From IMG/VR virus record IMGVR_UViG_3300048818_000069, positions 1 through 43,621 of that record: a stretch of DNA of 43,621 nt; one strand, given 5' to 3'. Below are positions 1-43,621 of the stretch, piece after piece. The position numbers and the translations under genes were made by a program. Source of the DNA: a virus. Below the pieces are notes generated by a model that had not been told where the DNA came from, ran no database searches, and was given only the letters and a program-made list of their open reading frames with translations. How positions within the stretch are numbered: the first letter of the stretch is position 1; each line of letters starts with the position of its first letter.

Positions 1-344
1 ATCTGTGCTACCCGGCTGTCCATCAGGATGACCGCGAGCTGAGCTTTATCGGGATAAATCCCTACACCCGGCAGTGGCACCGCATCAGCACGTACTCTGG
101 AAAGCTCGCGGAGAACATCGTACAGGCGTCGAGCGCCGACATACTGATGGACGGACTGCTCGAGGCCGACGCGCAGGGCTACGAGCCCGAGCTGACAGTC
201 CACGATGAGATTCTGTGCGAGTGCCCGGACGACCCGCGCTTCACCGACGCCGGGCTCAGCAAGATCATGGTCGAGTCCTCGCTATGGGCCGAGGGCTTAC
301 CGCTTACCGCTAAAGGATTAACTTCCATGCGATACCATAAATAG
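1..344 (+). CDS. DNA polymerase I family (family A), C-terminal fragment
   Basis: This is the last 113 residues of a family A DNA polymerase, open from base 3 to a TAG/TAA-type stop at 342-344; the rest lies left of the window. The fragment covers the end of the palm. It has the conserved stretch after the fingers (KLAENIVQASSADIL) and motif C as VHDEI, whose Asp and Glu belong to the metal site of the polymerase reaction. The protein would copy the phage genome. It is the first visible member of the plus-strand replication group, followed 12 bases later by the next gene. Exonuclease content cannot be judged from this fragment. The family assignment is firm because of motif C and its spacing; the sub-family is not. 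Confidence 0.93.
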   Translation, partial: LCYPAVHQDDRELSFIGINPYTRQWHRISTYSGKLAENIVQASSADILMDGLLEADAQGYEPELTVHDEILCECPDDPRFTDAGLSKIMVESSLWAEGLPLTAKGLTSMRYHK

Positions 345-356
345 GAGAAACCACAA

Positions 357-668
357 ATGATCAACGTAGCTCTGTTTGTAGGTGGTCAGAGGGACGGCGC
401 GCGCGTAGACGTGCCGGTGCACAACCAATATTTTGTCTCCCACGTGCTCCCGCAGCTTATGAATCCCTTTAAGCCGGACACCGGCCCGCCGCAGCCTATA
501 CCATACACTACGGAGCGCTACGTGCAGACCGGCGTGCGCGTCAGTGAGTTCGGCGATACCCGCGTGTACGTGCACGAGCCGCTGTTGAGCGAGCACCCGC
601 AGAAGCACGCTACCGAGATCGCGTTCGCGCTGCTGATCGAGGGATACCGCAACCCGCGGTGCATATGA
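357..668 (+). CDS. Hypothetical protein, 103 aa
   Basis: Unrecognised small soluble protein. The ATG at 357 sits about nine bases after a good ribosome site (AGGAGAAA), so the start is secure. No membrane segment, Cys cluster or known motif is visible; it is rich in Pro, Val and charged residues with a PFKPDTGPPQPIPYTTERY segment mid-protein. Its stop overlaps the start of the VRR-NUC gene by four bases (ATGA), so the two are probably translationally coupled. Position between polymerase, nuclease and helicase suggests a replication accessory role, which is inference only. Confidence 0.8.
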   Translation: MINVALFVGGQRDGARVDVPVHNQYFVSHVLPQLMNPFKPDTGPPQPIPYTTERYVQTGVRVSEFGDTRVYVHEPLLSEHPQKHATEIAFALLIEGYRNPRCI

Positions 669-982
669 TCCTCGAAGTCTCAGTCGAGGATTATCTGGTC
701 GAGCAGACCGAGCTGCACGGCGCGATCTGCGAGAAGCACGTGAGCCCCGGCCGCAAGGGGCCACCGGACCGCATCGTGCTGTGGCCGCTCATGCCGCCCG
801 GTCTGTACCCCGAAGCGCATTTCATTGAAACCAAGTGCCCTGACGGTGTGGTCAAGCCGTGGCAGAAGCGCGATCACACACGACGCCGCGCGCTAGGATT
901 CTCGGTGTTCGTAATCTGGTCAAAGGAACAGGTCGATTTCTATATCCATCACTGCTATCGGAATGGGCTATGGCGGTCTTAG
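665..982 (+). CDS. VRR-NUC domain nuclease
   Basis: A 105-residue stand-alone VRR-NUC protein (PD-(D/E)XK nuclease fold). The core is visible as a Glu near the N-terminus (VEQTELHGAI), the segment GRKGPPDRIVLWP carrying the catalytic Asp, and FIETKCPDG giving the E-x-K pair; a basic QKRDHTRRRALGF helix follows. Phage proteins of this family are junction-resolving or recombination nucleases. I chose ATG 665 because it forms an ATGA overlap with the previous stop; an in-frame GTG at 659 is possible. The 3' end overlaps the helicase start by 13 bases, and VRR-NUC plus SNF2-type helicase is a recurrent phage gene pair. Confidence 0.88.
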   Translation: MILEVSVEDYLVEQTELHGAICEKHVSPGRKGPPDRIVLWPLMPPGLYPEAHFIETKCPDGVVKPWQKRDHTRRRALGFSVFVIWSKEQVDFYIHHCYRNGLWRS

Positions 983-2397
983 TCCCACGCGCCCCGCAGC
1001 TCGTCATGCAGCCGTTCATGATCGAGCACCCGCGCTGCTGCATATGGGGCGGCTGCGGCATCGGCAAGACATCGAGCGGCCTGCTCGTGGCCGACGTGCT
1101 GCCGCTGCTCGGACTCGTCAACGGCCCGACGCTCGTGTGCGGGCCGATGCGCGTGGCGCGCGACGTGTGGATCGAGGAAGCACAGAAGTGGGAACAGTTC
1201 CATCATCTGAAGATCCGCTGGATCGGCGGCACGCCGGGCGAGCGGTTCGAGATCCTACGCGCTCGGCCCTTCGCCGACATTTATAGCATTTCATACGAGC
1301 TGCTTCCTTGGTTGATCGATACGCTTCAATCCAAATTTCCATTTAAGCAGGTATTCGCCGATGAAAGCGACTCACTCAAAGGTTTCCGGCTCGCCGGCCG
1401 CCACTCGCCGCACACAACGTCAGATGGAAGACCAAGCAAATCAGGTCGCAGCAGCGTCCGCGCGTATGCAATTGCGCGCGTGGCTCATACGATCGTGGAA
1501 CGATGGGTCAATTTCACAGGAACACCAGCGCCCAATGGACTCAAAGACCTTTGGGGACAAATGTGGTTCGTGGACCGTGGACAAAGGCTCGGCCTTACGC
1601 ATGGCGCTTTTATGTCTCGATGGTTCCAAACAAATCCCTACAGTCGAAAAGTGGAGCCCTCCCGCCACAGCGAAGGTGAAATCCACGCGGCGCTCAAAGA
1701 CGTTTGCCTTACGATTGACCCCAAAGACTACTTCGACTTGCACGAGCCCATTGTGGTCCCAATGGAATTCAATCTGCCGCCCGCGGCCCGGCGTGTATAT
1801 GAGCGGCTCGAGAAAACGCTTTTTGCTGAGCTTGCCAGCGGCGCGGAAGTCGAAGTCTTCAACGAAGCGGCGCTAACAAATAAGTGTTTACAATTAGCCA
1901 ACGGTGCTATATACACTACGTATCCGCAGTGGGAGTCCGTGCATGAAGAGAAAATCGAGATCCTTAAATCGATCGTCGCAGAGTCGGGCGGCGCTCCGGT
2001 TCTGGTCGCGTACCAATTTAAATCGGACGCCGCCCGTATCCTCAAAGCGTTCCCGGCCGCTGCGATCCTGGCCGAGCCGGCCGGACTGGCGAAGTTCAAA
2101 GCCGGGGAAGCGCAGCTTGGTATCGCACATCCGAAAAGCATGGGCCACGGCGTCGATGGATTGCACCTTGCCACCAATATACTTGTTCGATTCGGTCACG
2201 GCTGGGACTTGGGCCAGCGGATACAGATGCTCGAGAGGATTGGTCCGATGCGGCAGTTTCAGGCGGGGTTCGACCGCGCGGTCTTCGTCTATGACATCAT
2301 TGCGCGCAGGACTCTAGACGTGGATGTCATCGCGCGGCACGCATCGAAGATCACAGTGCAGGAAGCGTTGCTAAACGCGATGAACAGGAGCCGATGA
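970..2397 (+). CDS. SNF2-like superfamily 2 DNA helicase/ATPase
   Basis: A 475-residue helicase of the compact phage SNF2-like type. Motifs in order: Walker A GGCGIGKTSS near residue 25, motif II FADESDSLKG (DESD in place of DEAH), motif III NFTGTPAPNGLKDLW, motif IV VLVAYQFKSD, motif V AHPKSMGHGVDGLHLATN and motif VI QMLERIGPMRQ. All ATPase motifs are present, so it should be active as a DNA translocase or remodeller. The frame is open back to 859, but ATG 970 gives the normal N-terminus just ahead of the ATPase core and overlaps the nuclease gene by 13 bases. Its likely role is recombination-dependent replication or repair together with the VRR-NUC nuclease. The stop overlaps the next start. 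Confidence 0.93.
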   Translation: MAVLVPRAPQLVMQPFMIEHPRCCIWGGCGIGKTSSGLLVADVLPLLGLVNGPTLVCGPMRVARDVWIEEAQKWEQFHHLKIRWIGGTPGERFEILRARPFADIYSISYELLPWLIDTLQSKFPFKQVFADESDSLKGFRLAGRHSPHTTSDGRPSKSGRSSVRAYAIARVAHTIVERWVNFTGTPAPNGLKDLWGQMWFVDRGQRLGLTHGAFMSRWFQTNPYSRKVEPSRHSEGEIHAALKDVCLTIDPKDYFDLHEPIVVPMEFNLPPAARRVYERLEKTLFAELASGAEVEVFNEAALTNKCLQLANGAIYTTYPQWESVHEEKIEILKSIVAESGGAPVLVAYQFKSDAARILKAFPAAAILAEPAGLAKFKAGEAQLGIAHPKSMGHGVDGLHLATNILVRFGHGWDLGQRIQMLERIGPMRQFQAGFDRAVFVYDIIARRTLDVDVIARHASKITVQEALLNAMNRSR

Positions 2398-2609
2398 TGG
2401 GCCGCCACAAATACCTCCGAGCCCGATTGCCCTGCGGCTGCCGACCTAACAAACACGGATGGATAGAGGAGTGTACGCTGAATGCCGAAACACAACCCAT
2501 TGACCGAGCCGCAGCCAAGAGGCAAGCGCCCCTACTGGTGCTGCGCGCGCAGAACCGAGATCGAACTGAAGCAGCTCGAGCTTATGCAACAGCTCGAGCG
2601 CGCAGCTAG
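2394..2609 (+). CDS. Small basic Cys-containing protein, 71 aa
   Basis: Short frame starting with two Met codons that overlap the helicase stop (ATGATGG), a typical coupled start. The first half (MGRHKYLRARLPCGCRPNKHGWIEEC) is basic and has three Cys with one His, which could be a small metal-binding patch. The second half looks like a shadow of the overlapping gene at 2482, with a run of Ala and Arg. The N-terminal part is plausible as a real peptide, but the full length is less certain. No family recognised. Confidence 0.5.
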   Translation: MMGRHKYLRARLPCGCRPNKHGWIEECTLNAETQPIDRAAAKRQAPLLVLRAQNRDRTEAARAYATARARS

Positions 2610-2637
2610 GGAGAATAGAAAATGCGCGTCTACCTAG
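2482..2637 (+). CDS. Small basic helical protein, 51 aa
   Basis: ATG 2482 to TAG 2637 encodes 51 residues: an N-terminal MPKHNPLTEPQPRGKRPYW part, two adjacent Cys, then an amphipathic Glu/Leu/Gln helix (EIELKQLELMQQLERAAREN). This composition is more protein-like than the overlapping frame at the same position. The 3' end overlaps the start of the DUF4406 gene by 16 bases. AGAGGAGTG about ten bases before the ATG is a reasonable ribosome site. Function unknown. Confidence 0.55.
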   Translation: MPKHNPLTEPQPRGKRPYWCCARRTEIELKQLELMQQLERAARENRKCAST

Positions 2638-3032
2638 CAGGGCCAATGTCCGGTATCCTACAGTTCAACTTCCCGGCGTTCGACGCCGCGGCCGCAAAGC
2701 TCCGCGAGCAGGGATATGAAGTTGTGTCGCCGGCCGAGCTGGACAGCCCGGAGTTCCGGGCGCGGGTGCTCAATGCCACGGGCAACGAAAAGGATATGCT
2801 CGGCGAATGGGGCAACTGCCTCGCGCGCGATGTCAAGCTGATCGCTGACAGCGGCATAGAGGGCATCGTGCTGCTTCGCGATTGGCATAAATCTCGCGGC
2901 GCCAAGCTCGAGGCATTTATCGGCCTTCTCTGCAGGCTGAAATTTGGGTTGTACGATCCCGGTCAAATCGGGTTCGTCATGCCAATTGAACGGGAGTTGG
3001 TCATCAGAGTAATTTCGGAGCACATGAAATGA
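2622..3032 (+). CDS. DUF4406-family protein (nucleoside deoxyribosyltransferase-like)
   Basis: A 136-residue protein beginning MRVYLAGPMSG, the signature N-terminus of DUF4406. This family shares its fold with nucleoside 2-deoxyribosyltransferases and DprA/Rossmann-like nucleotide-binding proteins. The family pattern continues with FPAFDAAAAKLREQGYEVVSPAEL, a central RDVKLIADSGIEGIVLLRDW strand-helix, and SRGAKLEAFIGLL, where S-x-G-A-x-x-E marks the substrate end. The activity in phages is unproven; nucleotide salvage or sensing is the usual guess. The gene overlaps the next one by four bases (ATGA), and that next gene also belongs to a nucleotide-related family, which supports a nucleotide-pool role. 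Confidence 0.87.
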   Translation: MRVYLAGPMSGILQFNFPAFDAAAAKLREQGYEVVSPAELDSPEFRARVLNATGNEKDMLGEWGNCLARDVKLIADSGIEGIVLLRDWHKSRGAKLEAFIGLLCRLKFGLYDPGQIGFVMPIERELVIRVISEHMK

Positions 3033-3877
3033 TATTTCCAGACGGCGACAAGCAACGCAAGTCCATCCCAATTTTTACGGGGTGCGTTCTCTACTTCCCC
3101 AACGCGCTCGCCGCGGTCGCGGAAGTCTCACGGCAAGGCAACGAACAACATAACCCTGGTGAACCGCTACACTGGGCGCGTGGCAAATCGATGGATCAGT
3201 ACAACACTGCGCTGCGCCACCTGATCGACCACGCGAGCGGCGCACGTTTCGGCGCGGATGGCAAGCGGCATCTGGCGCAGGCCGCGTGGCGGGTCCTCGC
3301 TGCGCTGCAGCTTGACCTGGAAGCGGAAGCCTACATGAACAACGCGGCACCGGGCAAGCCCATCCCCGGCATCACGGAGCCGTCGCTGCAAGGGCCGTGC
3401 AACGTGGCGACACCGCACCCAATGGAGACCGCGCAGGCGAAGTGCGCACAGGGTAAGCCACCAATGCAGCCGCGGCCCAAAGATGACCATGCGCCGGATT
3501 GCTGCGTGTTTCACGGGTACGAGACATCGTGCACCGAGGCTAACAACCACGCCGCGGCGGGCAAGCTCGACATGCTGCGCTATGAGCGCGACGCACGGTG
3601 GGAGGCGCAGCACGCGCTGGAGGATAAGTTGTCGGCGTCCCCTGACAAATGGTATATTCCCAAGTCAATCATGGAGAAACAACATGGCGAAACTGACAAC
3701 CGAGAAGCGCAATGCGCTGCCGGCCTCGGCATTCGCGGGACCGGGCCGGTCCTTCCCAATACCGGACAAGGGGCATGCCAAAGCCGCTTTGGGCCTGATT
3801 GGGAACGCACCACCAGCAGCCCGACCAAAGATCCGGGCGCAGGCGCACGCGATGCTCGGCGACCAGATGGCGGGTAA
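3029..3877 (+). CDS. dATP/dGTP diphosphohydrolase N-terminal-domain protein (MazZ-like/DUF5664)
   Basis: The first 105 residues match the pattern of the phage dATP/dGTP diphosphohydrolase N-terminal family: IPIFTGCVLYFPNALAAVAEV, then QHNPGEPLHWARGKSMDQY, then a helix with LRHLIDHASG and HLAQAAWRVLAALQLDLE. The His and acidic residues on these helices would form an all-alpha NTP-pyrophosphohydrolase-like metal site. Family members such as cyanophage S-2L MazZ remove pyrophosphate from purine dNTPs. Residues 120-210 are a Pro/Cys/His-containing unrecognised part (HAPDCCVFHGYET). The last 65 residues are read in a different frame over the next gene and look like overprinted or spurious sequence. 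Start is fixed by ATGA overlap with DUF4406. Confidence 0.72.
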   Translation: MIFPDGDKQRKSIPIFTGCVLYFPNALAAVAEVSRQGNEQHNPGEPLHWARGKSMDQYNTALRHLIDHASGARFGADGKRHLAQAAWRVLAALQLDLEAEAYMNNAAPGKPIPGITEPSLQGPCNVATPHPMETAQAKCAQGKPPMQPRPKDDHAPDCCVFHGYETSCTEANNHAAAGKLDMLRYERDARWEAQHALEDKLSASPDKWYIPKSIMEKQHGETDNREAQCAAGLGIRGTGPVLPNTGQGACQSRFGPDWERTTSSPTKDPGAGARDARRPDGG

Positions 3878-3881
3878 GTAA
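3684..3881 (+). CDS. Small conserved phage protein, 65 aa
   Basis: ATG 3684 follows GGAGAAAC at the right distance, so this is a real start inside the 3' part of the preceding gene. The protein begins MAKLTTEKRNALPASAFAGP and continues with SFPIPDKGHAKAALGL and ARPKIRAQAHAML. This pattern, LT-x-R-x-LP-x-x-x-FA/G-P-x-R-S-F-P-x-x-D-x-x-HA-x-A-A-L, recurs in many phage proteins, including DUF6582-like domains attached to structural or protease genes. No function is established. About 194 bases are shared with the preceding frame. The stop overlaps the next start (TAATG). Confidence 0.8.
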   Translation: MAKLTTEKRNALPASAFAGPGRSFPIPDKGHAKAALGLIGNAPPAARPKIRAQAHAMLGDQMAGK

Positions 3882-5104
3882 TGGCCGCACCACTTATCTC
3901 TAAGGCCGAACTGCAGTCATGTGTGGACGCCGTACAAACTCACGGATCAGCCGTTGCCGCCGCCGCCGCGCTGAGCATCAACCTCGAAACATTCCGCAGC
4001 CGCATGCGCAACGCCAAGGCCCTAGGGCTCGTGCCGCGGGGCATGGCGCCCGATCACCCGCGCATCCTGAAGGGGAAGATCAAGGAACTGCAGACCGAGC
4101 TGAAGAAATCGTTGCAGACCAGCTCCGAGGTAGAAGCGATTAAAGATGCGGTAGGCGCATTGCGATCGAATGTAGAGGCATGCGAGCCGCCGAAGTGGAC
4201 ACAGACGGCGCTCGCCAAGGCGTCATCGCCCGGTGTCCCCACGCTCATGCTGAGCGACTTCCACTGGGGCGAGCAAGTGTTCCCTGCGCAGATTGGCGGC
4301 GTGAACAAGTTCAACATGAAGATCGCGCGCGAGCGCTTGCGCTACACGATCGACACCGCGATCCATCTGTGTAAGATCATCAGTCCGTCGATGGACTACC
4401 CCGGCATTGTTGCACCGCTCGGCGGCGACATCATCAGTGGTAACATACACGACGAGCTGACAGCGACGAACGAGTTGAACACGATGCCCGTTGTGCTCGA
4501 GGTATACGGCGAGCTGATAGCCGCCATCACTCGGCTGCGCGGTGCCTTCGGCTCGGTGTTCGTGCCCTGCGTTACCGGCAACCACGGGCGCGACACGCGC
4601 AAGTGTTGGAACAAGGACAGACACCATACCAGTTTCGACTGGCTCATTTACCGTTTTCTGGCGAAACATTTCGAGGGGGACAAGCGTGTCACATTTTATA
4701 TTCCAGACGGTTCTGATGCCCTTTATCGTGTATGGGACTACAAATTTCTTCTCTCTCATGGGGACCAGTTCCGCGGCGGCGATTCCATCATCGGGTGCCT
4801 CGGGCCGCTAACGCGCGGCAACCAGAAAAAGCGCTCGCGCAACCAATCAATTGGGATGGGCTACGACACAATGATTGTCGGGCATTTTCACACTTATATC
4901 CACACCCGTACGCTGATCGTTAACGGTTCGCTTAAGGGCATGGATGAATACGCGTACACTAACAACTTCAGCTTCGAGGAGCCGCAGCAGGCGTTGTGGC
5001 TGAATCACCCTAGACACGGCATCACGTTTCGCATGCCAGTGAATTGCGAACAAGGCGCGGTAAAGGCGAAGACAAATTGGGTAAGCGTGTATGAACAGCC
5101 GTAG
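3881..5104 (+). CDS. Calcineurin-like metallophosphoesterase with N-terminal helix-turn-helix-like part
   Basis: A 407-residue protein. Residues 1-50 (SKAELQSCVDAVQTHGSAVAAAAALS, then ETFRSRMRNAK) look like a helix-turn-helix. A short coiled segment follows at about 65-85 (KGKIKELQTELKKSL). From residue 120 all metallophosphoesterase motifs are present: SDFHWGE (D126, H128), GGDIISGNIHDE, VTGNHGRD, LLSHGDQF and GHFHTYIH. These place two metals for phosphoester cleavage. Phage relatives are annotated as metallophosphatases or DNA exonuclease-like enzymes, but the substrate is unknown. The N-terminal domain suggests it acts at DNA. Starts on the stop of the previous gene (TAATG) and belongs to the plus-strand early group. 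Confidence 0.88.
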   Translation: MAAPLISKAELQSCVDAVQTHGSAVAAAAALSINLETFRSRMRNAKALGLVPRGMAPDHPRILKGKIKELQTELKKSLQTSSEVEAIKDAVGALRSNVEACEPPKWTQTALAKASSPGVPTLMLSDFHWGEQVFPAQIGGVNKFNMKIARERLRYTIDTAIHLCKIISPSMDYPGIVAPLGGDIISGNIHDELTATNELNTMPVVLEVYGELIAAITRLRGAFGSVFVPCVTGNHGRDTRKCWNKDRHHTSFDWLIYRFLAKHFEGDKRVTFYIPDGSDALYRVWDYKFLLSHGDQFRGGDSIIGCLGPLTRGNQKKRSRNQSIGMGYDTMIVGHFHTYIHTRTLIVNGSLKGMDEYAYTNNFSFEEPQQALWLNHPRHGITFRMPVNCEQGAVKAKTNWVSVYEQP

Positions 5105-5119
5105 AAACTGGAGAGCGTT

Positions 5120-5563
5120 GTGACTGTGATCGCATTTCGGGATGGCATTATCGCCGCGGATAGTCGCTCGACCACGACGGGCAAAGAGGCCGGCATTCGG
5201 TTCTTCGATTCGAGCGTCAAGCTGTTCCGCAAGCCCGGCTGCATCATCGCGACCGCGGGGTCTTCGTCGCCCGGCATGGTGTTCGTCCGCTGGTACGGGT
5301 CCGGGGTTAAAAAGAAACATGAGGCCATGACCGCCGATCCAGACTGGACCTGTCTCGTACTCGACAAGACCGGCCTATGGGAGTGGGACGCCAGTCTCGA
5401 GCCCGAGCAGATATTCGAGCCGTTCTACGCGATTGGCACCGGCTGTAAGGCGGCGCTCGGCGCGATGCACATGCACGCAACCGCTATCGAGGCCGTGCAG
5501 ATTGCGTGTAAGATAGACCCGAACTGTGGGGGTCTGGTACAACACATGAGGTTGGAGGGGTGA
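5120..5563 (+). CDS. Ntn-hydrolase, HslV/proteasome beta-like
   Basis: A 147-residue proteasome-like protein starting with GTG at 5120 after a GGAGAG site. Thr2 would become the N-terminal nucleophile after Met removal. The segment TVIAFRDGIIAADSRST aligns with the HslV start (nucleophile Thr, then A-D-x-x-x-T). SSVKLFRKPG supplies the conserved Lys, and CIIATAGSS matches the strand with the substrate-binding Gly. The later AIGTGCKAALGAMHMHATAIEAVQIACKID is the usual Gly-Ser/Ala helix region of the fold. Length is close to HslV but shorter at the C-terminus. No partner ATPase (HslU) is seen nearby. It may cleave host or phage proteins, or be a peptide amidase; that is inference. Confidence 0.8.
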   Translation: MTVIAFRDGIIAADSRSTTTGKEAGIRFFDSSVKLFRKPGCIIATAGSSSPGMVFVRWYGSGVKKKHEAMTADPDWTCLVLDKTGLWEWDASLEPEQIFEPFYAIGTGCKAALGAMHMHATAIEAVQIACKIDPNCGGLVQHMRLEG

Positions 5564-5754
5564 GTGATAATCACAGTGCGCGGCCTGCCTTCGATGTACC
5601 GCGCACCCCCGGTTGCGGTGATCCGGCTCATTGACATGACACCCGCGCAGATCCACAAGCGATTCGGCGGCGAGGTTGCCGCCTACATTGTACTTCTGCG
5701 CGAATCTGTTATCCTCTGGAAGAATCTAGCGCACCGTGAAAAGGACAAAGAACC

Positions 5755-5758
<4 letters not shown>
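5564..5758 (+). CDS. Hypothetical protein, 64 aa
   Basis: GTG 5564 directly follows the stop of the Ntn-hydrolase gene, with GGAGGGG inside that gene as ribosome site. The protein is basic with a helix TPAQIHKRFGGEVAAYIVLLRESVILWKNLA and a charged tail EKDKEP. It has no clear membrane segment. It overlaps the GH5 gene by four bases (ATGA), so it is likely translated and coupled. No family recognised. Confidence 0.62.
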
Positions 5759-7056
<1,298 letters not shown>

Positions 7057-7059
7057 CGC

Positions 7060-7506
7060 TCAAACTGGCGTCTTGAACAACGCCTCTTCCGCTTCGCGCC
7101 GGGTCTCGAGGCCCGGATCGACGCGTTCGGCACCGTTGATCTTCTCATGGTCCCACAGCGGGAACTGCGCCGCGGCGCCCACTAGGTCGCCGCTGTTGAC
7201 CATTCGCCCGAGCGTCGAGCAGCCGAATGCGGTCTCGCCTATGTTAAATGCCAGGGAGCACATGGCGTCGAATTGGTTCTGATTAACCGGCACCTTGATA
7301 GTCTTGTTGACGATGTACTGCGCTGTGCTGGTGTCAATGAGGAAGTGCGAATCGGCCTGCGCCTGCGACCACGTGAGGCCAGGGTACACGTCCTTGCCCG
7401 TATGACCAAAGCCTATTGTTTCAATACCACGATCATCGGGGTACGCCTCGAGGCAGCACCGCTCGAAGCGTTGGATCAAGCGGCGACCAGTGAGTCCGAG
7501 CATCAT
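7060..7506 (-). CDS. Endolysin, GH24 (T4-type) lysozyme
   Basis: A 148-residue muramidase that hydrolyses the MurNAc-GlcNAc bond of peptidoglycan. The T4-lysozyme triad is present with exact spacing: E15 (RFERCC), D24 (AYPDD) and T30 (IETIGFGHTG). The later QFDAMCSLAFNIGETAF and RR-x-E-A-E-E-A-L-F segments are standard for GH24 endolysins. There is no SAR or signal sequence, so export should depend on a holin. GAGGGC precedes the MMLG start. It is the last gene of the minus-strand lysis cassette and converges with the GH5 gene, with stops three bases apart. Confidence 0.94.
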   Translation of the reverse strand: MMLGLTGRRLIQRFERCCLEAYPDDRGIETIGFGHTGKDVYPGLTWSQAQADSHFLIDTSTAQYIVNKTIKVPVNQNQFDAMCSLAFNIGETAFGCSTLGRMVNSGDLVGAAAQFPLWDHEKINGAERVDPGLETRREAEEALFKTPV

Positions 7507-7516
7507 GGGAATGCCC

Positions 7517-7639
7517 TCAACGAATGACGAAATGCCCGGTGAGAATGCCGACTACGAATACGACGGTCATCAGGACCGCCATGCACAGCGTGCTGCAGGC
7601 GAGTTTTTCTCGCCAGGATGTAAGTGGACAGTATTTCAT
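7517..7639 (-). CDS. Small single-pass membrane protein, 40 aa (possible lysis protein)
   Basis: A 40-residue frame lying between the lysozyme and the membrane protein upstream. It begins MKYCPLTSWREKLAC and continues into a hydrophobic stretch (CMAVLMTVVFVVGILTG, about residues 19-35), then ends HFVIR. The start forms an ATGA overlap with the previous stop, and the stop lies ten bases before the lysozyme start, so it is fully embedded in the cassette. A positive N-terminus and one TM segment would suit a small holin, antiholin or pinholin-like protein, which is inferred from location. Confidence 0.68.
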   Translation of the reverse strand: MKYCPLTSWREKLACSTLCMAVLMTVVFVVGILTGHFVIR

Positions 7640-8019
7640 ACAGGTTTACTCGCATCGGCAGCAGCGGTTGTCTTTTCAGCGTTCGTAGACTCGGGGTCCG
7701 ATATCACAGCGACGAGCGCCGCGGTCTGTTCCTCGCGCGCGGCCTGCATAGCCTGCTCGTGCGCTTTGCCTTCTCGTAACGCGTCGCTGCGCGTCGCGGC
7801 AACTAGTGCATCTTTCATGCTGTTGGTCGCCTTGTGGATTTCCTCAATACGACCGGCGTTTTCAGCGCCAACACTCACAGCTCTGTGCGCTGAGCGCCAT
7901 GAAAGGAAAGCCATGACCGCCGTGATGAAGTTGCCAATTCCGGCCATGAAGGCCCCCGCATGGTCCACTATGATACTCACCCATGTCGGCGGGGGCGGCG
8001 GGGGCGGCGGTATCATCAC
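7636..8019 (-). CDS. Membrane protein with polyproline N-terminus and helical tail (holin candidate)
   Basis: A 127-residue protein starting MMIPPPPPPPPTW, then one hydrophobic segment (IIVDHAGAFMAGIGNFITAVMAFLSW, about residues 15-40), then a long helical, charged tail (RIEEIHKATNSMKDALVAATR and AHEQAMQAAREEQTA). The topology of one TM plus cytoplasmic or periplasmic coiled tail is common in phage lysis proteins. It overlaps its neighbours by four bases on both sides. Holin, antiholin or a second spanin-type protein are all possible; the sequence does not decide. Confidence 0.66.
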   Translation of the reverse strand: MMIPPPPPPPPTWVSIIVDHAGAFMAGIGNFITAVMAFLSWRSAHRAVSVGAENAGRIEEIHKATNSMKDALVAATRSDALREGKAHEQAMQAAREEQTAALVAVISDPESTNAEKTTAAADASKPV

Positions 8020-8303
8020 GTTCTCCCAATTGATGCCAGTTCTTCAACGGTCGCCGGGGGTTCAACCGCAAGGCCGGCCTTGATCATGCCAAGGCGCGTC
8101 GGCACCAGCGGGTCAACGATCGGATCGGCAGGCCCCTGCGGCGCGGCCGGCTTGGGCGGCGAGAACCACTCGTTCGCGAACGCGGCGAACTTCGTGAGCA
8201 GCGTGTTTACCGCTTCGGCCGCGGCCATGTTCTGCAGCGGGGCGGACCGGGCGATCTGAATGAGGTTATTCGCGTCTTGCGCGGTGAAATCTTCATTTGG
8301 CAC
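8016..8303 (-). CDS. Hypothetical protein, 95 aa
   Basis: Soluble protein: a helical first half (MPNEDFTAQDANNLIQIARSA, then AAEAVNTLLTKFAAFANEWF), a Pro-rich middle (PPKPAAPQGPADPIVDPLVP), and a short C-terminal helix (ATVEELASIG). No family recognised. The start overlaps the Rz gene by 11 bases and the stop overlaps the next gene by four, so it is part of the lysis operon. Confidence 0.7.
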   Translation of the reverse strand: MPNEDFTAQDANNLIQIARSAPLQNMAAAEAVNTLLTKFAAFANEWFSPPKPAAPQGPADPIVDPLVPTRLGMIKAGLAVEPPATVEELASIGRT

Positions 8304-8781
8304 TTTCCATCTCCTTTCGTAGCTGCGCTACTACTTGCTGCAACGCTTTGATCTGCGCGTCGGAATCGCGGCCTATGGTGACGAGGGCGGTAGCGAGGTC
8401 TGGTCCTGGTACGGCTTGAGCATTTCCAGTATCTGCGACTCTGCTGACGGGGGTAACGTCTCCACCGCCTGTACTGGCGGGGGCAACGGGCACGGGGCTA
8501 CTGTGCTGTGCACGGAGGCGCAGGCATTGAATAGGGGCAACACCAGTAACGGGAGCAGCGATGACTGTTTCATATTTCACCTGAGCAAGTTGAGTGGCGA
8601 CACCCGCGACCGCCTGGACCGCCGCGTTGCGCTCGACCTGTGCCGCGACAGCCTTCTGATCCGCGGCCACGACCTTCGCTGCGCCGACGCTGCGCTCGTG
8701 GTGCACAAACAGGCCAAAGGCTATAAGTAGCACCAATATGGCACCAGCGTATAGATAATCACGTATGGGGAGGGTCGGCAT
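8293..8781 (-). CDS. Inner-membrane spanin (Rz-like)
   Basis: A 162-residue i-spanin. ATG 8781 follows AGGACCCCCGT at proper spacing and gives MPTLPIRDYLYAGAILVLLIAFGLFV, a short basic head plus N-terminal TM anchor; the frame is open to another ATG at 8817. A long periplasmic helix follows (VVAADQKAVAAQVERNA and further Ala/Gln/Val heptads), then a Pro/Gly stretch and a final coiled coil (DSDAQIKALQQVVAQLRKEM). Spanins fuse inner and outer membrane at the last lysis step. The o-spanin frame is nested within it, which makes the assignment strong despite no sequence-level family signature. Confidence 0.85.
   Translation of the reverse strand: MPTLPIRDYLYAGAILVLLIAFGLFVHHERSVGAAKVVAADQKAVAAQVERNAAVQAVAGVATQLAQVKYETVIAAPVTGVAPIQCLRLRAQHSSPVPVAPASTGGGDVTPVSRVADTGNAQAVPGPDLATALVTIGRDSDAQIKALQQVVAQLRKEMESAK
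8373..8573 (-). CDS. Outer-membrane spanin lipoprotein (Rz1-like), nested in Rz
   Basis: A 66-residue frame wholly inside the Rz gene in another reading frame. It starts MKQSSLLPLLVLPLFNAC: a basic head, a hydrophobic core and a lipobox-like end with Cys18 as lipidation site (F-N-A-C is slightly off the L-x-[GA]-C consensus). The mature part is Pro-rich (PCPLPPPVQAVETLPP), as in classical Rz1. Nested Rz1 is a hallmark of Gram-negative phages. Confidence 0.85.
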   Translation of the reverse strand: MKQSSLLPLLVLPLFNACASVHSTVAPCPLPPPVQAVETLPPSAESQILEMLKPYQDQTSLPPSSP

Positions 8782-8980
8782 ACGGGGGTCCTGCATTCCG
8801 GTCGGGGTACTTGTCATCGAAAATACTGTGGGCGCTGTAACAAGCGAGAATGGCGCTCAGACTCGCCGCGAACGCGCCGCCCTCGAGGTACTTCGTAAAC
8901 AAGGCCACGGTAATTATAATCAAAGAGCTAGCCGCAAGTACAGTGCGTACTTGCGTATAGTCATTCAGCGACGCGATCAT
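8759..8980 (-). CDS. Two-TM small membrane protein, probable holin
   Basis: A 73-residue protein with two hydrophobic helices: TVLAASSLIIITVALFT (about 13-29) and GGAFAASLSAILACYSA (about 34-50), joined by a short KYLE loop, then a charged, Pro-rich tail (DDKYPDRNAGPPYADPP). Size and topology match class II holins that make holes for endolysin release. It lies directly upstream of Rz, overlapping it by 23 bases, and overlaps the endonuclease gene by four. Confidence 0.78.
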   Translation of the reverse strand: MIASLNDYTQVRTVLAASSLIIITVALFTKYLEGGAFAASLSAILACYSAHSIFDDKYPDRNAGPPYADPPHT

Positions 8981-9510
8981 ACTACCACTCTATCCAAATA
9001 CGCGAGTAGTTTCAACACGCCTTCACGGTTGTCGCCTAGCATGCCGAGAGCGTGGTTGCACGGCCAACACAGCCATCCACGGAAGGCGCGGGTTTCGTGA
9101 TCATGGTCCAAGCTCATCGCTTTTCCTGAAGCGTTTGTTCCACCGCAGCACTCACAAACATCTGATTCTGGCCGCGTTGGCTTCGGCAAACCCTTAGAGC
9201 GTCGCCCCATAGCGCGCATCACGGCTGGATTATTTACGCGCCAAACCTTGCGCTTAGCGTAATACTTTGCTTTTCTATCGGTGTCCTCGGTTACCTGACG
9301 CTGATACCAATCTCTCATATACGCGTTGTACTCGTCCCGCTGCTCGGGCGTAGAGGGATTCACTTTTCGCCGAGCCCCCGCCCACTTCCTCATATACTCC
9401 CGAAAGTATATTTTATCTTTTTCCCTCTGTTCCGGAGTTCGATTACGCCGGTATTCCCGCGCGTAAGCGTTGGCTTTTTCTCTCTGCTCTGGCGTCTTGT
9501 TAGATGACAT
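8977..9510 (-). CDS. Recombination endonuclease VII-like (His-Me finger) nuclease
   Basis: A 177-residue protein with a C-terminal endonuclease VII domain. It has CECCGGTNASGK and GWLCWPCNHALGMLGD giving the four zinc Cys, plus LDHDHETRAFRG with the catalytic D-H-x-H core. T4 endonuclease VII resolves branched DNA before packaging, and this one may do so or nick DNA. The N-terminal half carries three near-repeats of the form TPEQR-(E/D)-K-x-x-x-Y-x-R-(E/D)-Y, likely a basic DNA-binding helical array. ATG 9510 is preferred to an upstream TTG at 9528, though neither has a strong ribosome site. The stop overlaps the holin start (ATGA). Confidence 0.88.
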   Translation of the reverse strand: MSSNKTPEQREKANAYAREYRRNRTPEQREKDKIYFREYMRKWAGARRKVNPSTPEQRDEYNAYMRDWYQRQVTEDTDRKAKYYAKRKVWRVNNPAVMRAMGRRSKGLPKPTRPESDVCECCGGTNASGKAMSLDHDHETRAFRGWLCWPCNHALGMLGDNREGVLKLLAYLDRVVV

Positions 9511-9541
9511 GCCAAGAGCATACTTCAACTTAGACGATCTG

Positions 9542-9919
9542 TCAAGAAAATCCTATTTCCGCGTCGTCAAAGTTGAAGAAAATTGCGGCGTTACTCGCGC
9601 CGCCCCACAGCAGGAAGCCGGCCGACGTAGAGGTGCCGGTGAGTTTCAGCTCGCCGTACCAGTCCAGGTAGCTCGAGGCCGCGACCGGAGCTGCCGACCA
9701 GATGGCCGCCAGGGTGTTCGCCGTACCGTAGAAACACGTCACGGTGTACTGGGTCGTGGTCGAAGTGTTCACCGCGCGGATGTGGCGGACCAGGATGTAC
9801 GGCTGCGTCGCCACGAACCCAGTCGGGCCGGCTAGGGACGTAATGAACGGGTTGAGCAACAGCGTGGTCGTTGTCACGTTTCCGATTACGGCCGGTATCT
9901 GAAGTCGGGTGTTCTGCAC
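9542..9919 (-). CDS. Small beta-rich structural protein, 125 aa
   Basis: GTG start at 9919 with a strong GGAGG site. The sequence is rich in Thr, Ala, Ser and aromatic residues with alternating beta pattern (VIGNVTTTTLLLNPFITSLAG, TQYTVTCFYGTANTLAAIW, YLDWYGELKLTGT). That looks like a jelly-roll or tail-associated beta sandwich. It lies at the end of the structural operon, just after the collagen-like fibre, so a fibre-associated, chaperone or decoration role is plausible. No family recognised. Confidence 0.7.
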   Translation of the reverse strand: MQNTRLQIPAVIGNVTTTTLLLNPFITSLAGPTGFVATQPYILVRHIRAVNTSTTTQYTVTCFYGTANTLAAIWSAAPVAASSYLDWYGELKLTGTSTSAGFLLWGGASNAAIFFNFDDAEIGFS

Positions 9920-9960
9920 GGGGAGTCCTCCAAAGTTAAATGAATATTACTCTAAGGTCA

Positions 9961-11961
9961 TCAGATCCACAACGGCAGGTAGTACGTAGTACCGTTTATG
10001 ACAATGTTTAGCCACGTTTGCGGCGTCAAGCTTACCGCCGACCCCGGTTTGTTGGTCCCTATCGTCGGGACCGATGTTCCTGTGCTTAAAGTCTGCCCGG
10101 CAAGCGAGATAGCACCACCAGATGCGATTATTAATCGGACAGTGCCGCCGCCTGTGGCGACAGAAAAAGCGCCTCCAGATCGAATCGCGTAACTGTCTAT
10201 GACGCCACCCGCAACCAATTCGGAGGCATCCCCAAAGTAGCATTTAACTGCCCCGGACCGGGAGAACGTCCAGTACCCGCCGCCAGCCGCCGTACTGTTG
10301 AAATCCCCTACAGCTATCCCTCCACCATCTGCAAACTCAAAGGCGCTACCGCCAGCCGCGGCGGTTACTGTAACAGCCACACCACTCGATGGCGCAGCTA
10401 TCGTTACATTGCCAGCGGCAGACCAGGACAGGGTTGCCCCGGTCCCGTTATAACCCATTATTCCGTGTCCATCGTTAAACATGTTGAACAGGTTGTAGCT
10501 GCCGGGCAAAACAAAGTTCAGACAGCGATCTGTTGCACTACCGCTGGCCGCGTAGACGATAAGACCGTCAGCACCGACTGATTCAAACACTCGAAGCGTA
10601 GGCATAGCGCCTGCTCCGCTGCCGTTTATCGTTACCGGCCCATCCATATTCCTCGGATCAAACACCCGATCGCGCGCCGCCATGTGCGGCTCGTCATGAT
10701 AGGGGCGCCAGCCCAACGATCCGCCCCCGCCGCCTGAACCGGATGCACCCGTAGCGCCGACTGGCCCGGCAACCCCTGGTCGCCCAGTGCGCCCATCTTC
10801 GCCATCCTGACCGCGAGATCCGCGTGGGCCGCCAGTAGAAGCCGCAGGCACTGAGGTTATGTTTCCGCTGGCGTCGAATGTAGCTAAGCCCACACCGTAG
10901 AACGGCATTGTGACGGATTGGTTCGTCTGCAAAACTAACCCCGAGGTTGTGTGCCCGCCAGCGCTAAGGCGTATTGCCTGTGCACCTAGAATCACGGCGT
11001 CAAGTGAACCCGCGTCACCGACGAGCTGGCCGGCAGATCCGGCAAAGCCTATTAAACCGCCCTGCTGGTTATTCGCGTTGAACGCGATCACAGCCGGAAT
11101 GCTGCCAGCAGGGGCGCCCTGCATTGTCGCGGAGTACGTACCGGCCGAGAACGTATTGAACACCGGGCCTGACGTTGACGCGCTCGGCGTGAATGTCCAT
11201 TGCCCCGTCATCGTCGGCGCTATGGCAACGCTGAGCGCTGGCGCAGAGGCCGCGTCCATGAAGTTCCCGGAGTGGCCGAGGATCGCCGTGAGCCCCAGTG
11301 AGGCCGTCGCTGCAGTGGAGCGGATAAGCGAACCGCGTGGCGCCTTCTCTTGCACTTGGTCGTGATCCATGCGCCGGCCAGCGGCGCCCCCAAGCGGCCC
11401 CATCGCCCCTGGTGGCCCAGCGGTCCCCGCCAACCCTTGTGGTCCTGGCACACCCGTGCGGCCTACGTCTCCGGGCTCGCCCTGACGCACCACGGCCACA
11501 CCGGGCAGACCCTGCAGTCCAGATGGGCCTGTAGCGCCCGCGTACCCGCTCCTGCCGGTGTCCCCCGCGTCCCCCCTACGCCCCATAACCCCCGGCATCC
11601 CGGCCGCTCCAGCGACCCCTGCTTGGCCCGGACGGCCACTGTACCCGCGCGGGCCTACCTCGCCCTCGTCGCCACGCCGACCGCGCTGCACAAGAATTGA
11701 GGGGTCCGCCGCGGGCGCTGCGTCCGCCGCCATGAACGCCGGGGACACGCCTTTGGTCGGCCATGCCTTGACGGTGCCTGTAGGGGGTTGTGAGAAGGAG
11801 CCGGGGGTGACGACGGGGGTCTGCAGCGTCTGGACAGCCGCATTGAGCGCCGTCGTGGCCTGCTGCAGATTCGCTATTTGCGCAACGACTGTTGTCGCTG
11901 TGGGGTTACTCAGAACCTTGACCAAGCCCCCGACGACTGGTAGGCGGACGCGAGTGACCAT
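9961..11961 (-). CDS. Collagen-like tail fibre protein, 666 aa
   Basis: Residues 1-90 form a helical, Ala/Gln-rich attachment part (VVAQIANLQQATTALNAAVQ). From about 94 to 192 there are Gly-X-Y triplets (for example GRPGQAGVAGAAGMPGVMG), broken once near 155-160 by VAVVRQ. A beta-rich part follows, then a second Gly-X-Y run at about 377-412 ending in a Gly-rich hinge. The C-terminal 250 residues are beta-helix-like, with repeated Gly/Ser/Ala turns, ending TTYYLPLWI. Collagen-like triplets form trimeric fibres in phage tails. The tip should bind the receptor. No catalytic motif is seen. Confidence 0.87.
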   Translation of the reverse strand: MVTRVRLPVVGGLVKVLSNPTATTVVAQIANLQQATTALNAAVQTLQTPVVTPGSFSQPPTGTVKAWPTKGVSPAFMAADAAPAADPSILVQRGRRGDEGEVGPRGYSGRPGQAGVAGAAGMPGVMGRRGDAGDTGRSGYAGATGPSGLQGLPGVAVVRQGEPGDVGRTGVPGPQGLAGTAGPPGAMGPLGGAAGRRMDHDQVQEKAPRGSLIRSTAATASLGLTAILGHSGNFMDAASAPALSVAIAPTMTGQWTFTPSASTSGPVFNTFSAGTYSATMQGAPAGSIPAVIAFNANNQQGGLIGFAGSAGQLVGDAGSLDAVILGAQAIRLSAGGHTTSGLVLQTNQSVTMPFYGVGLATFDASGNITSVPAASTGGPRGSRGQDGEDGRTGRPGVAGPVGATGASGSGGGGGSLGWRPYHDEPHMAARDRVFDPRNMDGPVTINGSGAGAMPTLRVFESVGADGLIVYAASGSATDRCLNFVLPGSYNLFNMFNDGHGIMGYNGTGATLSWSAAGNVTIAAPSSGVAVTVTAAAGGSAFEFADGGGIAVGDFNSTAAGGGYWTFSRSGAVKCYFGDASELVAGGVIDSYAIRSGGAFSVATGGGTVRLIIASGGAISLAGQTLSTGTSVPTIGTNKPGSAVSLTPQTWLNIVINGTTYYLPLWI

Positions 11962-11963
11962 GA

Positions 11964-14252
11964 TCAGGTCCCCGCTATTTGGTCGCCGATACCCGGAGCC
12001 GGCGCCGCTGGCGGCGCGGGGTTAAGGTCGGCGTACTCGTACCCCTTGCCGACTTTCGTGCGCATGCCATCGTACCCGGCTTTCTTGGCGGCTGCCGCTA
12101 TCTCCATTTGGTTTGCGGTCTCCGGTAGGCCGAGCGCTCGAGCGTTGTCCGCTGGGCCGCCTTCATCGATCATGTTCTTGAACGCCACCTTGTGCACATT
12201 CACGTCGCCATAGTCTGACGCTGCTGTGCCGCCCTCTTCTGGTGTCACATTGGGCGTCAGGAAGCGCACGCCAGCTTCGTTGGCGGCCTGCGGGTCCACA
12301 CCCTCGGGCGTGCCGCGGAACAGCGCGCCGCCGAACTGCTTGCCTTTTGGCAAGCTTGCGGGTGTTCCCTGCGCGGGCGGGTTATCGATTTGATCGAACA
12401 TTGTCGGTGCGGTGCTGCGCGGAGCGCCTTGTGCCTCTATCTGATCGAACAACCCCGGCTGCAGACCACCAGTGCCCGGTGGGCTCTGCGGCAGGTTCTT
12501 GTTCACACCGCCCGGCCCTTGCGGCGTTACCAAGTCGGTTTGGTTATCGAGCACGGGGCGCGCAGCGCCGGGCGGCGGCGTGAGCTTCAGGTCCGGGTTC
12601 GGGCCGGGGCCTTGCGGCACGTTCATTTCGTGCTGTAGCTGATCGTATACGGTGCCGGGCGGTGACGTGAGGTTCAACGACCCCGGTCCATCTGGCGCCC
12701 CTCGGCGAAAGTAGCTCAGCGCTGGATTCGTGGACGCAGCCGCGGCAGCCTCCGGGTTGCCGCGTCTCTGAAAGTTCCTAAACATGTTCTCCATAAACGG
12801 CCCGGCGCCGATGCCGAGCGCGCCACCGAGTTCGCCGAGGCCCGGCATGCCGGTAAGGTGGGATACCCCGGCGCCGAGTGCGCCACCAGCCGCGGCGCCC
12901 ATAGCCATAGGGGCGTAGTGGTACGACCCCTCGCCGGCTCCAGCGACGGGGCCAGACTTCAAGTTGTTGTACACGTGCCCGATGATGGCGCCATTGTCCG
13001 TGGAGGCTTGCGGATTCTTCGTGAGGAAATCGCCATAGGTCTTAGGACTGAAATGATCGCCAACGCCATCGGCGCCGAACGATTTTTGCCCCAAATAACT
13101 CTGTGCGAAGTCCTTCCGATACCCCTGGAATGTAGCTTGTGTTTCCGCGCCGGGGTTGTTCTGTAGCTGCCGACCCATGTAGTCTTCAAAGGAATTCGCG
13201 AGGGAATTGTAAGCGTCATCAAGCCCGCTATCCTGCGCGGACTTTGTGCTCGCGCGATCCCGCGCGTCGCTGATATTGGAGCGCAACTGTTCCCGTGTCA
13301 TGTTTGGCTGGTCTAGCATTGCCTTCTGCAAAGCGTCAACATCGGGTGAGCGCGGCAATTGGCTCGTTGAGTCTTGCAGGTTCTTCAAGTCTGTTGTGAG
13401 TTGCGCGTCGTGCGTCATGTTGTCCGGTAGCTGATTAAGCACACGGTTGTACCCCGCTCCGGGGCCTTTGTTACGAGCATCTATGATCGCCTGCTGACTC
13501 GGTACCGTTCCTTTGGGTATGTGTAGGTCATCGGCGGCCAAAGTATCCGTAGTCGCCAGCGAGCCGGGCGCGTGCATATCCGCCTTGGTGCCGAGATTGG
13601 TGTACCCTGCAGCCGTGCGAACATCTTCCGGTGATCGTGCTACCGCGGTAGCGTCCGCCGCATCCCCGGCCAGCCCGCGTACTCCCGATACCAGCGGCGC
13701 CGCAACCTGCGCTACCTGCGCGACATCCCCACCTACTTGCCCTGCTTGACGCACCACGTCGGCCGCGGTGTCACCAGCCACGTTGCCGACGCCACGGACT
13801 AGCGCCGAGCCGCCCTTGTCCATCAAGTGCGAGGGGTCGAGCTGTGTCTGCTGCAGCAACGCCGCAGCCTCCGGGCTCGACGGCTGGTGCACGATGCTCG
13901 AGCCGGCGTTCGGTGCGGGGCCGCGGCCGAATATGCGCGATGCTAGATCGCCGACACCATGCACGCCGCCAGCGAGTGCGTTCTGCCCCATAGTGCGTAT
14001 CGCCTCGCCCGTGCCGGTAGGTGCACCGAGCAGGCTGTCGATCGCAGACGGGGCAGTCGGGGGCGGCGTCTGCGGACCCATGTCAACGCGCCCACGCGTC
14101 ATATGGTCCCACTCTGGAGTTCCGGGTGTGAGCCCGGAAGCCTTAGCGTTTGTCTGCGTCACGTATGCGTTGTGCAGCCGCGCGTCCATCTCTGGATCGG
14201 GCGTATCCGGCATTGCCACGAGCGCACCGTCTGGCATTAGTACGTTGGGCAT
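11964..14252 (-). CDS. Large virion/ejection protein candidate with C-terminal ADP-ribosyltransferase-like domain
   Basis: A 762-residue protein. The N-terminus (MPNVLMPDGALVAMPDTPDPEM) is typical of podovirus internal or tail proteins. Residues 60-480 are Ala/Gly/Asp-rich helical sequence with a hydrophobic Gly-Ala patch near 450-490 (MAMGAAAGGALGAGVSHL). A Pro-rich linker follows with two F-D-Q-I motifs (LFDQIEAQ, MFDQIDNP). Residues 636-745 resemble the ART fold of phage polyvalent proteins: ALFRGTP (R646), GVRFLTPN, ASDYGDVNVHKVAF, KKAGYDGM and GYEYADLNP (E739). That domain would transfer ADP-ribose if the R-S/T-E set is complete. Neighbours are internal-virion candidates, so injection into the host is plausible. 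The ART call is by motif pattern only. Confidence 0.72.
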   Translation of the reverse strand: MPNVLMPDGALVAMPDTPDPEMDARLHNAYVTQTNAKASGLTPGTPEWDHMTRGRVDMGPQTPPPTAPSAIDSLLGAPTGTGEAIRTMGQNALAGGVHGVGDLASRIFGRGPAPNAGSSIVHQPSSPEAAALLQQTQLDPSHLMDKGGSALVRGVGNVAGDTAADVVRQAGQVGGDVAQVAQVAAPLVSGVRGLAGDAADATAVARSPEDVRTAAGYTNLGTKADMHAPGSLATTDTLAADDLHIPKGTVPSQQAIIDARNKGPGAGYNRVLNQLPDNMTHDAQLTTDLKNLQDSTSQLPRSPDVDALQKAMLDQPNMTREQLRSNISDARDRASTKSAQDSGLDDAYNSLANSFEDYMGRQLQNNPGAETQATFQGYRKDFAQSYLGQKSFGADGVGDHFSPKTYGDFLTKNPQASTDNGAIIGHVYNNLKSGPVAGAGEGSYHYAPMAMGAAAGGALGAGVSHLTGMPGLGELGGALGIGAGPFMENMFRNFQRRGNPEAAAAASTNPALSYFRRGAPDGPGSLNLTSPPGTVYDQLQHEMNVPQGPGPNPDLKLTPPPGAARPVLDNQTDLVTPQGPGGVNKNLPQSPPGTGGLQPGLFDQIEAQGAPRSTAPTMFDQIDNPPAQGTPASLPKGKQFGGALFRGTPEGVDPQAANEAGVRFLTPNVTPEEGGTAASDYGDVNVHKVAFKNMIDEGGPADNARALGLPETANQMEIAAAAKKAGYDGMRTKVGKGYEYADLNPAPPAAPAPGIGDQIAGT

Positions 14253-14253
14253 T

Positions 14254-15798
14254 TTAATGCCCTATGCGAGCGAAGTAATCCGCTGCTGATATGGGCGATC
14301 CAGGCTGCGGCCCGCCCCCATTAGGAGATCCGAGCGGCGGTGCGCCGGGCATGACGGCCGGCGCGTTGTCCTGCGCAGCGGTTGCGACTGGCGTAGGCGG
14401 CAGATTGCGGTCCTGCGGGTTGTTCGAGCCCGGACCAGATGCGGGCGGCGCAACGGTGTTAGCAGGCGGCTGCGCACTGACAGGCGCCGTCGCTCCACTG
14501 GAGACGGAACCCGAAGGGCCGCCACCAGACGATACGTTCGTAGCGCCAATGTTGGCAATGTGCTGCTTCAACACTTCTAGCTGAGCGTGTTGCCCTTGAG
14601 ATCGGTTCTCCATTTCCTGCTTAGCGGTAAGGATCGCCGGCCCAAGCTGCTGCGGGGATATGCTGTCCGGGAATAGGTTATTAGCCTCCGTGCGGCCCGC
14701 GTCCGTGATGCCCTGCGCGCCGGTAGCGGCGGAAATTACACGCGCGTACTCGTCGCGCGATGTAGTCAGCGCGTTCACGAACTGCTGTGTCGCTGGATCG
14801 CCAGTTATATGTTGCTGAAAATGCAGCAGCGCTCTGTTCAAGAGTGGAGATCCTGTCTCGTCAAGCGTTTTGCCGGGGCCATTGACGAACGAATTCGCCA
14901 AATCTAAGTTCATGCCTGCGGTCTTTTCGTACGCGTCCACCAGCGCAGATTGTTTCTGCAGCGCCGCCATCGCCGATTTGCTGGAGTTGAAACTAGCCGA
15001 ATTCGCTGCCTGCCCACCTGCGGCGCTCGGTCCGCCCGGAGGGGCGCCCGTCTGGCCTACCAGTGGCCGCTCACCGCGCGCCGCGGCTGCCGCGGATGTA
15101 AGAATCTTCATGCGCAACGGGCTCGCCCCCATGCCAAGAGCCGGAAGCGCGCCGGTTATATTGTACTTGTCGGCCATCGTGTCAATGTCCAATTGCGACG
15201 GCCCTCCCGCTGCGCCCGCGGACTGGTCCGCGTGACCGAATGCGGCCGGGTTCGTCGCCTGCGCATCGTGCAATACCGCGGTTGCATTCAGATTCTGTAC
15301 CTGCGCAGCGCCAAGTGGGCTCTCACCCGTAACGAGCGGGCGCGCACCGGGCGCTACCTGGTACTCAGGTGGCAGTGCAGTAGCGGCCGGCGCGATCTTC
15401 CCTGCTATGGAGTTAGCGGCCTCCTGCTGCGCTTCAGGAGACGCGTTGTGGTCCTGTATGGTCTGCTTAGCATGCAGCGTCTGCAGTCCCTGAAACGCCT
15501 GCACGACATCGTTCGGATTCTTGACCCCCATCGCGATTATCTGGCCCACGTACGCCCGCGCTTCGGCCTCATGTCCGGGGCCGAGGTAGTCGATCATGTT
15601 CCGTTCCATCTGGTCCTGTGCATCCTGCTGCTTGCGCTCGCCCTGCGCCTTGAGCACGGAGAGCTGCGCGTTGTTCATGGCTTCATCCGTCTGCGCCGAG
15701 CGCAACGAGTTGAGCTGCTGTGACTGCGCAATACCCAAGTTTAGCTGCGGGCGGTTCACACCAGAGAGCGAATCGAACAGTGTCTGTATACCGGCCAT
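14254..15798 (-). CDS. Internal virion/DNA-ejection protein candidate, 514 aa
   Basis: A long helical protein: residues 1-80 are Gln/Asn/Ala heptad-like (LNLGIAQSQQLNSLRSAQ, LKAQGERKQQDAQDQMERNM), followed by HEAEARAYVGQIIAMGVKNPNDV. The middle is Ala/Gly-rich, residues 270-430 are helical (KSAMAALQKQSALVDAYEKT), and the last 90 are Pro/Gly/Ser. Composition, length and place between the fibre end and the nozzle fit podovirus core or ejection proteins. No peptidoglycan-cleaving motif was found. The stop lies two bases from the next start. Confidence 0.68.
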   Translation of the reverse strand: MAGIQTLFDSLSGVNRPQLNLGIAQSQQLNSLRSAQTDEAMNNAQLSVLKAQGERKQQDAQDQMERNMIDYLGPGHEAEARAYVGQIIAMGVKNPNDVVQAFQGLQTLHAKQTIQDHNASPEAQQEAANSIAGKIAPAATALPPEYQVAPGARPLVTGESPLGAAQVQNLNATAVLHDAQATNPAAFGHADQSAGAAGGPSQLDIDTMADKYNITGALPALGMGASPLRMKILTSAAAAARGERPLVGQTGAPPGGPSAAGGQAANSASFNSSKSAMAALQKQSALVDAYEKTAGMNLDLANSFVNGPGKTLDETGSPLLNRALLHFQQHITGDPATQQFVNALTTSRDEYARVISAATGAQGITDAGRTEANNLFPDSISPQQLGPAILTAKQEMENRSQGQHAQLEVLKQHIANIGATNVSSGGGPSGSVSSGATAPVSAQPPANTVAPPASGPGSNNPQDRNLPPTPVATAAQDNAPAVMPGAPPLGSPNGGGPQPGSPISAADYFARIGH

Positions 15799-15802
15799 GT
15801 TT

Positions 15803-16507
15803 TTAACTCAGTGCGTATCGTGGTGTGGGGGAAGTGAATGGCGTCTGCCCCTGCGGTGCAGCCGGCGCCATTGTGCCGTTGGTGTAATCCTCATTCGTGT
15901 ACTGCTGCGCGAGATCCGGCTGCATGTTGGCAGCGAGGCCCTTACCAGCGGCGCCGAGCAACCCCGAGGTCAGGGTCTCGTATGGGTTCGTCTGCCCCGC
16001 CACGGCGGTGCGCAGGTTATTGACGAACATGTCGTTGCCACTCTGCGCGCCGACAAGGCCGAGATCGGTGCCGAGCGTATTCATAGCCAGCCCTTCACCC
16101 TGCCGTTGCTGCACAGCGCCGGTCATCTGCCCCATGTCGCTCGCATTCGTGTTGCCGAACGCTTGGACCTTGGCGTCATTCGCGGCCTGCAATTGCCCGT
16201 AGCGTGCGTTGGCGCCGGGCGCGGCCGGGGCACCGCTGTTCTGAGGATTGGTCGCCGCCTGATTCGTACGAAGCTGATTAATGAAGTCGCCGGTAGACTT
16301 CGACGCCAATTGCTGTGGACCAGACTTCGCGATCTGATCGATCGCGTTGCTCACCTTGCCAGACGCCTGCTCACGTAGCGTCTGCTGCTGGTCAATACCC
16401 TGCACAGCCGATGCCTGCGCCTTGTTGGTCGCGGAAATAGTGTTCGACGCCTGCAAACCTGTGCTTGCAAGCGTCATTGCGAGGGGAACGAGAAATGCCG
16501 GACCCAT
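15803..16507 (-). CDS. Internal virion/pilot-like protein candidate, 234 aa
   Basis: Starts MGPAFLVPLAMTLASTGLQ, a hydrophobic N-terminal segment that could insert in a membrane, then Gln/Ala/Asn-rich helical sequence (SAVQGIDQQQTLREQASGK). The middle is QLQAANDAKVQAFGNTNASDMGQM, and the tail is Pro/Gly-rich, ending TPRYALS. The composition is like T7 gp14-type or P22 gp7/gp20-type ejection proteins, with no detectable family signature. It belongs to the tightly spaced internal-virion block. Confidence 0.65.
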   Translation of the reverse strand: MGPAFLVPLAMTLASTGLQASNTISATNKAQASAVQGIDQQQTLREQASGKVSNAIDQIAKSGPQQLASKSTGDFINQLRTNQAATNPQNSGAPAAPGANARYGQLQAANDAKVQAFGNTNASDMGQMTGAVQQRQGEGLAMNTLGTDLGLVGAQSGNDMFVNNLRTAVAGQTNPYETLTSGLLGAAGKGLAANMQPDLAQQYTNEDYTNGTMAPAAPQGQTPFTSPTPRYALS

Positions 16508-16508
16508 G

Positions 16509-16706
16509 TTAGAGCGCCTTTGTCGGTGGATACGCCGCGCCGCGCACCGTTTTCTTGGGCTTCGTATTCAACAGCTTCTGTGCGATGTCGAGGTACTTCT
16601 GCGAAGCAATACCCTGCCCTCGCGCCATGTACTGCGGAGCGTTGATGTCACGTGCGCCCATCGATGCGCTCGTGCGCAGCGCGGGATTCATGAAGCTGTT
16701 ACCCAT
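16509..16706 (-). CDS. Small structural protein, 65 aa
   Basis: Real start is ATG 16706, after GGAGGGAGATCG; the frame is open further upstream but only as shadow. The protein begins MGNSFMNPALRTSASMGARD and ends with a basic KPKKTVRGAAYPPTKAL tail. It shares its MGN start and the sequence around it with the upstream gene (see findings). Unknown role in the internal-virion block. Confidence 0.7.
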   Translation of the reverse strand: MGNSFMNPALRTSASMGARDINAPQYMARGQGIASQKYLDIAQKLLNTKPKKTVRGAAYPPTKAL

Positions 16707-17034
16707 AAATCGATCTCCCTCCAAATGCCGCCACGGGCGCGGGTGTTGGGGACAAAGTAGGCCGCGGCTGCATAGCGCCCGGAGCTGTAACAGGGGCCGC
16801 AGCCGGGGCCGCTGAGCCCGCAATCTGATCACCCAAGGCGCCACCGGGAAGCACCGAGCCACCATACCCCGATGTCGCGAGCGCGAGCGACGGGTTTACA
16901 CCGCTGTACTGTGGCATCGGTGTCTGCGCGTAGCCGTTGGCTTGTGATCGGAACGGCATGTACCCCGGACTACCAGGGGTAGCAGTGTTCTTGTTACCCG
17001 CGGTTCCCACCGAGGCGCCGAAAAAGTTACCCAT
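16699..17034 (-). CDS. Ala/Gly/Pro-rich virion protein candidate, 111 aa
   Basis: ATG 17034 begins MGNFFGASVGTAGNKNTATP. The protein is low-complexity, with GYGGSVLPGGALGDQIAG followed by an Ala/Pro stretch and a GGRSIYG C-terminus. The GDQIAG motif also ends the 762-residue protein (IGDQIAGT), which suggests a shared short interaction motif. The stop overlaps the following start by eight bases. No family recognised. Confidence 0.65.
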   Translation of the reverse strand: MGNFFGASVGTAGNKNTATPGSPGYMPFRSQANGYAQTPMPQYSGVNPSLALATSGYGGSVLPGGALGDQIAGSAAPAAAPVTAPGAMQPRPTLSPTPAPVAAFGGRSIYG

Positions 17035-17635
17035 AAATACTTGTCCCAGTGTTGCCGCCGTACGTGCTGCCGATCGGGGATCGCATCGCCGCTCTATTGG
17101 CAGCCGCGGTTGTTGCCGCATTATATATCCCCGCGGTGCCGGCGAATACGTTGCCAAGCGAATTGGCCTGTCCGTAGTTGCCAGCCGCGCCAAGTGATGC
17201 CGCCTGCGTCGCCGCGATGTTGGTCGGCATGGCGCCCGTGTAGTCGCCCTGCTCTGCGAGCCCGGTCAACTGATTCTTCGCCGCGATGTCCGAATTCTGT
17301 AGCGCCGACACGCCGCCCTGCGCCTGTTGGCTCGCCTGCAGCAGCCCCTTCGTGTAATCCTGCTGAAGCTGCACGTTGCTATCCGAGGCCGCGCTGCCCC
17401 CCGTAAGGCCGCCGCGCGCATTCGAGAACATCAGGTCGCGGGCATTCACCGCCTGCTGCTGATTGACCTGCCCCGTGTAGAAGTCATTCAGCGACTTCCC
17501 GTACTGCGCATACTGCGATTGTCTGGCCGGGCTGCTGTAGGCGTTGTTGATCGCGCCTACGCTCTGCTGGATCTGCGCTTGTGTCGCCGCGTTTGCCGCC
17601 GTGGCTGCATTCGCTGCGCTGTTGTTCGTGCCCAT
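17027..17635 (-). CDS. Gln/Ala-rich internal virion protein candidate, 202 aa
   Basis: Starts MGTNNSAANAATAANAATQA. Almost entirely predicted helix rich in Ala, Gln, Asn and Ser (SVGAINNAYSSPARQSQYAQ, LQQDYTKGLLQASQQAQGGV), ending NTGTSIYG. AAGGGG precedes the ATG by about 11 bases. This is the first gene of the ejection-like block after the nozzle and GNAT genes. No enzymatic motif. The last eight bases overlap the next gene. Confidence 0.66.
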   Translation of the reverse strand: MGTNNSAANAATAANAATQAQIQQSVGAINNAYSSPARQSQYAQYGKSLNDFYTGQVNQQQAVNARDLMFSNARGGLTGGSAASDSNVQLQQDYTKGLLQASQQAQGGVSALQNSDIAAKNQLTGLAEQGDYTGAMPTNIAATQAASLGAAGNYGQANSLGNVFAGTAGIYNAATTAAANRAAMRSPIGSTYGGNTGTSIYG

Positions 17636-17707
17636 TACCGCTGTGCCCCTTGCGCCGAAGATAGAAGTTTCAACTTTGCGCTTGCTGATTGAAAAATGAC
17701 GTTCCCA

Positions 17708-18187
17708 TCAGTGCTTACACCTAGCGTATAGTACCGCATCCGCGCCCGAAGCGCAGTACCCGTGCATCGTACCCTCAAAGTTCATCCCAAGAACACCGTA
17801 CCACTTATGGGCTTTCGTCCTGCTCGCCAGAGAAACGCACTCTAGCCGGTGCGCCTGCCCGGACAGGAACATGGCGTTCATTATGCGGATCGCATGCCGA
17901 GTGACCGAAAACCAGTGCTCGCCAAAGGACTCCGGCGTGTTGATCATGAAGTCCCGCCACACTCCGGGGCGCTCCTGCACATAGCCAGCAACGGCCAGCG
18001 GCTGCCCCTTGTCGGTCTTGAAGACCCACTTTGGCCCCGGTTGCGCCCACGCGCCCGCCGCGGCGCCCTCGGCATTGTACGGCTGGCCGGTGAACGCCTC
18101 GAGCTGATCGCGTTCATCCTGCGGGGCGCGCTCGGCGACGATCAGGAAGTCGAGCAGAAATGGGTTGCTGTATGCGTTGACGATCAT
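17708..18187 (-). CDS. GNAT-like acetyltransferase-fold protein, 159 aa
   Basis: ATG 18187 follows AGGATAA and sits four bases after the nozzle stop; the frame is open to 18220, but that start is weaker. The pattern fits a GNAT fold: PKWVFKTDKGQPLAVAGYVQ (beta hairpin), VTRHAIRIMNAMFLSGQAHRLECVSLASRTKAHKWYGVLGMNFEG (helix plus the C-terminal strand-helix), then MHGYCASGADAVLYAR. T7 gp13-type internal proteins have a similar position and fold. The acetyl-CoA loop is poorly conserved, so it may be structural rather than enzymatic. Confidence 0.66.
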   Translation of the reverse strand: MIVNAYSNPFLLDFLIVAERAPQDERDQLEAFTGQPYNAEGAAAGAWAQPGPKWVFKTDKGQPLAVAGYVQERPGVWRDFMINTPESFGEHWFSVTRHAIRIMNAMFLSGQAHRLECVSLASRTKAHKWYGVLGMNFEGTMHGYCASGADAVLYARCKH

Positions 18188-18191
18188 GTTG

Positions 18192-21100
18192 TTATCCTGC
18201 GCTTGGGGTTGTGATGGCATAAAGTTGTGACGCCTGCCAGCTCCACGCTTGGTTCGGCGCCCACGTTAGTATCATGCTGTAGCTCACCGCGCTGAGCGGC
18301 ATCGCGATCGGCTGACCGGGCAACGTGTCCGCGGCAGTCAGTTCGTACGGCGCCGTCACCGAGAGTGACGTGGCGAAACCAGGATTGTCGCTGAATGACG
18401 TGAGATCGGTTTCGTCCCATCCGAATTGCACCGTCACGTCGCCAGTGCCGGCGAGATCGAAGCCGACCAGTTCTTTGTTGAACCCCAATCGCGTGAGGTC
18501 AAGGTACGGCCACTGCATGACGCACGTAAAATCAACACTGTGATCTGCCACTGTTCCTGTTGAGAATGGCGCTTGAACCGGAGTGAAGTTGGTCGTGTAC
18601 AGCGCGGAGTTAGACCAGCGCAGTTCCGCTAGGCTGCCGTACCAGAAGGTGTTTTGATAACCCGATTGGTAATCCGCACCGACATAGTATTGCCCGACAA
18701 TCGCAGGCCCCATATCCGCTTGCGATGGGAGTGTCGCAGGGGTGTTATCTGATTTAAGTACGTTTTGTGGCGTCCCACCAACGCCATCAACATACATCGT
18801 CATGAACAATCCGTGGCGCACGAGTGCAAAGTGATGCCAGGAATTTAGGGTAATTCCGAGTAGCGCTTGACTAGCTACGGATACCGTAGACAGCGCATTT
18901 GTGGACCCACCACCGTAAGCGCCCAAAGTTCCCGACGTTCCATCTCCGGTCCACTCAACCCGGAACCCCTGCACATTCCCGTTTGAGAAATCGGATATAA
19001 CCATCGAACCGCCGCCGTTGCTGTACGCCTTCAGATTGAACCATCCTTCCCATGTAAAGTCGCCCGTTCCTGGATCGAGTGGGAAACCAGGGCTAGACAG
19101 AGTTTGAATATACGCGCGTGTTTCGGTGCCGTACCAGTTGAGCAACAGCTCGGCGGGGCCGAAGAACCCCGGAACGCCGGCTACCTGCGCCCCGTTAATC
19201 GATGTCCAAACCAAGCCGTTCACCGATGCGTCGGTAATCGTGTACCCCGGAGTGCTCAGCGGCAGTAGCACTTCCACACCGGCCGGTGGCGTCAACGTCC
19301 CGCCATAATCATCAACCAACGTGGCTGCATCGAGCTGCCATACAAGGTTGCCCGCGGTGCGCAAGTAAAGCACTTCGCCCTTCAGCGTCCAGTAGGTGAT
19401 CGCATCCGGGAACACGTACCGGCTCCATGACTTCTGTGAGTTGCCGTTCACTGTGAGCACAAACGCCTGCGGCCCAAATATCGTCCACTCCTGGCCGCGT
19501 GCCGGGTAGTAGAGCGAAGTTGGGTAGTAGGTGCCAGCAGCGAGCGCCGCCTGAATAAGAACGTCGATCGGCTGCCCGAGCTGGCCGGTCGCCATGTTGG
19601 CCGTCGCGCCGGTCGTACCGACATTGCGCAGGCCGAGATTCGTCAGGAGCAGTGCATCGTTCGCTATGCTCTGCGCACCGAGCGTCCACACCGAGCCGAC
19701 AGGCTGCGCGTCCAGGATCGCCATGTTGGCCGGGTCCGGGTCGATCTGCCACATTTGGTATCCACCCGAGTTGATGGCGAGCAGGTTACCACGGTACAGG
19801 CAGAGAACCTCCATTGGGTTGTTGCCGTAATTGTTGAGCCCGGTCGGCAAGTACCCCGCGTTGTTCGCTGTCGTGTAGTCAGTCGGGTTGACTGTCGCAC
19901 TGTATGCCACAATGTCGTTGTCGCCGACGAAAACCTTGCTGGCGCCAAGCGCCACAACCTTTGATACCGGCAAGTTCGGGTCCTCGATCTGTCGAGAGAT
20001 CGCAACCCACGACATGTTGCCATCCGATACGGAGCCGCCAATTATGGTCGGCCACACGGGTTCTGTTGCGCCGGATTGTGTGAGCGGCGCTGCCGTCCAC
20101 GTGATGATGCTTGATCCTACAGCTTCCCATATGACGGTGTTGTCATCCACCGTATCGCCCGCGATAGTAGGCCACGCGGGTTCCGGCGACGCGGCTGAAG
20201 TACCAGGGCCGACTTGCACGGCCTCGTAGATAAAGTTGGTGATCGCGGTAGGCGCTTCCAGGTTCCACGTTATTAGATCCACGCCCACAGTGTCGCGCGA
20301 CGCGGTGCCGGATGCGGCGTGCATCGCTACCCTGCAGGTTATCGCACCCGCTGGCGCGACGAAGGTAGCGGTTTCTTTAGTCCACGCACTATGACTGCTG
20401 TGCGCCCCGCCATCCGTAGTGGAGATCAGCGCTGTGGCGCCCGTATCGCTGTACCAGTTCATCTTCGCGGATACGGCAATGTTCGAGTCGCCGCTCGTGC
20501 CGGTTGTAAGGTAATACGTGACAGTTATGGACTGCCCCGGTGCGCACACACCGAAGGTGTTCATCGTCATCAACGCGCTCGTGGCGCCGGGCGGGTTGAT
20601 AGCCTCGTAGTGCCCCTGGTACGGGTTGCCCGCGTTGCTGATCGACCACGCCTCGCCCGAGCCCCCAAATGTCCAGTTACCGTCGTCGCCCGCTTCAAAG
20701 TCGCCATTTGGAATAGCGTTGATGACGGCGCCTTGATCGACCGTTGGTGTGACAACAGATCCGGTCGGGTAGATCGTACCCGCTTTCCACGGAGCAAGAG
20801 TGCCGCTAATAGATGGCAAGACACCCACCGCGCCAGTAGTTGATGCTGTGGATGCCCCGGCAACGTCCGCCGAATTGCCGTAGCGATCAGTGATGTTCGT
20901 AGCCAGCGGCTGCGTTGCCACTGTCGCGGCTGCTGCAAGACCAGACGTAACAAAGTCCCCAAACTCCTGCACCGTTCCGCCAATGTTGGTAGGCCATGTC
21001 GGCTCTATCTCGCCCGTGTGCGCGTCAGTCGTAGCCGCCGTGGCTTGATAGTAATAGCCGTTCGGTACTGTCGGCTCCATAGTCTGATCGACTACGATGA

Positions 21101-21884
21101 ATGTTTCCGGTGTCCATGTAGGAATTGGCGCTATATCCTGCACGGCTTGATACGCGAGGCCGTTTGGCGTGACCGGCGTGACAATCGCGTTGGCTTGGTA
21201 CACCGTGTTCGCGGCCCACGCGCCACCAGACTGTAACCAGAAGTGCGCGATGGCACCAGACGAGAATTCCGCCACGACGTACAGGAAGCCCATGAACGGC
21301 TTCGAGAACCAAATGAATGTGATCGTATCCCCGGTGCCATAGGCGGCGATGGCGAATGGCCCCGAGCCCGCGGTAGACGAAGGGATCGGGCTGCCCCCCT
21401 CAGTGGCTGAAAGCGTGAACGTGGTCGGGCTGAAATTCACAGCCGTAACATAGTACGTGGTGAGTACAGCGAACGGCGCCGGCAGCGTTCCGCCAACAAC
21501 CACGGATAACGTAATCGGCGCCCCTTCCAGCAGGGTGTGCGGCTGAACAGTCGTGAAGACCGCGGGTGCTGCATCGGTAATCGCAACCTGCATGCTGACG
21601 CTGGCATTGACGAGAAGATTGTTAACGTAGCCCGCTGGTACAGTCGTAGGCACCGTGGAGAAAACCTGGAACGCGCCATCGAAATACACAAGCCCCGCGG
21701 TCGTGTCATCGAGCGTCGCGTTGCGTATCGTGCCCTCGCGCGGAACCACGCTGCCATCGATCGTAAGGCGCGCGTTGAGCAAGTCGTACAAAGACGACGG
21801 GCTCGCGCCAGCCTTCACGCGCAGCCTATTGATGCCGCCTTTAAGGACCGTCAGGGCAATGGGGGTGCCGCCCGGTTCTGCCAC
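18192..21884 (-). CDS. Very large tail nozzle/hub protein (P22 gp10/T7 gp12-like) with inserted LamG-like domain, 1230 aa
   Basis: GTG 21884 lies one base after the upstream stop with GAGAG ahead of it; about 100 upstream codons in the same frame are shadow. The N-terminus GINRLRVKAGASPSSLYDLLNARLTIDGSVVPREG is typical of podovirus nozzle proteins. Residues of about 630-860 carry the propeller-like part (ALGASKVFVGDNDIVAYSAT, PMEVLCLYRGNLLAINSGGY, QEWTIFGPQAF). Residues of about 915-1098 form a LamG/concanavalin-like sandwich (FTWEGWFNLKAYSNGG, SWHHFALVRHGLFMTMYVDG, GSLAELRWSNSALYT). Three WPT-x-x-G repeats lie between about 295 and 610. Known nozzle proteins are about 470-800 residues, so this one is enlarged by insertions that may bind glycans. 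Confidence 0.8.
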   Translation of the reverse strand: MAEPGGTPIALTVLKGGINRLRVKAGASPSSLYDLLNARLTIDGSVVPREGTIRNATLDDTTAGLVYFDGAFQVFSTVPTTVPAGYVNNLLVNASVSMQVAITDAAPAVFTTVQPHTLLEGAPITLSVVVGGTLPAPFAVLTTYYVTAVNFSPTTFTLSATEGGSPIPSSTAGSGPFAIAAYGTGDTITFIWFSKPFMGFLYVVAEFSSGAIAHFWLQSGGAWAANTVYQANAIVTPVTPNGLAYQAVQDIAPIPTWTPETFIVVDQTMEPTVPNGYYYQATAATTDAHTGEIEPTWPTNIGGTVQEFGDFVTSGLAAAATVATQPLATNITDRYGNSADVAGASTASTTGAVGVLPSISGTLAPWKAGTIYPTGSVVTPTVDQGAVINAIPNGDFEAGDDGNWTFGGSGEAWSISNAGNPYQGHYEAINPPGATSALMTMNTFGVCAPGQSITVTYYLTTGTSGDSNIAVSAKMNWYSDTGATALISTTDGGAHSSHSAWTKETATFVAPAGAITCRVAMHAASGTASRDTVGVDLITWNLEAPTAITNFIYEAVQVGPGTSAASPEPAWPTIAGDTVDDNTVIWEAVGSSIITWTAAPLTQSGATEPVWPTIIGGSVSDGNMSWVAISRQIEDPNLPVSKVVALGASKVFVGDNDIVAYSATVNPTDYTTANNAGYLPTGLNNYGNNPMEVLCLYRGNLLAINSGGYQMWQIDPDPANMAILDAQPVGSVWTLGAQSIANDALLLTNLGLRNVGTTGATANMATGQLGQPIDVLIQAALAAGTYYPTSLYYPARGQEWTIFGPQAFVLTVNGNSQKSWSRYVFPDAITYWTLKGEVLYLRTAGNLVWQLDAATLVDDYGGTLTPPAGVEVLLPLSTPGYTITDASVNGLVWTSINGAQVAGVPGFFGPAELLLNWYGTETRAYIQTLSSPGFPLDPGTGDFTWEGWFNLKAYSNGGGSMVISDFSNGNVQGFRVEWTGDGTSGTLGAYGGGSTNALSTVSVASQALLGITLNSWHHFALVRHGLFMTMYVDGVGGTPQNVLKSDNTPATLPSQADMGPAIVGQYYVGADYQSGYQNTFWYGSLAELRWSNSALYTTNFTPVQAPFSTGTVADHSVDFTCVMQWPYLDLTRLGFNKELVGFDLAGTGDVTVQFGWDETDLTSFSDNPGFATSLSVTAPYELTAADTLPGQPIAMPLSAVSYSMILTWAPNQAWSWQASQLYAITTPSAG

Positions 21885-21885
21885 G

Positions 21886-23127
21886 TTAGCTCTCGAACGT
21901 AACGAGCGTCGGGCGCACCGCTGGCGGAACAGGACGCGAGCCCGGAATATACCGCCCCGTTTTGTGCGAGGCGGCGACAAGCTCACCGCGCAGCGCGTTG
22001 GCTTGTGCCTCGATGTTGTTCGCGTCCGGCTGCCCGTAGTGCGACTTGGCGTTCGCGAGCGCGTGCAGGAATACCAGCTCACTGTCGATCGTTGTCTGAT
22101 CGGTCGACGCGCTGAATGCCTGCAGACCGAAATGCCCGAGCACCCACAGCCAATAAGTCTGATCTGGCGCCGGGTAGACTTCAATCGCATTGCGGATCGT
22201 GTAGCGCGCTGGGCGCCACGGCTTCGCGAGCATCGTGTAGAGCGAGGCGTCTATGCCCTCTACCAGCGGCCACCACACATTGCGCGAGTCCTGCGCGTAT
22301 ACCGCCGCGATTGGCTTGTCAACGTCGAGGGTGCGCCCCTCGAGCACGTTCTCGTCGTTGTCGAGCAGCGAGTAGAAGCGCTGGCCGGGAACCATCTTCC
22401 ATCGGAACCAGCGGCGCGTGCGAAGCTGCGAGTAGCGCCGGTACAGGAAATTCTGTGAGGACTGCAAAAATTCCTGGATCAACGCGGCCATTCCGGGCGG
22501 CGGCGTCGTGGTCTGATTGCTGAACCCCAATCGAATGAGCATGCGCGTGGTGAGTGTGCCCAGCGTGTCGTAGCCGGGCGCGTCAACGACGACGCCATTG
22601 TAGTTTATCGGATCGAGCGCGTTCGGGAAGTCCCACGCCGGCTGCGAGTTCGCATTTCGCGTGATTGATACCGCAACTTCCGTATTTGTCGCGGTCGCGC
22701 TAGGCGTGCCAGTGATGAACGTAACCTTGATCGCGAGCCCGGTATACGCACCAGGGGTAAGTACGATTGCGCCGCTCTGATTGCCCTGCACGCCGAGCGG
22801 CAAATTTGTGGCTACCCAAGTAGCGCCGCCATCAGAAGAGTACGATAGCACCGCCGTGCTGCCGTCGTTCGACAGACTAGTGATCTGCCACTCGAGCGAT
22901 ATGCTTCCAGTGGTGTCAAGGCACTCTTCGTTGCCGATGAAATAGATGACGCCAAAGGGCGCCACGTCGCGGTTGCCGGTCCACCAATACCGACCGTCAC
23001 CGCTGTCCGGGTAGTTGACATCGGCCGGGACCATGCTGAGATTCGACGGCGGGACATTGCCCGCGGCGTCTTGCCACGCGCCGGGGTTCGTGATGTCGCC
23101 TTGGCCTGTGGGCAGGATCGCGGTCAT
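21886..23127 (-). CDS. Head-to-tail adaptor with added beta domain, 413 aa
   Basis: Residues 1-180 form a beta sandwich (GVIYFIGNEECLDTTGSISLEW, SYSSDGGATWVATNLPLGVQ, TGLAIKVTFITGTPSATATN). Residues 195-400 look like the podovirus adaptor (T7 gp11/P22 gp4 type): LTTRMLIRLGFSNQ, LIQEFLQSSQNFLYRRYSQL, RRWFRWKMVPGQRFYSL, RYTIRNAIEVYPAPDQTYWL. It would sit between portal and nozzle. The extra N-terminal sandwich is unusual, since simple adaptors are under 200 residues. The gene follows an intrinsic terminator and abuts the nozzle gene. Confidence 0.76.
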   Translation of the reverse strand: MTAILPTGQGDITNPGAWQDAAGNVPPSNLSMVPADVNYPDSGDGRYWWTGNRDVAPFGVIYFIGNEECLDTTGSISLEWQITSLSNDGSTAVLSYSSDGGATWVATNLPLGVQGNQSGAIVLTPGAYTGLAIKVTFITGTPSATATNTEVAVSITRNANSQPAWDFPNALDPINYNGVVVDAPGYDTLGTLTTRMLIRLGFSNQTTTPPPGMAALIQEFLQSSQNFLYRRYSQLRTRRWFRWKMVPGQRFYSLLDNDENVLEGRTLDVDKPIAAVYAQDSRNVWWPLVEGIDASLYTMLAKPWRPARYTIRNAIEVYPAPDQTYWLWVLGHFGLQAFSASTDQTTIDSELVFLHALANAKSHYGQPDANNIEAQANALRGELVAASHKTGRYIPGSRPVPPAVRPTLVTFES

Positions 23128-23144
23128 TCTTCATCCCCTAAACT

Positions 23145-23176
23145 AAAAACGGGCCGAGCAAGGTGCCCGGCCCGTT
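23145..23176 (-). terminator. Rho-independent terminator after the capsid-region unit
   Basis: Perfect 9-bp stem AACGGGCCG/CGGCCCGTT (23148-23156 and 23168-23176) with an 11-base loop. On the minus strand it is followed by TTTTTAGTTT. It lies between the genes ending at 23207 and starting at 23127. Confidence 0.85.
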
Positions 23177-23206
23177 AACTGTCGCTTACGCAACAGGAGC
23201 CCCACA

Positions 23207-23596
23207 TCATGCCATCAGCTCGTCGCGCTCCGCAACCTCGCGAGAGATTTTGGCGTAGTGGGCCTTGGGCGCGGTCCCATTCGCTTTCCTCTCGTCCTCG
23301 TCGGCCTTCGCCTCTTCGATGGCCCGCTCCAATGAGCGAAGGCCCTCGATGGCGCTGCCGTAAACCGAGGCCACATGCGGCACACCACTCTTGGCGTCTG
23401 CGCCGTAGCGACGAACCAGTCGATCGTACTCCGAACCCGCTTCCGGGTACGGCCGATCTACCAAATCAAAAACTCCTATCGGTTGTACGTTGCCTGGATC
23501 GAAAATGAACGTCAGAACCGGAATCTCCCAAAGCGGCACCGCCCGGTTGTACACCGTGTTGGTATCGCGAATAACCTTGACCTTTTGGTACAGCAT
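23207..23596 (-). CDS. Hypothetical head-region protein, 129 aa
   Basis: ATG 23596 follows GGGAGACAGACTCC. The first half is beta-like (YQKVKVIRDTNTVYNRAVPL, VLTFIFDPGNVQPIGVFDLV). The second half is a charged helix (GLRSLERAIEEAKADEDERK) and ends EVAERDELMA. It is flanked by hairpin terminators on both sides, directly behind the cement gene, which fits a head-completion or capsid-associated role. No family recognised. Confidence 0.72.
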   Translation of the reverse strand: MLYQKVKVIRDTNTVYNRAVPLWEIPVLTFIFDPGNVQPIGVFDLVDRPYPEAGSEYDRLVRRYGADAKSGVPHVASVYGSAIEGLRSLERAIEEAKADEDERKANGTAPKAHYAKISREVAERDELMA

Positions 23597-23623
23597 GGAG
23601 TCTGTCTCCCGTTGGTGAGTGAA

Positions 23624-23648
23624 AGCCCCGGATAGCGCCGGGGCTCGC
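23624..23648 (-). terminator. Probable intrinsic terminator or attenuator after the cement gene
   Basis: Perfect 8-bp GC-rich stem AGCCCCGG/CCGGGGCT (23624-23631 and 23638-23645) with a 6-base loop, followed on the minus strand by TTTC. The T tract is short, so termination may be partial, setting lower expression of the genes beyond. Confidence 0.6.
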
Positions 23649-23662
23649 GTCGAAAGGTCCTC

Positions 23663-24730
23663 TTAGTTGCCGAGCAGTGACGCGCTCAACTGCGCGATCG
23701 CAGCCACGGAGCCAGTCGTGCCGCTCGCCTTGTCCGTCACAACCGCTACCTGCACGCGGACATACTGCTGCATGACCACGTTTAAGAGCTGCACCGGGAT
23801 CGCACCGACACCCGTTTGGGTGAGCGACGCAGCGTTCGTCCACGCCCCCGGTACATCGGGAGTCCCCACCACGTCGTTCGCAGTCTGGATGTTGAACGTA
23901 ACGAAGTTCGACGCGAGGAAGGACGCCGCCGCGACCAGGACACTGAAATCAGTCTCCAGGAATGGACTGTCGGGTGCCGTATTGACGCTGCCGATCTCGC
24001 CGCTGGCCTCGGCGTTGCCGAGCTGCATGCCCGTCACGTCGTACACAGTCGTCGGAGATCCAGCCGTCGAGGCCGAGGTCGTGTTGATCGCAGTGCCGCC
24101 AACAGTGGCTGCCAGCTCGAAGGTGTTGGTCGAAGTCGCCACGACGTAGTACACGGTGTTTTTCTTGAGCCCGGTCGGCACGTTGCCACCGAGTTTAACC
24201 GCGCGCCCGTTGGCAAGCGTCGCCGACGTGTTGAGCGCTAGGGTGAACACACCGGGTGACGTGCTCGTGCAGGTCACGCCCGTGTAGTTCACAACCGGAA
24301 CGCCCGTCCCCTCGAACACAGGGGTTGACCCCTGCGGGTCTTCAAGCGCCATGTACGGCTGACCGTTGAAGAGAACGTAGTGGTTCACGTTGTACGCCGC
24401 GGTCGTCACGGTTGCACCAGACGGAGCGATGTACGTACCCGCTACAGCGTTCGCGTAGCTGGTCGCCAGCGTGAACGAGGTTGTGGAGTTCGGGATGACC
24501 CAGTATTCGACGCCAGGGAGGAGTGGCAGCGGAGGCACCGCATTCGTCTGACCCCCGCCAGTAGCGGTATTCAGAGCGTCGAAGGTAATCGTATCGCCGA
24601 GCACGAGCCCGTGCGTCGAACCCGTTACCGCACCAGTGGTCTGCGTGACAGTGGTGCTGCCCGTTGCCGTGGTGTAGGTAGCCGGGTAGGCCACCGAGCT
24701 GAGATCGTTAACCAGATTTAAAGCGCGCAT
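23663..24730 (-). CDS. Capsid cement/decoration protein candidate with two repeated beta domains, 355 aa
   Basis: ATG 24730 follows GAGGAATC. Residues of about 40-100 and 150-215 hold two copies of a beta module with the pattern G-x-x-(V/I)-x-(F/L) then L-x-x-x-x-x-Y-(W/Y)-V-(I/V)-x-x-S-T-x-(S/T)-F-(T/E)-L-A. Compare GVEYWVIPNSTTSFTLATSY with NTVYYVVATSTNTFELAATV. The C-terminal 110 residues (FSVLVAAASFLASNFVTFNI, VVMQQYVRVQVAVVTDKASG) resemble Bbp16-like capsid cement proteins. The gene lies immediately after the major capsid gene, as expected. The role is inferred from place and pattern. Confidence 0.72.
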   Translation of the reverse strand: MRALNLVNDLSSVAYPATYTTATGSTTVTQTTGAVTGSTHGLVLGDTITFDALNTATGGGQTNAVPPLPLLPGVEYWVIPNSTTSFTLATSYANAVAGTYIAPSGATVTTAAYNVNHYVLFNGQPYMALEDPQGSTPVFEGTGVPVVNYTGVTCTSTSPGVFTLALNTSATLANGRAVKLGGNVPTGLKKNTVYYVVATSTNTFELAATVGGTAINTTSASTAGSPTTVYDVTGMQLGNAEASGEIGSVNTAPDSPFLETDFSVLVAAASFLASNFVTFNIQTANDVVGTPDVPGAWTNAASLTQTGVGAIPVQLLNVVMQQYVRVQVAVVTDKASGTTGSVAAIAQLSASLLGN

Positions 24731-24757
24731 GTTCGTGATTCCTCGATGTGGGGTGGG

Positions 24758-25831
24758 TTACGCGATGCTCAGAACAGCGTGCGCATTGCGCTTGCCGGTA
24801 GTGATTGCCGCTTTCGCAGTCAGGCCCCAATAGTGCACATATCGGTCGTACACGCGAGGCGGGGTGCGCGAGATCATCCAGTGGCCCTGGATTGGCCGCA
24901 GCTTGAAATACTTCATGTTCAGGAAGTAGCAGCGCTTTGACCACGGGATAGCCGGGGCGTCGAGTGCATCGAGCACCGACATCACGGGGTCCCAGTCAAT
25001 CTCGAGGCCCTTGAAGGACAAGCCGGTCTTGGCACCGCTGCCGACTGACCCATCCAGCGTCACACCCTTGTTCATGCCGTCCTTGACGAACACGTTGCGG
25101 ATGATCGAGCTTTTCGCGTCGGCGCGATACGCGTCGAGGAATTCCTCACCGCACAGGATAAGGTCGGGGGTGAGGCCGCCGTAACGTGTGCAGTCGCGCC
25201 ATGCCAGTTCCATCTGATTGGTCAGGTTGCCCGCGACCGCGGTGCTGATGCCCGTGATCGCATTGTTCTGCCACCAGGGATAGATGGACTGGTCGAGACC
25301 ACCGACCACGAGCGACACCGTAGGAGTCGTTGAGACCAGCGCGTCGAGGCCGGGGATGTCCGTCGCGGCCTGCGAACCGTCCCGATGGATCATGTAGTCA
25401 AAGTTCTCCTGGAAACCGAGCTTCAGCGTCTCGCTGTTCTCGGTAAGCAGGTTCGTGAGCTGGATCTTCTCGGCTTCGCTCGGGCTGGATGACTTGTCAT
25501 CCGTCATGAGGATGCCGTTCTGCGTCATCTCGTCTTCGTTCAGCCCGAAGCCGTCATGGAACGCGCCCCACGTGTACTTGGCCTGCTGCAGCGTGCGCTT
25601 GCGGTTGTAGGTAACCTGCGAATCGCCGAAGTAGGACTGGAAATTCGAGTCGTTGGAGTAGCGGAGCTGCTCGACAACGTACTGCAAGGCGCCCACGTAG
25701 GTTTTCTTTTCGGCCATCAGCTTCTTGAGAAGCGGATGGTTGATGTTGATTTGATCGATCGGATCGTTCTTCAGGTAGAAGTCGATCGCGGCTTTGCCGC
25801 CGTAGGAAATCTGTTCGGTAGTGAAAGGCAT
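24758..25831 (-). CDS. Major capsid protein, HK97-type fold
   Basis: A 357-residue capsid subunit. Typical segments are NHPLLKKLMAEKKTYVGALQ near the N-terminus, FQENFDYMIHRDGSQAATDI leading to IPGLDALV (spine region), a central NQMELAWRDCTRYGGLTPDLILCGEEF, and the P-domain/A-domain end GLEIDWDPVMSVLDALDAP and CYFLNMKYFKLRPIQGHWM. There is no long N-terminal delta domain; a separate scaffold gene lies upstream. TTTGGAG is spaced nine bases before ATG. Its own promoter and a leader hairpin precede it, and two terminators lie downstream of the capsid genes, giving high output. Confidence 0.9.
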   Translation of the reverse strand: MPFTTEQISYGGKAAIDFYLKNDPIDQININHPLLKKLMAEKKTYVGALQYVVEQLRYSNDSNFQSYFGDSQVTYNRKRTLQQAKYTWGAFHDGFGLNEDEMTQNGILMTDDKSSSPSEAEKIQLTNLLTENSETLKLGFQENFDYMIHRDGSQAATDIPGLDALVSTTPTVSLVVGGLDQSIYPWWQNNAITGISTAVAGNLTNQMELAWRDCTRYGGLTPDLILCGEEFLDAYRADAKSSIIRNVFVKDGMNKGVTLDGSVGSGAKTGLSFKGLEIDWDPVMSVLDALDAPAIPWSKRCYFLNMKYFKLRPIQGHWMISRTPPRVYDRYVHYWGLTAKAAITTGKRNAHAVLSIA

Positions 25832-25841
25832 TTGAGTCGCT

Positions 25842-25878
25842 CCAAAGGGGGAAAATGGTGTGAACCATTGGCCTTTGG
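25842..25878 (-). promoter_or_regulatory. Leader stem-loop upstream of the major capsid gene
   Basis: Two-tier hairpin in the capsid mRNA leader. The outer stem is CCAAAGG/CCTTTGG (25872-25878 with 25842-25848) and the inner stem AATGGT/ACCATT (25864-25869 with 25854-25859) with a 4-base loop. The outer arm ends at the Shine-Dalgarno TTTGGAG, so it could stabilise the mRNA or control ribosome access. Confidence 0.6.
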
Positions 25879-25954
25879 GGTGCGAGCCCTTCTACGCGGC
25901 GCCGAGTGGCGCTCCAGGGGTCGAAGCTGGTTACGGCCGAGGTCAAGTACAGTG

Positions 25955-25984
25955 AGGATACAGCGAGTAGTTACGCCTTGTCAA
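25955..25984 (-). promoter_or_regulatory. Sigma-70-type promoter for the major capsid unit
   Basis: Consensus -35 TTGACA (25979-25984 on the minus strand), 18-base spacer and -10 TATCCT (25955-25960). It lies at the 3' end of the preceding gene, about 125 bases before the capsid start, and no other gene start is near. Confidence 0.6.
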
Positions 25985-26291
25985 ATACCGGCTCTTTGTT
26001 CACCCGTGGAACCCAGTTTAGAAGCCGGGTTACCTCGTGCATATCGCCGGGCTCGTACTCCCCCGGCAATGGCTTGAGCTGGTGCGGCTCCGCGGCCAGC
26101 GGCATGTCCTTGGCACCCGCGACGTTCACCAAGTAGCAGTCTGTCCACAGCGCGGTGTCGTACGTCAGCGCATGCGCACGGCAGACCGGGCGAGACGCCA
26201 AGGGCGCGACAATCTCAACGATCTCGCCATTGTACTGAGGGAAGCAGTAGCTGTACTTGATTATCGCGAACTGGCCGACGAGGTAGGTCAT
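25971..26291 (-). CDS. Hypothetical small beta protein, 106 aa
   Basis: ATG 26291 overlaps the previous stop (ATGA); an in-frame GTG at 26300 is less likely. The sequence starts MTYLVGQFAIIKYSYCFPQY and has an SH3-like strand pattern (NGEIVEIVAPLASRPVC, TDCYLVNVAG), then PLAAEPHQLKPLPGEYEPGD. Such short proteins carry an L-x-A-x-x-H-x-L-x-P-L ending in other phages, with no known function. The gene lies between two exported proteins and the capsid gene. Confidence 0.72.
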   Translation of the reverse strand: MTYLVGQFAIIKYSYCFPQYNGEIVEIVAPLASRPVCRAHALTYDTALWTDCYLVNVAGAKDMPLAAEPHQLKPLPGEYEPGDMHEVTRLLNWVPRVNKEPVFDKA

Positions 26292-26473
26292 TTCAGGCAC
26301 GCTACAAAGAGGCCACTGTCCTTGTCCATCAATGGCCTACCGTTAGCGGTCAGGCACGCCTCGGCATTGCTGCTGTACGCCGGTTGATGTCCCTGGATAT
26401 CCGCGCAACACCGAATATCGGGGGGTTTTGCGCATCCCACAAGAGCGAGTGCCATGACCAGACTGAGCCTCAC
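26288..26473 (-). CDS. Small lipoprotein, 61 aa
   Basis: Begins MRLSLVMALALVGCAKPPD: basic head, hydrophobic core and a good lipobox L-V-G-C with Cys14 as the lipid site. The mature part is about 48 residues with further Cys (IRCCADIQG, EACLTANG, FVACLK), likely disulphide-bonded in the periplasm. It overlaps both neighbours by four bases. Lipoproteins in a phage head operon are unexpected; surface exclusion of other phages is one inferred use. Confidence 0.78.
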   Translation of the reverse strand: MRLSLVMALALVGCAKPPDIRCCADIQGHQPAYSSNAEACLTANGRPLMDKDSGLFVACLK

Positions 26474-26796
26474 ATTAAATCCGGTGTAATCGGTTTACCT
26501 TTCGCGTCTTCCCGCGTGATCCGCACTGCCTCGAGCGTGTTGCTATCCGCGAACCTCTTGACAACTTCCATGCACGCTGGCACGTGCAGACACCCCAGTG
26601 CGCTCACAAGCTGGTGGCTGCCATCATGATGAATCATGATGAAACCCCGAACGTGGGTATCGAGCACGATCGCTATAGCCCCTTTGATGCCGTCAGCCGA
26701 AAACTCTGGTGAGTCATCTGCAAAGGCTAGGGAGATGCATCCTAACGTCGCAATTGCGAGCACAAGAAAAACCACAGCCATAAATCGCTTGATCAT
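26470..26796 (-). CDS. Secreted periplasmic protein, 108 aa
   Basis: N-terminal signal peptide MIKRFMAVVFLVLAIATLGC, followed by ISLAFADD with a likely signal peptidase I site after A-F-A. The Cys at 20 lacks a proper lipobox. The mature domain (GIKGAIAIVLDTHVRGFIMIHHDG, then LGCLHVPACMEVVKRF) has two Cys and an alpha/beta pattern. Forms an ATGA overlap with the lipoprotein gene after it, so the two exported proteins form a pair between scaffold and capsid genes. Function unknown. Confidence 0.75.
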   Translation of the reverse strand: MIKRFMAVVFLVLAIATLGCISLAFADDSPEFSADGIKGAIAIVLDTHVRGFIMIHHDGSHQLVSALGCLHVPACMEVVKRFADSNTLEAVRITREDAKGKPITPDLM

Positions 26797-26803
26797 ACGT
26801 ACC

Positions 26804-27961
26804 TCACTTCATCGATGCGAGCGCTGCGCTCATAGCGTCCAGCGCGGATGTCGGCGCGTGCGTCCCGCCAGCGGCCGAGCTGCGAGCCCGGAGCGGCTGA
26901 CTGACCGGGACGCCACCCTTCACGAATTGCCCTGTAGTTGTTGATCTTACCGGACCCGCTGCCGCTTTGGCAACACGGTACGCCTGCTGGAAGCGCGGGA
27001 GCCACTCTTTTGGGGGCACCTTCTGGTAGTCCTCTTTTAGCTCTTTGATAAGCTTGGGCGCGAGCAGCTTGAACTGCGGGTCCTTGGCAGCCGTCTCGGT
27101 CTCCCACTTGTTCATGTCAACGCGCGCGGTTTCCTTCTCCTGCGCGTACGCGGCCTCGGTGCTCTGCGCTGTGCGCGCCGTTGTCTCGATCTCGGAGCGC
27201 GTAGTCTGCTGCCGGCGCGCGGACGCCATCTGTCCAGCCCATGCCCGTGTCATCTGGCCCTGCGCTACCGCGGCGACGAGATCCGGGAAGTTTTTGAGCG
27301 GGTCCGACGTGGTGCGCTCTTTGCCGAGCAACGAGGCGAGGCGATCCGCGATGTTCTCGATCAGCCCGAGCGCCGTTTCCTGCTGCTTCGGGTCGCCGCT
27401 GTTGAACAACTGCATGAACGACAGCACCTCGCCATACTGCTGCGGGTTCATGCCGGTCTGGCGGACGCCATTGACGATGTAGTCGAGCTGCTGTGTTGCT
27501 TCTGTAGCTTTTGCCTCGTTCTCTTTTGTAGTCTTTATGAGCGTGCGGATGCGATCTTGCGTTTCCTTCGCGAGTTCCTTCGGGATAGGGTCGTTGAGCG
27601 GGTCCGCAGCCTTCTTTACAGGCTCGACTTTGGCGGGCTCTTTGGGCGTACCATCTGGATTACGTTTGTCGTCTGGCTTTGCTCCAGGAGTCTCGCCGGG
27701 TTTTCCGTCAACGCCTTTGTCTGCTCCAGCGTCCTTTCCGTCGCCAGTCTCAGGTTTCGCGCCCTCTTCATGAGCCGGTTCGCCCTCAAGTTCCAGAGCG
27801 TCGCCTTCCATGTTATCTTCATCAGCAATAGGTGCGTCGGCAGCAGCACCCAGAACATCATCGCTTTCACTCGTAGTTGGCGCAACATGGGAAGCTCCTG
27901 GCGTAGCGTTATCGATCGCCGCGCTGACTGCATCGAACACCGTTTGGGTTGGCTCGGTCAT
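26804..27961 (-). CDS. Capsid scaffolding protein
   Basis: A 385-residue highly charged protein. Residues 1-120 are acidic and low-complexity (EGDALELEGEPAHEEGAKPE and similar Asp/Glu/Lys/Gly repeats). Residues 130-310 are helical coiled coil (KETQDRIRTLIKTTKENEAK, TEAAYAQEKETARVDMNKWE). A basic C-terminal part follows (LPRFQQAYRVAKAAAG) and the end is helical (TSALDAMSAALASMK). This is the composition of internal scaffolds, with a positive C-terminal coat-binding end. Position between portal and capsid genes supports it. Ribosome site GGAG lies nine bases from ATG. Confidence 0.82.
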   Translation of the reverse strand: MTEPTQTVFDAVSAAIDNATPGASHVAPTTSESDDVLGAAADAPIADEDNMEGDALELEGEPAHEEGAKPETGDGKDAGADKGVDGKPGETPGAKPDDKRNPDGTPKEPAKVEPVKKAADPLNDPIPKELAKETQDRIRTLIKTTKENEAKATEATQQLDYIVNGVRQTGMNPQQYGEVLSFMQLFNSGDPKQQETALGLIENIADRLASLLGKERTTSDPLKNFPDLVAAVAQGQMTRAWAGQMASARRQQTTRSEIETTARTAQSTEAAYAQEKETARVDMNKWETETAAKDPQFKLLAPKLIKELKEDYQKVPPKEWLPRFQQAYRVAKAAAGPVRSTTTGQFVKGGVPVSQPLRARSSAAGGTHAPTSALDAMSAALASMK

Positions 27962-27977
27962 GTGGGATTCTCCGTTT

Positions 27978-30194
27978 TTAATGGGCTGTCAATTGGACAC
28001 CGGGCGCCGGCATAGGCGTCGGGGGAACTGGGCCCGCGGGCGAGCCGCCCGGAGCCGGTGCGCCGCCCGGTGGGGCTCCTGGTGCGGCCGGGTTATTCGG
28101 TGGCGGCGTCTGCGCGTCGAGTGCGAGCGTCGGCTGTAGTAGGGTCGCAGCAGCCTGCGGCGATATCTCACCCTTGAGCTGCACCTTGACATCGACGGGA
28201 GGAGCGTGCGGCTGCATACCCGACCCAGGCGATCCCGGAGGCGGTTGCTGCGGGATAAACCTAGTGACATCTGTGTCGTCTCCTAAGCGTAGCATCGTCT
28301 CTTTGACCAATTCCTCGAGGCATACCGCGAGAGGTATGTTGCCCATCGCACGGGCCTGCACGATCTGCCCGATGATCTTCTCTATCAGCGGAAGCACTTG
28401 ACCCCAAACAGCTTGGTCCCCTTGCCGAGACGGCTTGCCGGTGCTGCCTGCTTTGATCGTAACGTCAACGAGCGTGAAAAGATCGTTTATGTCCATGCCG
28501 TTGGGCCAGAACGCTGTAGCGCCGGCCATGCGCTGCACAGCCTTGGTCGGCAACGCCTGCAACGCCTGCTCCGCGGTGTACTGCGCGAGATCGGTCAACA
28601 TCCAATCCATGTTATCGCGGTAGGAAGTAGTTCGGGCGCTCGTTCCACTCTGCTGCACCGACACTTCCGTCGCGGTTGGCGGTGTCCCAGGAGCCCCACC
28701 ACTTTGCAGTGCTTCTTGTACCCCACTCACGCGCTCCATGTCCGAATTGATTGGCTGCACGTCGTATAGTCTCGGATCTATAGTCGATACCGGCTTTGCA
28801 GCGAACAAATTCGCGAGTGGCGTCGCCGGATCGCTCGGCCGAATCGGAATCAGCTCCTGGTGCTTCGCGTCCTCCAGTTTCTTCGCTTCCTTGTCGTCCA
28901 GCCCGGTAGCGTTGAACATCGTGGCTGGTATCGCACGCTCGCGCGTAAGTCGAAAATTGCTCCGTGTGCACGAGTATTCGTCCTGCAACTTGTACAATCG
29001 CCAGGATAGGGACTGCGGATGCCTCGAGCCGTCCGTCTCGAAGAACGCGGTATAGAAATACGGGAAGTAGCGGCTGGTCGGATAAGGCGGCGCAAAAGGT
29101 TCCTTGGGCCATACTTTCACTCCCTCCATCAATGTGCGAATCCGCTTGTCGCGGCGGTCCCAAATCTCGATGACGCGATACTGCGCATTCTCTTCCGAGT
29201 CAGAGCTGTTGGTAGAGTAGCTCTCCGCGTCCGCGGCGGTAAGCTCACGGCTATTATCTATGGCGTCGATATCCGCCGTCACTGCTTTTGGTTTCGACTG
29301 ATAGTATTGCTTGGCCGTTTTCAGATCCTCAAGCTCGAGGCGCGGAAATCGGGCGAGTGCATCGTCCTTCTCCACGTAGATTTCGTTGCCGATCCAATTG
29401 GCGTCAAGGTAGTCTTCGATCGAGTCCACGTCGGTCGAGACCTGAATCTGTTCGGCGCGCACGAAGTCGATAGCGAACATGCGCTTGATGGTCATTTCAA
29501 CCTTGTCCTCGAGTTCCTCCATCAGCGCCGACTTCTCGGCCTTCTCCGCGGCGATCTCGTCCTCGCTACGCCCCTCCGGGTCCTCGAGAAGTTTCTCGCA
29601 CGCCTCAAGGTGCGCCATCGTCTCGCGCGTATCGTTGAGCGCGGTCTCGAGTTCCGAGTTCGGCTCTTTGTCGGCGATCATCGTGCACTTAAGCCACCCT
29701 TCAGCGACGCTGAGAATGCTGCGCACATTTTTCTTCGCCTTGCGCTTGAGCTTGCCGTCCTTCCATAGCCGGGATATCACGATCTCGAGCGTGCGCGCGA
29801 GTTTCTCCATCGGCATGGTGCCGACGTTATCAACCTGCGGGCTCTTGCGTACCGACACGTCCGGGTCGCGCGCGTAGATCAGCGACGTGAGGATATCAAT
29901 GAGCGCGCCGATGACGTTTGTCGTTACGGCCCACGTTGGATCGGACTTCCCCTGCGCGTAGCGCCGATCGATCGCTATTTGCTTGCGGAACGGTTCGTCA
30001 AACTTCCGCGCGTGGTCGTAGGTCTTGAACCATTTTTTTACAAGGATCTCTTCTTTTTCGTCGCCCGCTTTGTCGCGCTTTTCCTTTTTCTCGTCCGCGG
30101 CCGTTTCGGTCTCTTCGCCGCCAGCGCCGGACGCGTCGGACTCTTCCTTAGTCGGACTTTCTGACTCGTCTTCCTGTTCGGCATCGAACGCCAT
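27978..30194 (-). CDS. Portal protein, 738 aa
   Basis: Dodecameric DNA-entry ring protein. The first 55 residues are an acidic/Lys-rich tail. The portal core starts KWFKTYDHARKFDEPFRKQI and continues with WAVTTNVIGALIDILTSLIYARDPDV, a wing region with long charged helices (about 145-220), the clip/crown EVSVQQSGTSARTTSYRDNMDWMLTDLAQYTAEQAL and a Pro/Gly/Ala-rich C-terminus. A length of about 730 matches large podovirus portals such as P22. The gene lies between terminase and scaffold in the standard order. Only weak ribosome-site sequence precedes the ATG, so coupling to the upstream gene is likely. Confidence 0.9.
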   Translation of the reverse strand: MAFDAEQEDESESPTKEESDASGAGGEETETAADEKKEKRDKAGDEKEEILVKKWFKTYDHARKFDEPFRKQIAIDRRYAQGKSDPTWAVTTNVIGALIDILTSLIYARDPDVSVRKSPQVDNVGTMPMEKLARTLEIVISRLWKDGKLKRKAKKNVRSILSVAEGWLKCTMIADKEPNSELETALNDTRETMAHLEACEKLLEDPEGRSEDEIAAEKAEKSALMEELEDKVEMTIKRMFAIDFVRAEQIQVSTDVDSIEDYLDANWIGNEIYVEKDDALARFPRLELEDLKTAKQYYQSKPKAVTADIDAIDNSRELTAADAESYSTNSSDSEENAQYRVIEIWDRRDKRIRTLMEGVKVWPKEPFAPPYPTSRYFPYFYTAFFETDGSRHPQSLSWRLYKLQDEYSCTRSNFRLTRERAIPATMFNATGLDDKEAKKLEDAKHQELIPIRPSDPATPLANLFAAKPVSTIDPRLYDVQPINSDMERVSGVQEALQSGGAPGTPPTATEVSVQQSGTSARTTSYRDNMDWMLTDLAQYTAEQALQALPTKAVQRMAGATAFWPNGMDINDLFTLVDVTIKAGSTGKPSRQGDQAVWGQVLPLIEKIIGQIVQARAMGNIPLAVCLEELVKETMLRLGDDTDVTRFIPQQPPPGSPGSGMQPHAPPVDVKVQLKGEISPQAAATLLQPTLALDAQTPPPNNPAAPGAPPGGAPAPGGSPAGPVPPTPMPAPGVQLTAH

Positions 30195-30197
30195 ACG

Positions 30198-30470
30198 TTA
30201 CAGGATGTGCGGCAGTAGCTGGCCGATTATGAACCCGACGCCGGCCGCGGCGACAACAACAATCCCGCACTTACCCCAGTTCGCCTTGACGAATGCGAGT
30301 TCGGTGTCCACAACGACAACCTTGCCGGTTACCGTTGCCTCGAGCGAGGCAAGGCGGCTCTCCACCGTTGTCAGTACCGGCGTGAGCGAGGGCACTACAG
30401 CTTTCGCTTTCGCGATGGCCGCAGCGATGTCCGACTCGATGGTTGCGAGGACGCTTGAGAATGTGGTCAT
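30198..30470 (-). CDS. Small C-terminally anchored membrane protein, 90 aa
   Basis: A helical N-terminal part (SSVLATIESDIAAAIAKAKAV, then TTVESRLASLEATVTGKVVV) ends in one hydrophobic segment (GIVVVAAAGVGFIIGQLL, about residues 68-86). It overlaps the upstream gene by four bases. The tail-anchored topology could be a holin-like or virion-associated membrane protein; its place between terminase and portal is unusual. Not identified. Confidence 0.7.
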   Translation of the reverse strand: MTTFSSVLATIESDIAAAIAKAKAVVPSLTPVLTTVESRLASLEATVTGKVVVVDTELAFVKANWGKCGIVVVAAAGVGFIIGQLLPHIL

Positions 30471-30901
30471 TGGTTGATACCTTTGGATAGTGGCGAAATG
30501 CCCGAACCCGTCGAGCTTGGGAATAGTTGGCGCTGCGCTTGTGTCGCCGCTCGCGGCCTGGAGTAATTGCTCACCGCGCTCGGCGGCTGCGCTGAGCGCG
30601 CCGGCTGGCGCGGAGGCGGCTGCACTGGTCTCGGAGGCAGTGCTTTCTGCTGTGACTTCGACAGCGGGGGCGGCGACGTTGACCCCGGCAGGATAATCCG
30701 CGCCGGGGGTGCCGGCGCTTGGGTAGGGTTTGGCGCGACTGGCGCGGGGGCCGGGACCACCGGAGCAGCAACCGGCTCGGCGCTCGGCGCAGGGGCCGGC
30801 GTTGCCGAAGCGACTTCCGGGGCCGCGGCTTTTTGCTGAAGCCAGGGCTCAGACGCTGCTTGCGCCGCGGCTGGCTCGCCAGAGAAGTTGCGGTAGGTCA
30901 T
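30467..30901 (-). CDS. Pro/Ala-rich protein, 144 aa
   Basis: ATG 30901 overlaps the terminase stop (ATGA); the longer frame upstream is shadow. After MTYRNFSGEPAAAQAASEPW the sequence is dominated by Ala/Pro repeats (APVVPAPAPVAPNPTQAP) and PPRPVQPPPRQP, ending SGISPLSKGINQ. It is likely unstructured. It may act as a flexible adaptor in packaging or assembly, judged only from its place between the terminase and portal genes. Confidence 0.68.
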   Translation of the reverse strand: MTYRNFSGEPAAAQAASEPWLQQKAAAPEVASATPAPAPSAEPVAAPVVPAPAPVAPNPTQAPAPPARIILPGSTSPPPLSKSQQKALPPRPVQPPPRQPARSAQPPSAVSNYSRPRAATQAQRQLFPSSTGSGISPLSKGINQ

Positions 30902-32562
30902 GATGTGTAGCGCACCTTTGGTTTGTCGGAATTCGAGCCCCACTCGATCCACTTGCCCGTAAAGGGTATCAGCAAAGGGCGTGCCTTAGCAACCGGCTCG
31001 AACGGCGCCATCATCTGATCGAGGCCGCGCCCGATCAGGCCGCACACGTCCGGGCCGTCGTCCCATCGCCCGCCAGGGAACTTGAGCAAATTCTCGATCG
31101 TGCGGTCGGCCCACCCGCGGTTGCGTGGGAAGTGCACGATACCGGCGCCGACGCGCGCGTGGAACGCCTCGAGCTTCATGCTCTTGTCCTGGATCGATGG
31201 CAACGCCTCGAGCGTCACGTATGCCTGCGCCTCGCGCATCGCCATGCGGATGTACGGGCCGATTGCCTTGTCGATAAGGCCGCCTTCATGCCACCACTTC
31301 GCCGGCTTCCACATCTTCACCTTTCCGATGAACGCAGCCACGCTCTTGTCTGTTTCACATTGAGCAAACCACCAATCGAGCGCCCACAGTTCGCCGCGCG
31401 GGTCGAGGCCCCATACGCCGTGTTCGGTAAAGTCGGGCTCGCGTTTGCCTTGTTCAATCTCCGTCGTAGCGTAGTCGCTCGCGCCATATATGCGCAGTAC
31501 CTTCGGGCGTGCATGTAGCTCTCCTGGTGGAAGATCCGGGTCATAGCGCGTGGCCTCGAGCTGCTCGCGCTGGAATATGATACCGCTGCCCGGCGCCGGC
31601 CGCTGCTGGTAGAGCGCGGACCACGTGCGCTTGGCGCGCGGGTTGTCGCGGAACGCCTTCCAGTGCTCCGGTGGGAAATACTCAGGCCAGATGAATTCTC
31701 CCATCTTGCGACCGAGCACGTCGTCGGCGCGCTCGCACTCCGCTTGCAGACACAGCACGTCCCACACCTGATTGTCGCGGCACAGGATCAGGCCGGACTC
31801 GCCGTTGTAGTCCGCGGGCAGGATCGAGCCCGCAAGATCGATTTCAGACCATCGCGTCTGAATAAGCAGCACCCACATTTTCGGTTTGGCGCGGGTGAGC
31901 ACCGTGTCGATGAATTCGCTCGCCACCTTGTCGCAGACGGTCGGAGAGTCCGCCTGCTCGCGGTTCGCCGTGGGGTCGTCTATGACCGCGCCATCGAAAC
32001 GGTTGCCCGTGATGCCGGCCAGGAGCCCTGCAGCGAGCAGCCCGGAGCCGTTTGATAGGGACCAGTCATCTATGGCGCGCTGGTCCTCATTGAGCGTCGG
32101 ACGTTCTTCCCAAAGCGCGGAGTAGTCTGGATCGCGACAGATCGAGCGCACGCGCCGAGATTGCTTTGCCGCTATGCCTGTCGCGTATGATCCCAAGAGG
32201 ATTTGCGAACCCGGAAACTTCCCCATATACCAGGAAGAACCCAGTACGGAAGCGTAGGTGGATTTCGCGGTCCCTGGCGGCGCGAAGATCATCCCCCGGC
32301 CGCGTGGCGTCAGCATAATCCGCTGGATGTGATTCATCATCAACGCGTGGTGCAGCGCTATCAGGCTCTCGATTGGTAGGAATTGCCACGGTATGCCCTC
32401 TTGGTTGTTGATTAGGCGGCCGGTTATCGGGTCCTCTTCGTCGCGCATCTCGGCGAGGTTCGGGATGCCCGGAATGATTATCGACTGCGAGAATTCTATC
32501 AGCGACGCGCGCGCATTCGTGCGGCGGTGAACTTCCTGCGCGATTGTGAGCTTGTCGCTCAC
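30898..32562 (-). CDS. terL: Terminase large subunit
   Basis: GTG 32562 overlaps the small-terminase stop (GTGA), giving 554 residues; 37 further upstream codons are shadow. The ATPase has Walker A APPGTAKST at about 94-102, a preceding adenine-binding-like WQFLPIESLIALHHALM, Walker B VIDDP with the catalytic acidic residue after it, and a coupling motif LLIQTRWSE. The nuclease domain begins near residue 330 with YGASDYATTEI and continues VWGLDPRGELWALDWW, the latter like the RNase H-like core. The protein cuts and pumps DNA into the prohead. Order with TerS and portal is canonical. Confidence 0.95.
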   Translation of the reverse strand: MSDKLTIAQEVHRRTNARASLIEFSQSIIIPGIPNLAEMRDEEDPITGRLINNQEGIPWQFLPIESLIALHHALMMNHIQRIMLTPRGRGMIFAPPGTAKSTYASVLGSSWYMGKFPGSQILLGSYATGIAAKQSRRVRSICRDPDYSALWEERPTLNEDQRAIDDWSLSNGSGLLAAGLLAGITGNRFDGAVIDDPTANREQADSPTVCDKVASEFIDTVLTRAKPKMWVLLIQTRWSEIDLAGSILPADYNGESGLILCRDNQVWDVLCLQAECERADDVLGRKMGEFIWPEYFPPEHWKAFRDNPRAKRTWSALYQQRPAPGSGIIFQREQLEATRYDPDLPPGELHARPKVLRIYGASDYATTEIEQGKREPDFTEHGVWGLDPRGELWALDWWFAQCETDKSVAAFIGKVKMWKPAKWWHEGGLIDKAIGPYIRMAMREAQAYVTLEALPSIQDKSMKLEAFHARVGAGIVHFPRNRGWADRTIENLLKFPGGRWDDGPDVCGLIGRGLDQMMAPFEPVAKARPLLIPFTGKWIEWGSNSDKPKVRYTS

Positions 32563-32993
32563 CGCAGTATAGGATCGATCGGCGGCACGGCTATCACGAT
32601 CGGGTTGCCCCGCTTGTCGAAAAGTACTTGCGACCCATCCTGAGCGATTGCGGAGAGCGTCGGATCGTCCCACCCAATGAGAGGCCCGTTGAATTCTACG
32701 ATATCCGGCCCCGGTGGCGGCAGCACGGGCAGTTCTTCCTCGCCTTCCTCGAGCGCCTCCATGAGCTGCGCGTCGGTCATCGCGCTCAAGGTTGCTTGGT
32801 TGCGGCGGTTGCCCGGCACCATGATGACAGCGGACAGCGGCTTGCCGTGCGCGCGGTCGAGCATCGTCTTCGCGGCCTCGAGCGCGACGCGCGGGTCCAT
32901 CGAATCGATCAAGCTCGCAATCTTATCGATCGCGCGGCCGGTGTGCTCGCGCGCCAATGCGGAGGCATCAGCAATGAGGCTTACGCGAGCCAT
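32559..32993 (-). CDS. terS: Terminase small subunit (probable)
   Basis: A 144-residue protein directly upstream of TerL. The N-terminal helices LAREHTGRAIDKIASLIDSM and LEAAKTMLDRAHGKPLSAV are the common terS-type pattern, where an R-x-H-T-x-x-A helix pair and a D-R-x-x-G-K-P turn mark the core. An acidic linker (MEALEEGEEELPVLPPPG) and an unrecognised C-terminal beta part follow. It would recognise the packaging start. The ATG overlaps the upstream gene by 13 bases. Confidence 0.78.
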   Translation of the reverse strand: MARVSLIADASALAREHTGRAIDKIASLIDSMDPRVALEAAKTMLDRAHGKPLSAVIMVPGNRRNQATLSAMTDAQLMEALEEGEEELPVLPPPGPDIVEFNGPLIGWDDPTLSAIAQDGSQVLFDKRGNPIVIAVPPIDPILR

Positions 32994-33271
32994 TGCATCG
33001 CCAGCGTGCCGAGCGTTAGCCCGAGCCCATAGCCGAGGAAGTCCACTACCCCATCCTCCACGGTCTGCTTCGGGACTTCATAGGCTGCGTCGAACCAAAA
33101 TTCCTTCGCGGCGGCCAGCATCAACGCCAATACCGCAAACGCCATGACAGGGGCGGCGCGGAACGCAAGGTGCAGCACGGTCATCAATGAAAACGCAAAC
33201 CAGCAGTGCGCGTTTTGCGCGATGAAGGTCGGATTCACGCCGAGCTTCGCGATCCAGGCTGCGATCGACAT
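32981..33271 (-). CDS. Three-TM small membrane protein, 96 aa
   Basis: GGGAG precedes the ATG. Hydrophobic segments appear as WFAFSLMTVLHLAF (about 24-38), APVMAFAVLALMLAAA (about 40-55) and FLGYGLGLTLGTLAM (about 78-92), with a charged loop KEFWFDAAYEVPKQTVED between the last two. It is the first gene of the minus-strand late unit. Small multi-TM proteins near terminase genes can be holins or exclusion proteins; not decided here. Confidence 0.74.
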   Translation of the reverse strand: MSIAAWIAKLGVNPTFIAQNAHCWFAFSLMTVLHLAFRAAPVMAFAVLALMLAAAKEFWFDAAYEVPKQTVEDGVVDFLGYGLGLTLGTLAMQWLA

Positions 33272-33313
33272 TACAGGCTCCCAACATTAGGGTTGATTCG
33301 GGGCAATGGCACA

Positions 33314-33343
33314 ATAATAGTCCCTCTGGCGTCTATTATGCAA
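33314..33343 (-). promoter_or_regulatory. Sigma-70-type promoter for the late minus-strand unit
   Basis: On the minus strand, -35 TTGCAT (33338-33343), 18-base spacer and -10 TATTAT (33314-33319). It is placed about 45 bases before the first late gene. Three or four of six bases match at -35 and five of six at -10. Confidence 0.5.
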
Positions 33344-33361
33344 TTAGTCCCCCCGCGTTCT

Positions 33362-33381
33362 AAAAACAGGCCCCCCGGCCT
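33362..33381 (-). terminator. Rho-independent terminator in the control region
   Basis: On the minus strand AGGCC, loop GGGG, GGCCT, then GTTTTT (stem 33368-33372 with 33377-33381). It would stop minus-strand transcription entering from the right, before the late promoter. This makes the late genes an insulated unit or a target for antitermination. Confidence 0.65.
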
Positions 33382-33382
33382 T

Positions 33383-33400
33383 CGCTATTCGCGAATAGCG
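33383..33400. repeat. Perfect 18-bp palindrome
   Basis: CGCTATTCGCGAATAGCG is identical to its reverse complement. It sits two bases from the terminator stem, so on RNA it forms a tandem hairpin and on DNA a possible binding site for a dimeric protein. Confidence 0.95.
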
Positions 33401-33617
33401 GCCCCGCATTATGTAGGAAGTCGAAAAAATTGCCTCCAGCGCTTAACGTCAACCGCGAGCTTCTCCTATACCACGGTTAAAAGTACTTTTTTGCCCCTCC
33501 CTCCCCTCGCCCTATTGTCGCATATCGCACGGGTCTTGCGGCTCCGCTGCTAAGTGCTTGATGCGTATAGCAATGAGTAATGAGCGAAGTGAGTAATGCG
33601 AGGGTTACTCGCATAGA

Positions 33618-33701
33618 TATATGTGAGTAGCTATGTGGGTAGTGCGTAAGCCCTTGATTGCCATAGGATTAAAGGTCTAATTACTCATATACTCACATAT
33701 A
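33618..33701. repeat. 12-bp perfect inverted repeat with GAGTA core
   Basis: TATATGTGAGTA (33618-33629) and TACTCACATATA (33690-33701) are exact reverse complements separated by 60 bases. Each arm contains the GAGTA/TACTC element repeated elsewhere in the region, suggesting paired protein-binding sites. Confidence 0.9.
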
Positions 33702-33743
33702 ATCATGATAATTGCTATATGCGGGAGCGTGTATATATAAATA

Positions 33744-33767
33744 GTAAATACGTAAATACGTAAATGA
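33744..33767. repeat. Tandem 8-mers, iteron-like
   Basis: GTAAATAC, GTAAATAC, then GTAAATGA in direct tandem (33744-33767) within an A+T-rich stretch. Iteron-like or operator-like, just upstream of the plus-strand promoter. Confidence 0.85.
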
Positions 33768-33823
33768 CACGATACTAGGGGTTTTGAAAAACGTGATTTC
33801 GGCTGAGTAACCGAGTGATTCGC

Positions 33824-33852
33824 TTGACGCACATTAAATACTAATATATCGT
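33824..33852 (+). promoter_or_regulatory. Sigma-70-type promoter overlapped by a dyad
   Basis: -35 TTGACG (33824-33829), 17-base spacer, -10 TATCGT (33847-33852), upstream of the gene starting at 33886. A dyad AAATAC..TAATA..TATTA..GTATTT (33836-33864) covers the -10 and start site, as an operator would, so autoregulation by the first gene is possible. Confidence 0.55.
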
Positions 33853-33885
33853 ATTAATGTATTTACACTAAACTAGAGGTGATGT

Positions 33886-34188
33886 ATGAGCAGACAGTTA
33901 AAGAATACTGATCAAATTCAACATGCTGTGGGCGTCTACGCTGCGAACAAAGGCGAGTCTAAGCGGGATTTCTGCGAGCGTATCGGCATATCCGTATCCC
34001 TTTACTCAAAGATTTGCACATATAAAAGCGAATCGTATATTAAAGGGTATGCGTTAGGCGAAGCGCAGAGAGAAGCGCGAGACGCACGGGACGAGGTGGA
34101 GGGACGCATCGATAGGCTCAAATGGCTGAATGATCGCGCTGCGCAAAGGGCGCGGTGCAATGGCGACATCGACCCACTACTGAGGTAG
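33886..34188 (+). CDS. Helix-turn-helix-like DNA-binding protein, 100 aa
   Basis: ATG follows AGAGGTG at good spacing. Residues 8-50 (TDQIQHAVGVYAANKGESKRDFCERIGISVSLYSKICTYK) read as helix-turn-helix, with RDFCERIGISVSLYSKI as the turn and recognition helix. The rest is a basic/acidic coiled helix (EAQREARDARDEVEGRIDRL) ending GDIDPLLR. It is the first gene after the control region and may bind the dyad and repeats there as a regulator or origin protein. The HTH assignment rests on pattern only. Confidence 0.66.
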   Translation: MSRQLKNTDQIQHAVGVYAANKGESKRDFCERIGISVSLYSKICTYKSESYIKGYALGEAQREARDARDEVEGRIDRLKWLNDRAAQRARCNGDIDPLLR

Positions 34189-34195
34189 CCCTGAT

Positions 34196-34241
34196 TGTCA
34201 TGTGCAGACCAGCAAAACGCACATAATGACACTAATTGTCA
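34196..34241. promoter_or_regulatory. Inverted repeats upstream of the sigma-54-like promoter (possible enhancer sites)
   Basis: TGTCA (34196-34200), TGACA (34227-34231) and TGTCA (34237-34241) form a dyad TGACA-ctaat-TGTCA. A hairpin also joins ATGTGC (34200-34205) to GCACAT (34219-34224). These lie 30-75 bases before the sigma-54-like element; activators of such promoters usually bind farther upstream, so the role is uncertain. Confidence 0.4.
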
Positions 34242-34271
34242 CAATACGCTTATAACTCATTGATAATTGCT

Positions 34272-34287
34272 TGGCATGGCCCTTGCT
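34272..34287 (+). promoter_or_regulatory. Sigma-54 (RpoN)-type promoter
   Basis: TGGCATG-GCCC-TTGCT: GG at 34273-34274 and GC at 34285-34286 are exactly 12 apart, as at -24/-12. The match to the TGGCACG-N4-TTGCW consensus has one difference. The predicted start, near 34298, gives a short leader to the gene at 34325, which has an AAAGGA ribosome site. It would drive the small-gene operon. Confidence 0.65.
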
Positions 34288-34324
34288 TATCTGAGTAGTG
34301 AGACCAGCAACTAACCAAAGGACC

Positions 34325-34567
34325 ATGACCGTGCAAATATCTTTCGACCCTCTTACCTACCTAGACAATGGCGCAGCGTCTGACATGACCAATGCTACAG
34401 GCATCGCCCGCAAGGCTCGTGATGCCGCGTACAAGGCGCACATCGCCTCTCATGGTGCTGGCAGCGCGTACAGATTCGCGCTGGCCGGCCAATTGCGCAA
34501 GTACGAATCGTTCGGCATACCCGATGGCCGCGTGCGCACTGTGTACTATGTAGGCACGCAGTCATGA
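34325..34567 (+). CDS. Small hypothetical protein, 80 aa, first of the small-gene operon
   Basis: ATG 34325 follows AAAGGA. The protein reads MTVQISFDPLTYLDNGAASD, then a helix (ATGIARKARDAAYKAHIASHG), and ends FGIPDGRVRTVYYVGTQS. It is soluble with mixed charge and no family is recognised. It overlaps the next ATG by four bases. Confidence 0.68.
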   Translation: MTVQISFDPLTYLDNGAASDMTNATGIARKARDAAYKAHIASHGAGSAYRFALAGQLRKYESFGIPDGRVRTVYYVGTQS

Positions 34568-34694
34568 ACATTCGCACAATCTATCTACTGGCGCGCGCGC
34601 GCGCATCGACAAGGCGACACCCGCGGAGCACTACGAATTGCTCGAGGCATTGCGCGCCCTACACTTAACCGTCATTGAGGCATTGAGCATATGA
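34564..34694 (+). pseudogene. Small gene interrupted by a (GC)7 tract frameshift
   Basis: ATG 34564 (ATGA overlap with the upstream stop) encodes MNIRTIYLLARARA, then runs out of a sensible frame to a stop near 34668. Another frame, open across the same place, encodes IDKATPAEHYELLEALRALH and further sequence, and ends at TGA 34692-34694, which overlaps the next ATG. The shift falls in the seven-fold GC repeat at 34591-34604. One GC unit fewer would join both parts into a 42-residue protein. It is either a phase-variable gene, a true mutation or an assembly error. Confidence 0.7.
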
Positions 34695-34894
34695 CAATCT
34701 GGATTTTAACCCTTGTCCTTGTCATCGGTGGCAAGGACTCGGCGCACAAGGACGTGCACATAACGACGTTCGCCGTTGAGTCCGCGTGTCGCGCTGCGGC
34801 CGACGCTGCGAACAGTTGGACGCCTGCCGACGAAATACAGGCGCGCAATCAAATCGTGGTCGCGTACACTTGCGACAAAACTGAGATCAAATGA
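34691..34894 (+). CDS. Signal-peptide protein, 67 aa
   Basis: Starts MTIWILTLVLVIGGKDSAHK, a short hydrophobic export segment, then a small periplasmic domain (VHITTFAVESACRAAADAAN) with two Cys (SAC and YTCDK) likely to pair. ATGA overlaps link it to both neighbours. No family recognised. Confidence 0.66.
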   Translation: MTIWILTLVLVIGGKDSAHKDVHITTFAVESACRAAADAANSWTPADEIQARNQIVVAYTCDKTEIK

Positions 34895-35040
34895 CGCCGC
34901 TCCTACTCAAGCTGAAGAAGATGATACTTGCGCTCGAATATGAGCGGACGTTGTGCGACAGCAAAGACTTGGCCGACAAAATTTATGCGCTGCAATCGCT
35001 AGCGCTCGAGCTTACTTACTACACAAGGAAACGACAGTGA
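34891..35040 (+). CDS. Small helical protein, 49 aa
   Basis: Overlaps the previous stop (ATGA) and ends just inside the next start. The sequence MTPLLLKLKKMILALEYERT, then KDLADKIYALQSLALELTYY, is one Leu/Lys/Glu-rich amphipathic helix pair with a basic tail TRKRQ. Probably a real peptide and a likely protein-binding or coiled-coil partner; function unknown. Confidence 0.65.
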   Translation: MTPLLLKLKKMILALEYERTLCDSKDLADKIYALQSLALELTYYTRKRQ

Positions 35041-35369
35041 AACCCGACTATGAAATTGTGGACCTAGGCGTTGAATCGCCTGACTACTTCCAAGGTTTTG
35101 GCACGTCATACACGCCATTCGAGCATTGCACGTACGGCATCGGTGATACCGCCGAAGAGGCATACGATGACGCGCTCGAATCTGTCGCACAGTGCGAGGG
35201 TGCAGAACGCATCATGGCGCTGTTGCCCGAATCATGTGGCATCGATAACAGCGTGGACCATGTGGACCATGACTGCGCGCAGAATGGCGACGACACGGAA
35301 GACTTCGGCAATGATGACCGTGAGCCGTGCAACATGTTCTACCATGTCGGCATACGCTGGAACAACTAA
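35037..35369 (+). CDS. Acidic hypothetical protein, 110 aa
   Basis: GTG 35037 with AAGGAAA spaced six bases upstream; the frame is open further back, but that is the preceding gene's shadow. The sequence includes DLGVESPDYFQGFGTSYTPF and a helix TAEEAYDDALESVAQCEG. A very acidic, Asp/His-rich segment follows (DNSVDHVDHDCAQNGDDTED), and the protein ends PCNMFYHVGIRWNN. The acidity might mimic DNA or bind metal. Similar Y-D-D-A-L-E-S/A proteins occur in many phages without function. Confidence 0.7.
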   Translation: MKPDYEIVDLGVESPDYFQGFGTSYTPFEHCTYGIGDTAEEAYDDALESVAQCEGAERIMALLPESCGIDNSVDHVDHDCAQNGDDTEDFGNDDREPCNMFYHVGIRWNN

Positions 35370-35370
35370 C

Positions 35371-35571
35371 ATGAAACCCACAAGCGAAAATCTACTGTAC
35401 GCATGCGCCGTGTCAGTGATATCCGAGCGCGCTGATTATCACTGCCGCACCCTGTCGCGTGCCCGTATGCGCGCCGGCCCAACGAAACGCGGGCACGTGC
35501 ACTGGGTATCGGCCGCCATTAACAGCATGGCCGAGCGTGGAACTGGCGACAAGATTGGATACGTCTACTAA
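35371..35571 (+). CDS. Basic hypothetical protein, 66 aa
   Basis: ATG 35371, one base after the previous stop. The sequence starts MKPTSENLLYACAVSVISER and continues ADYHCRTLSRARMRAGPTKR, then GHVHWVSAAINSMAER. It is positively charged with two Cys and several His, so nucleic-acid binding is conceivable. No family recognised. Confidence 0.65.
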   Translation: MKPTSENLLYACAVSVISERADYHCRTLSRARMRAGPTKRGHVHWVSAAINSMAERGTGDKIGYVY

Positions 35572-35585
35572 CGGAGCAATTGACC

Positions 35586-35759
35586 ATGACCCCGATATAC
35601 GAATCATCGGAACAGGTGTTCGAGCGCGAATTTGACGCGCGACGCGTTGAACGCGAACGAATCGCGATGGCCGAAGCGCGAATCGAAGTGACGGAATACC
35701 TTGACGCGGCGGACATCGTACGTTATTTTCCGCATCTCAATAGGAGCACCACGGCATGA
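35586..35759 (+). CDS. Helical hypothetical protein, 57 aa
   Basis: ATG 35586 after ACGGAGC. A charged helix (VFEREFDARRVERERIAMAE) carries on through ARIEVTEYLDAADIVRYF. The stop and next ATG overlap (ATGA). The highly charged Arg/Glu helix suggests a coiled coil. Function unknown. Confidence 0.66.
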   Translation: MTPIYESSEQVFEREFDARRVERERIAMAEARIEVTEYLDAADIVRYFPHLNRSTTA

Positions 35760-36031
35760 GTTTCCACGGCAAAATGCGGCCCGAACATTTCGACGCACTG
35801 CGCGCAGCGTCCCTTGGTTGGCTGTCACGATATCCGCCGCGCTACTACAGCGCGCGCGGGCTCGGCGCCGAGCGTCATCGGTGGGATATGTTTCACCACG
35901 CTAACGCGTGCATCCTGCCGCCTGAGCAATGCCTAGTCACGGCGCTGTACAAGTATCTCGACGATTCGCACATTGACACAGCGCTGCGCTATATCGTGCG
36001 CACCGAATCAAGCGGAGGCACCACGGCATGA
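35756..36031 (+). CDS. Hypothetical protein, 91 aa
   Basis: Starts MSFHGKMRPEHFDALRAASL, continues ARGLGAERHRWDMFHHANAC, then PPEQCLVTALYKYLDDSHID. That is a mainly helical, His- and Arg-rich small domain. A similar H-x-R-x-x-W-D-x-F pattern occurs in other phage operons. Function unknown. ATGA overlaps at both ends. Confidence 0.68.
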   Translation: MSFHGKMRPEHFDALRAASLGWLSRYPPRYYSARGLGAERHRWDMFHHANACILPPEQCLVTALYKYLDDSHIDTALRYIVRTESSGGTTA

Positions 36032-36315
36032 GCACCATACCTAAACTCTACATAGCAGACTCAAGCGAGCTTGAGGCATTGCGCACGCTGTGCCGCTATG
36101 AAACGCATGGTGGGTACACTTGGGCCGCTGTGATGTCAGACGGCGAGCTTATGTGCGTGCCCTGCCTGCGGGCGAACTATCGTCAAGTGTTTCGCGCGAC
36201 GCGTGAGCATTCGCGTAGTGGCTGGGCGCTCGATGGCTATACAAACAGCGGCAATGCGGACTCGGCAGAGTCTTGCTGTAATTGCAATGAACTATTGTGG
36301 GGTGATCGGTCATGA
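36028..36315 (+). CDS. Cys-rich, possibly zinc-binding protein, 95 aa
   Basis: Starts MSTIPKLYIADSSELEALRT. It has Cys at LCRYET, the pair CVPCLRANY, and the cluster SCCNCNELLW near the C-terminus. The two C-x-x-C-like pairs could hold zinc. Function unknown. Coupled to neighbours by four-base overlaps. Confidence 0.68.
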   Translation: MSTIPKLYIADSSELEALRTLCRYETHGGYTWAAVMSDGELMCVPCLRANYRQVFRATREHSRSGWALDGYTNSGNADSAESCCNCNELLWGDRS

Positions 36316-36521
36316 GCAATCGATCAAAATGGGCTTGTCCACACTGCGGCAGTCAGAACGTACAGATATCATTGCCGACATGGTACACAGAATCGGCGGA
36401 CTTTACGCTTACGCTGGTCGATACTAACACCGAAGCGGAAGTGCTTTGGTACTGGTGCCCGGACTGCGAGCAGACTGACGATGGCGAACCAACGCGGACG
36501 GATCCGCTTGAGGACGCATGA
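36312..36521 (+). CDS. Small zinc-ribbon protein, 69 aa
   Basis: N-terminal WACPHCGSQNVQIS gives the first C-x-x-C and YWCPDCEQTDDG the second, 40 residues later, a typical zinc ribbon. The strands between (VQISLPTWYTESADFTLTLVD) fit the fold. Such ribbons bind nucleic acids or proteins. Four-base overlaps on both sides. Confidence 0.74.
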   Translation: MSNRSKWACPHCGSQNVQISLPTWYTESADFTLTLVDTNTEAEVLWYWCPDCEQTDDGEPTRTDPLEDA

Positions 36522-36742
36522 ACGTTTCCGCCTACTATCTAGCGTGCGGGTATGTCCAGCGCCGTGAGCCGAAACACTGGCCGGGAATTCAGGTAACGCT
36601 ATGGCGCGAGCTTGGCACATACCACGTGCGCGCTCATGACTTCCGCCAGCATGCGCGCATTTTTTGGGACTCGTTCGCCACACTCAAAGACGCACGCAAG
36701 CGATTTGCCGCAGCCGTGAACGTAAAGAGGGACACAGTATGA
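36518..36742 (+). CDS. Hypothetical protein, 74 aa
   Basis: Starts MNVSAYYLACGYVQRREPKH and continues ELGTYHVRAHDFRQHARIFW, then FATLKDARKRFAAAVNVKRD. It is basic with many aromatic and His residues, a beta sheet followed by a helix. Overlaps the next ATG. No family recognised. Confidence 0.65.
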   Translation: MNVSAYYLACGYVQRREPKHWPGIQVTLWRELGTYHVRAHDFRQHARIFWDSFATLKDARKRFAAAVNVKRDTV

Positions 36743-37026
36743 CCAGCGACCTATCATTGATGACGCAGAGCATATGGGACGCACTGACGCCAGACCAGCG
36801 CGCAGCGCGACGCGATAACGCGTACTTACTCGCGCAGCTTACTGGCCTAGAAGGGTGGCGCGTCGAAGTAGTGGACCATGATGGCGCGCGGCGCCGATTC
36901 ATTGTCGGCCGCTCTACAGGGTGGCGCCCGTGTCACATCGAAGTGAAGAAGCGCACCAGCATGGGCGGCGGCGCCGCCGACAGTCGCGGGTATCAGTCAG
37001 TTACCAAAATTGAGAGGGTCCGCTAA
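36739..37026 (+). CDS. Hypothetical protein, 95 aa
   Basis: ATG 36739 gives MTSDLSLMTQSIWDALTPDQ; the upstream part of the frame is shadow. A strand pattern follows (GWRVEVVDHDGARRRFIVG) with a His/Lys-rich HIEVKKRTSMGGGAAD. Its pattern recalls small phage proteins of this operon type. Ends on the next start (TAATG). Confidence 0.67.
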   Translation: MTSDLSLMTQSIWDALTPDQRAARRDNAYLLAQLTGLEGWRVEVVDHDGARRRFIVGRSTGWRPCHIEVKKRTSMGGGAADSRGYQSVTKIERVR

Positions 37027-37472
37027 TGAGCACAGCAACCGAAACCGTGGACAAAATTCTGGCCGATGCCAAGGTGCGCTTTACTGTCGCTGGTGGGAAT
37101 CTAACAAAGCGCGATGATTGGAAGTGTTACGCATGGGGCGTAAACCTTCACAAAGAGGACGGAACGGGGTTTGACACGTCATACTATACGGGTACGGCGC
37201 ACGTCGAACCGCAAAAGAACTGGCAAAAGCGACTGGATTTTAAAGCCGTACCCAAGGCGCCCAACGCGGCGGACGTTCTTTATTGCCTGCTATCGGATGG
37301 CCGCGCGAGCGATCAGTCATTCGATGACTGGTGCGGCGATCTAGGCGAGAGTAATGACAGCATGAAAGCATTGGCGACGTATCAGGCATGTTGCAAGACT
37401 AGCAAACAGTTGCGCAGCGTATTCACTTCACACGAATTGGCGGCGCTCGAAACCGCGCTACAGGACTTCTAA
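37026..37472 (+). CDS. Hypothetical protein, 148 aa
   Basis: Starts MSTATETVDKILADAKVRFT; the centre is WKCYAWGVNLHKEDGTGFDT, then a helical C-terminal half (NAADVLYCLLSDGRASDQSF, MKALATYQACCKTSKQLR). An almost identical architecture (strand core with WxCxxW, then a helical D-V-L-x-x-L-L-x-D segment) is seen in phage proteins of unknown role. Four bases separate its stop from the next start. Confidence 0.72.
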   Translation: MSTATETVDKILADAKVRFTVAGGNLTKRDDWKCYAWGVNLHKEDGTGFDTSYYTGTAHVEPQKNWQKRLDFKAVPKAPNAADVLYCLLSDGRASDQSFDDWCGDLGESNDSMKALATYQACCKTSKQLRSVFTSHELAALETALQDF

Positions 37473-37474
37473 CC

Positions 37475-38488
37475 ATGAAAAAAGTATTTTCACCCGCATC
37501 GATGGTCGCCCATGTGTGGGCGCAACAGGATCAGAGCGAAGGGCGCAACGCGGGCCGCACGTTTTGGTTCGACGGCCCGACAATCTACAGCTATCGCACA
37601 CCCATAGCGCGATTCGTTCAAGGACGCAGCGGCCCGGTAGTATTGATCGGCGCCGAGCGGTACTCACCATCGACAGGTAAGCAGCTATATCACGTTGCTC
37701 GCGCGGTAACGCATCTTGTATCGTTCACTGTGCCGTGCATTGCGTTCGGCGCATCGCAGGGTCGCTACAGCGAATCGCACGCTAGCAATGATGCGCATGC
37801 GCTCGAACAGGCGCACGTGGTAAACATGGCATCGTTCCGCGAAGCGTATGACACAGAGTGCGGGCGCTTGCAGCGCGCGACGCGTGACTGGCCTGCGGGT
37901 AACATCCTTGCGCGGCTCAATGACTTGGCAATGGCGCCCAGTACGTATGCGGACGTTTTCGGACTCGCGCAGCCGACCTATGACACAGCGGCCGACGCGT
38001 TCCGCATCAATGAGGCTCGCAATACGCCCGCACGTGTCAAGTCTCGAGCGGCTCGCGCAGTGCGCGCCGCCAGGTGGCAACGTCGGCGCGCGATAGTGGA
38101 GCGAGCACGCGCAGCGGCGCTAGCGATTGAAGACGCGGGCCTTATCGCGCAGTGGCGCGCGGGCGAGCAAATGATGCGCAGTGAGTACCGCGCAAACCAT
38201 GTGTCCGACGAACATGGCGGCGCGATGGTACGCGTGCGCGATGGCAAGATAGAAACGTCATGGGGTGTGAACGATATAGACGTGACACTCGGCCTGACCA
38301 TGGCGCGGGTGTACCTACGCGGCGGCGCTGATGCGGCGGCGCTGGTAGGCCGCACCATAGGCCCGTTCACTGTCGGCAGTGTCGATGCGGATTGGCTGCG
38401 CGTCGGTTGCCATCGGTTTCACCGATCAGAGCTTGAGCGATTTTGCAAGGACAATGCTCTGCACACATACAAGGGTACTAATATATGA
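37475..38488 (+). CDS. Hypothetical protein, 337 aa, longest of the small-gene operon
   Basis: The N-terminal segment VAHVWAQQDQSEGRNAGRTF is followed by WFDGPTIYSYRTPIARFV. The middle is helical and Arg/Ala-rich (about residues 150-210, including SRAARAVRAARWQRRRAIVE). The C-terminal part ends in DADWLRVGCHRFHRSELERF. The VAHVWAQQ/SYRTPIARF/VGCHRF pattern recurs in many phage proteins of unknown function. It is probably nucleic-acid binding by its charge. A four-base overlap leads to the next gene. Confidence 0.73.
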   Translation: MKKVFSPASMVAHVWAQQDQSEGRNAGRTFWFDGPTIYSYRTPIARFVQGRSGPVVLIGAERYSPSTGKQLYHVARAVTHLVSFTVPCIAFGASQGRYSESHASNDAHALEQAHVVNMASFREAYDTECGRLQRATRDWPAGNILARLNDLAMAPSTYADVFGLAQPTYDTAADAFRINEARNTPARVKSRAARAVRAARWQRRRAIVERARAAALAIEDAGLIAQWRAGEQMMRSEYRANHVSDEHGGAMVRVRDGKIETSWGVNDIDVTLGLTMARVYLRGGADAAALVGRTIGPFTVGSVDADWLRVGCHRFHRSELERFCKDNALHTYKGTNI

Positions 38489-38619
38489 AATGGTTAAAAC
38501 GGTTTTTCAAACCTTTTCCAAAAGGATGCTTTGTAAAGGGACACTTTCAATGGCCGGACGCGCGCTCCGTCACCGTGCGCCTACGCTTTACCAAAGATAT
38601 AAGGATACCAAGAGTATGA
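38485..38619 (+). CDS. Small basic protein, 44 aa
   Basis: MKWLKRFFKPFPKGCFVKGH, then QWPDARSVTVRLRFTKDIRI, ending PRV. It is strongly basic, with an aromatic amphipathic N-terminal helix that resembles membrane-binding or antimicrobial-type peptides. ATGA overlaps at both ends make it part of the chain of genes. Function unknown. Confidence 0.62.
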   Translation: MKWLKRFFKPFPKGCFVKGHFQWPDARSVTVRLRFTKDIRIPRV

Positions 38620-38774
38620 CTTCCAAAACCCTCAAGCTACTGGCCGCTAACGTCAACGTGCGCGTGGTCACCCCGCTCGCACTGGTGCTCTTGCTGGTGC
38701 TCAGCGGCTGCGCCACGTGCCCAAGGCATGACGCAGCAGGCGAGCACAATTGCCGATATTGGATCGGTCGATGA
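38616..38774 (+). CDS. Small lipoprotein, 52 aa
   Basis: Signal peptide with hydrophobic core (TPLALVLLLVLSGC) and perfect lipobox L-S-G-C. The mature part is only about 20 residues (CATCPRHDAAGEHNCRYWIG), with three Cys and two His. It is followed by a second lipoprotein four bases later (ATGA). Possible envelope roles are exclusion or host-membrane alteration; inferred. Confidence 0.75.
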   Translation: MTSKTLKLLAANVNVRVVTPLALVLLLVLSGCATCPRHDAAGEHNCRYWIGR

Positions 38775-38983
38775 AAGTCGCGGCGCTGCTGATCCTTGCT
38801 TTGCTTGTGTCCTTTATCAGTGGATTGCTCAGCGGTTGCGCTACCGTGCCCGGTAGGCTGACCGAGGGCGCGCTGATGCGCGGGTACGATGCGACCGCGC
38901 GGCTCAACGTCAAGCAACAGGCACAAGCGCAATGGGTTTTCAAACCGGATCGCTTCAGTTATTATGGAGACTTCAAACTATGA
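38771..38983 (+). CDS. Second small lipoprotein, 70 aa
   Basis: MKVAALLILALLVSFISGLL, then S-G-C gives a clear lipobox, with the mature start CATVPGRLTEGALMRGYDAT and end WVFKPDRFSYYGDFKL. ATGA overlaps connect it to both neighbours. An in-frame ATG at 38750 is shadow. It is not a spanin, because no i-spanin is paired with it and the mature part is not Pro-rich. Confidence 0.75.
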   Translation: MKVAALLILALLVSFISGLLSGCATVPGRLTEGALMRGYDATARLNVKQQAQAQWVFKPDRFSYYGDFKL

Positions 38984-39189
38984 CAGACAGCAGCAACAAT
39001 TTGCTCGACGTTCTACAAGAGCGCAGAAAGGACTTTGCCCTTCGTGCGCTGATCGATGCGGCCGAGTCCGCGTATGCCAGGATGCGGGCCGAGCATACGC
39101 CAGACGCGTTGTATTGGCAGGCACACTTTAAGCAAAAGCTCTTTGAGCTGCGCAAAGAGCTGGCCGAAGTCGAATCGAGCGCGGCATGA
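38980..39189 (+). CDS. Hypothetical helical protein, 69 aa
   Basis: ATG 38980 gives MTDSSNNLLDVLQERRKDFA, then LRALIDAAESAYARMRAEHT and a second helix KQKLFELRKELAEVESSAA. Mostly charged helix; a helical bundle is likely. Four-base overlap with the lipoprotein. Confidence 0.67.
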   Translation: MTDSSNNLLDVLQERRKDFALRALIDAAESAYARMRAEHTPDALYWQAHFKQKLFELRKELAEVESSAA

Positions 39190-39383
39190 GCATCGAGACA
39201 ATGACCGAGCGACTCGCCGCAGCCAAGCGCAATCAATCGCGCCTTACGCCGAGGGCCGGCGCGTGGTGGCAGCTTGAGGCGCGCGTGTCGTATCTCACTA
39301 AGGCGCTGGCAGCGGCCAAGCTTGAGGCTACGCAGCCGTACGATCCGCTAGAACAGACGCTGCCCTACACGGCTATCCCATGA
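39186..39383 (+). CDS. Hypothetical helical protein, 65 aa
   Basis: MSIETMTERLAAAKRNQSRL, then WWQLEARVSYLTKALAAAKL: helix-turn-helix-shaped coiled protein with a Pro-containing tail (PYDPLEQTLPYTAIP). Resembles its upstream neighbour in composition. Function unknown. Confidence 0.66.
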   Translation: MSIETMTERLAAAKRNQSRLTPRAGAWWQLEARVSYLTKALAAAKLEATQPYDPLEQTLPYTAIP

Positions 39384-39574
39384 GCGCCGGCCCTCTCACT
39401 GCGCGGTATTGGGCCGATCAGTGCCACATGGTCGATATGGGCGCACCGGACTATTTCACGTACTACTCCAAACGGCCCGAACGGCTATTCGCGCAAGCGC
39501 CGCCGCTCGATCTAGTAGCGTTGGGCGCGGCGCTTGACCACGACACAACAGACGCGTATAAGGACAACCTATGA
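39380..39574 (+). CDS. Hypothetical protein, 64 aa
   Basis: MSAGPLTARYWADQCHMVDM, then APDYFTYYSKRPERLFAQAP and a helix PLDLVALGAALDHDTTDAYK. Aromatic-rich and probably soluble. Four-base overlaps at both ends. Function unknown. Confidence 0.65.
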   Translation: MSAGPLTARYWADQCHMVDMGAPDYFTYYSKRPERLFAQAPPLDLVALGAALDHDTTDAYKDNL

Positions 39575-39786
39575 AATGCAATCAATGCGAGATGCTCTCA
39601 ATCAACGGCGTGGCCTGTCATGAGCACGGGTGCCCGAACGCCAACAAGGTGTGGCGTGACGGCGAATGGGTGCGCGAGTATGAATGCCCGGAGTGCGGCC
39701 AGACGTACCTCGAGCGCTCTGAGGCAAACGATTGCTGCAATGACATGGACTGGGCCGACCGGGATTACTACGCCGATGACACCTAG
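39571..39786 (+). CDS. Cys-rich zinc-binding protein, 71 aa
   Basis: Cys pairs are at MKCNQCEML, VACHEHGCPN and YECPECGQTY, with DCCNDMDW later. The first group makes a C-x-x-C + C-x-x-x-x-C site and the second a C-x-x-C zinc ribbon (ECPECG). Likely zinc-binding and possibly nucleic-acid binding. The acidic C-terminus ends DWADRDYYADDT. Confidence 0.73.
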   Translation: MKCNQCEMLSINGVACHEHGCPNANKVWRDGEWVREYECPECGQTYLERSEANDCCNDMDWADRDYYADDT

Positions 39787-39787
39787 A

Positions 39788-39979
39788 ATGCTGGTCCATG
39801 ACCGTGACTGCGATACGCTACGCCCTATGGCACCGCTGCGTACGCCGTGCTCATGCCGCGAGCGGCGCCGAGCGCGCAAGGCCGAGCGCAGCGCAAACCG
39901 AAGCCTGTTCGACGGTGCCGTAACCATTGGCGAAGGTTGCTATTGGACTCGCCCGCTAGGCAGCAGCGATGGCGAGTGA
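39788..39979 (+). CDS. Basic hypothetical protein, 63 aa
   Basis: ATG 39788, two bases after the previous stop, gives MLVHDRDCDTLRPMAPLRTP, a highly basic CSCRERRRARKAERSANRSL stretch and FDGAVTIGEGCYWTRPLG at the end. Its 3' end overlaps the next gene by 11 bases in another frame. The Arg-rich middle suggests nucleic-acid contact. Confidence 0.6.
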   Translation: MLVHDRDCDTLRPMAPLRTPCSCRERRRARKAERSANRSLFDGAVTIGEGCYWTRPLGSSDGE

Positions 39980-40136
39980 GAAGCGCAAGTGCGGTTGCCG
40001 TAGCGACGGGCATCAATGGATACAGCTATGCCCTACGCACTTTGAAGAGTACAGGCTGGCGCATGAGCAGGCGCTGGCCGAGCACCGCGCGATGAATGAC
40101 TATCATTCACCAGACGTTGATCCAATTCTGAGGTAG
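39969..40136 (+). CDS. Small Cys/His-containing protein, 55 aa
   Basis: MASEKRKCGCRSDGHQWIQL, then CPTHFEEYRLAHEQALAEHR. C-G-C ... C-x-x-H is a possible metal site. It ends HSPDVDPILR, which resembles the ends of the 33886 gene and of TerS. AGCAGCG lies ahead of the ATG. Not recognised. Confidence 0.65.
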   Translation: MASEKRKCGCRSDGHQWIQLCPTHFEEYRLAHEQALAEHRAMNDYHSPDVDPILR

Positions 40137-40140
40137 AAAT

Positions 40141-40362
40141 ATGACAGACTTACCAGTCTCAAGCTATTGGACGCTGATCGCCGTGGAGCGCACGGGCAAG
40201 GCGCGTCCGCGCATCATGTTCGGGAAAACCCACATTGAGCTGAAAATGGAACTGATGGCGCGCAAAGAACCGGGCATATATTCGCACTTCGTCTGCATCG
40301 AGACGCGCGCTGATGAGCGCCCGATCATACATGTATTTGAACAGGAGTTACCCCCACAATGA
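40141..40362 (+). CDS. Hypothetical protein, 73 aa
   Basis: ATG 40141 lies four bases after a stop, with GAGGTAG as ribosome site. MTDLPVSSYWTLIAVERTGK, then KTHIELKMELMARKEPGIYS and FVCIETRADERPIIHVFEQE: alternating strands and a helix. Function unknown. ATGA overlap with the next gene. Confidence 0.66.
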   Translation: MTDLPVSSYWTLIAVERTGKARPRIMFGKTHIELKMELMARKEPGIYSHFVCIETRADERPIIHVFEQELPPQ

Positions 40363-40721
40363 AAACCGATTTTCCCGTTTTGTCCCGCAATAATTATCAA
40401 CACTTAGCTCGTAACGCATACGCGCTGCCGATCACACGCCTGCTATACCGCATCGGCGCCAACGATCCGACCATGATTTTTTCCTCCCAATCCGGCGCCG
40501 TAAACTTCGCAGAATGGCGCAAGCTATTCGATATCGCGGAGCGCGCCCGTCGATTTGGTAGAGGCGTCGGCCGCTACCCGCGCAAGGCGCGCACGTACAT
40601 CGGCGGTTATCGCTTATGGCGCGTGTACAAAAACGGAGACGTGCTAGTCGGATGCCAGCGCGTGCCCTACTGGGAAATCGTGCGCACTATGTTCGCCATC
40701 GATGCGAAGACAGCGCTATGA
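40359..40721 (+). CDS. Hypothetical protein, 120 aa
   Basis: MKTDFPVLSRNNYQHLARNA, then a middle with SGAVNFAEWRKLFDIAERARRFG and C-terminal GYRLWRVYKNGDVLVGCQRV, then PYWEIVRTMFAID. The final VGCQR-x-P-x-x-E-I segment matches the C-terminal VGCHRF-x-x-x-E-L of the 337-residue protein in this operon, so both share a small domain. Four-base overlaps on both sides. Confidence 0.7.
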   Translation: MKTDFPVLSRNNYQHLARNAYALPITRLLYRIGANDPTMIFSSQSGAVNFAEWRKLFDIAERARRFGRGVGRYPRKARTYIGGYRLWRVYKNGDVLVGCQRVPYWEIVRTMFAIDAKTAL

Positions 40722-41218
40722 TCTACAGCCGCACATACAATTCATTCACGCACGGTCGCATACCGCTCTCTATGGGCGCCAAGCAATTGATGCAGCACTT
40801 GCGCAACGCGATCAGCACGGCGATTGCCGATAACCAGTACAGCGCATCCGACAACGCGGTGGCGCGGGCGCGCGGCGAGCTGGCGAAGTACATATCCGGG
40901 CTTGAAGACACCAACGAAGCCGCGCGCCTGACTATGCTCACATTGCGCAACGAGCTTGATGCAGCGACGCACAGCGGGGCGCGCGAGCGGTACGCGTACC
41001 ACGGCTCGAGTGAGACGCGCACATGGCATGGCGGCCCTGGCGGATTGCAGAACCTTGCGCGGTTCAAATACGCGAAGCTTGCTTACGCGGTCGGCGCGGG
41101 CTGGATATCAGACACTGTGCCCTACGCTATGCCACTATGCGCCGTGCGTGAGAGCTGGCCGATGTACAAGCCACAATCGCGCATCATTGGTATGTTCTGC
41201 GACGGGCGCGTGTCATGA
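40718..41218 (+). CDS. Hypothetical protein, 166 aa
   Basis: ATG 40718 (ATGA overlap) gives MIYSRTYNSFTHGRIPLSMG. A helical middle (LMQHLRNAISTAIADNQYSA, DTNEAARLTMLTLRNELDAA) is followed by a Gly/Arg-rich TRTWHGGPGGLQNLARFKYA and PYAMPLCAVRESWPMYKP. Not recognised; overlaps the next start by four bases. Confidence 0.7.
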   Translation: MIYSRTYNSFTHGRIPLSMGAKQLMQHLRNAISTAIADNQYSASDNAVARARGELAKYISGLEDTNEAARLTMLTLRNELDAATHSGARERYAYHGSSETRTWHGGPGGLQNLARFKYAKLAYAVGAGWISDTVPYAMPLCAVRESWPMYKPQSRIIGMFCDGRVS

Positions 41219-41565
41219 CGCGCTGCCCGACTTGCGGGGGTAGCTGCGTCGGCTCATACGTCGTGCACGGGTTGATGCGCACAGACCCACAGTGGAACCT
41301 CGAGCGCCGGCAACCCGAGACGGGACCTCGCACTATCGAGTGGCAGGAACCACCCACGCTGAGGAAGCTCGAGCAGGCGCACCAAGTGTGGAGGCGCGCG
41401 GTAGCGGACTACGATGAAGCTCAGCGCCTATGCTACGGCGCCACTGTCTGCAAGGCGTACTGGGAGCGGGTAAACGACACGCGCGCCTACTACAACGACA
41501 TGCGGGCGCGGGAATTTGACGCGCATCAGGACAGACCCTGGACTGACAACCCCGGCCCCGGCTGA
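41215..41565 (+). CDS. Hypothetical protein with N-terminal Cys pair, 116 aa
   Basis: Starts MTRCPTCGGSCVGSYVVHGL, a C-x-x-C plus Cys that could be a degenerate zinc ribbon, then a helical region (TLRKLEQAHQVWRRAVADYD, VCKAYWERVNDTRAYYNDMR) and a Pro/Gly end. Last gene before the primase; 44 bases follow without a gene. Function unknown. Confidence 0.68.
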   Translation: MTRCPTCGGSCVGSYVVHGLMRTDPQWNLERRQPETGPRTIEWQEPPTLRKLEQAHQVWRRAVADYDEAQRLCYGATVCKAYWERVNDTRAYYNDMRAREFDAHQDRPWTDNPGPG

Positions 41566-41602
41566 TTGTGATACGCTGCCAGCACTAAACCAAGGCCCCG
41601 AC

Positions 41603-41620
41603 ATGACTCATGTTTTCTGA
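41603..41620 (+). other. Tiny upstream ORF (MTHVF) overlapping the primase start
   Basis: ATGACTCATGTTTTCTGA encodes five residues. AAGG lies at the proper distance for this ATG, while it is too far from the primase ATG at 41610, which is nested within the small ORF. Translation of the mini-ORF may couple to primase translation by reinitiation. Confidence 0.45.
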
Positions 41621-43621
41621 TTACGTCGCTATCGGCTGGAAGCTCTGCGCCATCGAGAAGGGTAACAAAGGCCCGCTCTATTCGTCGTGGAACGAGCACC
41701 CGATGCCCGATGATACGGTCGAGCTACTCGATGGCGCCGGCCTGCTCCATGCGCTAAGCGGCACGTGCGCGATCGATCTGGACGACACAGAGCTGGCCCG
41801 CCACTGGCTCGCCGAACGCGGCGTGGACATGGATGCCCTGCTCGCGGCTGACGACGCTGTGAAGATCATGAGCGGGCGCCACAACCGCGCCAAGCTGATC
41901 TACCGCATCGGCTCGCCGATGCGTACCATTATGCTGGCGAAGCACGGCATCGAGCTACGCTGTGCCACAGCCGAGGGTAAGAGCGTCCAGGACGCCCTAC
42001 CGCCGACCGTGCACCCTGTCACCAAGAAACCCTACTACTGGGAATGCGGCATAGTCGGCGACTGGCGTTCGCTGCCGACCATCCCTGCGGCCCTACTGGC
42101 GGCCTGGAGGGCCGAGGTAGGCACCCCCGTTACAGTGGCCGTGCCCCCTCCCGGATCGGCCGACGTGGATCGCCTGCGGGCCTTGCTGGCACGCCATGAC
42201 CCGAACGGCCCGTACGATCTATGGCTCAAGGCAGGCATGGCGCTGCACCACGCTACCAGCGGCAGCTCGATCGGGCTAGCGGTTTGGGATGAATGGTCGC
42301 GCAAGGGCACGGGCAAGTGCACGGACGGGACGCCCAAGTACAAGGGCGTCGCCGATCTGCGCCCGCACTGGGTCTCATTCTCGAGTGGCAGCGGCAAGCG
42401 CGTAGTCACGACGGCGAGCCTCGAGACCGAGCAGCCGGCCACCGCAGACGAGTTCCCCGAGGGCACCGACGTGCCATCTGACCCGCTCATCGAGTCTTCA
42501 GGGCTCGTGGTCAAACGCCAGCCGCGCATGCCGGCAGCGCTCGACAGGGACAAGAGCGGCGAGCCGCGCTCGAACGCTGCCAACGCCATGAAGGTGCTGA
42601 CGGCATGGATACATGACGGGACACTACCGCTGGCCTACGATGAATTCCTTGGTCGGTCCACGCTGGCCGGCAATACCCTGACCGACGCGGACAGCGAGCG
42701 TATTTGGGTCATGCTGCAGAGCAAGAGCGGGAAGCTCTCGACTGTTTCCTATGACACGACGTGCCACGCTATCAATGCCGCCGCGCAGGCGAACGTGGTC
42801 AATTGCGTCAAGGACTGGCTCGTTGCCCTCGAGTGGGACGGCAGGCCGCGCCTTGCAACGTGGATTGTGGACGCGTTCGGCAGCAGGCAGCCGCCAGCGT
42901 ATATCGCGGCGGTCGGCCGCAACTGGCTGGTGTCTATGGTCGCCCGCGCATTCGAGGCCGGCGCGTTTGTCAAGAGCGCTATCATTCTCGAGAGCGCGCA
43001 GGACGTTGGCAAGTCCAGCGCGTTTCGCGCGCTCATGCCACAGCGCCGATGGTTCGCCGAAATGCTCGCGGACTCGAGCACCAAGGACTGCGAGCAGCAA
43101 CTGCGCGGCCTATGGCTCGGCGAGTTCGCGGAAGGCTGGTTTCTGAAGCGAACGGACGTTGGGCGCTTGAAGCAGTTCATCGCCAACGACATCGACCGCT
43201 ACCGCGTAACGTATGGCCGCAATGAGCAGGAGCACCCGCGCCGATGCGTATTCGTCGTGAGTCTCAACCCCGAGCATGACATCGGCTACCTCAAGGACCA
43301 GACCGGAAACTGCCGCTTTTTCCCAGTAAAATGCACCAAAATCGACATTGACTACATCAAGGCCACGCGCGATCAGTTATTCGCCGAGGCCGTTGCCGAG
43401 TATAGGGTCTCGCCGCGCTGGTGGGACTGGCCCGAGGCCGAGGCCCTAGCGGAGCAGGAGGCGCGTAGAGTGCGTGAACCATTGGCAGACTACATCGGCG
43501 ACATTCCAGCAGACTACGAGCTGAAGGACAAACGCGGCCGGCGCTTCATCACAACTAAGATTGTGTTCGAGCATTTACGCTCGAGCGCGCATCTGGACCC
43601 GACCGAGTTCAACGAGAAGCG
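41610..43621 (+). CDS. Primase-polymerase/VapE-type superfamily 3-like helicase, 5' part
   Basis: The right-hand end of the window cuts this gene after about 670 residues. Domain order: prim-pol with ALSGTCAIDLDD (D56-x-D58 metal motif) and a following SGRHNRAKLIYR; PriCT-2-like middle (DPNGPYDLWLKAGMALHHAT, GLAVWDEWSRKGTGKC); then a VapE/virulence-associated E ATPase with Walker A ESAQDVGKSSAF (G467, K468, S469), Walker B LWLGEFAEG and a sensor segment FVVSLNPEHD. It combines primer synthesis and helicase unwinding. The ATG at 41610 is the only start after an in-frame TGA at 41604. It pairs functionally with the polymerase at the left end. Confidence 0.92.
   Translation, partial: MFSDYVAIGWKLCAIEKGNKGPLYSSWNEHPMPDDTVELLDGAGLLHALSGTCAIDLDDTELARHWLAERGVDMDALLAADDAVKIMSGRHNRAKLIYRIGSPMRTIMLAKHGIELRCATAEGKSVQDALPPTVHPVTKKPYYWECGIVGDWRSLPTIPAALLAAWRAEVGTPVTVAVPPPGSADVDRLRALLARHDPNGPYDLWLKAGMALHHATSGSSIGLAVWDEWSRKGTGKCTDGTPKYKGVADLRPHWVSFSSGSGKRVVTTASLETEQPATADEFPEGTDVPSDPLIESSGLVVKRQPRMPAALDRDKSGEPRSNAANAMKVLTAWIHDGTLPLAYDEFLGRSTLAGNTLTDADSERIWVMLQSKSGKLSTVSYDTTCHAINAAAQANVVNCVKDWLVALEWDGRPRLATWIVDAFGSRQPPAYIAAVGRNWLVSMVARAFEAGAFVKSAIILESAQDVGKSSAFRALMPQRRWFAEMLADSSTKDCEQQLRGLWLGEFAEGWFLKRTDVGRLKQFIANDIDRYRVTYGRNEQEHPRRCVFVVSLNPEHDIGYLKDQTGNCRFFPVKCTKIDIDYIKATRDQLFAEAVAEYRVSPRWWDWPEAEALAEQEARRVREPLADYIGDIPADYELKDKRGRRFITTKIVFEHLRSSAHLDPTEFNEK

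What the first reader, a model, noticed from the sequence alone, without database searches (positions are those of the whole stretch)
11964..12345. ADP-ribosyltransferase-like domain at the end of a virion protein
Residues 636-745 show FRGTP, FLTPN, ASDYGD, KKAGYDGM and GYEYADLNP in the order of phage polyvalent ART domains. The rest looks like an ejected internal protein, so the enzyme could enter the host with the DNA, in the manner of T4 Alt.
Basis: inference. Interest (0 to 1): 0.63.

Follow-up and report, generated by a model that had tools for sequence, protein, structure and literature searches.

The report
Swappable enzyme tail on ejected protein
A short-tailed soil phage carries, at the end of a protein probably fired into the bacterium with its DNA, a divergent ADP-ribosyltransferase-like enzyme domain that relatives replace with an acetyltransferase-like domain or another module, so this gene looks like an exchangeable holder for takeover enzymes.

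Summary
Residues 637-749 of the 762-aa protein at 11964-14252(-) carry the listed motifs at the stated places (R646, E739). Pfam, PHROGs, PDB, phage and plasmid searches gave no match, but the domain recurs at the same gene position in one other phage contig (L120, 33% identity, E 5.6e-11). The L120 copy, alone or paired with the window copy, aligns end to end with bona fide ART-PolyVal domains (profile score 29.0; 300 shuffles averaged 3.1, maximum 13.3). The window copy alone is borderline. Structure prediction is only suggestive. The protein body is homologous to Xanthomonas phage PBR31 'putative internal protein C' and lies after the internal-protein genes, before the fibre. In 8 related loci this slot holds a giant 1,800-2,550-aa protein; five of these carry ART-PolyVal. 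In the closest relative the ART interval is replaced by a GNAT-like domain with DNA-level conservation on both sides. Best reading: a divergent, mini-polyvalent ART effector, probably ejected with the DNA to modify a host target. The scaffold resembles ART-PolyVal (H-Y-D), but strand 1 has Arg, as in the R-S-E class. Fold and slot are well supported; activity, target and ejection are inferred. New variant of a known kind.

The parts
11964..14252 (-). 762-aa slot protein: conserved body plus C-terminal enzyme-like domain
   Evidence: ORF; homologues at the same position in about 50 related loci; body profile matches Xanthomonas phage PBR31 'putative internal protein C', E 8.8e-23
12006..12344 (-). 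ART-PolyVal-like domain, residues 637-749
   Evidence: Homologous to L120 C-terminus; profile alignment with ART-PolyVal above shuffled controls
12315..12317 (-). codon of R646, strand-1 FRGT; aligns with His of YHGT in ART-PolyVal
12255..12257 (-). codon of T666, strand-2 FLTPN; aligns with Ser of L120 ALSYS
12036..12038 (-). codon of E739, putative catalytic Glu in YEYADLNP; Glu also in L120 (VEIVDLKP)
12432..12662 (-). linker just upstream of the domain, residues 531-607, 86.5% DNA identity with L052
   Evidence: blastn block
11964..11999 (-). C-terminal tail (GIGDQIAGT and stop), start of the second conserved DNA block shared with L052 (77.9%, running into the next gene)
   Evidence: recurrent tail motif
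9961..11961 (-). collagen-repeat tail-fibre-like protein, next gene
   Evidence: Pfam Collagen E 1.7e-13
14254..15798 (-). internal-cluster protein directly upstream; Rhizobium phage RHph_N65 has a 'putative injection protein' in the same place (position only, no sequence match)
   Evidence: synteny
15803..16507 (-). internal-cluster protein
   Evidence: conserved in synteny
17027..17635 (-). conserved late protein used as anchor to gather loci
17708..18220 (-). late protein matching PHROG 308 'internal virion protein'
   Evidence: E 9.1e-5
18192..22190 (-). nozzle-position tail protein with Laminin_G_3 and carbohydrate-binding-like stretches
24758..25831 (-). major capsid protein
   Evidence: PHROG 9953 E 4.7e-34
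30898..32673 (-). terminase large subunit
   Evidence: PHROG 38 E 2.2e-66

Best explanation
The gene encodes a podovirus internal-protein-C-type (T7 gp16-position) protein whose last ~113 residues are a divergent ADP-ribosyltransferase-fold domain of the ART-PolyVal (HYD2-like) scaffold with an R-T/S-E active-site set. Assembled into the particle, it is ejected with the DNA; the domain then uses NAD+ to ADP-ribosylate a host component early in infection. Relatives use the same C-terminal interval for a GNAT-like domain or another module, or fill the slot with a giant multi-effector polyvalent protein. Shown here: gene, domain homology, slot conservation, cassette exchange. Inferred: packaging, ejection, catalysis, target.
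For: Motif set in place. Homologous domain in L120 at the same slot, E 5.6e-11. Profile alignment to ART-PolyVal far above shuffled and specific: 29.0 versus 3.4 for T4 ModA/B, 4.6 for GNAT-like, 11.4 for the third C-terminal module. Same slot in five related loci holds Pfam ART-PolyVal: L139 1.4e-27, L147 3.3e-21, L148 1.5e-22, L155 2.9e-25, L158 2.1e-4 (sub-threshold), with LPD38, MuF_C, SLT, ddrB-ParB or PBECR. Body matches PBR31 internal protein C, E 8.8e-23 (annotation); PHROG 308 in the same cluster. Low-confidence L120 model ranks an ART-PolyVal-like Salmonella phage protein second in BFVD (prob 0.98, E 0.021). Closest relative swaps the interval for a GNAT-like domain between DNA-conserved flanks.
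Against: No Pfam, PHROG or PDB sequence match for the domain. Window copy alone is borderline against the ART profile. AlphaFold models poor: window alone pLDDT 48, L120 plus window pLDDT 55, pTM 0.51; PDB matches weak (best E 0.22, diphtheria toxin) and VIA Z at most 4.6 with kinases on top. Only two copies of this subtype found. No virion proteomics for any relative; the PBR31 name is itself putative.
Confidence: 0.62

Rival explanations
1. The domain is an active ART-fold enzyme but a NADase or NAD+ phosphorylase (RES-like) rather than a transferase: it depletes or diverts NAD+ instead of marking a protein.
For: The weak structural matches that span the whole L120 model include the RES-type toxins MbcT (Z 4.0), ParT (3.5) and NatT (3.4). 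PMC9503650 states that the H-Y-[EDQ] and R-S-E clades also contain NADases and NAD+ phosphorylases.
Against: Sequence profile places the scaffold with ART-PolyVal, whose predicted role is macromolecule modification (PMC5512222, itself a prediction); Z values are low and kinases rank higher.
Confidence: 0.15
2. The domain keeps the ART fold but has lost activity and serves as a structural or cargo part of the internal core.
For: Window copy is diverged from the ART profile in the strand-2/helix region; PolyVal His is replaced by Arg.
Against: R, S/T and E are kept in both copies at 33% identity; relatives put an unrelated enzyme-like (GNAT) domain in the same interval, which suits effectors better than a structural need.
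Confidence: 0.12
3. An ART enzyme that acts during late infection or assembly, for instance on packaging components or against defence, and is not ejected.
For: Late-gene position; PMC9503650 raises countering of immune processes aimed at the packaging apparatus as an alternative for structural-cluster ARTs.
Against: Body homology with an internal protein, and giant polyvalent proteins in the same slot.
Confidence: 0.07
4. Not an ART at all: motif resemblance is chance, and the domain is another small alpha/beta fold.
For: No library hit; low-confidence models; VIA best Z to PfkB-type kinases over half the model.
Against: 0 of 300 shuffled and 0 of 500 natural segments reach the pair or L120 score; BFVD matches enriched in polyvalent ART proteins; same slot holds true ARTs.
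Confidence: 0.07

Closest known systems
ART-PolyVal (Pfam PF18760; polyvalent-protein ARTs, Tox-ART-HYD2 clade, PMC5512222)
   Same: Order and spacing of motifs: strand-1 xxGT, [FY][FL]T strand 2, xKN strand, G[YH]DG, terminal E/D..x.P; same late-gene slot in related (pro)phages
   Different: Arg instead of His in strand 1; scores below detection by the Pfam model; ends a ~760-aa protein with one recognised effector domain rather than a 2,000-5,000-aa multidomain one
T4 Alt / ModA / ModB (R-S-E ARTs)
   Same: Arg-Gly in strand 1 (ModA LWRGVP), Ser/Thr and Glu; idea of an ART delivered with DNA (Alt)
   Different: No profile similarity of scaffold to ModA/ModB; different gene context and carrier protein
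Xanthomonas phage PBR31 putative internal protein C (T7 gp16 position)
   Same: Homologous body (E 8.8e-23) and position after internal proteins A and B, before the tail spike
   Different: PBR31 protein is 557 aa and ends without an enzyme domain
Slot protein of IMGVR_UViG_3300037202_000023 (L052), closest relative
   Same: N-terminal third, linker and last codons highly conserved
   Different: Carries a GNAT-like domain in place of the ART domain

Membership tests
ART-PolyVal (PF18760) | Match to the curated model above its cut-off | tested here: not met
   No hit in the protein, domain or genome even at E 10
ART-PolyVal (PF18760) | Homologous scaffold (end-to-end profile alignment) | tested here: met
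   Global hhalign 29.0 versus shuffled maximum 13.3, for the window+L120 pair; window alone borderline
ART-PolyVal (PF18760) | H-Y-D active-site configuration | tested here: not met
   R646 in place of His; E739 at the acidic position
ART-PolyVal (PF18760) | Located in a polyvalent protein of the late/virion cluster | tested here: met
   Same slot as giant polyvalent proteins bearing PF18760
T4 Alt/Mod (R-S-E clade) | R, S and E active-site residues | tested here: inconclusive
   R646, T666, E739 aligned by homology with L120 only
T4 Alt/Mod (R-S-E clade) | Scaffold similarity to ModA/ModB | tested here: inconclusive
   Global score 3.4, at background level, but only a two-sequence Mod profile was used
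ADP-ribosyltransferase fold | Split beta-sheet ART core in the structure | tested here: inconclusive
   Models pLDDT 48 and 55; ART matches present but weak
ADP-ribosyltransferase fold | NAD+-dependent ADP-ribosyl transfer | not testable with these tools
   needs enzyme assay
Podovirus internal/ejection protein | Homology and gene order with internal proteins | tested here: met
   PBR31 internal protein C E 8.8e-23; conserved order
Podovirus internal/ejection protein | Presence in virions and transfer into the cell | not testable with these tools
   needs proteomics of an isolate

The most novel reading that the evidence does not exclude
This phage lineage uses the C-terminus of one internal protein as a single-effector exchange site: an enzyme module (ART, GNAT, or the 'NNASGES' module) is traded by recombination between a conserved linker and a conserved short tail ([LI]-[GAS]-D-x-[LFI]) that may load or dock the effector, and the ART module combines a PolyVal scaffold with an R-S/T-E active site, bridging two ART clades.
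Probability: 0.3. Interest if true: 0.72.

Novelty: new variant of a known kind. Interest (0 to 1): 0.52.

Why it matters
Phage ARTs packaged in virions were mostly described in myoviruses and in giant polyvalent proteins (PMC5512222, PMC9503650). A small, one-domain version on a T7-gp16-position protein, exchanged with an acetyltransferase-like domain between DNA-conserved flanks, gives a compact system for asking which early host targets phages modify and how ejected effectors are loaded, and shows where to look for uncatalogued effectors: the variable tails of internal proteins.

Tried and rejected
Direct searches of the whole protein or domain in viral contigs, phages, plasmids, Pfam, PHROGs and PDB gave nothing usable; plasmid hits at E 7-10 were discarded. 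Genome scan with the two-domain profile found no relative; one hit in 274 genomes (E 0.004) was a DapA-like enzyme and was rejected. L151 was a chance match in a long structural-type protein and was rejected. Scanning PF18760 in 398 Pseudomonadota genomes rang nowhere, so it says nothing. Mixed alignments with ART-PolyVal were not used for AlphaFold because MAFFT misplaced key motifs in every combination tried. PDB fold matches are too weak to count as proof: kinases outrank ARTs by VIA Z. One pasted GNAT segment (protein 6, L125) had wrong residues at its start; it is not relied on.

Full report
Observation. The ORF at 11964-14252 on the minus strand encodes 762 residues. The record is a 43.6-kb virus contig.

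Sequence searches of the protein or domain against Pfam, PHROGs, PDB, public phages and plasmids found nothing usable, and Pfam ART-PolyVal does not match anywhere in the record. The case therefore had to be built from relatives. The major capsid protein brought in 48 viral loci and a conserved late protein (17027-17635) brought in 80 more hits, partly the same contigs.

Synteny. Comparison of full-length relatives shows one late-gene order (terminase, capsid, nozzle-position protein, internal cluster, slot protein, collagen-like fibre) and a protein at the same slot in each. A profile of 17 slot proteins finds further members among the loci and matches Xanthomonas phage PBR31 'putative internal protein C' with E 8.8e-23, which lies after internal proteins A and B and before the tail spike. 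PHROG 308, 'internal virion protein', matches a gene in the same cluster. The gene order, and this homology, point to an internal protein. That it is ejected follows from knowledge of T7-type internal proteins and is inferred.

Domain identity. Among 7,614 ORFs of the gathered loci one other protein holds the domain: L120:12304-14748, same slot, C-terminal, E 5.6e-11. L120 reads FRGVPKG, LSYSPDHATAMKYAG, VKFKNALD, AGYDGLR, VEIVDLKP, a more canonical ART pattern. The pair aligned to eight ART-PolyVal domains gives a global hhalign score of 29.0; 300 column-shuffled controls gave mean 3.1, SD 2.2, maximum 13.3. L120 alone gives 27.3 and none of 500 natural segments reaches it; the window alone gives 11.1 and four of 500 do. 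The window assignment is thus transitive through L120. The score is specific: T4 ModA/ModB 3.4, GNAT-like 4.6, third C-terminal module 11.4. The strand-1 His of ART-PolyVal (YHGT) is Arg here (FRGT/FRGV), while Ser/Thr and Glu positions are kept, so the active-site set resembles the R-S-E class on a PolyVal scaffold. PMC5512222 gives H-Y-D for polyvalent ARTs and R-S-E for Alt.

Structure. The window domain alone gave a useless model (pLDDT 48). L120 with the window gave pLDDT 55, pTM 0.51, with strands and helices in an order compatible with ART. BFVD's second match is an ART-PolyVal-like protein (prob 0.98, E 0.021) and further polyvalent ARTs follow; PDB's first is the diphtheria toxin catalytic domain at E 0.22; VIA ranks kinases over half the model first, with the RES-type ARTs MbcT, ParT and NatT over its full length at Z 3.4-4.0. 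This is suggestive only.

The slot. In eight related loci the slot protein is giant (1,816 to over 2,500 aa). Five carry ART-PolyVal by Pfam (L139, L147, L148 and L155 above the cut-off, L158 below it), with LPD38, MuF_C, SLT transglycosylase, ddrB-ParB, RadC or PBECR domains. Among roughly 50 slot proteins surveyed, two carry this ART subtype, eight a GNAT-like domain (one of them, L122, found at E 3.8e-17 without being in the profile), and fourteen an unnamed 'NNASGES' module. GNAT assignments rest on weak Pfam scores (best 3.8e-4) plus the family profile. PMC5512222 notes GNAT and ART domains as neighbours in polyvalent proteins.

Cassette exchange. The window gene and L052 share DNA blocks at gene bases 1-557 (76%), 1591-1820 (86.5%) and 2253 onward into the next gene (78%); the interval 1821-2252, which holds the ART domain, has no similarity and in L052 encodes the GNAT-like domain. 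The last codons (IGDQIAG versus ISDQIAG) are kept. A short motif of that form ends 20 of 43 slot proteins under 1,100 aa, against 0.35 expected by composition; the pattern was chosen after looking, so the number overstates its significance.

Mechanism. Most likely the protein is packaged, ejected with the DNA, and the domain modifies a host target using NAD+. Packaging, ejection, activity and target are not shown. NADase activity, loss of activity, and a late intracellular role remain open, in that order of likelihood.

Verdict. A divergent ART-PolyVal-like domain in a polyvalent-type slot of a podovirus-like phage, membership in PF18760 not claimed because its model and His are not met. New variant of a known kind.

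Noticed in passing
window 5755-7056 (+): 433-aa ORF with a glycoside hydrolase family 5 cellulase match (Pfam E 3.4e-19), unusual cargo for a phage.
   Followed up: no
window 3029-3877 (+): 282-aa ORF with a dATP/dGTP diphosphohydrolase N-terminal domain (E 1.2e-12), a type of enzyme linked to altered phage nucleotide pools.
   Followed up: no
window 18192-22190 (-): Nozzle-position tail protein of 1,332 aa with Laminin_G_3 (E 1.5e-9) and weaker carbohydrate-binding matches; lengths vary widely among relatives.
   Followed up: partly
window 11964-11999 and ends of L054, L055, L058, L066, L072, L079, L106 slot proteins: Recurrent short motif [LI][GAS]D.[LFI] (LGDEF, LADLL, IGDQI) at and near the C-termini of the slot proteins, possibly a docking or packaging signal; pattern chosen post hoc.
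   Followed up: partly
L054, L055, L063, L066, L099, L106 and others, last ~100 residues of slot proteins: Unnamed C-terminal module beginning NNASGES, in 14 slot proteins, without Pfam match.
   Followed up: partly
window 23663-24730 (-): 355-aa ORF after the capsid gene, about 95% identical in the two closest relatives (L068, L052) and missing in most others; no Pfam match.
   Followed up: no
window 8977-9528 (-): Recombination endonuclease VII-like ORF (Pfam E 1.1e-14) beyond the fibre genes.
   Followed up: no
L061:8152-10497 (-), L111:4763-7069 (+), L132:6192-8378 (+), N-termini: Leader of the form K[FY]PQY.DM.DD.LA..LH.KFYADMP; in L061 its first ~50-60 residues match other phage proteins, including Vibrio and Shewanella phage DNA methylase-annotated ones, and PHROG 10691 of 3,925 positions; perhaps a shared packaging leader.
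   Followed up: partly
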